A DNA stretch of 34,931 bases. Origin: a bacterium (GTDB lineage Bacteria; Electryoneota; JAOADG01). A program made the position numbers and the translations under genes. Below are positions 1 through 34,931 of the stretch, piece after piece (the stretch's first letter is position 1; the number at the start of each line of letters is the position of its first letter). The notes below the pieces were generated by a model, which did no database searches, was not told where the DNA came from, and saw only the letters and a list, made by a program, of their open reading frames with translations. The stretch spans positions 1 through 34,931 of the forward strand of contig JAOADG010000033.1 in NCBI GenBank assembly GCA_026417415.1. The letters are read 5' to 3'.

Positions 1-85
1 GGAATAAGGGGGGTCCACCTTTTTAGTGACGGTGTGCTCTTTTTAGTAAAGGTGTACATGTTTGCTGTGTGTTTTAATGTCGTTC

Positions 86-116
86 ACCCCCCTGTGTCCC
101 CCCTTTGGATGCTTAA
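86..116 (+). repeat. Partial copy of hairpin repeat A
   Basis: A diverged left half of the repeat found complete at 152-225 and 789-863. It keeps the two C-runs separated by TGTGT and the GATGCTTAA stretch, but has lost the right arm of the hairpin. It appears to be a remnant of an older copy in the same repeat island. Confidence 0.6.
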
Positions 117-151
117 CGCCGTCAACTTTACCGAGTGGACAATGGAGCGTA

Positions 152-225
152 ACCCCCCTGTGTCCCCCCTTTTCGATGCTTAAAGCCGTTCGTTTATGCG
201 AATCGGTTCGTCGAAAAGGGGGGAT
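152..225 (+). repeat. Hairpin repeat A, copy 1
   Basis: The arms CCCCCCTTTTCGA (164-176) and TCGAAAAGGGGGG (211-223) are perfect 13-bp inverted repeats around a 34-nt loop. The same element recurs at 789-863 on the far side of the nuclease gene, with identical arms and a loop that differs at several bases. Conserved arms with a drifting loop suggest selection on the hairpin or recent copying. Confidence 0.85.
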
Positions 226-293
226 AATCGTCAAAAAAGGGGGATAAAATACCTTTGGGTAACACCTGTTTTGTTGTAAAACACGAAAGGTAA

Positions 294-370
294 ATATCCC
301 CCCTAAGCGCGAGGTATGTCGGATTAGATGGACGGTGTGTGATGTCCGCTTAGGGGGGAATAAGGGGGGT
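294..370 (+). repeat. Hairpin repeat B, copy 1
   Basis: The arms CCCCCCTAAGCG (298-309) and CGCTTAGGGGGG (347-358) form a perfect 12-bp stem, followed by the tail AATAAGGGGGGT. A nearly identical copy lies at 864-940, and the tail alone recurs at 1-14. This copy ends 7 bp before the -35 hexamer of the promoter for the nuclease gene. Confidence 0.85.
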
Positions 371-377
371 CCACCAC

Positions 378-406
378 TTGACAAAGGCAACGACTTGCAT
401 TAAATT
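378..406 (+). promoter_or_regulatory. Promoter of the DUF559 gene
   Basis: TTGACA (378-383) and TAAATT (401-406) are separated by exactly 17 bp. Transcription would begin at about 413, only about 8 nt before the ATG at 421. No Shine-Dalgarno sequence is visible there, so the message may be leaderless or nearly so. The promoter lies directly beside repeat B. Confidence 0.6.
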
Positions 407-420
407 AGAACCGCTTATTT

Positions 421-786
421 ATGAAAAATAAGATGAAGAAAAAACAGACCAATATCGAGTTTGCACGTCAAAACCGCAAAACAATGCCTAAAGCAGAGGT
501 AATCTTATGGCAACACATACGAAAAAAACAACTTGGTGTTCGGTTTCTAAGGCAATATTGTATTGATGCATACATCGTAGATTTCTATGCAAGTGACGTC
601 AAACTTGCCATTGAGGTAGATGGTGCAACCCATTGCTCAGATGAAGAAATCTCTTATGACCAAAAACGTACTCAAACTCTAAGTCAATATGGAATTGAAG
701 TCATTCGTTTTACAAATCAAGACATTTATCAGTCGTTGACCGGAGTGATAGAGACAATAAGAAATAAAATCGCAGAGCGTCTTTAA
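421..786 (+). CDS. DUF559 (Vsr-like) endonuclease-domain protein
   Basis: A 121-residue protein of the DUF559 family, which belongs to the PD-(D/E)XK/Vsr-like nuclease fold. Family hallmarks are visible in order: the PKAEVILWQHIRKKQLGVRF helix near residues 23-42, YIVDFYAS (about 51-58), IEVDGATH (about 64-71) with the acidic residues expected at the metal site, and GIEVIRFTNQDI near the end. The length is normal for the family. The gene sits between two A-B pairs of hairpin repeats (152-370 and 789-940) and has its own promoter but no visible ribosome site. Cellular function is not established for this family. The setting suggests a selfish or repeat-associated nuclease, which is inference. 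The family assignment is confident and the substrate is unknown. Confidence 0.85.
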   Translation: MKNKMKKKQTNIEFARQNRKTMPKAEVILWQHIRKKQLGVRFLRQYCIDAYIVDFYASDVKLAIEVDGATHCSDEEISYDQKRTQTLSQYGIEVIRFTNQDIYQSLTGVIETIRNKIAERL

Positions 787-788
787 TG

Positions 789-863
789 ACCCCCCTGTGT
801 CCCCCCTTTTCGATGCTTAAAGCCGTTGGTTTTATGCAAATCGGCTCGTCGAAAAGGGGGGAT
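789..863 (+). repeat. Hairpin repeat A, copy 2
   Basis: It starts 2 bp after the stop codon of the DUF559 gene. The arms CCCCCCTTTTCGA (801-813) and TCGAAAAGGGGGG (849-861) are identical to copy 1, while the loop differs. It runs directly into repeat B copy 2. The adjoining stem could also act as a transcription stop, but no T-run follows it. Confidence 0.85.
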
Positions 864-940
864 ATATCCCCCCTAAGCGCGAGGTATGTCGGTTTAGATG
901 GACGGTGTGTGATGTCCGCTTAGGGGGGAATAAGGGGGGT
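864..940 (+). repeat. Hairpin repeat B, copy 2
   Basis: It has the same 12-bp arms as copy 1 (868-879 and 917-928), and the loop is almost identical. Its right arm and AATAAGGGGGGT tail also form the first segment of the 109-bp tandem repeat that follows. Confidence 0.85.
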
Positions 941-941
941 T

Positions 942-1199
942 AAAGACATCCCCTAAAAAGCGATAACTACTCCGAATCGTTTACCTTCCTTGAGCATACC
1001 CGTCGCCCTATCCAAGTGCAATGACCGCTTAGGTGGGAATAAGGGGGGTTAAAGACATCCCCTAAAAAGCGATAACTGCTCCGAATCGTTTACCTTCCTT
1101 GAGCATACCCCTCGCCCTATCCAAGTGTGATGTTCGCTTAGGGGGGAATAAGGGGGGTTAAAAACATCCCCTAAAAAGCGATAACTACTCCGAATCGTT
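942..1199 (-). repeat. 109-bp tandem repeat, about 2.4 copies
   Basis: The units begin at 942, 1051 and 1160, a period of 109 bp, and differ by only a few bases. The third unit is partial (about 40 bp) and merges into the 3' end of the FN3 gene at 1185. On the minus strand each full unit holds a short open stretch ending in GMLKEGKRFGVVIAF and then a stop. This looks like the copied tail of some other gene, which I do not recognise. Each unit also carries the right arm of repeat B. Confidence 0.8.
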
Positions 1200-2207
1200 C
1201 ACGAAGGCGGTGACACGATAGAAATACTGCCCCGTAACGCCCACATCCGTATAGGTGAAGGTATTCCCACTTACGGTTGCAATCAAAGTTCCGCTAGACG
1301 GCGGAGTGAAATGTCCAGTGGTATGCCGATAAATACGAAATCCATCCATCGGCACATTGGGTTGTGACCAAGTTAGTATCGCCCGCTGATTTTGTAAATC
1401 GTACGTGATCACTAAAAATTGGGGTGCATCCGGTGGTACTAATACCAACACTTGCCTCATAAAGGGATGTGACCACTTCCCCGCACTGTCTTTGATACGC
1501 ACTCCCATATTGTGATACCCTGCAGATAGAGCGCTTAAATTGGCTACAAATTGCGCCGTCAAAGAATCTGCCGCTGGGTTAAAGGGGTAGTACAACCCAT
1601 TTCCTGCCCCCGGGTCGGAATCAAAAAATACCTCTGCACCCACCACTTGGGAGCGGTTGTACTCTACTGCTTCTACCCACAAGGGTCTTACCACAGGCAT
1701 AGAATGCGCACCATAAGTATCTACCGCACGAAAACAAAGCCAATGAAAACCGGGGGTAACGTGATTCAGCGGAATAATAAGATTTTGCAACGTGGTATCG
1801 TTCCCATTATACGGGAGTGGATTAGCAAACTCAACACCGGGGTCATTATCCAAGAAATATTCCAACCGTGCAATATTGGGACGGTTAAGTGCTGTCCTTT
1901 CTACCCATACCCGATGGACTTGCGGCAACCCCCACACTCCATTTTGACGCGCACGTATGTACAGTTTGTGCATTCCACCACTTAACACAGGAGAGGTTAA
2001 ATTTAACTGCAACGTTAACGATTCCGCTGGTGTTATTGCAATCGGTATCCCATTCCCATAACCGGGATCGGTGTCAAAAAAATATTCCACCGCATCCACA
2101 ATTTGGGCAGACGAAGGAAGGTATAAGAGTATGCTAACCCCTATCCAAACCCCTAACCGTAACCCTGCGAAAATGTTTCTCAAATGATGGTATTGACGAT
2201 AAAACAT
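1185..2207 (-). CDS. Secreted FN3 protein, 3'-truncated by repeat
   Basis: A 340-residue secreted protein. A long N-terminal signal-like segment (hydrophobic about 17-34, ending SSAQ) is followed by three internal repeats of about 75 residues. These start with VEYFFDTDPG (40-49), LEYFLDNDPG (115-124) and AEVFFDSDPG (191-200). A fibronectin type III domain covers about 259-340. The protein stops at FVNDSE, inside the last FN3 strand and without the usual final strand or any T9SS sorting domain. The stop codon lies within the 109-bp repeat, so the original C-terminus was probably lost when the repeat arrived. The start has a good ribosome site (AAAGGGGC). The decayed beta-helix gene lies 14 bp upstream. 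Function is unknown; surface or extracellular display is likely. Confidence 0.75.
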   Translation of the reverse strand: MFYRQYHHLRNIFAGLRLGVWIGVSILLYLPSSAQIVDAVEYFFDTDPGYGNGIPIAITPAESLTLQLNLTSPVLSGGMHKLYIRARQNGVWGLPQVHRVWVERTALNRPNIARLEYFLDNDPGVEFANPLPYNGNDTTLQNLIIPLNHVTPGFHWLCFRAVDTYGAHSMPVVRPLWVEAVEYNRSQVVGAEVFFDSDPGAGNGLYYPFNPAADSLTAQFVANLSALSAGYHNMGVRIKDSAGKWSHPFMRQVLVLVPPDAPQFLVITYDLQNQRAILTWSQPNVPMDGFRIYRHTTGHFTPPSSGTLIATVSGNTFTYTDVGVTGQYFYRVTAFVNDSE

Positions 2208-2221
2208 AGATAGCCCCTTTC

Positions 2222-2947
2222 CTAATTTCTCCCACGCACGCGAATAGTAATCGGCAAGCCGTTTACCGTACTTCCGGAGGTGGGTGCTTGCAAATAGGTA
2301 ATGGTGGGCAGATTAGGAATCCCACTAAGCACATACGGATACGGTCCACCAAATACTCCCATATCCACTCCCCCTTGACCGCTACCAATAGCAGGCGAGT
2401 TGGGCGCCAAAAGAAAATAGCGATCAAAAGAGTTATTCACTTGGAACACCGTGTTCATGTTCACGTTTTGAAGATTGTTATTTGACGCAGGAAATTGAAC
2501 AGTGTTGCACATGGAATAGGAGATCATATTGTTATTGGCAATAAAATTCCCATTGCGTAAAATGCAATTGGTAATCAACGCATTGTACACGTTGAGGTTA
2601 TAGAGCGAAAAAACACAGTTGGTAAAAGTAATTGCACCCGCACCGCTGACCCCATACACAGAATTGTTTGTGCTTTGGAAAATGGTATTTCGAATCACCG
2701 CATTACTAGAATTGGAATACAGATACAACATATAATAGAGGGTAGAGGACGCAGTGCACACAATATAACACTGTTCAATAATGACACCGGGAGCATTTAC
2801 TTCAATCATATGGCTACTTCCCGAATAGGCACAATAGTTTTACATTGGATGCTGGGTTGGTGCTGTTATCTACCAATAAGATCGCGGCAGAAGCAGAAAA
2901 CGTGAAATAAATCACAAAAAGGATAGAAAACAAAAGTTAACTTTCAT
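2222..2947 (-). pseudogene. Decayed parallel beta-helix secreted protein
   Basis: The open part (2222-2809, 195 codons) reads as right-handed beta-helix repeats, with AVIRNTIFQS, TFTNCVFS and ITNCILRNG rungs and the usual SPAIGSGQGGVDMGVFGG end. It has no sensible start. Reading on 5' in the same frame gives NYCAYSGSSH immediately before it, then a stop. A proper start exists at 2947 (ATG with AGGA-type ribosome site at 2951-2956). It encodes MKVNFCFLSF and then hits a stop; shifting frame restores a signal peptide (VIYFTFSASA) and the sequence LLVDNSTNPASNV, typical of this family's N-terminus. So at least two frame breaks, and probably an internal deletion, separate the signal peptide from the helix. 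It could instead be a sequencing-error artefact. Confidence 0.65.
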
Positions 2948-3252
2948 GGTTCCTCCAAATTGTTGTTGAAGTCAAAAAAATGGGAAAGTTTGTTTATTTC
3001 ATCTTTTTTAAAAAATCAAGTGTTAAGATGGCCTGTAAAATTCAAACGTGTGGTATAAAACACACATTTCTTACAAAATTCATCCTATCGCCAAACTGTT
3101 ATTCCCAAAATCGTTCCTTCTAATCCAAAGGGTAATCGGTTCTCTATCCTCTTTTTCTCAAATTCCTTCCGCTGCATCATTCGCTTTCTAAAAAGAAAAC
3201 TCCTGATATATTCAGGAGTTAGGAAAAAAATGGAGTAGAGTAGGTTTAGGAC
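2948..3252. other. Intergenic region before the lexA operon
   Basis: AT-rich DNA between the divergent beta-helix remnant and lexA. The only structure I see is the hairpin at 3198-3220. No open frame here looks coding. Confidence 0.5.
3198..3220 (-). terminator. Hairpin, possible leftward terminator
   Basis: AACTCCTGA and TCAGGAGTT form a perfect 9-bp stem with a 5-nt loop. On the minus strand it is followed by TTTTCTTTTT, as in an intrinsic terminator. No known gene would be stopped by it, so it may block antisense reading or be an operator-like site upstream of the lexA promoter. Confidence 0.4.
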
Positions 3253-3281
3253 TTGCATGGTTGAAATAATTCAACTATATT
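3253..3281 (+). promoter_or_regulatory. lexA promoter with internal SOS-box-like palindrome
   Basis: TTGCAT (3253-3258) and TATATT (3276-3281) are 17 bp apart. The spacer is almost filled by a perfect inverted repeat, GTTGAA-ATAA-TTCAAC (3260-3275). A repressor bound there would block RNA polymerase directly. With lexA as the first gene, the simplest reading is a LexA operator that autoregulates the operon. I saw no second copy of this palindrome in the window. Confidence 0.75.
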
Positions 3282-3318
3282 CAGTGAAAGTAAGCGAAAC
3301 AATGATTATGGAGGTTCT

Positions 3319-3939
3319 ATGCCACGCCCGACCCTATCACCTACTCAAGCGCAGTATCTTCAGTGGATTGCTGCATTTTGGAGATCTCAACACCGTTCTC
3401 CTACACTCTTGGAGGCAAGCCGTCATTTTCATACTTCTTGGCAAAATGCAGCCAAACATATCTTAGCGTTAACTCGCAAAGGGTACCTGCATACGGATCG
3501 GAAAGGTCCGGTGCGTTCGCTGCAAATCTTAGAAGAAGACGGAAGCATCTGGCAACCCAACCAACTTCCTTTAGTTGGGAAAGTAGCGGCAGGCAAGCCC
3601 ATCTTGGCGGTAGAGAATCGGATCGGCAAGATCACGGTGGACGAATCGTTTCTGAAACGTGGTGCCAACTTTACGCTGGTAGTGGAAGGAGATTCAATGG
3701 TGGATGTCGGAATTTTACCGGGCGACAAAGTGATTATCCGCCAGCAATCAAGTGCTGCCTCGGGTCAGATTGCATTGGTATTGGTGGACGAAGAAGCCAC
3801 CATCAAACGGTATTACCCGTTGGCAGATGGAACCGTCCGCTTAAAAGCAGAAAACTCAAACTATGCGGATTGGATTGTACCGTCGGAACGCTGTCAGGTT
3901 CAAGGGGTTGTGATTGGCTTGTTCCGCGAAATTGAATAA
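3319..3939 (+). CDS. lexA: LexA SOS repressor
   Basis: A 206-residue LexA. It represses SOS genes and, when stimulated by RecA filaments on single-stranded DNA, cuts itself. The N-terminal winged helix covers about 1-70 (LSPTQAQYLQWI, then a helix-turn-helix around SPTLLEASRHFH). The self-cleavage site is Ala91-Gly92 in VGKVAAGKPI. The catalytic serine is Ser126 in GDSMVDVGILPGD and the lysine is Lys163 in ATIKRYY, so the protease appears intact. Length matches typical LexA (about 200). GGAGG lies 4 nt upstream of the ATG. The gene heads an operon with the UmuD'-like and umuC genes, behind a promoter whose spacer holds a perfect palindrome. Assignment is firm. Confidence 0.95.
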   Translation: MPRPTLSPTQAQYLQWIAAFWRSQHRSPTLLEASRHFHTSWQNAAKHILALTRKGYLHTDRKGPVRSLQILEEDGSIWQPNQLPLVGKVAAGKPILAVENRIGKITVDESFLKRGANFTLVVEGDSMVDVGILPGDKVIIRQQSSAASGQIALVLVDEEATIKRYYPLADGTVRLKAENSNYADWIVPSERCQVQGVVIGLFREIE

Positions 3940-3959
3940 TCAGGTAGGAGGAAACAACG

Positions 3960-4343
3960 ATGCAACGACAAGTGGTCGGATTTGCTTCGCCTGCACAGGA
4001 TTTGATTAGCGACGATTTTACCTTAGACAAGTATCTGGTGGAACACCCGCTCAATACCATGTTTTTGGTGATGGAAAGCGATGCTATGAAAGGCGTAATC
4101 CAGCAAGGCGATCTGGTGATTGTAGAGCGCACCACCCAAGCCCAAACAGGCCAAATTGTGTTGGCACAGATGGATGGCACGTATTTCATCCGTTATTTAG
4201 GGATGGATAGAAAGGGGATGTTTTTGTACGGCACGGCTCGCAATCTGACCCCTCTACGACCCACCAACGAGATTGTGATTGTCGGGGTGGTCACAGGATT
4301 AGCCAGAAAATTTCGCTATGCCCATTTATCCAAAAAACGGTAA
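3960..4343 (+). CDS. UmuD'-like protein lacking the protease dyad
   Basis: A 127-residue S24/LexA-family protein aligning with UmuD from its cleavage site onward: VVGFASPAQD matches CGFPSPA-D of UmuD, preceded by only 6 residues rather than about 24. UmuD normally cuts itself to UmuD', which joins UmuC as the polymerase V accessory subunit. Here the catalytic serine position reads Ala42 (ESDAMKG where UmuD has SGDSM) and the catalytic lysine position reads Arg78 (YFIRYL where UmuD has FTVKKL). The protein therefore seems to be made already in the processed form and to be unable to self-cleave. A GGAGG site precedes the ATG, and the gene lies 20 bp after lexA and 27 bp before umuC. The family assignment is confident. 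Loss of proteolysis is read directly from sequence; constitutive UmuD' action is inferred. Confidence 0.85.
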   Translation: MQRQVVGFASPAQDLISDDFTLDKYLVEHPLNTMFLVMESDAMKGVIQQGDLVIVERTTQAQTGQIVLAQMDGTYFIRYLGMDRKGMFLYGTARNLTPLRPTNEIVIVGVVTGLARKFRYAHLSKKR

Positions 4344-4370
4344 AACTTAGTCAAAACGGAGGGATACCTG

Positions 4371-5597
4371 ATGAGCCAGAAAATGATCCTCCATTTGGAT
4401 GCAGATTCGTTTTATGTCGCCGCAGAGCGGCTGGCGCATCCTCATTTGCAACATGTGCCACTGGCGGTGCTTTCATCGCTGGACGCTTTCGTCATTGCAC
4501 GCAGTTACGAACTGAAGCCGTTGGGCATCAAAGTGGGTACACCGAAATGGGAAGCCCAGTCCATTGCCCCGAATGCACTGTTTATCCCTGCGGATTTTTC
4601 TCGCTATGGAAAAGTGAGCCGCCAGATGTTTCAAGTGGTTAGAGATCTTGCCCCCTTGGTAGAAGAATATAGCATTGACGAAGCATTTGCCGATCTAAGT
4701 GGATTGGATACCTACTATCAAAAGAGTGCCAGCGAACTTTGCCAACTGATCAAAGATCGCATCCAACAACAAGTCGGTGTTACCGTGTCGGTCGGCTTAG
4801 CCAGCACCAAAACCTTAGCCAAATTGGCTTCGGAATACCGCAAACCCAACGGGTTGTTTGTGGTGACCGAACAGAATCTGCACGCTTTTTTGGCTGACCG
4901 CGCAGTTCATGAAATCTGGGGAATTGGTGATAAACGTGGCCCGAAACTCAAAGAAAAAGGGGTTGAGACCGCCTTGGATTTTTACCAACTCCCTTTGGAA
5001 ACCGTGATGCGCTGGATGGGCAAGCATGGCGTCGATCTGTGGTTAGAACTGCACGGACATTGCATTTCACCGGTTACAGAAACCTATGCACCCCCCAAAA
5101 GTGTTTCCAGAACCGCCAACTTTGAACTCAAGTCCGCGCGACCCGAAGTGGTCTTTGCTGCATTGTCCCATCATACCGCCAAAGTAGTGGCAATACTGGT
5201 AGAGGATGGTTTGTTTACCCGCCACCTTTCCATTTTTTTAAGACGAAAAGATTTTACTTTTGATGTTGCCAGTTGCAAGTTGCCGTATCCCACCCAAAAC
5301 TATCAAGTGATTGTCGCTGCCGTCCGCAATCTGTTTGAGCAATGTTTTCAACGCGGAGTGGTGTATCGCGGTTCGGGAATCGTGGCCGCCATTGATCCCA
5401 ACGGTGCGTTTGATTTGGATCTGTTTGTAGAATACGAACGTGAACAAAAGGTCGCCAACCTTACCCAAGCCATCACTCAACTCAATCGCAAATATGGCAA
5501 AGGGACAATGAAGTACCTTTGTACCATGCACCACCCGAAGCCAAAAGTGCGTAAAGACGAACAGCGGTTGGCTTTGCCCATCGTGAAGGCACAATAA
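4371..5597 (+). CDS. umuC: Y-family translesion DNA polymerase (UmuC-like)
   Basis: A 408-residue Y-family polymerase that copies past damaged bases. The palm carboxylates are visible: Asp10 in HLDADSFY, and Asp103-Glu104 in YSIDEAF. Tyr15 is at the steric-gate position that excludes ribonucleotides. The VLSSLDAFVIARSYELKPLG segment is nearer UmuC (VLSNNDGCVIAR) than DinB, and length is close to UmuC (about 420). The helix-hairpin-helix region falls around HEIWGIGDKRGPKLKEKG (about 180-200) and the little finger follows. The tail EQRLALPIVKAQ resembles a beta-clamp-binding peptide, or the end of the UmuC DUF4113 segment. GGAGG precedes the start. It is the last gene of the lexA operon, with a terminator 50 bp after the stop. 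Confidence 0.9.
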   Translation: MSQKMILHLDADSFYVAAERLAHPHLQHVPLAVLSSLDAFVIARSYELKPLGIKVGTPKWEAQSIAPNALFIPADFSRYGKVSRQMFQVVRDLAPLVEEYSIDEAFADLSGLDTYYQKSASELCQLIKDRIQQQVGVTVSVGLASTKTLAKLASEYRKPNGLFVVTEQNLHAFLADRAVHEIWGIGDKRGPKLKEKGVETALDFYQLPLETVMRWMGKHGVDLWLELHGHCISPVTETYAPPKSVSRTANFELKSARPEVVFAALSHHTAKVVAILVEDGLFTRHLSIFLRRKDFTFDVASCKLPYPTQNYQVIVAAVRNLFEQCFQRGVVYRGSGIVAAIDPNGAFDLDLFVEYEREQKVANLTQAITQLNRKYGKGTMKYLCTMHHPKPKVRKDEQRLALPIVKAQ

Positions 5598-5647
5598 ACC
5601 GAAAGGATGACCAAGCAGGCGAAAGCAATTGGAACGCCATCAACACC

Positions 5648-5676
5648 ACGGTTGGGCTAAACCGTCCCTTTTTTTT
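5648..5676 (+). terminator. Terminator of the lexA-umuC operon
   Basis: ACGGTT (5648-5653) pairs with AACCGT (5660-5665) around GGGCTA, followed by CCC and eight Ts. The stem is short, but the T-run is strong and it is correctly placed after umuC. Confidence 0.7.
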
Positions 5677-5713
5677 ACGCATACGAAAAAAAATAGAAGA
5701 TGGGTTGGGATGC

Positions 5714-5742
5714 TTGCATTTGAAGACGGAATGTATTATTAT
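5714..5742 (+). promoter_or_regulatory. Promoter of the coiled-coil gene
   Basis: TTGCAT (5714-5719) and TATTAT (5737-5742) are 17 bp apart. The -35 is identical to that of lexA. The spacer begins TTGAA like the lexA operator but lacks the TTCAA half, so it does not qualify as the same palindrome. Confidence 0.55.
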
Positions 5743-5788
5743 TCGTTTTTTATGAACCATGTTTCCTGTTTGGAAAAGGAGTACACTT

Positions 5789-7090
5789 ATGAAACTGCTA
5801 CAATCCATGCTAACGGATATTCAACAATGGATGGATCGGGTAAGTTTATTGGAATTCTACGAGAACCCGAAAAAACTGGATTTGGATGCTAAGTTTAACC
5901 AGATGATTGAAACCATCCGTTCCAATGAACCGAAACGATATGAAAAAATGTCGTTGTTTGAAATTTTGAACGATATTAGCCATCGCAATAAGACCGACAA
6001 TATGAAAGCCATTGAGCGGTTAGACCGTGAAAAGAGTGAAATTGACCTTAGGTTTGATGAACAGATCAAACGGATTCGCAACGAGATGATTATTGAAGAG
6101 GGGCAAGTCAAACGCATCAAAAACCAATTGGAAACCATCCCCAAGACCCTTGCAGAACTGGATGAAAAAAACAAAAAATTTGAACGTGAACTCAATATCT
6201 TAAAAGAGTTGGAATCCAATCCGAAATATGAAGCCGATATCGTCAATCTTACAGAAGCCATCAAAGCCAATGAGCAGACCCGCGAGCAGCTGTTAAAACA
6301 AGAGGAGTCGCTAAAAACCGATTTGGCAAAGTACAACGAACGGCTGATTGTTTTGAAAGCGGAATTAGGAAAATTTACCGATGAAGAGCGTGCGAAACAC
6401 GTAATGAATCTGAAGAAGCAAATTGATGAATACGAACAGATTAACATCCAAGAAGAACGTGCACTCAAAGAATTGATGACCCTGTTCCACAAACATTTGG
6501 ACAATGCACTTTCGTTGCGTAATCATTTTGTGGTGATAGAAAGTCGCCTCAAACGGGATGATACTTTACCTTCCCATTGGCTTGAGTACTTAAACCAATG
6601 TTTTACGAACCATCCGACCACCATTGAAGGGTATTTCACCATTCCTACCAAGTGGGATCAATCCTACTTTATCCCTGCGGAAGTGACGGAAACGGAAACC
6701 ATCCATACCTTTGCATTGTTGATGTTACTCAAGCGTGCGCTGCCCGTTCCCAACAGTTCTATTACGGTCAATAAGGTCATCTATTTTGCACTACCCAATG
6801 GTTTGATGGCAACGATTAAAATGATTAAAAATCCGACCAAACGGTCCGCTTCCAAGTTGTACATCCTTAAACGTTTTGATGAAGATTTTCAAGAGTACGA
6901 TTGGTATCGTACCAACAATAGCAAAATCTATTATGAAAGCATTGAAGGGTTGTGGCTACAAACGGAAGAGTATTCCATTGAAATCCGTTTGCACGCTGTT
7001 CCGTTGCTGGTGGGTGGCTCGTGGGAAACGGTTGCTGCTATGTCCACCTCCACCTCTACCAAAAACAAAGAGGGAAAAGAAGCGTCCTAA
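5789..7090 (+). CDS. Coiled-coil protein of unknown function
   Basis: A 433-residue cytoplasmic protein; I do not recognise the family. I chose the ATG at 5789 because GGAG lies just upstream; an in-frame ATG at 5759 has no such site. Residues about 70-240 are rich in charged heptad-like stretches (IKRIRNEMIIEEGQ, LKTDLAKYNERLIVLKAEL), consistent with a long coiled coil. The C-terminal 180 residues look globular, with HWLEYLNQCF, a beta-rich YFTIPTKWDQSYFIPAEV segment and many aromatic residues. The last 20 residues are a Ser/Thr/Lys-rich tail. There is no signal peptide or membrane segment. It has its own promoter and terminator immediately after the lexA operon. A link to DNA damage is possible only by proximity. 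Confidence 0.75.
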   Translation: MKLLQSMLTDIQQWMDRVSLLEFYENPKKLDLDAKFNQMIETIRSNEPKRYEKMSLFEILNDISHRNKTDNMKAIERLDREKSEIDLRFDEQIKRIRNEMIIEEGQVKRIKNQLETIPKTLAELDEKNKKFERELNILKELESNPKYEADIVNLTEAIKANEQTREQLLKQEESLKTDLAKYNERLIVLKAELGKFTDEERAKHVMNLKKQIDEYEQINIQEERALKELMTLFHKHLDNALSLRNHFVVIESRLKRDDTLPSHWLEYLNQCFTNHPTTIEGYFTIPTKWDQSYFIPAEVTETETIHTFALLMLLKRALPVPNSSITVNKVIYFALPNGLMATIKMIKNPTKRSASKLYILKRFDEDFQEYDWYRTNNSKIYYESIEGLWLQTEEYSIEIRLHAVPLLVGGSWETVAAMSTSTSTKNKEGKEAS

Positions 7091-7134
7091 TTGACCCCCT
7101 TTATCATCAAGCAGACCATCCTAAAAATCGTATT

Positions 7135-7166
7135 CCCACCGCAAAGATACCGCGGTGGGATTTTTT
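7135..7166 (+). terminator. Terminator between convergent genes
   Basis: CCCACCGC (7135-7142) pairs with GCGGTGGG (7152-7159) around a 9-nt loop, followed by ATTTTTT. It ends the coiled-coil gene. On the other strand the tail is weaker (AATACGATTTTTA), so it may serve both directions. Confidence 0.8.
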
Positions 7167-7659
7167 ATTCAAAATAGTAATGGACAGCAGCACCAACGGT
7201 CATAGAGGTTGAGATGCTAATGGAGTGGTTGCTATAGCGATCTTCTTTTCTAAAGAAACCTACTTCTAACCCTAAACCCAATTCTGGGATCTTGCGAATG
7301 AACCATTCTACACCGAAACCGAGCCCCGCCGCATTGGTACTCGATCGGTAGTAATTCATATACGGGTCAATTTCTCGTTTGTACTGAAAGGTTCCAAATG
7401 AGCCGTAAAACATCGCTTGATGGTTTTGACGGTGGCGAATAAGGTTCACACGCGCACCCGCCGTGTACACATCGCCAAAAGCACCCACCACCCCTTGGAC
7501 TCCCACAATGGGATGGAAGTTGTATCGCACACTCATTCCCACATTAGGGTAAGTCGCTTGAAAACCGACACCAAGATTGCGCATCGTTGATTGCTCTGCA
7601 GCATATCCACTTGCTATCATTCCACTCAATAAAAACAGTACCCATATAATCCATTTCAT
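7165..7659 (-). CDS. Small outer-membrane beta-barrel protein
   Basis: A 164-residue exported protein. A signal peptide ([20 protein letters not shown], cut near AEQS) is followed by alternating hydrophobic/polar strands with aromatic girdles (GVGFQATYP, VGMSVRYNF, AMFYGSFGTFQY, LGFGVEWFI, GLGLEVGFF). It ends in VGAAVHYYFE, with aromatic residues close to the C-terminus as in barrels. About eight strands fit the size, similar to OmpW/OmpA-like barrels. Its ATG overlaps the stop of arsC by 4 bp (ATGA), so the two are probably translationally coupled. That places it in the arsenic operon, where a barrel is unexpected; it could be a channel or a stress-induced coat protein. The function is inferred. 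Confidence 0.75.
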   Translation of the reverse strand: MKWIIWVLFLLSGMIASGYAAEQSTMRNLGVGFQATYPNVGMSVRYNFHPIVGVQGVVGAFGDVYTAGARVNLIRHRQNHQAMFYGSFGTFQYKREIDPYMNYYRSSTNAAGLGFGVEWFIRKIPELGLGLEVGFFRKEDRYSNHSISISTSMTVGAAVHYYFE

Positions 7660-8102
7660 AGTTTTTCCTCAAGGTTTTGTTTTGAAGACATTTCTTGTAA
7701 AATTGGTAACAGCGTCGTGCGGATGGCCTCGCGTACCTTCCGAAACTCTGCTAAAGCAATTTTTTCTTCATCTTCTGTAAATGGTGCTGGATCAGGAAAA
7801 CTGCAATGAATTTGCTTTACCAAAGCAGGAAAATGTGGACACTCTTCTTTTGCACTATCGCAAACGGTTACCACCAAATCCAAATCGCTACGGTTCAAAA
7901 ATAGGTCCACCGATTTGGAATAGTAGGGGGTCATATCCACTCCGATTTCGTTCATCACTTGGATGGTACGAGGATTGACTTGGGAGGGTTTGGTCCCAGC
8001 AGAAAATGCTTGCCACTCCCCTTTCAAAAAATGGTTGATTAGGGCTTCTGCCATAATGCTACGGCAGGAATTGCCAGTACAAAGAATTAGAACCTTTTTC
8101 AA
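7656..8102 (-). CDS. arsC: Arsenate reductase, thioredoxin-type ArsC
   Basis: A 148-residue low-molecular-weight phosphatase-fold ArsC, which reduces arsenate to arsenite for export. The P-loop is Cys8-TGNSC-Arg14-Ser. The relay cysteines are Cys81 and Cys88 in [13 protein letters not shown], corresponding in spacing to the Cys10/82/89 triad of the Staphylococcus aureus enzyme, so coupling to thioredoxin is expected. DPAPF (the phosphatase acid loop) is present at about 102-106. Its ATG overlaps the acr3 stop by 4 bp, and its own stop overlaps the barrel gene's ATG. The C-terminal EEKL tail is slightly longer than usual. Confidence 0.92.
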
Positions 8103-9154
8103 TGGGAATTCCCTTCTATATGAAAGTATTTTTTACGTATCCACAGTGCGGCATTGACCAATAAAATGAGCACGGGAACCTCGACCAACGGACCAATTAC
8201 GGTAGCAAAAGCTGCACCGGATTGGATGCCATACACTCCCACTGCAACAGCGATCGCCAATTCAAAATTGTTGGATGCTGCGGTAAACGATAAGGTGCAA
8301 CTTTGGGAGTAATCCGCTTTGGCTTTTTTACTTAACCAAAACGAGAAAAAGAACATCACCACAAAATAGATTAACAAAGGGATTGCTACCCGCAAGACGT
8401 CTTTTGGCAAGGTGACCACTTGATCCCCTTTTAAGGAGAACATCACAATGATGGTAAACAGTAACGCTATCAATGTAATGGGACTAATTTGGGGAATAAA
8501 ATGGGTGTGGTACCATTCTTTGGTCTTGAGGCGGATTAACCAAAAGCGGGTCAAAAAGCCCAAAATAAATGGGATACCCAAATAGATAAACACACTTTCT
8601 GCAATTTGCCCGATGGTGATTTGCACTTCATGACTTGGCAGACCAAACAACGGTGGAAGCAAGGTAATAAAAAAGTAAGCATAAAACGAATAGAAAAACA
8701 CTTGAAACAACGAATTTAACGCCACCAACCCTGCAGCGTATTCCGCATTCCCTTTGGCTAAATCGTTCCAAACAATAACCATCGCGATACAGCGCGCTAA
8801 ACCGATTAAAATTAGACCCGCCATATATTCCGTTTTGTCCGCCAGAAACAGAATCGCCAACACAAACATAAACACTGGACCGATGACCCAATTTTGGACC
8901 AAGGAAAGCAAAAGAACCTTCCAGTTGGTAAACACCTTTCCTAACTCTTCATAACGTACCTTGGCTAAGGGGGGATACATCATTAAAATCAAACCAATGG
9001 CGATGGGAATAGATGTGGTACCGACAGACCATTGGGTAATTTGGATGGTTAACGAAGGCACAAAGTATCCCAAACCTACCCCGATTGCCATTGCTGAAAA
9101 GATCCACAGTGTCAGGTACCTATCCAAAAAGGATAGGCGCTTTGATAAGTTCAT
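8099..9154 (-). CDS. acr3: Arsenite efflux permease ACR3
   Basis: A 351-residue inner-membrane protein with about ten membrane segments of the ACR3 (BART superfamily) type, which exports arsenite by proton exchange. Characteristic stretches are the [18 protein letters not shown] segment with the conserved cysteine, [20 protein letters not shown] in a late helix, and [13 protein letters not shown] near the end. Length matches the family (about 350). A strong GGAGGAGG ribosome site precedes the ATG. It is followed by arsC with a 4-bp overlap. No arsR regulator lies anywhere in this window, so control must come from elsewhere or via the upstream genes. Confidence 0.95.
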
Positions 9155-9245
9155 ACACCTCCTCCTAACAACGGATTACTTGGATTGCATCTACCCTAAA
9201 CTTCAAGATACATCCAAAAACAAAGAAAAGCAAAAAAGGAAGATT

Positions 9246-9641
9246 TTAGGAAGAAGAGCGTTTTTTCTGTGAAACAAGGTGACGCCTATGATAGTAATAC
9301 CATCCATTCAGTACAATGATCACAACGGTCGCAACAAAAATCACTGTTCTTGAAACTTCAAGATACACCAGTTCTTCAAGGTAATGGATAATGTACGAAC
9401 CAGTGTAGGTTAGGGCTGGGTCGTGTTTGGCACGAAGCCAAATTTCTAAATAGGTCAAGGGGCAATACCATTGAAAAATTTGGAGAAATACCGAAAATAG
9501 CAAACCCAACCCGTGAATCCATTTTACCAAGCGATAATGCACACCAACCAGCGATCCAATCATCAGAAAAACAATCCACAAGAAATGGATAAGCACCACA
9601 AAATCTGCAAGAATTTTGTAAATCAACTCATTAGAAAGCAT
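9246..9641 (-). CDS. DUF2784 membrane protein
   Basis: A 131-residue membrane protein with three to four hydrophobic helices (about 10-30, 42-60, 100-115). It matches DUF2784 by its DFVVLIHFLWIVFLMIG start, the HGLGLLFSVFLQIFQWYCPLTYLE segment and the Y-I-HYLEELVY motif. The family's role is unknown. The C-terminus is basic and cytosolic-looking (HRRHLVSQKKRSSS). It lies 27 bp after the T9SS cargo gene and 91 bp before acr3 on the same strand, so it may be cotranscribed with either. Confidence 0.85.
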   Translation of the reverse strand: MLSNELIYKILADFVVLIHFLWIVFLMIGSLVGVHYRLVKWIHGLGLLFSVFLQIFQWYCPLTYLEIWLRAKHDPALTYTGSYIIHYLEELVYLEVSRTVIFVATVVIIVLNGWYYYHRRHLVSQKKRSSS

Positions 9642-9668
9642 TTCCGTAGATGTCTTTACCTTTTGAAC

Positions 9669-11666
9669 CTATTTGACCAGTACCATTTTGATGGATTTGC
9701 TTTGGTTATAGGAATTGGTCAAACGAGCAACGTAAACCCCACTGGTTAACGCTTTTGCATCAAAGGTTATTGAATAACTCCCTGCATTGAGCACACCTTG
9801 TTTGAGTGTTGCGACAACTCTGCCTTGAACATCAAACACCTCAAGATTTATCGGCATAGGGTAGTTTAAGGTAAACTGAATTGAAGTAGTGGCATTAAAG
9901 GGGTTGGGATAGTTCCCAGCCAAATGAAACCCAATAGGTGACTGACTTTCCATCGGTTCGGGAGTGGAATTTGTTGAAAAATCAATCATTCGTAACGGGA
10001 TTAAGGGGGTGGTAGGAATCAGTTGCTTGGGAATTCTTTGGTAGTTAAAATCGTTGTGCGTCCAACCCCCTTCGGTCTGTAACACAAAACCTGCGTCATA
10101 ATCGGTGATATACGAAATATGGATGTAGTCATCCACCCAACGATTGGCAGAAGGCCAGTGTTCGCTGCGACATTGACCCATGGGAGCATTGGGAGTACGG
10201 GTATTGGTCACATTGGTCCCATACGACCAACGATCCCCATTATTGGTAGAAACCGCAATCATCAAGTCAAAATTGCACTCTTCGCTAAGCGAAACGTCTT
10301 GCATAAGTGTTGAATCGTTAGGATCATAGTGAGCAGTAAACACCATATACAAATAACCGGTACTCCAATCTTGCGTAAGTGATGGACGCATCACGGTAGT
10401 GTTCCAAGCGCCGGGATTTGCTAAAAGTGGCGACCAAAAATTTCCCCCTAATGCGGCCATATGGATAACCGTGGGTTGGGACTGACGCCAATGCCAAATA
10501 TTGCCAAATACATACGCTGCCGTATCATCATAAATGGTTTGTCCTAATGAATCGACACGGTGTACATCCCAACGGAAAAATTGCAAAGTCGTAAAGGCAC
10601 AATGGAGTTCATCATTGCGATCATACAGCAAACTAATGTCGTTGTAGGCACGAAAGGTATCCATATTGGCGGCAGCTGTGTCGGGAAGGTAGGAGGGAAT
10701 CGGATTCCGCCAATTGGTGATGTATTGAAACGCATCAAAGTTCCAAGTAAGCCCATCAGGCGATTCAACATACACCACATTGTTGTAGATTTGGTTGCTC
10801 CCAGAGGGAGTAATCCCATTGGGCTCTAAAGACATGGGTCTCATCCAAGCGATGGCGGTTTTGTTGGTAAGACGCGAGGCGGCGACCTCTGCCGCTATAT
10901 TTTCTGTCCGTCCCGGCAATAGAATGGGTGTGCTCCACGTGATTTGGGCGTTAATGGGATCGTACACACCACGGTGATACCACTGATTGTCCGCTTCTCC
11001 GGTGATGTTTTGATAGGTAACCACGTGGACTGCACCATTTCTACCTACGGCTATTCTGGGCCAAATGGCGTTGGCAGTGGTTCCATTCCATGTGGCTAAA
11101 GACATAGGGGCTTGCGAGAGAAATGCTCCCACACCAAACTCAAGATCAAAATAGACGTTGCTGGTAGTCACCGAAGCACGGGGGTTGTTTTCGTGAAATG
11201 CTAAAAAGGGTAACCCACTGCTGGAATAGACCCCTAGACAGGTAAAGCCACTGCGAGTGATAGTGGAGGGGTGAGCGGGAATCCCGTATTGGCCAAATGC
11301 CAACTGATTGCTCGCAGGGTAATACAGATTGTAATGTACGGTGCGGTTGGTAGCGGCACTGTCAATCCCGCGCATATAAGTAAAATGCAGGGCTTGGGTA
11401 TTGGTGTCTATTTCTAACATTCGTCCAATGGTCCCATTGTGCTGGCCCTCGTACCAGGTGCGGCCGATGCGGCGAACCATCCCAATGGTATCCGTTACAG
11501 GAGGCAACGTAGGCAACTGGTCCGTATCCAAAAAGGGAGCTGAACGATTTTCACTGCCGTCAAGGATTGGGAACGGCTGTTGGGAAATCTCGCAGAGTGT
11601 TTTAGAATAGAGAAGCGAACCAGCAATAACAGTCAAAATCAAGCAAATTAAAGCAGAACGATGCAT
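9669..11666 (-). CDS. T9SS cargo with sialidase-like propeller
   Basis: A 665-residue secreted protein. An N-terminal signal peptide (about 1-25) is followed by a large beta-rich body with an Asp-box-like motif (STNNGDRWS), suggesting a BNR/sialidase-type propeller. The C-terminal about 85 residues are a type IX sorting domain: GNYPNPFNATTSIQF, then VFDVQGRVVATLKQG, and the final GVYVARLTNSYNQSKSIKMVLVK. Such proteins cross the outer membrane through the type IX machinery and are anchored or released. No catalytic residues could be picked out, so enzyme activity is uncertain. A GGGAGG ribosome site precedes the ATG. It is divergent from the gene at 11761. Confidence 0.88.
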   Translation of the reverse strand: MHRSALICLILTVIAGSLLYSKTLCEISQQPFPILDGSENRSAPFLDTDQLPTLPPVTDTIGMVRRIGRTWYEGQHNGTIGRMLEIDTNTQALHFTYMRGIDSAATNRTVHYNLYYPASNQLAFGQYGIPAHPSTITRSGFTCLGVYSSSGLPFLAFHENNPRASVTTSNVYFDLEFGVGAFLSQAPMSLATWNGTTANAIWPRIAVGRNGAVHVVTYQNITGEADNQWYHRGVYDPINAQITWSTPILLPGRTENIAAEVAASRLTNKTAIAWMRPMSLEPNGITPSGSNQIYNNVVYVESPDGLTWNFDAFQYITNWRNPIPSYLPDTAAANMDTFRAYNDISLLYDRNDELHCAFTTLQFFRWDVHRVDSLGQTIYDDTAAYVFGNIWHWRQSQPTVIHMAALGGNFWSPLLANPGAWNTTVMRPSLTQDWSTGYLYMVFTAHYDPNDSTLMQDVSLSEECNFDLMIAVSTNNGDRWSYGTNVTNTRTPNAPMGQCRSEHWPSANRWVDDYIHISYITDYDAGFVLQTEGGWTHNDFNYQRIPKQLIPTTPLIPLRMIDFSTNSTPEPMESQSPIGFHLAGNYPNPFNATTSIQFTLNYPMPINLEVFDVQGRVVATLKQGVLNAGSYSITFDAKALTSGVYVARLTNSYNQSKSIKMVLVK

Positions 11667-11760
11667 ATGTGCCTCCCAATAGAGAAAAAAATAGAAAATT
11701 GATTTGAAACCACAACAATTTCAATTATTTTTAATGTAATCAATTTTTTTGAGGTTGCCA

Positions 11761-12222
11761 ATGAAAACCATTCTGCTCATTCTATTTTTTCTTTTTTCAG
11801 GAAATGGATTCGCACAAGATCTAGATTTTAGGTCAATGGACAATTCCAAAGGGACTTCCATGAAGCCGATTTTAGCCGCTTCTTTGCCTCTGATTCAAAT
11901 TGCAGAAGAAGGTGATGCTGAAATTGTACGAATGGAATTTGATATCATCTCGGATGAAAAATTCACTTACCGTGAACTTCATGAAGGTGTCAATTATGGA
12001 ATTCTTGCTTTTGGCGATTATCGTATCCGTGATATAGATTTGGTATTGTACAAATACATCAACAATCAGTGGGTTGAAATCAAACGGGACACGGATGCTT
12101 CTTCTTCGGCTCTAGTAAAAATTGAACCGAGTTTTACAGGAACCTATGCTATCAAAGTGATTGCGCATCGCTATTATGAAGGATATTCCAAAGGTCATTA
12201 CGGATTGCTAATCATACGATAG
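11761..12222 (+). CDS. Secreted PPC-like domain protein
   Basis: A 153-residue exported protein. I chose the ATG at 11761 because GAGG lies 6 nt upstream and it gives a clean signal peptide (MKTILLILFFLFSGNGFAQ). An in-frame TTG at 11749 is less likely. The mature part has the look of a PPC or lectin-like beta sandwich: EGVNYGILAFGDYRIRDIDL, LYKYINNQWVEIKRDTD, then FTGTYAIKVIAHRYYEGYSKGHYGLLI. PPC domains accompany secreted enzymes but no enzyme is attached here. The stop is followed immediately by the ATG of pgpA, so all three genes to cinA read as one operon. Confidence 0.65.
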   Translation: MKTILLILFFLFSGNGFAQDLDFRSMDNSKGTSMKPILAASLPLIQIAEEGDAEIVRMEFDIISDEKFTYRELHEGVNYGILAFGDYRIRDIDLVLYKYINNQWVEIKRDTDASSSALVKIEPSFTGTYAIKVIAHRYYEGYSKGHYGLLIIR

Positions 12223-12735
12223 ATGAATTTTCGGATTAAGAAACCACAACAATTGCAACCATTGCAGACACCAAGCGATTATTTGGCAGCCATTTTTTCT
12301 TCGCTGGGTGTTGGCTACCTTCCTTGGGCCTCGGGTACCCTGGGCTCGCTTCTTGCTTTGATCTTATGGATACCCTTTGCTTCGCAACCCTTTTCTGTTC
12401 GTGTTTTCGCATTGCTGCTGGTAATCATTTTCGGAACGCTTGCTGCGCATCGTGCCATCCGATTTTGGGGGGAGGATCCATCCCAAGTCATCATTGATGA
12501 AGTCGGCGGAATGTGGCTCACGTTGCTGTTTGTAAGTGGTCAACCCATTTGCTTTTGGTTGTTGGACTTTATACTTTTCCGTTGGTTTGACGTTTGGAAG
12601 CCCCCGCCCATTCGTGAATTAGAACAGTTGCGCGGTGGAATTGGCATTATGATAGACGATCTTGTTGCTGGGCTTTATGCATTGATTGTATCTACCTTTA
12701 TTCAAATCATTTTACGAGGACTTGCACTCTTATGA
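12223..12735 (+). CDS. pgpA: Phosphatidylglycerophosphatase A
   Basis: A 170-residue membrane enzyme of the PgpA family, removing phosphate from phosphatidylglycerol phosphate in phospholipid synthesis. Family motifs are present: GVGYLPWASGTLGSL near residues 30-44, IDEVGGMWLTL (about 90-100), FILFRWFDVWKPPPI (about 116-130) and GIGIMIDDLVAGLYA (about 139-153), which carries the acidic active-site residues. Four hydrophobic segments fit the family. It starts directly after the preceding stop and overlaps cinA by 4 bp (ATGA), so translation is probably coupled. Confidence 0.92.
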   Translation: MNFRIKKPQQLQPLQTPSDYLAAIFSSLGVGYLPWASGTLGSLLALILWIPFASQPFSVRVFALLLVIIFGTLAAHRAIRFWGEDPSQVIIDEVGGMWLTLLFVSGQPICFWLLDFILFRWFDVWKPPPIRELEQLRGGIGIMIDDLVAGLYALIVSTFIQIILRGLALL

Positions 12736-13994
12736 AAGCGGAAATTGTTGGAATTGGAGACGAGTTGCTGTACGGATTTACCACCAATACCAATGCGGCA
12801 CGGATTGCAGAAATGCTGCTGAACATTGGTATAGAACCGAGGTATATGACTACAGTGGGAGATAATGAACGCGATATGATGGATGCTTTGATTCGCGCAA
12901 GGATGAGAAGCGATATCGTCATCACCACAGGTGGTTTAGGTCCAACACCTGACGACATTACCCAAAAAGTTGTGGCGAAACTATTTGGTTTAGAAATACA
13001 ATTTTATGAAGGAATGATGAAAGATGTAGAAGAAAAGTATGCGCGCCTAAACCGCCCTGTTCCTGAATTTGCGAGAAATCAAGCCGAGTTTCCTGTAGGT
13101 GCAACACCCATTTACAACCCTATAGGTACAGCATCAGGAATTGAAATAGTACGAGAGAATAAATACTTCTATTCCTTACCGGGCGTGCCTTCTGAAGCAA
13201 TGATCATGATGGAACAATATGTGATTCCAAAATTGGAAAGCATTCCAAAACGTGAGTATGTCGCTGTGAAACTCATTCGTACTGCCAGTTGGGGTGAAAC
13301 GCAAATCCAGACAGCACTTGGCAAAGAAGGATTAAAACAAATCAAAGAAGCAGGATGTTCGCTTGCATTTTTACCTAAACATGGTTTGGTTGATTTGCGA
13401 TTAACTGCAAAAGCAAAATCTCTTCAAAAAGCGAATGAGATGATAGAGAAGGCACTACCATTGGTTTTGCAGGCAACCTCCAGCATTCGTTATCATATCG
13501 GAAATGAATCACTCATTGAAGTGATTCTTAATGAATTGACGCAAATGAAAAAGACCGTTGCTTTTGCTGAAAGTTGTACCGGTGGTGCTTTATCTTCCAT
13601 GTTTACTGAAGTTCCGGGGATTAGCAGAGTATTCAAAGGAGCAGTGATTGCCTATCATAATGCAGCCAAAAAAACGTTGTTAGGTGTACCAGCAAAAACT
13701 ATAGATCGCGATGGAGCCGTTTCAAAAAGCGTCGTGCGGGCGATGGCAAGTGGCGCAATCAAACAATTTGATGCCGATTTTGCAATAGCGATAACAGGAA
13801 TTAGTGGACCGAGTGGTGCAACACCGACCAAACCTGTAGGCACCGTCTGGATTGCTATTGCTAAGAAATACAAAGGCATTGATAAACCGTCCATTCGTGC
13901 AGAGCATTTTGTTTTTCCCGGTCCTCGTTTGGTGCATCGCTTGCGTACCATTCATACTGCTCTTTGGATGTTGTGGCAGGAAATGAAGACGTAG
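12732..13994 (+). CDS. cinA: CinA, nicotinamide-nucleotide amidase
   Basis: A 420-residue two-domain CinA. The N-terminal MoCF-like domain has GIGDELLYGFTTNTNAARIAEML and TTGGLGPTPDDIT (about 60-72), associated with ADP-ribose pyrophosphatase activity in this family. The C-terminal PncC domain has FAESCTGGALSSMFTEVPG (about 277-295) and ITGISGPSGATPTKPVGTVWIAI, which deamidate NMN to nicotinate mononucleotide in pyridine-nucleotide recycling. Length matches full CinA (about 410-420). It overlaps pgpA by 4 bp and is followed by the tRNA-Lys promoter after 18 bp. Confidence 0.95.
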   Translation: MKAEIVGIGDELLYGFTTNTNAARIAEMLLNIGIEPRYMTTVGDNERDMMDALIRARMRSDIVITTGGLGPTPDDITQKVVAKLFGLEIQFYEGMMKDVEEKYARLNRPVPEFARNQAEFPVGATPIYNPIGTASGIEIVRENKYFYSLPGVPSEAMIMMEQYVIPKLESIPKREYVAVKLIRTASWGETQIQTALGKEGLKQIKEAGCSLAFLPKHGLVDLRLTAKAKSLQKANEMIEKALPLVLQATSSIRYHIGNESLIEVILNELTQMKKTVAFAESCTGGALSSMFTEVPGISRVFKGAVIAYHNAAKKTLLGVPAKTIDRDGAVSKSVVRAMASGAIKQFDADFAIAITGISGPSGATPTKPVGTVWIAIAKKYKGIDKPSIRAEHFVFPGPRLVHRLRTIHTALWMLWQEMKT

Positions 13995-14012
13995 TGCGGG
14001 TTTTCATTGTAC

Positions 14013-14041
14013 TTGACAATCTAAAAAAAACATCGTATTTT
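14013..14041 (+). promoter_or_regulatory. tRNA-Lys promoter
   Basis: TTGACA (14013-14018) and TATTTT (14036-14041) are 17 bp apart, starting 19 bp after the cinA stop and 17 bp before the mature tRNA. Confidence 0.7.
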
Positions 14042-14057
14042 GATTTGTAGAATCAAA

Positions 14058-14130
14058 GGGCCGCTAGCTCAATGGGTAGAGCAGCAGACTCTTAATCTGT
14101 CGGTTCGGGGTTCGAGTCCCTGGCGGCTCA
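14058..14130 (+). tRNA. tRNA-Lys (anticodon CTT)
   Basis: A 73-nt cloverleaf. The acceptor GGGCCGC pairs with GCGGCTC (one G-U). The D arm is GCTC/GAGC and the anticodon stem GCAGA/TCTGT holds loop CTCTTAA with anticodon CTT. The T arm is GGGGTTCGAGTCCC. The discriminator is A and CCA is not encoded. It reads AAG codons. Confidence 0.95.
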
Positions 14131-14135
14131 CTATT

Positions 14136-14167
14136 CATGGGTATTTTAGGATACCCATGTTTTTTTT
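14136..14167 (+). terminator. tRNA-Lys terminator
   Basis: CATGGGTAT (14136-14144) and ATACCCATG (14151-14159) form a perfect 9-bp stem with a 6-nt loop, followed by eight Ts. It ends the tRNA transcript 6 nt after the mature 3' end. Confidence 0.9.
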
Positions 14168-14178
14168 GTGCAATTACA

Positions 14179-14958
14179 TTAGGTGTACAACCAAAAGGTA
14201 AGGATTCCGATACAAAGGGTACTAATCGCGTTAACACCTGTATTGGTAAGGCCTAGACCGCTTTGTTGAACACAACGCTGATTGCAATGATGTGAATTTT
14301 CCGTAATCACCTTGCACACTTTACATTGATAACGATTTTGTACTAAAGCCCCAAGTATTGAATCCAAAAGGTTTCCCAAAAAAGCCAGCATTGCCAAATT
14401 CGATTCTTTTTCAAGTGGTACAATGTGAATCTGTTTTACGAAATAAAAAAATGCAAACGCAGAAATGGCACCAACAGCAACGCCTAACCAAGTCATACCG
14501 CCACTTTCGCCACGTTCTAGCATTTTTCCGAATAGAAGTTTTTTTGGAGTTCCTCCATATCGTCCACCGATTTCTGCAGACATCGTATCGGAAAAAGAGG
14601 TTGCCAATGCTGTCAAAGACGCAAGCAGAAAACCACGTTGTAAAATGGCATCTTTTACAAACCCTATGCTGAGCAACAATGAAAGTGCGGAAACGCCAGT
14701 CGTAGCAAGGATTTGAAAACAGTTACGTGCAGATAACTGATTGGTTGTTTCTGAAAATTGGTGTGGAAGTTTTGCAAAAAGCGCACCAAATACCACAAAT
14801 CCAGTTAGTAGCACAAAAAATTTCCAACCACCAGAGATAGAAATGATCACCGCAATCACTGTTCCGCAAATGGCTCCCCTTGGGTTTACTGCTTTGAAGT
14901 GGTAAGCAAGATAACCCAAAATACCAGACAGTAAAATTAGTAAAATTGTCGTTATCAT
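14179..14958 (-). CDS. DUF92 integral membrane protein
   Basis: A 259-residue membrane protein with about seven hydrophobic helices, matching DUF92 (TIGR00297). The signature is ATSFSDTMSAEIGGRYGGTPKKLL, followed by GESGGMTWLGVAVGA. Plant VTE6 phytyl-phosphate kinase belongs to this family, so a polyprenyl-phosphate kinase role is possible but unproven in bacteria. A Cys/His cluster (CKVCKVITENSHHC, then C six residues on) sits between the last helices, a feature to note. I chose the ATG at 14958; the in-frame TTG at 14985 adds nine polar residues and has no better ribosome site. It ends beside the tRNA-Lys terminator. Confidence 0.85.
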   Translation of the reverse strand: MITTILLILLSGILGYLAYHFKAVNPRGAICGTVIAVIISISGGWKFFVLLTGFVVFGALFAKLPHQFSETTNQLSARNCFQILATTGVSALSLLLSIGFVKDAILQRGFLLASLTALATSFSDTMSAEIGGRYGGTPKKLLFGKMLERGESGGMTWLGVAVGAISAFAFFYFVKQIHIVPLEKESNLAMLAFLGNLLDSILGALVQNRYQCKVCKVITENSHHCNQRCVQQSGLGLTNTGVNAISTLCIGILTFWLYT

Positions 14959-14996
14959 ATTTATACAAATATCATAATAATACAATATTATCTACA

Positions 14997-17018
14997 CTAT
15001 TGTGATCTATCACTGTTTTCAACCTTTTCTTGGATAATACTTTGATGCGGTGGATAAATTTGATTGTTTTTGAGTACATGCAACGTGGTTTGATAATAAG
15101 CATGTAGATAACTCCTCAAAGAGTTAGCTAACATAGGTTCGTGATGAAGTGCATTGATTTGTTCCGATGGATCTACGTACGGGCGTATCAATTTTAAGTC
15201 AAAATCTAAATTGTTCAATAAAATTGCATTTTGATAAGCAAAACCGACGTAGTTTGCGTGGGTAAAATAGGCAAATTGATGGAGCGTATCTTCATCAAAA
15301 AACGATTTTCCAAAGCTAGAATGGGGTACGCTCAATTGCAATAAATCCAAAATGGTCGGGATTATAGACACTTGTGAAGTGAAATACGTGTATTCTTTAG
15401 CAGATAAACGTGTAGGCGCAAAGATGAGACAACCGACACGAAATCTACATTGGATGTCCGAAGAAGTTTCGGAGGTATGGTCACCTATCAAAATGTATAT
15501 GGTTTCGGAAAAACGTGGACGCTTTGACTCCTCTACAAAAAATTGTTTTAGTTCACGATCAAGATTTGCAAAAGAGTTATATAACTCGGCTTTTGGCAAA
15601 TGTTTAGCAAACGGTGGATAAAAATCCGAGGGTAATAGGTAAGGTGAATGTGTAGATAACGTAAACGCTGCGATATGGCTTGGGGTCGGCATCGTATCCA
15701 ATTCCTTGGTAATACGGCGCAAAACATAACGATCCCAAATCCCCCAATGTCCATCGTCTTCCTGTTTAGAAAACTGTTCTTTGCTGTAAAAGATCGGATA
15801 ACCACAACTATTGGCCAATTCTTGAATACCCATAGACCCTTTGGCTGCACCGTGGATAAATTTGCAATGGTAACCATTTTCTGAAAGAATAGAACCTAAA
15901 CCTCTTAGAGTTGATTGTTCGTATTCACCCCCGATAAACGTACCTCCCATAAGATTGGGAATTCCACCGATAATTGCCGAAATTCCTTCCATAGAACGTG
16001 TTCCTACCGCATAACAGTTGGTAAAAATCACGCTGTGTTGAGATAAAGAATCAAAAAACGGCATGGTCTGTATTTTGCCGTGAAATGAATATAGATACTC
16101 TGCCGAAAGTGATTCAATAATGAGCAAAACTATATTTGGGCGAGGTGTTATGGGGTGTCTTGGATATTCTTTTTTACGAAGAAGAGGATATTTGGGATGT
16201 AGAAAACTCTCGTTTTTTGACTGAACCAACTGTTTGGTCATTGAGATGGCTTGCTCCATAGGCATCCAGTGTCGTTGTACACCTTTTCTTGCAAATTTTG
16301 AAGTGATATAGGTGTAGTAACCATTTAAGGTAAGATGAGCGGCTAACACGTTGTCTGAACGGAACGCATGGCCGATTCTTAATGGTTTATATTGAAACCC
16401 GCCTCTTAAAAAAAGAATGATTATACAGATGTAGATAAGTAACCCGATACTATATTGAAACCAGTTGATTTTTGCTGTAGTTAGGTTGTTGATAAGTGGT
16501 TGTAGAAATCGCTCAAAGAGATAGGGAATAAACCAATAGAGAAACAAAATGAGAAGCAGGGCTTTCGGATAATTGGCAACAAGCAATTTGAACATGGTCC
16601 AGAGATCGTGCTGAATGGCAGACACTTCAAAGGTCAGATGTTTTCCCGCTTCACCATAATACAGGGTGTCCGCCCACAAGATCCCAATACTAAACCAATA
16701 GGAAAGGACCAAAACCAAAACAGAGAAGTACACCATCAACTTTCGGAGGGAAGGGATAGCACTAATTGAAAATCCTAAAAATGCAGGAATAAGCATCATG
16801 GTGGTGGTAGATAAGTCAAAGCGTAACATTAAATCAAGTGTTGATAAAACCTCTCGGAGGGGTACAAACTTTTGAAAATCGGGGTAACGAAGGTAAAATG
16901 CTATCCTTGTGATCCAAATTGCTATCCATCCCAATAATAGCAATTTGAAAAAGAGGATACTGAGGAGCTTAAAATAGTTTTCCGATTTGGGTTGGAGTTC
17001 CGTTTTCAAAGTATTCAT
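14997..17018 (-). CDS. LTA-synthase-like membrane sulfatase/phosphotransferase
   Basis: A 673-residue membrane protein of the LtaS/OpgB alkaline-phosphatase superfamily. Five to six helices in the first about 210 residues are followed by an extracytoplasmic catalytic domain. It begins RPNIVLLIIESLSAEYL, where Glu is a metal ligand. The nucleophile region reads GTRSMEG, with Ser (or the adjacent Thr) as the attacking residue. Further metal ligands appear in GIWDRY, LSTHSPY and IGDHTSE. In Gram-negatives such proteins move phosphoglycerol or phosphoethanolamine groups onto surface glycans or lipids. The start is uncertain: ATG 17018 is used, but GTG 17030 and TTG 17033 are in frame. The neighbouring membrane gene lies upstream on the same strand. 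Confidence 0.85.
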   Translation of the reverse strand: MNTLKTELQPKSENYFKLLSILFFKLLLLGWIAIWITRIAFYLRYPDFQKFVPLREVLSTLDLMLRFDLSTTTMMLIPAFLGFSISAIPSLRKLMVYFSVLVLVLSYWFSIGILWADTLYYGEAGKHLTFEVSAIQHDLWTMFKLLVANYPKALLLILFLYWFIPYLFERFLQPLINNLTTAKINWFQYSIGLLIYICIIILFLRGGFQYKPLRIGHAFRSDNVLAAHLTLNGYYTYITSKFARKGVQRHWMPMEQAISMTKQLVQSKNESFLHPKYPLLRKKEYPRHPITPRPNIVLLIIESLSAEYLYSFHGKIQTMPFFDSLSQHSVIFTNCYAVGTRSMEGISAIIGGIPNLMGGTFIGGEYEQSTLRGLGSILSENGYHCKFIHGAAKGSMGIQELANSCGYPIFYSKEQFSKQEDDGHWGIWDRYVLRRITKELDTMPTPSHIAAFTLSTHSPYLLPSDFYPPFAKHLPKAELYNSFANLDRELKQFFVEESKRPRFSETIYILIGDHTSETSSDIQCRFRVGCLIFAPTRLSAKEYTYFTSQVSIIPTILDLLQLSVPHSSFGKSFFDEDTLHQFAYFTHANYVGFAYQNAILLNNLDFDLKLIRPYVDPSEQINALHHEPMLANSLRSYLHAYYQTTLHVLKNNQIYPPHQSIIQEKVENSDRSQ

Positions 17019-17049
17019 CTTGGAGTGCACCAACCCAAACCCTTTGAAT

Positions 17050-17934
17050 TTACTGATTGATAATGGATTGCAGTTTGGTTAAATGAAGGATACGAACTAC
17101 CAGCATGGTAAAAAAGGTTAGAAGTGCTGTATAGGCAGTTCCTTTCGCTAACCTTAAAATGCTACCTTCTTTTTGCAAAGCCACAGCAGACATGGAAATC
17201 ACACCTATTGCCAACAAGATGGAAAGGGTTAAAATGATGTGTCCTACCGGTATGGGCAAATTCTTCATACCCATAACCACAATCATGGCAGTACCGCTGA
17301 TCAATTGAATTCCACTTCCCAACAGAATCCATTTCAGAAAATACTTCAACATTGATTCATCTTCTTGACTTGGAATGCTTGATAATACTGCAATAGAGGC
17401 AACAATCACTAAGGCAGAAAAAAGCAAATGAAAAAACCGACTAAGTGTAGAACCCCATTGCACCTCGTACATTGCTGTTCCAAAAGGAACATGGAATAGC
17501 CAACCCGATACCACTGAAAAGGCCAGAATCACAAACCACATGAGTGCAATGTGCACAACCAGCGGGTTACGGCGAATGAGTCCTTTTTTCCAGTGGTAAG
17601 GTTGTTCATACACAAAGAAATAAATGGTACTTAGAATTACAAATAGCGGTGAAATGCCAAGGAGGGGGTAGTTTTCAAACAAACGAATAGATAGATGTTG
17701 CATATAACCCAAAGGGCTTGCTATCCCAAAATGATTGCCTAAAAAATAGATGGCAGCGATGAAAGCAGAAAGCAAGAGTTGCATTTTCAGTTGTAAAGCA
17801 AGCAAACGTTGTGCAACTTCACCTTTCCAACGGTATCGCGAAGGGACAAGAATGCTAATCAGCGGGATTACCGAAATGATAGAAATACACCATACCAAAA
17901 TGGTGTACAGCATAAACCAAAGGTACCATTGCAT
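17050..17934 (-). CDS. Polytopic membrane protein, family not recognised
   Basis: A 294-residue protein with about eight hydrophobic helices and no signal peptide; I cannot name the family. Histidines recur in or beside helices (VVHIALMWFV, SRFFHLLFSAL, PVGHIILTLS), which could bind haem or metal, though this is speculation. A loop with EQPYHWKKGLIRRNP is strongly basic and so probably cytosolic. The gene lies 96 bp after a TetR regulator and upstream of the LTA-synthase-like gene, all on the minus strand. This suggests a surface-glycan or stress-response unit under TetR control. A weak ribosome site (AAGGAAG) lies about 11 nt upstream. Confidence 0.7.
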   Translation of the reverse strand: MQWYLWFMLYTILVWCISIISVIPLISILVPSRYRWKGEVAQRLLALQLKMQLLLSAFIAAIYFLGNHFGIASPLGYMQHLSIRLFENYPLLGISPLFVILSTIYFFVYEQPYHWKKGLIRRNPLVVHIALMWFVILAFSVVSGWLFHVPFGTAMYEVQWGSTLSRFFHLLFSALVIVASIAVLSSIPSQEDESMLKYFLKWILLGSGIQLISGTAMIVVMGMKNLPIPVGHIILTLSILLAIGVISMSAVALQKEGSILRLAKGTAYTALLTFFTMLVVRILHLTKLQSIINQ

Positions 17935-17992
17935 ATTTTGTGACTTCCTTTATAAAAATTAATAAATTTCATATCATTATCATATTCTCTAA

Positions 17993-18010
17993 TTTACGAT
18001 AATATGTAAA
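17993..18010. promoter_or_regulatory. Possible TetR operator
   Basis: TTTAC-(8 nt)-GTAAA is an inverted repeat in the AT-rich gap between the TetR gene and the membrane gene it may control. The arms are only 5 bp, so this is a weak candidate. Confidence 0.25.
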
Positions 18011-18030
18011 TGTTCCATATTCATCATCAT

Positions 18031-18600
18031 TTATCCACTATTGCGCACCATTGCTAAAGATAATCTCTTTGCTTCCTCAAGAGTAATGGATTTGCCTTGG
18101 ATACAATCTTTGACCATGCGATCTAAAACCAAACGAACTAAATGCGCTAAAACCTCAGAAGGAATGTTCCGTATCGCTTCCGAACTTCTGGCTTCTTCTA
18201 TCAATTCGGTTAAAAGAAATACGAAAGCATTAGACATGCTGATTTCTCTAAGTTGTTTTTGTGCCGCCATTCCTTCGTTCGGGTCGTCTGTGGTCCCACT
18301 TTGATTTTGTAAATTTCTGCGAAAGTAATAACCACATAGTTTTTCCATTCTTGTAAGGGGTGGCTGTTCTCCAGGCAAATAGGTTTTTAAGTTTTCTTTG
18401 GTGATTTTGGATTCTAATTCAAGCAAATTTTCCCAGATGTCCATTTTGGATTGAAAGTGCTCATACAGTGTTTTTTTAGAAATTTTGAGTTCCCTTGCGA
18501 TTTCTTCAATAGTGGTTTTCCGAACCCCAAAATGGAGAAACTTTTTTCTTGCCAGTTCCAAAATCAGACGACGTACATCACGTTTAAATAATTCACTCAT
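18031..18600 (-). CDS. TetR-family transcriptional regulator
   Basis: A 189-residue TetR-type repressor. The N-terminal helix-turn-helix is typical: ILELARKKFLHFGVRKTTIEEIA, then ELKISKKTLYEHFQSKMDIWENLL (about 13-60). The C-terminal half (about 70-189) is the all-helical ligand/dimer domain, too divergent to predict a ligand. It overlaps the 3' end of engB by 8 bp and is probably cotranscribed with it. Likely targets are the membrane gene and sulfatase just downstream, by position. Confidence 0.9.
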   Translation of the reverse strand: MSELFKRDVRRLILELARKKFLHFGVRKTTIEEIARELKISKKTLYEHFQSKMDIWENLLELESKITKENLKTYLPGEQPPLTRMEKLCGYYFRRNLQNQSGTTDDPNEGMAAQKQLREISMSNAFVFLLTELIEEARSSEAIRNIPSEVLAHLVRLVLDRMVKDCIQGKSITLEEAKRLSLAMVRNSG

Positions 18601-19195
18601 TGAAACCCCACTCTCTTATCAGTTGTATCACTTTATCCACATTTTTCTTTTTACGAACAGATATTACAAGGATAGGGACTTGGACTTGAAGTTGGTTGAT
18701 TTTTTGCATCGTTTGATAAAATTCAGATTGATTGGGTACATCTGACTTGGTTAAAATAATCGCAAAACGTTTTCTTTTTATACTTAACCATTCAATTAAT
18801 TGAATATCAAGATCGGTAGGTCCCACGAACGAATCTACTAAAACCAAAACCCCTGCAATATTTGTAGAATATTCAAAGTAATCCTCAAGTTCAATGGCCC
18901 ATGACATCTGTTCAATTCTACTCGCATAGGCATAACCATACCCGGGCAAGTCCACAAAAAACAACTGTTCATTATTAATCGCATAAAAATTTATGGTCCG
19001 CGTTGAACCGGGGGTCTTAGACGTGCGTGCCAAATTTTCACGTCCACAAAGTGCATTCAATAACGACGATTTACCCACATTTGAACGCCCCGCAAACACA
19101 ATTTCTTTCCAACCAGGCAAAAAGGGTTTTTCTTTCACCGATGGAACGGATGTAAAGAATTCTGCTTGAAACGGTCTAACTAGATTTTGGTTCAT
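18593..19195 (-). CDS. engB: Ribosome-biogenesis GTPase EngB (YsxC/YihA)
   Basis: A 200-residue GTPase needed for large ribosomal subunit assembly. G-motifs are in order: GRSNVGKS (36-43), the TPGSTRTINF switch I, DLPGYGYA (82-89), LTKSD (148-152). Length matches the family (about 200). The ATG at 19195 gives the full N-terminal strand region typical of EngB. Upstream is a TTGATT-17-TAAATT promoter. It is followed by the TetR gene with an 8-bp overlap. Confidence 0.95.
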   Translation of the reverse strand: MNQNLVRPFQAEFFTSVPSVKEKPFLPGWKEIVFAGRSNVGKSSLLNALCGRENLARTSKTPGSTRTINFYAINNEQLFFVDLPGYGYAYASRIEQMSWAIELEDYFEYSTNIAGVLVLVDSFVGPTDLDIQLIEWLSIKRKRFAIILTKSDVPNQSEFYQTMQKINQLQVQVPILVISVRKKKNVDKVIQLIREWGFNE

Positions 19196-19234
19196 TCAAT
19201 ACTCCACACAATACACGTGTTCGTTTTATTGTGT

Positions 19235-19263
19235 AATTTACAATAGTGTCACCCATTAATCAA
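19235..19263 (-). promoter_or_regulatory. Putative engB promoter
   Basis: On the minus strand, TTGATT (19263-19258) and TAAATT (19240-19235) are 17 bp apart, about 40 bp upstream of the engB start. Nearby ACACAAT and ATTGTGT (19206-19232) form an inverted repeat of unknown role. Confidence 0.45.
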
Positions 19264-19278
19264 GTTTTCACTAAAGAA

Positions 19279-20007
19279 CTAACGATGAACATCACGCACC
19301 AATACATATTGAGCAATATCTTGGTCACAAGCCACCGTGGTTTGTTCACAATCCAATACCACCGTGGGTAGAGTTTGTCTTATCCACAACTTACTGCCAA
19401 TACTTATCCCCAAGCGAATTAACTTTTCTGCCGCTTCTTCATCTAAAATGGTATGCACCACATACTCTTTTCCAACCTTTACCCGACTTAATGGTATCCA
19501 CAGCGGTTTGACCGCATATTCAACACGTACACAACATTCACCGGGCGGGATAGGATGGTTATGGGGACAAGTGGTGGGATGACCAAGGAGCGTGCAAATC
19601 GAATCGGCCACTTCATCAGAAAGGGAATGATCCAGTAAGCAAGCAGGTCCTTCCGTTCTTTCTTCTGTTCCTAATGGGACCTGCAAAATATCTACCAGCA
19701 ACCGCTCCGCCAAACGGTGTCTGCGAATGATTTTTTTGTACAAAATTTCTCCATTCGGTAGCCAACGAAACCGTTCAACTTGATGCGGATCCAAATACAG
19801 CTCAATGTGTTGGTCTTGAATCAACGGTTCCAATTGATCCCGAAAGATCCCAACTTCTTCCAGATCCGCCACCGCATCTTTTTGATCTTCTAAAAAAATG
19901 CCAATGTTTTCAAACAAATGGTCCAAATATTCACGCTTTCTACCCACAAAGCGGCAAGCATCTCCACTTCGTAAACAGCGATAGATTTCGTTTTCGTGTG
20001 CCATCAT
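19279..20007 (-). CDS. DtxR-like metalloregulator fused to FeoA domain
   Basis: A 242-residue protein joining a DtxR/MntR-type regulator to a C-terminal FeoA (SH3-like) domain. The dimerisation/metal segment is clear: KKIIRRHRLAERLLVDIL, then CLLDHSLSDEVADSICTLLGH, where Cys, Asp and His match the DtxR C-x-x-E-H metal site with Asp for Glu. HPTTCPHNHPIPPGECC follows. The FeoA part is about 165-242 (PLSRVKVGKEYVV, then RLGISIGSKLWIRQ). The N-terminal about 75 residues should hold the winged helix but are diverged and longer than usual, so DNA binding is less certain. It lies 5 bp after feoB, preceded by AGGGGG. It probably tunes FeoB transport or represses its own operon in response to iron. 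Confidence 0.8.
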   Translation of the reverse strand: MMAHENEIYRCLRSGDACRFVGRKREYLDHLFENIGIFLEDQKDAVADLEEVGIFRDQLEPLIQDQHIELYLDPHQVERFRWLPNGEILYKKIIRRHRLAERLLVDILQVPLGTEERTEGPACLLDHSLSDEVADSICTLLGHPTTCPHNHPIPPGECCVRVEYAVKPLWIPLSRVKVGKEYVVHTILDEEAAEKLIRLGISIGSKLWIRQTLPTVVLDCEQTTVACDQDIAQYVLVRDVHR

Positions 20008-20012
20008 CCCCC

Positions 20013-22058
20013 TTAAGGTAAAATTTGAAAATTCCTCAAAACCAAGTTCAATCCCGCTCCCACAAGGATGGCATACCCAGAAATGAAACTTGCAATAAGG
20101 AGTGCATGTTTCAACCCTTGCTCTTTTACTATGGCTAAAAAACTTGCTAAACAAGGGATAAACAACACCATCACCGTAAGCGAAACGGTGGTTTGTATCA
20201 GATCCAAGAACCCCTCTTTTTCTAACATAAACAGACCCGCAGCACCGTAATCACGCCGCAAGAAGCCCAAAATAAACGCTTGTGCGGTTTCATTGGGTAA
20301 AGAAAGAAGGTTCCGCAATATCGGCTGAGCCATCCGTTCAATCCCACTCAAAATCCCAAGTTTATCTACCAGAAACAGAACCACCGTGCCAATCACAAAT
20401 AGGGGCACCGCTTCCAATAAAAACCATTTCACTCGAAACACCGTTTTAATCACAAGATTTTTTAAGCGAGGTATGCGGATAGGCGGTATTTCCATCAAAA
20501 AACTTGATACTTTTCCCCGCAAAACGCGATTGGCCGACCAACCTACCAACAACAATTGCAACGCCACCGTGCCAAAAACAATGAGGAGTACCTTTGGGTG
20601 CGTTGCGCTTGCCATACCCAAAATCACACCCAACTGGGCCGAACAGGGAACGCCCAGTGCCAACAATAGAATGGCAATCATCCGCTCTTTGCGGGTTTCC
20701 AAAGTACGCGTGGTAAAGGTCGCCATGGTATCACAACCTAAACCCAACACCATCGGTAAAACTGCTTTTCCATTCAAACCAATTTTTTTGAAAATCCGAT
20801 TTGAAAGGATGGTCAACCGTGGGAGATATCCACTATCTTCTAAAATCCCAAAAGCAATGAAAAAAAAGAAAATTACAGGCAAAACGATGGCTATCGCATA
20901 GGTGATTCCCAGGGTAATCACACCATATTTACCCACAAGAAAATCCACCAATCCATTCCCCAATGCACCATATTGTTTCAGTGGCTCTAAGCGTTGTATG
21001 AAAAACGGGTTGATGTAGCCCGTCGTTTTTTGAGTTTCTGGATCAATTCCACCAAAAATGGAGTTTTCTATCCAATCCACTACATCCCCTGCAGCCCACA
21101 CCCCTACCCATTGATACATGAAAAACAACACCAACAATAGAAATGGGACACCCCAAATGGGATGCATCATCCAGTTTCCGATTTTTTCTCTCCAAACAGG
21201 AATGGTACGGGTTGGCGAAGAGTAATAAATTCCAAACAGTTCGTTTACATTTTGTTTGCGAGACCTTGATAATAGAAAAGACAACGGTTCGTAGAATCGC
21301 TCTTTCAATGCAAGGATGTGTTGTTGGATTTCATTTTGGATGGCTGTAGAATTTGGAATGTTCAACTGTTCAAGAATGGTTTGATCGCCCGATAAAATGG
21401 ACAAGGCAACGCCTCTTTGCAAGGACGGGTGGATGGGCAAATGCTTTGAGATTTTCTCTACTGTTTGTTCAATCAATGGGTGGAATTCCAGTTTCAGTGT
21501 AGGTTTGCGAAAGTTTTGCCATGCTTGTTTGAGCTCCGAAATTCCGAAATGTAGGGTCGCAGTAGTTGGAATGACTGGAACGCCTAATTTTTTTTGTAAC
21601 CCTTGCACATCAATCTGGATGTGGCGTTCTTCGGCTTCATCCCACATATTGAGAACCACAATCAAAGGGAGTTGATATTCAATGAGTTGGTGCGTTAACT
21701 GTAGTCCACGCATCAAATTTTTCGCATCTATCACTTGCACCACGCCGTATGGTGGTTTTTCTAAAACGATATCTCGGGTCACACGTTCATCTTCACTGCG
21801 CGGTAACAAACTGTTTACACCGGGGGTATCCAACAGTTCAAACCATTGATTTTCAATCTTTACACGGCCAATGGTGATTTCTACGGATGTGCCCGGATAG
21901 TTGGATACGGTCACATACTTTCCGGTTAACAGCCCAAAAATCACACTTTTTCCCACATTCGGATTGCCAATCAATAAAATGCGTGGCAGTTGTGTATCCG
22001 TAGATAACCGTTTGGTATGAGGCAATGGTTTGTGGTGAGGGTTGGTCATTTTAGTCAT
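20013..22058 (-). CDS. feoB: Ferrous iron transporter FeoB
   Basis: A 681-residue Fe(II) transporter. The N-terminal G-protein domain has GNPNVGKS (31-38), DTPG (77-80) and NMWD (137-140). The membrane domain has about eight or more helices and two Gate repeats, the first containing VLGLGCDTMATFTTRTLETRKER and GVPCSAQLGVIL with the conserved cysteines. Length is somewhat short for FeoB (usually 650-770). I chose ATG 22058 because it overlaps the stop of a 14-codon leader ORF that has a strong ribosome site. The upstream in-frame TTG at 22106 is poorly spaced, and ATG 22049 is also possible. The DtxR-FeoA gene follows after 5 bp, giving a complete Feo unit. Confidence 0.93.
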   Translation of the reverse strand: MTKMTNPHHKPLPHTKRLSTDTQLPRILLIGNPNVGKSVIFGLLTGKYVTVSNYPGTSVEITIGRVKIENQWFELLDTPGVNSLLPRSEDERVTRDIVLEKPPYGVVQVIDAKNLMRGLQLTHQLIEYQLPLIVVLNMWDEAEERHIQIDVQGLQKKLGVPVIPTTATLHFGISELKQAWQNFRKPTLKLEFHPLIEQTVEKISKHLPIHPSLQRGVALSILSGDQTILEQLNIPNSTAIQNEIQQHILALKERFYEPLSFLLSRSRKQNVNELFGIYYSSPTRTIPVWREKIGNWMMHPIWGVPFLLLVLFFMYQWVGVWAAGDVVDWIENSIFGGIDPETQKTTGYINPFFIQRLEPLKQYGALGNGLVDFLVGKYGVITLGITYAIAIVLPVIFFFFIAFGILEDSGYLPRLTILSNRIFKKIGLNGKAVLPMVLGLGCDTMATFTTRTLETRKERMIAILLLALGVPCSAQLGVILGMASATHPKVLLIVFGTVALQLLLVGWSANRVLRGKVSSFLMEIPPIRIPRLKNLVIKTVFRVKWFLLEAVPLFVIGTVVLFLVDKLGILSGIERMAQPILRNLLSLPNETAQAFILGFLRRDYGAAGLFMLEKEGFLDLIQTTVSLTVMVLFIPCLASFLAIVKEQGLKHALLIASFISGYAILVGAGLNLVLRNFQILP

Positions 22059-22099
22059 TTGCAAAAAATAAGGGGCAAATGTACAAAAATAGTTTTCAT
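22055..22099 (-). CDS. 14-codon leader ORF of feoB
   Basis: ATG at 22099 follows AGGGAAGG with about 8-nt spacing, the best ribosome site in the region. It encodes a 14-residue hydrophobic peptide (MKTIFVHLPLIFCK) whose TGA overlaps the feoB ATG (ATGA). Such an arrangement couples feoB translation to the leader. The peptide may only be a device for ribosome delivery; I see no attenuator hairpin. Confidence 0.45.
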   Translation of the reverse strand: MKTIFVHLPLIFCK

Positions 22100-22224
22100 T
22101 TTCCAAACCTTCCCTTCCTGTAAACGATGTTTAGAAATTCTCTTAATGAAAGATTTACAAATTCCTTATACGAACTAAACTTCCATTCGGTACCTATTGT
22201 AAGATTAAATCAAGGAGAATTGAA

Positions 22225-24621
22225 ATGAGTAAAGCGGATTTGCATGTCCATTCCAAGTATTCAGAGCATCCTTCGGAGTGGTTTCTCAAGCGGTTAGGTG
22301 CGGCAGAATCCTATACGGATCCTTTTCATGTTTATCGTATGGCAAAAGAGAAAGGGATGAATTGGGTCACCATTACCGATCACAATCGCATTGAAGGGGC
22401 GTTGTTATTGAATGAGAAGTATCCGAAGGAAACGTTTTTAGGAGTTGAAGCAACCGCATATTTTCCAGAAGATGATTGCAAGATCCACGTCTTGTGCTAT
22501 GGATTCAGCGCTGAGCAGTTTGAAGTGATGGATCGTCTTCGTAATGATGTATATCAATTTAGAGATTATTTGGTACAAGAAAACATCGTACATTCCTTAG
22601 CCCATGCGACGTATGCGGTGAACAACAAATTGCAATACCATCATTTAGAGCGTCTCATTTTGTTGTTTAACATTTTTGAATCCATCAATGGCGGCCGCAA
22701 TCGTATGAATAATCTGCGTTGGACGTATGCACTATCCAAACTCACACCAGAGCATATAGAAGATTATCGCAGACGATACCACATAGAACCCGTCGGTGAT
22801 ACGCCTTGGATTAAAGGATTTACAGGCGGTTCAGACGATCACGCTGGAATCTTTATTGCGGATACTTATACCGAAGCAGAAGGAAAAACACCGCAAGAAT
22901 TTTTACAGAGCATCGCAAACCGACAAGGGAAGGCGCATGGAAGGCACAACGATTTTCAATCGTTAGTGTTTTCAGTGTATAAAATTGCATACGATTTTAC
23001 CAAAGAAAAAGGAAAAGAGTTTAGTGGAGCGCCGTTGCTTAGCCAATTGACAGAAGCCATTTTTGAAAAGAAATCGTTTTCTAAAACCAATCTTCTCAAA
23101 ATCAAGGGCTTAAAAGCCATTAACGGCAAACGCAAGCAGAAACGTCGCATCCAAGATCTGTTGTTTGATCTGATAGAAAAAGCAAATGAAGAAAAACCGA
23201 TTCAACAAAAGTTGAAAGATACTTTTGAAACCATTGCAGAGACCAGCGATGAACTATTAAAACTGTTGCTTCAATCGGTGGAATCGGATCTCATTAAAGG
23301 GGATGTGGACCATCTTATCAAGAATTTGACTACTGCTTTGCCCGGTGTGTTTTTATCCGTACCCTTTTTTACTTCTTTTCGGCATATGTACAAAGGTCGC
23401 GAGTTGCTTAACGAACTGCAAAAGCGCTTTGGAAACGGTTCCGCGCACAAAAGAATTTTGTGGTTTACCGATACGTTAAACGATTTGAATGGCGTGTCTG
23501 TAACGCTGCATACCATTGGCAAGCTTTCAATGATGCGAGACCAAGAGATCAAGATTGTCACCTCTGTGGATGCCAATGCGCTGATGCCATCGCCTTACAT
23601 CATTCATCTACCATCTATCTATTCTTACAACTTGCCGTACTACGAAAGTTATGTGTTACGCATCCCATCGCTATTGCGTTCGTTGGATATAATCTACCGC
23701 TACGAGCCAGACGAAATCTATCTTTCAACGCCCGGTCCCATGGGTTTGATTGGGCTTTTCATTGCAAGATTGATGTCCATTCCTTGTATCGGAATTTATC
23801 ATACCGACTTTCGTGCTCAAGCCAAAGAGATTGTAAAAGATGATGGTGTGGTGAAATTGTTGGATTCTTATGTACAGTGGTTTTACAAAATGGTAGATAC
23901 CATCCGCGTTCCAACCCAAGAGTATATGAACATATTGGAACAGCGCGGTTTTGATCGCACAAGAATGAAATTGTTTACACGTGGGGTAGATACGCATCAC
24001 TTTAGCCGACAAAATGTAGATAAATCCTATCTTCAAGAAAGGTTTGCAGTTCCCAAAGAGGGGATCCATTTCTTGTATGCAGGCCGCATCTCAAAAGACA
24101 AAAATTTGGAATTTTTATTTCAAGTGTTTGAAAACGTACAAAAAGCAATTCCGAACGCACGTCTTCTTCTTGCTGGTACGGGTCCAAATGTGGCTGAATT
24201 TGAAACACTAAGTACTCAAATGAAACATATCCATTTTATCGGAAAAGTAGCCCAAACGGAACTTCCAAAACTTTACTCTGCTGTGGATTTCTTGGTGTTC
24301 CCGAGCAATACAGACACCTTTGGGATGGTGGTAGTAGAAGCGTTAAGTTGTGGAGTACCGGTCTTTGTTTCCAACATCGGTGGACCAAAAGAGTTGGTAG
24401 AAGGGACACGTGCAGGTGTGGTTTTACCTGCCAACCACCTCCAAGCATGGACGGATGCGATTGTGCAAACCGTGCTGAAGTGCCAGCAATATCCAGAAAA
24501 CTACCTGCTAATGCAAACAGAAGCACGAAAAATAGCGCTGGAACGGTCCAATTGGGATAAAATTTTCCACGAATTGACCGCTTTTGAAGAACCGAAATGG
24601 TTGCTTGATGCACGGTTATAG
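22225..24621 (+). CDS. PHP phosphoesterase-GT4 glycosyltransferase fusion
   Basis: A 798-residue cytosolic fusion. The N-terminal PHP domain (about 1-270) has the metal ligands DLHVHSKYS, TITDHNRIEG, SLAHATYAV and GGSDDHAGI. A helical linker (about 280-390) follows. The C-terminal part (about 405-798) is a GT4 (GT-B fold) glycosyltransferase: TDTLNDLNGVSVTLHTIG in the acceptor half, then LYAGRISKDKNLEFLFQVFENV, GTGP, and FPSNTDTFGMVVVEALSCGVPV with GGPKELVEG, as in GDP-mannose- or UDP-sugar-dependent transferases of the PimB/SqdX group. PHP may hydrolyse a sugar phosphate or remove a phosphate after transfer. It has an AGGAGA ribosome site, is divergent from feoB, and a strong terminator follows. 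Confidence 0.9.
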   Translation: MSKADLHVHSKYSEHPSEWFLKRLGAAESYTDPFHVYRMAKEKGMNWVTITDHNRIEGALLLNEKYPKETFLGVEATAYFPEDDCKIHVLCYGFSAEQFEVMDRLRNDVYQFRDYLVQENIVHSLAHATYAVNNKLQYHHLERLILLFNIFESINGGRNRMNNLRWTYALSKLTPEHIEDYRRRYHIEPVGDTPWIKGFTGGSDDHAGIFIADTYTEAEGKTPQEFLQSIANRQGKAHGRHNDFQSLVFSVYKIAYDFTKEKGKEFSGAPLLSQLTEAIFEKKSFSKTNLLKIKGLKAINGKRKQKRRIQDLLFDLIEKANEEKPIQQKLKDTFETIAETSDELLKLLLQSVESDLIKGDVDHLIKNLTTALPGVFLSVPFFTSFRHMYKGRELLNELQKRFGNGSAHKRILWFTDTLNDLNGVSVTLHTIGKLSMMRDQEIKIVTSVDANALMPSPYIIHLPSIYSYNLPYYESYVLRIPSLLRSLDIIYRYEPDEIYLSTPGPMGLIGLFIARLMSIPCIGIYHTDFRAQAKEIVKDDGVVKLLDSYVQWFYKMVDTIRVPTQEYMNILEQRGFDRTRMKLFTRGVDTHHFSRQNVDKSYLQERFAVPKEGIHFLYAGRISKDKNLEFLFQVFENVQKAIPNARLLLAGTGPNVAEFETLSTQMKHIHFIGKVAQTELPKLYSAVDFLVFPSNTDTFGMVVVEALSCGVPVFVSNIGGPKELVEGTRAGVVLPANHLQAWTDAIVQTVLKCQQYPENYLLMQTEARKIALERSNWDKIFHELTAFEEPKWLLDARL

Positions 24622-24650
24622 AGAAATTGAAACGGTCTGGTAAATCATTG

Positions 24651-24692
24651 GGCTGTGGATAAATCAGGTGAATTATCCACAGCCATTTTTTT
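24651..24692 (+). terminator. Terminator of the PHP-GT4 gene
   Basis: GGCTGTGGATAA (24651-24662) and TTATCCACAGCC (24673-24684) form a perfect 12-bp stem with a 10-nt loop, followed by ATTTTTTT. Each arm contains a consensus DnaA box (TTATCCACA) in inverted orientation. Confidence 0.9.
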
Positions 24693-24697
24693 ACAAC

Positions 24698-24725
24698 AAA
24701 AAAGGCAGCCCTTGATTAAGCCGCC
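24698..24725 (-). terminator. Leftward terminator
   Basis: On the minus strand GGCGGC pairs with GCTGCC (one G-U) around a 10-nt loop and is followed by six Ts. It implies a minus-strand transcript arriving from the gene-poor region to the right. Confidence 0.5.
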
Positions 24726-25117
24726 CTTTTTGCCATCCTACGCGCACAAACAAGTCAAAACACTTGTATCACTTCATCAGTAGGAGTGCCGGTGAACCAT
24801 TCAATCAAACTTTTCAATCACCACTCACCGGCAAATTACCAATTCCCATCACCTCCTACCGCAATTATGCATTTCCCAGTCTTCATCCGACCCGAAACCT
24901 GTGTCATTCAATTGCATATGGTCTTATCTTCTCCTTCTTCCACAATCATCTTCCAACGTTACCACCACTTCTATCTATAAAAAGAGCAAACCGCGTGCCA
25001 CGCTACTTTTTTTCACGTATGCTCAAGGATCTACCTTTGCCCTACATCTATCTATAGAAAATACGTAATTTCAAAAGAAGTGTGGGCGATTTCTACGTGC
25101 AAAATTCAAATGTTGAA

Positions 25118-25205
25118 TGCAAAATTTGCACTCAGATTGAAAAGTTTTAGATATTTCTTAAAAATAGTGCTCAAAGAAACGACTCAAAACATTGCAAAAT
25201 TTGCA
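25118..25205. repeat. Two copies of TGCAAAATTTGCA
   Basis: The same 13-base odd palindrome (arms TGCAAA/TTTGCA around one base) occurs at 25118-25130 and 25193-25205, spaced 75 bp apart. A partial relative (GTGCAAAATTC) lies at 25098. They could be binding sites of a dimeric regulator. Confidence 0.45.
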
Positions 25206-25329
25206 CAAATGAAAACTCTAAGAGGAACATACAACCTCTATTTGCTTTGGTTACGGTGAATTCAAAGGGATTTTAGAAGATTTCTGCGATAGCCGCCCTA
25301 AACCTTACTCAAATACCCAAATGAGGGAC

Positions 25330-25358
25330 TTGACAAACAGAAAAACACGATGTATATT
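25330..25358 (+). promoter_or_regulatory. tRNA-Met promoter
   Basis: TTGACA (25330-25335) and TATATT (25353-25358) are 17 bp apart. The -10 ends 30 bp before the mature tRNA. This is the strongest promoter match in the window. Confidence 0.8.
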
Positions 25359-25388
25359 GCATTCCTTCGTAAAAGTTGCTGGTTCATT

Positions 25389-25462
25389 GGCGGGGTAGCT
25401 CAGTTGGTTAGAGCAGCGGAATCATAATCCGCGTGTCGGGGGTTCAAGTCCCTCCCCCGCTA
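25389..25462 (+). tRNA. tRNA-Met (anticodon CAT, elongator type)
   Basis: A 74-nt cloverleaf with acceptor GGCGGGG/CCCCGCT (the first pair is G-U). The anticodon stem GCGGA/TCCGC holds loop ATCATAA with anticodon CAT. The T arm is GGGGGTTCAAGTCCCTC and the discriminator is A. CCA is not encoded. The GTAGCTCAGTTGGTTAGAGCA core resembles elongator Met; a lysidine-modified Ile2 tRNA is the alternative. Confidence 0.9.
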
Positions 25463-25781
25463 CCGTATCTATTTCCGTTCTTTTCAACCAAAAGTAAGGA
25501 TAATCCTTTTTTATTTTGCTTCAAATCGCTAACCTTTCTCGTTTCGCTTTTTTCATCTTTCTATTTACCGACCGAATGGAACGAAGTTTTAAGCCGTTAT
25601 CCTTTTGAACTACGATAGAAACTGGCTTATCAAAGTCGTACACTCTTGGTTTTTCGCATCCTTTGACCGTAGATAGGTTTGCCGTGATCTAAGGTCAAAG
25701 AGTTTTGGTTCAAAATCTCTTGTTCCCTATGGCAAACCCATAGGCAAAGAAACGATACAACTTTTCCATTCGGAGCGTGTT
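25463..25781. other. Spacer with structured-RNA candidate
   Basis: No gene is seen. It contains the hairpins described at 25590-25744 and a possible promoter, TTGAAC (25605-25610) to TATCAA (25628-25633) with 17-bp spacing. That promoter would start a leader RNA of about 140 nt for the LamG lipoprotein. Confidence 0.5.
25661..25744 (+). ncRNA. Candidate kissing-loop leader RNA
   Basis: Hairpin 1: CTTTGACC (25661-25668) pairs with GGTCAAAG (25693-25700), then one G-A mismatch and TAGAT/ATCTA, closing a 12-nt loop. Hairpin 2: CCTATGG (25726-25732) pairs with CCATAGG (25738-25744) around CAAAC. The first loop contains GGTTTGCC (25676-25683), the exact reverse complement of GGCAAACC (25731-25738) at the second loop, so at least 5 and up to 8 loop-loop pairs are possible. 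The structure ends about 27 nt before the ribosome site of the LamG gene. No known riboswitch class was recognised. Confidence 0.45.
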
Positions 25782-26510
25782 ATGTTTCCATCCATAGTGA
25801 CCTTTACTTTTTTTCTACTTGTTGGATTTCTTGGTTGTAAAGACCATTCATCACCATCTGCCCCAACCGATATGGCGGTCCCAACCCAAGGTTTGGTAGC
25901 GTACTACCCTTTGGATGGCAATTGCGGTGATTCCAGCGGAAACGGTCGTCACGGTACGTTAAACAATACGACCATAGTCGCCGATCGGTTCAATCAAACG
26001 AACCGTGCTCTCTATTTTAATGGAGCAAACAGTTATGCTGAACTCGGGGACTATTTCAATTACCCTTATTTTTCATTATCGCTGTGGGTAATGCCCGATT
26101 CTACACAAGTGCGATGGGCAGATATCTTAGAAAATGCTCACACCAACGACCGCTCGTGGAACATTCAACAGGCATACGATTATTCTAACGAAATGTCTTT
26201 TGGCGTATGTATAAACCCAAGAGCAACCGATTCACCGATTGACACCTTGCAACCCAAGGTCTGGCAACATCTGGTATGTATTAAAGACAGTTTGCATACG
26301 TGGATGTACATCAATGGCGTGCTGGCAGATTCTGCCACTCACCTCGGACCCACCATCTACGATGGAACACAACAGTTAGGATTAGCACGCTGGTACACCA
26401 ACGGCTATCGCACCCGTTTTTGGAAAGGGGCGATGGATGATGTGCGGTTGTACAATCGTCCTTTATCACGTAACGAAGTGGTGGCACTTTATAGAGAGCG
26501 TGGGTATTAG
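25782..26510 (+). CDS. LamG-domain lipoprotein
   Basis: A 242-residue lipoprotein. The signal peptide ends in a lipobox-like LVGFLGC with Cys at about 19, followed by a Ser/Pro-rich linker. A single LamG/concanavalin-like domain (about 35-240) has the usual opening LVAYYPLDGNCGDSSGNGRH, ALYFNGANSYAELGD, FSLSLWVMPDS, the VWQHLVCIKDSLHTWMYING stretch and the closing GAMDDVRLYNRPLSRNEVVALY. These domains bind carbohydrate or protein ligands at the cell surface. GGAG precedes the ATG. A structured RNA candidate lies in its leader. Confidence 0.85.
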   Translation: MFPSIVTFTFFLLVGFLGCKDHSSPSAPTDMAVPTQGLVAYYPLDGNCGDSSGNGRHGTLNNTTIVADRFNQTNRALYFNGANSYAELGDYFNYPYFSLSLWVMPDSTQVRWADILENAHTNDRSWNIQQAYDYSNEMSFGVCINPRATDSPIDTLQPKVWQHLVCIKDSLHTWMYINGVLADSATHLGPTIYDGTQQLGLARWYTNGYRTRFWKGAMDDVRLYNRPLSRNEVVALYRERGY

Positions 26511-26779
26511 CGCACTTCTATTTTCTCTCGCCATACATTGAAATCGCTTGTTTACCGATCTCTTGGCTAAGTGTGAACTCAACTCTGCCTCAGGGATGGA
26601 CGCTTTTTCATACCGTTTGAAACCACTCAACGATCCTTTACAAACCTATTTCGTTTGATATTCACACAATTTTAATTGATTTCGTATATGTTATTTACCT
26701 AAATTAGACAAAAATTATCTAAATCTATTTAGCAACCAATCTGTTATCATGAAAATTCACTTTGGGAATAAGGAAGATA

Positions 26780-27901
26780 ATGATACGACTGGCAAAACGA
26801 AGCGAATATTCAATCATTTCAGCCTTTTTGCGTCAGCACTGGGCGGACAATCACATCTATACGCGTTCCAAGCCCCTGTTTGATTGGACCTTTGGTTTGC
26901 CACTCTGCGAGGAAAGCGAGGAGTACAGTTTTGCCCTTGCTTTTCACCAAGGCGAATGTGTAGGGATCTTAGGTGCCATTCCCTTTACGTTGAACGTGTA
27001 CGGAGAAACGAAACCTGCCTATTGGCTTGCCAATTGGATGACTACCCGTGACCAGCGCAGCACCACCACTGGGCTTCAACTACTGAAACAGTTTGACCGC
27101 ACTGCTGATCAAGTCATCATTTCTTTTGGCATCAATGCGAACGTTGCACGCATTTACCGTGCCTTGCATTGGCAGGTTTTGGAAACAACACCAAGATATC
27201 TGGCGCTTTCCCCTCACCATCAAGAACGCATCCGTGCTTTACTCGCAGCCCTTTATCCGGATATCCCATTCACTATGGTAGAAAGCATGCTCAAGTTTTT
27301 TACCATTCCTTCCGACGGTTCAAAAGGTGACGTTTCTTTGGAAGCACCCATCGGTCTTTCCGATTGGGATGCTAAGGGCTGGCGGTTTTTTGCACCCAAT
27401 TTGATTGGAGCGGCTCGGCATTCAGCGTACCTAAAATGGCGCTACCTTGATCACCCACATTTTCAATACCATTGCTACTTTCTACCCTTTGAAGGGCGGA
27501 TGGGGTTATTGGTTTACCGCATAGAGCATTTTCATTACCGTCCGTCCGAGCAGGCCGAACCCATCAGCGAACGTTTGTTGCGAGTGGTAGAGTTTTTAGC
27601 GGTTTCAAAAGAACAAAGCATCCAATTTTTACAACTGTTGCAACAGAAACTCCTTGAGCATGATGCGCTTGGCTTTGATATGTGGGGTTTTTATGGAAAA
27701 ACAGAGCAATGGTTGAATGAAATAGGAATTAGTTGTACAGAAGATTTTTCGTCGTATGTCCCTTTTCCATCGCGTTTCCAACCCATTGAACCGACCCTAA
27801 CGACCATCATGAGCGCCTTCAAAGGGGTTGAGCAAATCCCAAGTCGCGGTTCCGATTGGTATTGGACCAAAAGCGATTCGGATCAGGATCGTCCCAATTA
27901 A
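26780..27901 (+). CDS. GNAT-like N-acyltransferase of a surface or metabolite pathway
   Basis: A 373-residue protein with the look of the large GNAT-type acyltransferases of exopolysaccharide loci. Residues 1-140 carry a GNAT-like fold (IRLAKRSEYSIISAFLRQHW, then GECVGILGAIPFTLNVYG, then SFGINANVARIYRALHW). The middle has the characteristic YLKWRYLDHPHFQY, and a second beta-rich half follows (GLLVYRIEHFHYR). The ATG at 26780 is preceded by AAGGAAG; the in-frame TTG at 26762 overlaps that site. It opens a six-gene operon and could be the transferase that moves the acyl group made by the downstream carrier-protein genes. The family call is moderate. Confidence 0.7.
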   Translation: MIRLAKRSEYSIISAFLRQHWADNHIYTRSKPLFDWTFGLPLCEESEEYSFALAFHQGECVGILGAIPFTLNVYGETKPAYWLANWMTTRDQRSTTTGLQLLKQFDRTADQVIISFGINANVARIYRALHWQVLETTPRYLALSPHHQERIRALLAALYPDIPFTMVESMLKFFTIPSDGSKGDVSLEAPIGLSDWDAKGWRFFAPNLIGAARHSAYLKWRYLDHPHFQYHCYFLPFEGRMGLLVYRIEHFHYRPSEQAEPISERLLRVVEFLAVSKEQSIQFLQLLQQKLLEHDALGFDMWGFYGKTEQWLNEIGISCTEDFSSYVPFPSRFQPIEPTLTTIMSAFKGVEQIPSRGSDWYWTKSDSDQDRPN

Positions 27902-27925
27902 CTCATTTGTGCAAGGGGGAATCAA

Positions 27926-28867
27926 ATGAAACCATACGGATTAATGTTTCATCATTTTCATGATCATCAACGCCATCCTGAAGTGCAAGGTTCAATTGAT
28001 GCGGAAACCTTTGAAGCGTTGCTTCGGTTTGTAGGATTGGATCGCATCGTACCTGCTCAACTGTGGATGGAACGTTTCCTTGATGGGACGCTACCGGAGG
28101 ATGCGCTCTGTTTGACCTTTGACGATGCGTTGCGTTCCCAATACGATGTTGCCTTTCCGGTGTTGCAAAAGTTAGGGTTAACCGGGTTCTTTTTTATCTA
28201 TACTTCGCCGTTAGAAGGGGTAGTTGAAAAATTGGAATTCTATCGTTATATTCGGACGACGCAGTATCGTACCATTGATGAATTCTATCAACATTTCTTT
28301 GAGGTGTGTGAAGCGTCCGAATATCGTGAACTATACGAACAAGGACGAAAGCGTTTTCGTGAAGAAGATTGGGCAATTTACCCCTTTTATTCTTACAACG
28401 ATAAGTTGTTTCGGCATATCCGCGATTTTGCGTTAGGTCAAGAACGTTATTATGAGATTATGGAACGTATTGTAGCCGAGCATTCGCTTGATTATCGTAC
28501 AATCTACGAGTTGTTGTGGTTAAACCGTGTGACCATTGAAGAGTTGCACCGCGCGGGAAACGTCATTGGGTTGCACACTCATACGCATCCCACGGATATT
28601 CGTCAGATGCCGTACCATCAGCAGTTTTTGGAGTATAACCACAATTTACATGTGCTACAAACCATCACCCAACAGACCCCCGTGGCAATGTCCCATCCAA
28701 ACGGGCGGTACAATGACGATACGCTTGACATTTTACAACGCTTAAAAATTCGTATCGGCTTTCGTTCGGATATGCAAAAACTCGATTCGGATCACCCTTA
28801 CGAAATATCTAGGTACGATCACGCTTTGCTCAAACGAGATTATCAACAATACAAAGCAGTGATATGA
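27926..28867 (+). CDS. Polysaccharide deacetylase (NodB/CE4-like)
   Basis: A 313-residue NodB-fold deacetylase. Motif 1 is LTFDDA with Asp66-Asp67, and motif 2 is HTHTHP (217-222) with the metal histidines, both intact. Between them lies a long insertion (about 100-200), mostly helical and charged, larger than in ordinary CE4 enzymes. There is no signal peptide, so it acts in the cytosol, perhaps on a lipid- or nucleotide-linked sugar rather than on finished cell wall. The N-terminal MFHHFHDHQRHP is a feature of this subgroup. It overlaps the next gene by 4 bp. Confidence 0.85.
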   Translation: MKPYGLMFHHFHDHQRHPEVQGSIDAETFEALLRFVGLDRIVPAQLWMERFLDGTLPEDALCLTFDDALRSQYDVAFPVLQKLGLTGFFFIYTSPLEGVVEKLEFYRYIRTTQYRTIDEFYQHFFEVCEASEYRELYEQGRKRFREEDWAIYPFYSYNDKLFRHIRDFALGQERYYEIMERIVAEHSLDYRTIYELLWLNRVTIEELHRAGNVIGLHTHTHPTDIRQMPYHQQFLEYNHNLHVLQTITQQTPVAMSHPNGRYNDDTLDILQRLKIRIGFRSDMQKLDSDHPYEISRYDHALLKRDYQQYKAVI

Positions 28868-30372
28868 ACCATCCTTTTTTATTGGAAAACCACCGCTTGG
28901 TCTCGCTTAACCACAGCGAGCCACTCTCTGCTATTGAACCCATGACAGAAGCAGAAGAAAATGCGTTGCTCCAAACCTATCGTCAACGGGTGATTGGGTG
29001 GGATGCGGTGATCCACACCCCCTTCGGTGAAAAACCGCTGATTTACGCCGATTTTACTGCTTCTGGCAGATTTTTTCGGGATATTGAAGACGAACTCAAC
29101 GAACGGATTTTACCATTTATTGCCAACACACATAGCGAGACCACAACTTTAGCACGTTACATTACCCATCACTACCATCTTGCCTTCCAAAAAATTGCTC
29201 ATTACGTTCATGCGGATGATGAGTATGTGTTAATCCCTGTGGGAGCGGGTTCCACCGGTGCCATCAATCGGTTGATTCTAGCCATGGGCTTGCGTATCCC
29301 CGCTTGGTGTCAAGGCAAGGTCCAGCGGGATGCACTCCCGCCTTTGGTCATACGTTCGCTAATGGAACACCATTCCAACGATATCGCTTGGCGTGAAACC
29401 ATTGCAGAAACCCAATACGTTGGGTTTAGTCGGCAAGGGACCATTGACCTGAACCAATTGGAAGATTTGGTCAAAAACCATTGTGGCAAACGGATGATTA
29501 TTGGCACCTTTTCCGCCGCATCTAACGTTACTGGGATACAAAATGATGTGTACCAAATAGCACGCATATTGCATCGTTATGGGGGAGTGGCCTTTTTTGA
29601 TTTTGCTGCTGCAGCCCCGCATGTGCGGTTGGATGTAAAACCTCAAGATCAACCGTTGGATTATGCCGATGCACTGTTTCTTTCTACTCACAAGTTCATT
29701 GGTGGACCTCGCACACCGGGGTTACTGATTGCACGTAAATCTTTGTTTTCCAGTAGTGTTCCTGTAGAACCGGGGGGTGGTACAGTGCTTTACACCTCAC
29801 CTTGGGATCATCGCTATCTTCCAGATCTTACCGCACGTGAGACCGGGGGTACGCCCCCTATCACTCAATCCATTCAAGCGGGGTTGGTGTTTGACTTAAA
29901 AGAGCGGATGGGGATTGAACGGATGGAAGCGGTGGAGCAAGATTACATTCAACGCGCCTACCAGCGTTGGAGCCAGCATCCCAACATCCGTTTACTGGGA
30001 AATTTTTCAGTCCCGCGTGTGGGAATTATTTCGCTTATTATCCACGAGATGCACCACGAACTGGTGGTGGCACTCTTGAACGATTATTATGGAATACAGG
30101 TACGCGGTGGGTGTATGTGCGCGGGACCGTATGGACACGAACTATTGAACATTGATGAAGTGCATAGCAAATTTATCCGTAACCTATTGGATGCGGGTCA
30201 TATTGCCTCTAAACCGGGATGGGTACGCGTTTCGCTTTCACCCGCACTATCAGAAGACAATTTTGAAACGTTACTCCATGCGGTAGAAGAAATTGCAACC
30301 CACGGCAAACAGATGGCAAAACGGTATGAATATCACGAACCCACCAATGCTTGGGTGTATCATAAAACTTGA
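28864..30372 (+). CDS. Class V PLP enzyme (cysteine desulfurase-like)
   Basis: A 502-residue fold-type I PLP enzyme of aminotransferase class V. The PLP lysine is Lys277 in LFLSTHKFIGGPRTPGLL, and FFDFAAAAPH (about 245-254) holds the cofactor Asp. The segment VRGGCMCAGPYGH (about 413-425) supplies cysteines at the position of the active cysteine in SufS-like desulfurases. The N-terminal YADFTASGRFF and HSETT are typical of the group. It is longer than SufS (about 400). It may desulfurate cysteine or transaminate a substrate for this operon. It starts ATGA-overlapped with the deacetylase. Confidence 0.85.
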   Translation: MNHPFLLENHRLVSLNHSEPLSAIEPMTEAEENALLQTYRQRVIGWDAVIHTPFGEKPLIYADFTASGRFFRDIEDELNERILPFIANTHSETTTLARYITHHYHLAFQKIAHYVHADDEYVLIPVGAGSTGAINRLILAMGLRIPAWCQGKVQRDALPPLVIRSLMEHHSNDIAWRETIAETQYVGFSRQGTIDLNQLEDLVKNHCGKRMIIGTFSAASNVTGIQNDVYQIARILHRYGGVAFFDFAAAAPHVRLDVKPQDQPLDYADALFLSTHKFIGGPRTPGLLIARKSLFSSSVPVEPGGGTVLYTSPWDHRYLPDLTARETGGTPPITQSIQAGLVFDLKERMGIERMEAVEQDYIQRAYQRWSQHPNIRLLGNFSVPRVGIISLIIHEMHHELVVALLNDYYGIQVRGGCMCAGPYGHELLNIDEVHSKFIRNLLDAGHIASKPGWVRVSLSPALSEDNFETLLHAVEEIATHGKQMAKRYEYHEPTNAWVYHKT

Positions 30373-30405
30373 TTTTTTTATCCAATACCACAAACGGGGG
30401 TGAGT

Positions 30406-30639
30406 ATGACGGTTCAAGAAACCATATTCCAAATTATGAAAGAAACAGCAGAAGAAAAGGGAGCAAGCATCCAGCCCAATCTTCAACTGCCTATTGGTGA
30501 GTTGGGTTTTGATTCTATGGATTGGGCGGTGATTGTGGTCAAATTAGAGCAAGAATTAGGGTTTGACCCCTTTGCCGATGGGGCGCGCTTTGAAATCAAT
30601 ACCGTTCAGGATTTTGTTCGCTTGTACCAAAAAGAATAG
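30406..30639 (+). CDS. Acyl/peptidyl carrier protein
   Basis: A 77-residue carrier protein. The phosphopantetheine attachment site is Ser37 in LGFDSMDWAVIVVKLEQELG, with the acidic helix II following. The start is ATG 30406, with a GGGGG ribosome site; GTG 30400 is in frame but overlaps that site. It is placed between the PLP enzyme and the AMP ligase, so it is a dedicated carrier rather than the fatty-acid ACP. The next gene begins at the base after its stop. Confidence 0.9.
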   Translation: MTVQETIFQIMKETAEEKGASIQPNLQLPIGELGFDSMDWAVIVVKLEQELGFDPFADGARFEINTVQDFVRLYQKE

Positions 30640-31968
30640 ATGATGTTGTACCATTTACTTCAACAACTCTGTCAAGAAGATGGTTCTCGCTATGCCATCA
30701 TTTATCAAGGTAAACCCTTTCGTTACAACGATTTATTGGAATTGGTGAATGGGTTCATGGTGCCTTGGCAGTCGCTGCGCGGAGTTCGCGTGGGAATTCA
30801 GTACACCCATCCCATTGCCCATTTAGGTTGGCTGATTGCTTTACATCAGATTGGTGCCCACATTTTTTTGTTGGGAAATCGCAAAGATACAGAAATTGTA
30901 GAGTTGCAGAAACGGTTTGGGATTGCAACCGTGTTCCCTTTTCACGACACTGACGCAGAAGCCCAAATCCAAACCCACACTTCCCAGGATTCCTTTGGAT
31001 ACATTACCCTTTTGACCTCTGGGACTACGGGGATTCCCAAAGCAGCCACACATACCATTGAATCACTGACCAAACCGGTAAGAAAAGATCCGTCTTTACG
31101 AGATACGGTTTGGTTTTTTCCCTATCCCCCTTATTTGTATGCGGGGTTGCAAGTCACTTTTCAAGCACTGCTCAATGGCTCTACCTTGGTGGTCCCAGAA
31201 TCGCTTTCACCTTTGGAAGCGGCACAATGCTTTATTCAAAACCGAGTTACCCACGCCACGGGAACTCCCACCTTTTGGCGGCAGGTGCTGCTGTTTGCTC
31301 CTAAAACCATTTTGGAACAATGTAGCTTTCAACAAATTACTTTAGGGGGCGAAACGGTACCCCAAGATATTTTGGATGGCTTGAAAAAACATTTTCCCAA
31401 GGCACGGATAAGCCACATCTATGCTTCTTCCGAACTTGGGCGATTGTTTTCGGTAAATGATGGTCGTGCAGGGTTCCCGACAAAATGGTTAGAGCAAGCC
31501 CCGGAGGAGGGGATTGCGTTAAAAGTAGTCAATCATCAGCTTTTTGCACGTAGCAAAAACGCAATGACACGCTACGAAGATCGGCAACTCCCAACCGATG
31601 AGGAAGGATGGGTAGCAACTGGCGATCTGGTAAGAATTGAAGGGGAGCGCGTCTATTTTGAAGGGCGTGAAAGCGATATCATCAACGTTGGGGGAGCAAA
31701 AGTTTCACCACTACAGGTAGAAAATTGTTTGTTGGCGGTAGAAGGAGTTGCGCAGGTGCGGGTTTACGGAAAAAGTAGTTCGGTGGTGGGCCAATTGGTT
31801 TGTGCTGATGTGGTCCCACATCAGGGGGTAGATCCTGCTCAGCTGAAAAAAAAGATTCTTCAATTTGCTCGGGAAACGTTAGAACCGCACTGCATTCCCA
31901 GAGTGATTCAGTTCGTCAACACCATTGAAATCAACGAATCAGGAAAAACCGTTAGGAAAGGACAATAG
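30640..31968 (+). CDS. AMP-dependent acyl/aminoacyl ligase
   Basis: A 442-residue adenylate-forming enzyme (ANL family), shorter than usual (500-550). Core motifs are: A3 LLTSGTTGIPKAATH (124-138), an A4-like aromatic stretch (FFPYPPYLYAG), A5 YASSELG, A7 WVATGDLV, A8 GRESDIINVGGAKVSPLQVE, and A10 INESGKTVRKG with the catalytic Lys436. It activates a carboxylic or amino acid as an adenylate and loads it on the adjoining carrier protein. Substrate is not predictable by eye. ATGATG gives two possible starts, 30640 and 30643. Confidence 0.88.
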   Translation: MMLYHLLQQLCQEDGSRYAIIYQGKPFRYNDLLELVNGFMVPWQSLRGVRVGIQYTHPIAHLGWLIALHQIGAHIFLLGNRKDTEIVELQKRFGIATVFPFHDTDAEAQIQTHTSQDSFGYITLLTSGTTGIPKAATHTIESLTKPVRKDPSLRDTVWFFPYPPYLYAGLQVTFQALLNGSTLVVPESLSPLEAAQCFIQNRVTHATGTPTFWRQVLLFAPKTILEQCSFQQITLGGETVPQDILDGLKKHFPKARISHIYASSELGRLFSVNDGRAGFPTKWLEQAPEEGIALKVVNHQLFARSKNAMTRYEDRQLPTDEEGWVATGDLVRIEGERVYFEGRESDIINVGGAKVSPLQVENCLLAVEGVAQVRVYGKSSSVVGQLVCADVVPHQGVDPAQLKKKILQFARETLEPHCIPRVIQFVNTIEINESGKTVRKGQ

Positions 31969-31976
31969 GGGAGAAT

Positions 31977-32708
31977 ATGAACCATCAACCGTTGGTATTG
32001 ATTAGTGGAGGAAGTAAGGGGTTAGGGTTAGAAATCGTAAAACGCTTGTTGCAAGCGGGTTATCGTGTGGTCACCTTTAGCCGCAAATCCACTTCCGAAG
32101 TAGAAACATTAAGCCAAACTTATCCCCAGTCCTTTTGGTTTTTTGAAGGGGATATGTCCCAAGTAGAAGCATTGGAGCCACAAATTAAGCGCATAGAAAA
32201 AGATCTTGGTCCCATTGAAATTTTGATTAACAATGCGGGGATTGCTCGCGATGGTGTGCTCCCAATACAAAGTGTAGAAGATATTGAAACGGTTATCCAC
32301 GTGAATTTAGTGGGGGTGTTGAAACTGACCCGCTTGGTGTCACGGCTTATGATCGTGCGAAAACGGGGCTGCATAATCAACATCTCGTCCATCGTGGGAC
32401 TGCGGGGCTATCGCGGACTGGCGGCTTATTCGGCCTCTAAAGCCGGCTTAGATGGAATGACGCGTGCTTTAGCACGGGAGTTTGGTGAAAAAAATATCCG
32501 CGTCAATAGCATCGCACCGGGCTACCTTATCACCGAAATGACAGGGACGATGGACGAAGAGCACAAACAACAAATCATCCGACGCACCCCTTTGGGTCGC
32601 TTAGGCACACCACAAGATGTTGCTGGTGCAGTGCTGTTCCTGATTTCACCGGACGCCGCTTTCATCACCGGCCACACTCTGGTCATTGACGGCGGCGTCA
32701 CGTGTTAA
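31977..32708 (+). CDS. FabG-like short-chain 3-oxoacyl reductase
   Basis: A 243-residue SDR. The NAD(P) site is SGGSKGLG (10-17) and NNAG is at 85-88. The catalytic Asn110, Ser138, Tyr151 and Lys155 are all present (NISSIVGLRGYRG, then YSASK). The C-terminal GHTLVIDGG is typical of 3-oxoacyl-carrier reductases. In this operon it probably reduces a keto group on the carrier-bound acyl chain. A GGGGAG site precedes the ATG. The gene ends 3 bp from the convergent PKD gene. Confidence 0.9.
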   Translation: MNHQPLVLISGGSKGLGLEIVKRLLQAGYRVVTFSRKSTSEVETLSQTYPQSFWFFEGDMSQVEALEPQIKRIEKDLGPIEILINNAGIARDGVLPIQSVEDIETVIHVNLVGVLKLTRLVSRLMIVRKRGCIINISSIVGLRGYRGLAAYSASKAGLDGMTRALAREFGEKNIRVNSIAPGYLITEMTGTMDEEHKQQIIRRTPLGRLGTPQDVAGAVLFLISPDAAFITGHTLVIDGGVTC

Positions 32709-32711
32709 AAT

Positions 32712-33428
32712 TTATCTCCAAATTAATGTTAAAGTAACTCTAACTTGTCCATTTTGGAGTAATACATTCGCTGGATAATTGTTTCCAATGTTGTTTATAG
32801 CAAAGTTAACGCTTCCAATAAAATCATGACTACTAAAATCATCATAATCAAATATGTTTAAACTGTATAATTGGGAACGGTTTGAAATGAAGTATGGAGT
32901 AGAGAAGTCCCAAATCAACGGCAGTTGTGATTGAACAATATCAAATATTGGTTGAGTTGATGCAATCAAAGTATTATTTGTTACAAGTTCACAAAATACA
33001 TCTGGACCAGTTGTTAAATCCCATCCACTACCTTGATTGTCTGTAAAAGGAATTTGGTGAATTGTAAATCGACTTAAATAGACACTACCAGGTTCAATAA
33101 ATACACTCCGATTAGCAATATTCGATCGATTGGTTGAAGTTTGAATTGCAGTTAAAGTAATTGTGTACTGTCCCATCGTTGTATAAGTCACAGTCGGGCT
33201 GTGAATATTGGATGTTCTTCCATCTCCGAAATTCCATAAATAGCTGTCAGCATTCAATGACGTATTGGTTAAAGTTAAAGTTGCTGGAGTAACCATGGTT
33301 CCATTTATAGAAAAACTAGCAATTGGTGCATCTGTGTTTTGTGGTGCTAACGGATTACTGTTTTCACTAGTGTTGTTACAACCAATTACAATTAGTATGA
33401 AAATGAAAAAAACAATCAACTTTTTCAT
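32712..33428 (-). CDS. PKD-domain lipoprotein
   Basis: A 238-residue lipoprotein with lipobox ILIVIGC (Cys17). One PKD domain (about 35-110) has the YLWNFGDGRTS strand. A C-terminal C2-like beta sandwich (about 115-238) follows, with QIPFTDNQGSGWDLTTGPDVF and IFDYDDFSSHDFIG. GGAGG lies just upstream of the ATG. It is a paralogue of the next gene at 33537, but with one PKD domain instead of two. Base composition looks more AT-rich than its neighbours. Surface function is unknown. Confidence 0.8.
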   Translation of the reverse strand: MKKLIVFFIFILIVIGCNNTSENSNPLAPQNTDAPIASFSINGTMVTPATLTLTNTSLNADSYLWNFGDGRTSNIHSPTVTYTTMGQYTITLTAIQTSTNRSNIANRSVFIEPGSVYLSRFTIHQIPFTDNQGSGWDLTTGPDVFCELVTNNTLIASTQPIFDIVQSQLPLIWDFSTPYFISNRSQLYSLNIFDYDDFSSHDFIGSVNFAINNIGNNYPANVLLQNGQVRVTLTLIWR

Positions 33429-33536
33429 TTACATTCCTCCAAATATTGAATGACTATATATTAGAATTTGAATGCTCACCATTTGATTCCAGAAAGGGTA
33501 GTTGAATTTATTGACAACAAAGAAAGAACAACTGTA

Positions 33537-34481
33537 CTACCACCATTCTAACGTCAAGATCAGATTGGCAAAACGATTTTGGATCGGTGCTTCGGTTGGA
33601 TAATCGTTCAACCGATTTAACTCATTGACCACAAATCCTACAACACATAAACAATCAGAATTTGAAAATTTATCTAAATCATAGATCTTTATTTCGTAAT
33701 TTTGATTCCAATCTGAAAGGACACACGGTTCTTTCAATGGAATAAATAAAGGCAGATGGGAAGGTGTAAGTTCATATTTTACAGAACTGGATGCAAGAAC
33801 ACTATTCCCAACCGAAATTTCGTAAAACAAATCAGGGCCACTGTCTATATCCCACCCTGCTCCATAACCTGTGGTAAAGGGAATTTTTTGAAAGTAAACA
33901 CCACGAATAGACACCTTACTTGGTGTAATTTGAACACTTCTTGTAAATTTGTGGGACTTTCCCGTTGATGTTTGAAAAGCAGTCAAAGTAATAGCATAAA
34001 CCCCCGCACGTTCATAGGTCACGTTTGGATTCGTAATGGTTGAGGTTCTGTTATCACCGAAATCCCAGAAATATCGATCTGCATTTTGTGAACTGTTGGT
34101 CAACGTTAAGGTAGCAGGACTAACGGTTGAGCCGGAAATGGTAAAATTGGCAATAGGCGAAGGGGTAGAAATCACGATGACCTGCATTGCGGTATCGCTT
34201 CGGTTGGTGGAAGATTGAATAGCGATTAAAGTAACGGTGTAATGACCTTGGGTATCATAAGTAATGGTTGGATTGGTTATATTGGATGTACGCCCATCTC
34301 CGAAAATCCAAAGATAACTATCGGCGTTTTGTGAAGTATTGGTAAAGGTTAATGTTGCTGGTGTTTCGTTTGAACCTGAAACTGAAAAACTGGCTTTTGG
34401 GGGTGGCTGCTTTCGTTTGCAACCCAATGGTACCGTTGAAAAAGACAATACCAATAAGAAAAATAGGAAAATAGGTTTCAT
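33537..34481 (-). CDS. Two-PKD lipoprotein, paralogue of the neighbour
   Basis: A 314-residue lipoprotein with lipobox FSTVPLGC. Two PKD domains (about 25-105 and 108-190) carry YLWIFGDGRTS and YFWDFGDNRTS, followed by the same C-terminal C2-like sandwich (QKIPFTTGYGAGWDIDSGPD, then YEIKIYDLDKFSNSD). I used ATG 34481 with GTGGGA upstream; the in-frame GTG at 34493 is less likely. It lies 108 bp upstream of its paralogue, a tandem duplication with gain or loss of one PKD repeat. Confidence 0.8.
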   Translation of the reverse strand: MKPIFLFFLLVLSFSTVPLGCKRKQPPPKASFSVSGSNETPATLTFTNTSQNADSYLWIFGDGRTSNITNPTITYDTQGHYTVTLIAIQSSTNRSDTAMQVIVISTPSPIANFTISGSTVSPATLTLTNSSQNADRYFWDFGDNRTSTITNPNVTYERAGVYAITLTAFQTSTGKSHKFTRSVQITPSKVSIRGVYFQKIPFTTGYGAGWDIDSGPDLFYEISVGNSVLASSSVKYELTPSHLPLFIPLKEPCVLSDWNQNYEIKIYDLDKFSNSDCLCVVGFVVNELNRLNDYPTEAPIQNRFANLILTLEWW

Positions 34482-34651
34482 ACTTTTTCCCACTTATTGA
34501 ATGTATTGAATATACACTGATTATTTCTAAAATTCAACTCTTACATTCATGTTCATCATTTTCCCATACCATATTATTGATTATAAATAGCAAATTAGTT
34601 AAGGTAATTGTTTCGTTATTAGAATAATTTTCTTAACAAAATTGATTCAAT

Positions 34652-34680
34652 TTGCACTATCCTTCACAAAGTTGTATATT
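34652..34680 (+). promoter_or_regulatory. Promoter of the acetate transporter gene
   Basis: TTGCAC (34652-34657) and TATATT (34675-34680) are 17 bp apart, about 50 bp before the start codon. Confidence 0.6.
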
Positions 34681-34730
34681 GTGTTTGCTTTTTTGTCAAA
34701 GCCATCCACTTTCATAAGAAAGGACAAATC

Positions 34731-34931
34731 ATGTCACAATCCATATTTCTTCCGGAAAATGCTACCATTACCGTTCAAGAAAACACCGCGAACCCTGCAC
34801 CTTTGGGTCTGCTGGGCTTTGGAATGACCACCATTTTGCTGAATTTGCACAATGCGGGCTTTTATCCTTTGGGCTCTATGATCCTCGGGATGGGCATCTT
34901 TATTGGTGGGCTGGCGCAAATTTTAGCCGGC
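34731..34931 (+). CDS. satP: Acetate uptake transporter (SatP/YaaH), 5' part
   Basis: The first 67 residues of a GPR1/FUN34/YaaH-family transporter, cut by the window end. The family signature [23 protein letters not shown] is at about 21-43, followed by the start of the second helix region with [18 protein letters not shown]. Members carry acetate or succinate across the inner membrane with protons. The ribosome site AAGGA lies 7-8 nt before the ATG. Confidence 0.85.

What the first reader, a model, noticed from the sequence alone, without database searches (positions are those of the whole stretch)
25590..25744. Candidate kissing-loop RNA before the LamG lipoprotein
Two stable hairpins have loops with exact 8-base reverse complementarity (GGTTTGCC and GGCAAACC). 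A third inverted repeat (TAAGCC/GGCTTA, 25590-25629) lies just 5', and a promoter-like pair precedes the stems. Loop-loop pairing of this kind marks riboswitches and other structured RNAs, and I recognise no known class.
Basis: partly seen in the sequence, partly recalled or inferred. Interest (0 to 1): 0.7.

Follow-up and report, generated by a model that had tools for sequence, protein, structure and literature searches.

The report
Single-copy leader with chance-level kissing loops
The stretch before a surface lipoprotein gene does contain well-folding inverted repeats, but no relative of it was found in any genome searched, the proposed loop-loop contact fits only partly, and nothing here shows it to be more than an ordinary, perhaps weakly regulatory, gene leader.

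Summary
The sequences described are present, between tRNA-Met (25389-25464) and a LamG lipoprotein ORF (25782-26510). Hairpin HA (25661-25700, 13 bp) holds GGTTTGCC in a 12-nt loop. Hairpin HB (25726-25744, 7 bp) has a loop of only CAAAC, so three of the eight GGCAAACC bases are stem bases; an 8-bp kiss must open two G-C pairs.

Support is thin. Loop complementarity this good occurs in 0.5% of shuffles. The chosen 206 nt fold at z about -3.5 to -4, but the whole leader only at -1.3. The antisense strand folds better than the sense strand, and the start region is no more buried than those of other genes here. No Rfam family matches. No homologue was found in 60 related genomes (38 of its phylum), phages or plasmids, so covariation could not be tested. 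The nearest promoter-like pair matches 8 of 12 and would remove the 5' arm of P1.

Best reading: a single-copy leader with incidental structure. SD sequestration by P1 is the main rival. A new kissing-loop RNA class is unsupported, not excluded. Interest is low.

The parts
25330..25358 (+). promoter-like pair TTGACA-17-TATATT upstream of the tRNA
   Evidence: 11/12 match; consensus only
25389..25464 (+). tRNA-Met (CAT)
   Evidence: ARAGORN; Rfam RF00005 66.4 bits; 96% identical copy in the same-family genome
25496..25517 (+). weak terminator-like AAGGA-TAA-TCCTT + T-rich tail after the tRNA
   Evidence: read from sequence; below the scan's criteria
25572..25598 (+). 5' arm of long-range closing stem P1 (CCGAATGGA, GAAGTT, TA, CGTT)
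   Evidence: fold; outer helix pair probability about 1.0 in 25570-25775
25590..25629 (+).
25605..25633 (+). weak promoter-like pair TTGAAC-17-TATCAA
   Evidence: 8/12 match
25661..25700 (+). hairpin HA, 13 bp with G/A mismatch, loop AGGTTTGCCGTG
25726..25744 (+). hairpin HB, 7 bp, loop CAAAC
25751..25773 (+). 3' arm of P1; contains GG of the Shine-Dalgarno sequence
25772..25775 (+). GGAG Shine-Dalgarno sequence
   Evidence: SD-like motifs precede most genes of the window
25782..26510 (+). 242-aa LamG-domain lipoprotein (signal peptide with GFLGC lipobox)
   Evidence: Pfam PF13385, E 8.1e-20; lipobox read from the sequence

Best explanation
A single-copy, lineage-specific intergenic leader between a tRNA-Met gene and a LamG lipoprotein gene. 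It holds several inverted repeats that fold fairly well, and the match between the two hairpin loops is incidental. If transcribed as part of the lipoprotein mRNA it acts as an ordinary structured 5' leader, with no dedicated kissing-loop switch. Shown: the repeats, their predicted fold, the lack of detectable homologues. Inferred: transcription, and the absence of selection on the loops.
For: No homologue by BLAST or by covariance model in any related genome, in phages or plasmids, or as a repeat in the own genome. Whole-leader fold z -1.3, with 51 of 400 shuffles as good. Antisense folds at least as well as sense. A stretch antisense to a coding gene at 16001 reaches z -4.7 by the same measure. 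Mean unpaired probability just before the start codon is 0.30, within the range of other genes in the window. A long-range inverted repeat as good as the outer part of P1 arises in 88 of 1000 shuffles of the leader. Bare 8-mer inverted pairs are common here.
Against: The chosen 206 nt fold at z about -3.5 to -4 (0/600 and 1/300 shuffles), and the best 206-nt stretch of the leader beats 240 of 240 shuffles even when its place may move. P1 pairs exactly over the SD. Two-hairpin loop complementarity of 8 is a 0.5% event.
Confidence: 0.5

Rival explanations
1. Cis-acting translational control: P1 closes a domain holding HA and HB and buries the Shine-Dalgarno GGAG of the lipoprotein mRNA. A signal (ligand, temperature, protein or tRNA processing) opens P1; a loop-loop contact, if it forms, stabilises the closed state.
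For: P1 pair probability 0.88-1.0 and SD GG unpaired probability about 0 in transcripts starting at 25465 or 25560; the genome uses SD motifs; HA and HB both reach about 0.97 when P1 is present.
Against: SD burial is not unusual among genes of this window, and the SD stays paired by other partners when P1 is absent. If the 25605 promoter is real the 5' arm of P1 is not transcribed. No homologues. No ligand or gene-function logic.
Confidence: 0.3
2. A DNA-level element: an imperfect palindrome or decayed mobile element (two inverted copies of a hairpin unit, [HA][centre 25703-25715][HB]) rather than an RNA. Inverted copies of one hairpin give complementary loops automatically.
For: The HA half aligns with the reverse complement of the HB half through GGTTTGCC (29 of 5000 shuffles as good); the covariance model of the core matches its own opposite strand (17.7 bits); both strands fold comparably.
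Against: Single copy in the genome; no transposase noted nearby and no second copy of the tRNA end in the window.
Confidence: 0.12
3. An independent trans-acting small RNA, or a divergent member of a known RNA class too far for Rfam.
For: Compact fold; no Rfam 6S hit above cut-off elsewhere in this genome.
Against: No promoter of 9/12 or better and no terminator meeting the scan's criteria within 25465-25781 on the + strand; no Rfam match except one chance hit up to E 10; the branched fold is unlike the 6S rod.
Confidence: 0.08

Closest known systems
Cobalamin (corrinoid) riboswitch, translational type
   Same: In E. coli btuB and env8HyCbl a kissing loop (L5-L13) modulates an RBS hairpin (PMC10653944); here a possible loop pair lies in a domain whose closing stem pairs the SD.
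   Different: No cobalamin riboswitch match; loop complementarity is 8 rather than about 3-5 pairs; the downstream gene is a LamG lipoprotein, not a B12 gene; no conservation.
Purine and lysine riboswitches (loop-loop contacts of two arms; own knowledge)
   Same: Two hairpins above a closing stem with a possible loop-loop contact.
   Different: No Rfam match; one loop is only 5 nt; the arms sit in different branches of the fold; no matching core sequence.
SD-sequestering 5' leaders and RNA thermometers (own knowledge)
   Same: A long stem would cover the Shine-Dalgarno sequence.
   Different: No Rfam match; the outer P1 helix is a perfect 9-bp stem; no temperature data.

Membership tests
Any Rfam 15 RNA family (including cobalamin, lysine, purine riboswitches, 6S) | covariance-model score at or above the family's cut-off | tested here: not met
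   no hit in 25463-25860 on either strand except Spd-sr07, 18.4 bits against 55 needed, minus strand
New conserved kissing-loop RNA class | homologues with compensatory changes in stems and loop pair | not testable with these tools
   no homologue found in 60 other genomes, so no alignment exists
New conserved kissing-loop RNA class | complementary segments lie in the two hairpin loops | tested here: inconclusive
   GGTTTGCC wholly in the HA loop; only CAAAC of GGCAAACC in the HB loop
SD-sequestering leader | SD paired in the predicted fold | tested here: met
   G25772 and G25773 unpaired probability about 0; but start-site burial is not unusual in this window
SD-sequestering leader | expression rises when the stem is opened | not testable with these tools
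   needs a reporter assay
REP-like or MITE repeat | several copies per genome | tested here: not met
   one BLAST place in own genome; ATNGGTTTGCC 13 hits against 12 for the control

The most novel reading that the evidence does not exclude
A new, very narrowly distributed riboswitch-like leader in which an HA-HB kissing interaction locks a P1-closed domain over the Shine-Dalgarno sequence of a LamG surface lipoprotein.
Probability: 0.07. Interest if true: 0.6.

Novelty: new member of a known kind. Interest (0 to 1): 0.18.

Why it matters
If the structured leader were functional it would be a regulatory leader on a surface lipoprotein in a sparsely sampled lineage. As it stands it mainly shows that complementary loops in one unaligned sequence are weak evidence for an RNA class.

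Tried and rejected
Known RNA classes: Rfam at cut-off and at E up to 10. 6S RNA: nothing over cut-off anywhere in the genome, and the branched fold is not a rod. Positional homologues: where the DNA after the tRNA-Met copy was read in other genomes, there were short terminators or unrelated sequence; the same-family genome has a terminator-like hairpin there. Synteny and close relatives through the neighbouring glycosyltransferase: one distant hit in genome contigs, only distant homologues in the phylum. Covariance models of 206 and 96 nt: only the query itself, plus one E 0.6 match in G018 whose HA-like stem has a 2-nt loop, so it cannot kiss. Viral collection: no match to an exact 18-mer of the HA loop region. 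Repeat family in the own genome. Scar of a tRNA-targeted insertion: no second copy of the tRNA 3' end in the window. Integron attC site and retron msr-msd: considered from memory only; no attC-type core boxes seen by eye and no reverse transcriptase or integrase recognised among the neighbouring ORFs (by eye); not tested further.

Full report
What is there. The window is contig C31 of a 2.2 Mb genome; a C-terminal secretion-type domain on the 9669-11666 ORF suggests the Bacteroidota/Chlorobiota side of bacteria (own knowledge, read). The finding lies in the 317 nt between a tRNA-Met gene (25389-25464) and a 242-aa LamG-domain protein with a lipobox (25782-26510). The start codon has a GGAG six bases before it, and SD-like motifs precede most genes of the window.

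Anatomy. HA: CTTTGACC-G-TAGAT [AGGTTTGCCGTG] ATCTA-A-GGTCAAAG, 25661-25700. HB: CCTATGG [CAAAC] CCATAGG, 25726-25744. The long-range stem P1 joins 25572-25598 to 25751-25773 (CCGAATGGA, GAAGTT, TA, CGTT), and P2 joins 25603-25612 to 25706-25715. Within 25570-25775 the outer P1 helix, HA and HB have pair probabilities mostly of 0.93-1.0, and the alternative 10-bp duplex of the two loop segments has 2%. Without P1 that duplex competes: it is the minimum-energy fold of 25650-25750 and takes 38% in 25640-25781, falling to 16% and 2% in longer transcripts.

The loop claim. All eight bases of GGTTTGCC lie in the HA loop, but only five of GGCAAACC lie in the HB loop. Eight pairs need the two top G-C pairs of HB to open, at about 6.5 kcal/mol. 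That is suggestive, not strong, for a feature picked by eye from 35 kb.

Is the fold more than chance? For the picked 206 nt z is -3.5 to -4.0 (0/600 and 1/300 shuffles), and the best 206-nt stretch of the leader also beats all 240 shuffles when its place may vary, though the length was chosen afterwards. Against this, the whole leader gives z -1.3, the antisense strand folds better than the sense strand (-64.9 against -59.8 for the 206 nt), a stretch at 16001, antisense to a coding gene, gives -4.7, and a long-range inverted repeat as good as the outer part of P1 arises in 8.8% of shuffled leaders. Folding energy alone is generally not accepted as detection of an RNA (Rivas and Eddy as cited in PMC3150283).

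Relatives. BLAST of the region plus tRNA against 40 relatives finds tRNA only. Covariance models of 206 and 96 nt find only the query in 61 genomes, and the 96-nt model again only the query in all 39 genomes held for the phylum, apart from one E 0.6 match without a usable loop. The first look of those genome searches is limited, so a homologue conserved in structure alone could be missed. Phages, plasmids and one viral pattern scan gave nothing. No covariation analysis is therefore possible.

Transcription. The one good promoter-like pair (11/12) precedes the tRNA. A weak terminator-like AAGGATAATCCTTTTTT follows the tRNA at 25496 (read from sequence).

Reading. Most likely this is an ordinary, non-conserved leader with incidental structure (0.5). 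Next is a translation-limiting leader in which P1 covers the SD (0.3). A DNA palindrome made of two inverted hairpin units would explain the complementary loops without any RNA function (0.12), and a trans-acting RNA is least likely (0.08). A kissing-loop switch is a subset of the second reading and has about 0.07.

Noticed in passing
24693-24736 and 24740-25300, minus strand: A 19-bp hairpin with a T-rich tail looks like an intrinsic terminator for minus-strand transcription, yet no minus-strand ORF of 30 aa or more lies between it and the tRNA. The region before it has a strong minus-strand stem (24787-24797/24823-24833) and the minus strand of 24601-24806, terminators included, folds at z -5.2. 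Possible unannotated RNA; no Rfam match and no BLAST relative.
   Followed up: partly
86-370 and 787-942: Palindromic repeats TCCCCCCTTTTCGATG / CGTCGAAAAGGGGGGA on both sides of a DUF559 ORF at 421-786.
   Followed up: no
16001-16206, plus strand (antisense to ORF 14997-17033): Unusually stable predicted fold, z -4.7 on the plus strand and -1.3 on the minus strand.
   Followed up: no
whole genome G000: No 6S RNA match above the Rfam cut-off.
   Followed up: no

Follow-up and report, generated by a model that had tools for sequence, protein, structure and literature searches.

A six-gene operon pairing a NodB-type deacetylase with an acyl carrier protein module: a proposed route for N-acyl exchange on nonulosonic acids

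Introduction

Bacterial nonulosonic acids carry many different N-acyl groups, which shape antigenicity and recognition by phages and hosts. What would a bacterium make with a sugar deacetylase encoded alongside the means to activate, carry, reduce and transfer an acyl group? This is the question raised by an operon in a 34,931-nucleotide stretch of DNA (the window; contig JAOADG010000033.1 of assembly GCA_026417415.1, phylum Electryoneota). In the legionaminic and pseudaminic acid pathways an aminotransferase supplies the N7 amine, which is open to direct acylation; N5 keeps the acetyl group of GlcNAc (PMC6137143). Variants at N7 thus need only another acyltransferase, because the aminotransferase makes a free amine there; a different acyl group at N5 requires a deacetylation step, and the deacetylase in the operon therefore points to N5. 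The preliminary description of this DNA left the substrate unnamed; a nonulosonic (sialic-like) acid is a likely one.

Results

Layout of the operon

The six genes are intact reading frames on one strand, each with a Pfam match (Table 1), which bears out the earlier view of a tight operon with overlaps or abutments and short gaps. The intergenic distances, in gene order, are 24 nt, a 4-nt overlap (ATGA, at the NodB/PLP boundary), ~30 nt, 0 nt (TAG directly followed by ATG, at the ACP/ligase boundary) and 8 nt; the PLP-to-ACP gap is 33 nt if the ACP starts at its ATG (30406), which we prefer to an alternative GTG at 30400. From this spacing we infer that the six genes are co-transcribed; a promoter and terminator scan of the operon gave no signal above chance. 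Catalytic motifs are intact in the ligase (TSGTTG and the C-terminal Lys), the SDR (YSASK), the PLP enzyme (STHKF) and the ACP (GFDSM, with the phosphopantetheine Ser). All six proteins are probably cytoplasmic, as neither signal peptides nor membrane helices were seen in them.

Table 1. Genes of the operon, with positions in the window and Pfam evidence
Product	Positions	Strand	Length (aa)	Pfam match (E-value)
GNAT N-acyltransferase (proposed), tandem halves	26780..27901	+	373	Acetyltransf_9 (3.7e-7)
CE4/NodB-type N-deacetylase (proposed), probably cytoplasmic, 'GLMFHHFH' clade	27926..28867	+	313	Polysacc_deac_1 (1.5e-16)
Class V PLP enzyme, SufS-like fold	28864..30372	+	502	Aminotran_5 (3.8e-46)
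Acyl carrier protein (ACP)	30406..30639	+	77	PP-binding (3.6e-6)
Short AMP-forming acyl ligase (proposed)	30640..31968	+	442	AMP-binding (6.9e-20) plus AMP-binding_C
FabG-like SDR	31977..32708	+	243	adh_short_C2 (2.6e-59)

A rare clade of proposed deacetylases, probably intracellular

The NodB protein carries an active site of the CE4 type: TFDD at residues 64-67, H217/H221, and SHP at 256-258. D66/D67, H217 and H221 are invariant in 17 members of its clade, in agreement with the PF01522 definition of CE4 (TFDD plus His-x3-His), and the members have the signature GLMFHHFH in common along with this active site. The structure model (pLDDT 91) finds its closest PDB folds in PplD, PgaB and IcaB. 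An identity as PgaB, the PNAG deacetylase, was rejected: the TIGR03938 score is 34.2 bits against a curated cut-off of 321.9, and the protein, with its signal peptide absent, is probably not exported. We propose from its motifs and fold that it is an N-deacetylase of a sugar.

A search with a two-sequence alignment (the window NodB and its Sinorhizobium americanum relative) retrieved 22 loci over many phyla, 21 of them clear relatives; counting the window genome, the clade spans 22 genomes (21 others). It is rare, being found in 2/386 genomes drawn around the window genome, in none of the other genomes among the 39 of the phylum, and in no phage record.

Two kinds of acyl donor accompany the deacetylase

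A further observation concerns the genes beside NodB. A formyltransferase adjoins it in two Halobacillus loci (L058, L059), a Fimbriimonadaceae member (L060), a planctomycete (L068), an alphaproteobacterium (L069) and one further genus (G310; L097, L118); at L097 the two genes overlap by 4 nt. At other NodB loci the partner is a GNAT with a C-terminal D-x-D-x-D-R-P motif: the window, Sinorhizobium (L055/L061), Rhodospirillaceae (L062), Bacteriovoracaceae (L066), Pseudovibrio (L070) and gammaproteobacteria (L071, L072). GNATs of this type also lie elsewhere in the genomes of NodB-clade members from the Magnetococcales, the gammaproteobacteria (one more genome) and the actinobacteria (two genomes); the motif is seen away from the NodB locus at L113, L114 and L115, and the further gammaproteobacterial copy (L116) is cut off at its C-terminal end, with the motif region missing. 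In whole-genome searches of the NodB-clade genomes, none had strong matches to both the formyltransferase and the GNAT, an exclusivity with a Fisher p of ~0.002 (0.007 collapsed to lineages). The Roseibium/Labrenzia and Prochlorococcus lineages of NodB have no strong match to either partner, which speaks against the acyl swap proposed below.

The window GNAT belongs to the superfamily by Pfam PF13527 (30.6 bits, cut-off 25) and ends in SDSDQDRPN; its motif is common to all seven aligned members of a divergent family, whose pairwise identity to the window protein is 20-26%. A low-confidence structure model (pLDDT 63) consists of two GNAT-like halves; the best PDB matches of this weak model are N-myristoyltransferases (E ~1e-8, with TM ~0.4 and 10% identity). 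By sequence there is no PDB match, nor any match among plasmids. The motif GNATs usually adjoin an ACP, which is found at or near the gene in the window, L062, L066, L071, L072, L114, L115 and L116, and other modules at or near them are a ligase (L071, L072), FkbH with MaoC (L066, L114), FkbH (L062) and LuxE/LuxC (L116). The NodB clade and this GNAT subfamily thus recur together with acyl-activating modules. We propose that the window GNAT is an ACP-dependent N-acyltransferase.

The neighbors of the actinobacterial GNATs include a PIG-L deacetylase (L114) and a second PF01522 protein with an LmbE-like protein (L113): a deacetylase again stands beside the motif GNAT.

The PLP gene

The preliminary description had assigned sulfur or amino chemistry to the PLP enzyme, a role that the comparisons do not sustain. 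Eleven further Electryoneota genomes encode homologues, 52-64% identical, and there none of the other five operon genes is nearby and neighboring genes are not conserved, and no PLP gene of this kind was recognised in the inspected NodB-clade loci outside the window genome. Because these homologues stand alone across the phylum, we regard the window copy as a probable bystander that the operon has either enclosed or come to flank. Identity as a SufS cysteine desulfurase was rejected, because the TIGR01979 score (143.8 bits) is far below the SufS/CsdA cut-off of 475.1. The protein does contain the PLP Lys as well as a Cys of the SufS type (GGCMC). The window genome holds one copy of this type and one distant SufS-like gene.

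The ACP-ligase-SDR trio

The last three genes are adjacent on one strand, in the same order as at L049-L053. The ligase is 32-36% identical to ligases of such trios and the SDR 42-51% identical to their SDRs; the SDR scores 243 bits against TIGR01830, under the cut-off of 298. We propose on these similarities that the first is an acyl-ACP ligase and the second a 3-oxoacyl-ACP (or semialdehyde) reductase. In Azospirillum the same-order trio stands beside pseI, a ketosynthase III gene and flagellin, in Rhodobacterales it occurs with a hexapeptide transferase, and in the closest trio-bearing relative, from the window genome's own family (G001), with Gfo/Idh, a hexapeptide transferase, DegT and a different GNAT, a 3-amino-sugar setting. 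That GNAT, at 16% identity to the window protein and with no DxDxDRP motif, was rejected as a member of the same family. Since the same trio is found in Azospirillum, Rhodobacterales, G001 and published glycosylation islands, it is a known acyl module, of unproven function. Within the window the trio has no pse/leg or flagellin genes near it; the leg-type locus is on other contigs. A scan of GTDB with the ligase as sole query returned zero relatives, and a ligase relative is present in one other of the 39 phylum genomes; this, together with the absence of NodB from the rest of the phylum, led us to reject a phylum-wide conserved six-gene operon.

Nonulosonic acid genes in NodB-clade genomes

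We examined NeuB-type synthases with TIGR03569 at two thresholds, E<1e-60 and the curated cut-off. At the former, 22/22 NodB-clade genomes have a match, against 87/291 in the background (as counted from the listed matches); over the cut-off the figures are 15/22 and 16/291. The enrichment (Fisher 2e-12 and 2e-11; 3e-8 collapsed to 15 lineages) is a rough one, the background being unmatched for genome size and habitat. Furthermore, neuB/neuC adjoin or lie close to NodB in the Sinorhizobium (L055), Halobacillus (L058, L059) and Pseudovibrio (L070) loci. The window genome itself encodes a nonulosonic acid pathway: one contig (C11) has NeuB/LegI (449.6 bits, cut-off 399.65), NeuC (416.6, 235.9), NeuD (217, 160.8) and, by Pfam, a NeuA-type cytidylyltransferase, and a LegC-type aminotransferase (462 bits, cut-off 420) lies at the edge of another (C38).

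Discussion

A proposed exchange of the N-acyl group

Bearing in mind the intact motifs, the way NodB is repeatedly paired with one or another acyl-donor module, the NeuB matches in all NodB-clade genomes and the leg-type locus of the window genome, we think it probable, with appreciable reserve, that the operon (its PLP gene aside) serves to replace the N-acyl group on a nonulosonic acid, for which legionaminic acid is the likeliest candidate. The ligase would activate a short hydroxy- or oxo-acid as its AMP ester and load it onto the dedicated ACP, and the FabG-like reductase would make or keep the hydroxy form of the acyl group; the cytoplasmic NodB would strip the GlcNAc-derived N-acetyl from what is to become N5 of the nine-carbon acid, and the GNAT would move the acyl group from the ACP to the freed amine. 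The modified position is probably N5. Both the use of the ACP by the GNAT and the order of the steps are as we read them from the gene set, and the substrate could be the free sugar, a nucleotide sugar or the CMP-acid. The FabG-like reductase and the known structures make 3- or 4-hydroxybutyryl our most likely guess for the acyl group; the 4-hydroxy isomer is included only because the O-antigen of Yersinia ruckeri O1 contains a 5-(4-hydroxybutyramido)-7-acetamido nonulosonic acid.

The course of events in the preliminary description, from activation and loading of an acid, through its reduction, to transfer onto the amine that deacetylation exposes, is thereby supported in outline, since NodB and the GNAT recur beside acyl-donor modules across many phyla and the NodB-clade genomes encode NeuB-type synthases. 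Several observations count against the proposed swap. The operon does not adjoin the neu/leg locus in the window genome and contains no ketosynthase; the Azospirillum trio has no NodB beside it; G001 has neither a deacetylase nor a strong NeuB match; the GNATs are only distantly similar to the window protein (20-26%), whose structure model is weak. Co-occurrence of all six genes in other genomes had been suggested as a check, and by sequence we found no second locus with all six, nor one with the five that remain when the PLP gene is set aside.

Could the acyl group go to a different sugar? An exchange on some other N-acetyl sugar (GlcNAc-, QuiNAc- or bacillosamine-type) of a polysaccharide or glycolipid, with the NeuB link reflecting polysaccharide-rich genomes, would suit an operon lying away from the neu/leg locus, the 3-amino-sugar pathway around the G001 trio and the lack of neu genes in the stretches examined at L060, L065, L071, L072 and L074. 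We hold this to be unlikely, given how far the NeuB frequency in NodB-clade genomes exceeds the background at either threshold and how closely neuB/neuC accompany NodB in four loci.

A second alternative is that two unrelated units with different products, GNAT with NodB and the ACP-ligase-SDR trio, have come to abut around a stand-alone PLP gene. As that gene is conserved and solitary in relatives, genes could plausibly have been inserted to its left and right, and the trio occurs without NodB as NodB does without the trio. On the other hand, spacing is tight across all six genes, GNAT, ACP and ligase lie near NodB in the gammaproteobacterial loci L071 and L072, ACP and FkbH accompany the GNAT in L062 and L066, and the corresponding locus tags of Y. 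ruckeri are nearly consecutive; we regard two unrelated units as decidedly improbable. Least credible, and in our judgment very improbable indeed, is an integral PLP enzyme supplying sulfur or an amine for a thio- or amino-acyl product: the 4-nt overlap with NodB and the SufS-like Cys and PLP Lys would be in keeping with it, and it is opposed by the stand-alone homologues with their unconserved surroundings, by the other NodB loci, where no such gene was recognised, and by a score far under the SufS cut-off.

The proposed N-acyl exchange may have a wider counterpart. It is conceivable, at a little short of an even chance, that there is a general route for changing the N5 acyl group, spread over many phyla, in which one intracellular deacetylase clade works with interchangeable donors; at the same tentative level, these donors would be either a formyltransferase or an ACP-fed DxDxDRP GNAT with ligase/FabG, FkbH/MaoC or LuxE/LuxC modules. 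If true, such a route would explain the known 5-N-formyl and 5-N-hydroxybutyryl nonulosonic acids, supply the N5 step and let genomes predict the N5 acyl type. In the open-access papers searched we found no enzyme assigned as a nonulosonate N-deacetylase.

Comparison with known systems

The earlier statement that no described pathway has this exact set stands insofar as no other six-gene locus was found; it needs tempering insofar as four of the six genes are listed for Y. ruckeri O1 and the trio has been described in flagellin glycosylation islands. Among the O1-specific genes of Cascales et al. are BI323_13885 (phosphopantetheine protein), BI323_13890 (AMP-dependent synthetase), BI323_13895 (3-oxoacyl-ACP reductase) and BI323_13905 (polysaccharide deacetylase); the authors file these genes under 'other proteins', unlinked to legionaminic acid, for which a separate O1-specific cluster begins at BI323_14300 (PMC5552943). 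Judged from the gene list, these near-consecutive genes independently match the ACP, ligase, SDR and NodB of the window, in a strain group that has its legionaminic cluster in another part of the genome; unlike the window, the list has no PLP gene, and BI323_13900, which we predict to be a DxDxDRP GNAT, is absent from it. A pga-like cluster is present in O1 strains as well (PMC10174560), so BI323_13905 could in principle be PgaB.

PgaB, IcaB and PplD have the same CE4 fold and catalytic motifs as the window NodB, which differs from them in being without a signal peptide and in forming a separate clade linked to nonulosonate genes. The trio of the window brings together the same three gene types as Aeromonas group II flagellin glycosylation islands (ACP, 3-oxoacyl-ACP reductase and AMP-dependent synthetase, orf1-3) and enterobacterial islands (Acp-CaiC-FabG); the Aeromonas trio is associated with pseudaminic acid genes, its function is unproven and a lipid component is suggested (PMC7874193, PMC4875605). 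No NodB/GNAT pair is described alongside in the passages on the trio, and the window trio is outside any flagellin locus.

Halorubrum sp. PV6 makes 5-N-formyl-legionaminic acid from a locus with a candidate formyltransferase gene and no proposed deacetylase; HrrPV6_1052 is not discussed there (PMC6137143). A non-acetyl N5 acyl group with a formyltransferase resembles the NodB-formyltransferase pairs of Halobacillus and others, whereas the Halorubrum pathway has no assigned deacetylase and adds formyl, not a carrier-bound acyl group as proposed for the window. A 5-(3-hydroxybutyramido)-7-acetamido nonulosonic acid of Flexibacter maritimus is cited in a review whose text is inconsistent on positions (PMC3210612). 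FdhC and QdhC, the 3-hydroxybutanoyl transferases for Fuc3N and Qui3N in O-antigens (PMC4869667), place this acyl group on a sugar amine during surface-polysaccharide biosynthesis, as proposed here; their amine comes from an aminotransferase, hence no deacetylase is involved, unlike in the window. N-acyl exchange for nonulosonic acids is thus likely a fresh variation on known sugar-acylation pathways, the swapped sugars themselves being known.

Gene neighbourhoods of the deacetylase and acyltransferase families

In two NodB-clade loci, from Bacteriovoracaceae (L066) and Rhodospirillaceae (L062), FkbH-type proteins occur with an ACP and a GNAT near NodB, which suggests a glyceryl-type or related acyl donor. 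Actinobacterial loci combine the window's GNAT type, a tandem GNAT with a C-terminal DxDxDRP motif, with deacetylases other than the NodB clade. The locus of G001, a genome of the same family, is probably an N-acylated 3-amino sugar pathway.

Coordinates of the gene sets (locus coordinates except where the window is named)
Locus	Genes	Position	Strand
L053 (G001)	Gfo/Idh, hexapeptide transferase, DegT, GNAT (different type), ACP-ligase-SDR	918-7307	
L058	NodB + formyltransferase	10001-11720	
L059	NodB + formyltransferase	9911-11721	
L060	NodB + formyltransferase	2104-3896	
L068	NodB + formyltransferase	9857-11719	
L097	NodB + formyltransferase	9562-11294	
L062	FkbH-type, ACP, GNAT	3779-7355	
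L066	FkbH-type, ACP, GNAT	4500-7982	
L113 (actinobacterial)	SDR-GNAT-second PF01522 deacetylase-LmbE-like	1-3442	
L114 (actinobacterial)	FkbH-ACP-MaoC-SDR-GNAT-PIG-L deacetylase	623-5555	
Window, downstream of operon	Two PKD-like repeat lipoproteins	32712-34493	minus
Window	PHP-type part/family 4 glycosyltransferase	22225-24621	
Window	Large secreted protein	9669-11666	

Elsewhere in the window, the lipoprotein pair has a lower G+C content (33-39%) than the operon (43-49%). A single 798-aa ORF fuses an N-terminal part, metal-dependent phosphoesterase-like and PHP-type as judged from sequence, to the glycosyltransferase, and the large secreted protein ends in a stretch (YPNPFNATTSIQF...) that resembles the sorting domain of type IX secretion.

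A PF00551-type formyltransferase gene lies directly 3' of the NodB-clade gene in Halobacillus (L058, L059), Fimbriimonadaceae (L060), a planctomycete (L068) and the G310 genus (L097), where the two overlap by 4 nt; these are candidate deacetylate-and-formylate pairs for 5-N-formyl nonulosonic acids. In the 5-N-formyl-legionaminic locus of Halorubrum PV6, HrrPV6_1052 was placed between NeuD and LegI and passed over without discussion (PMC6137143).
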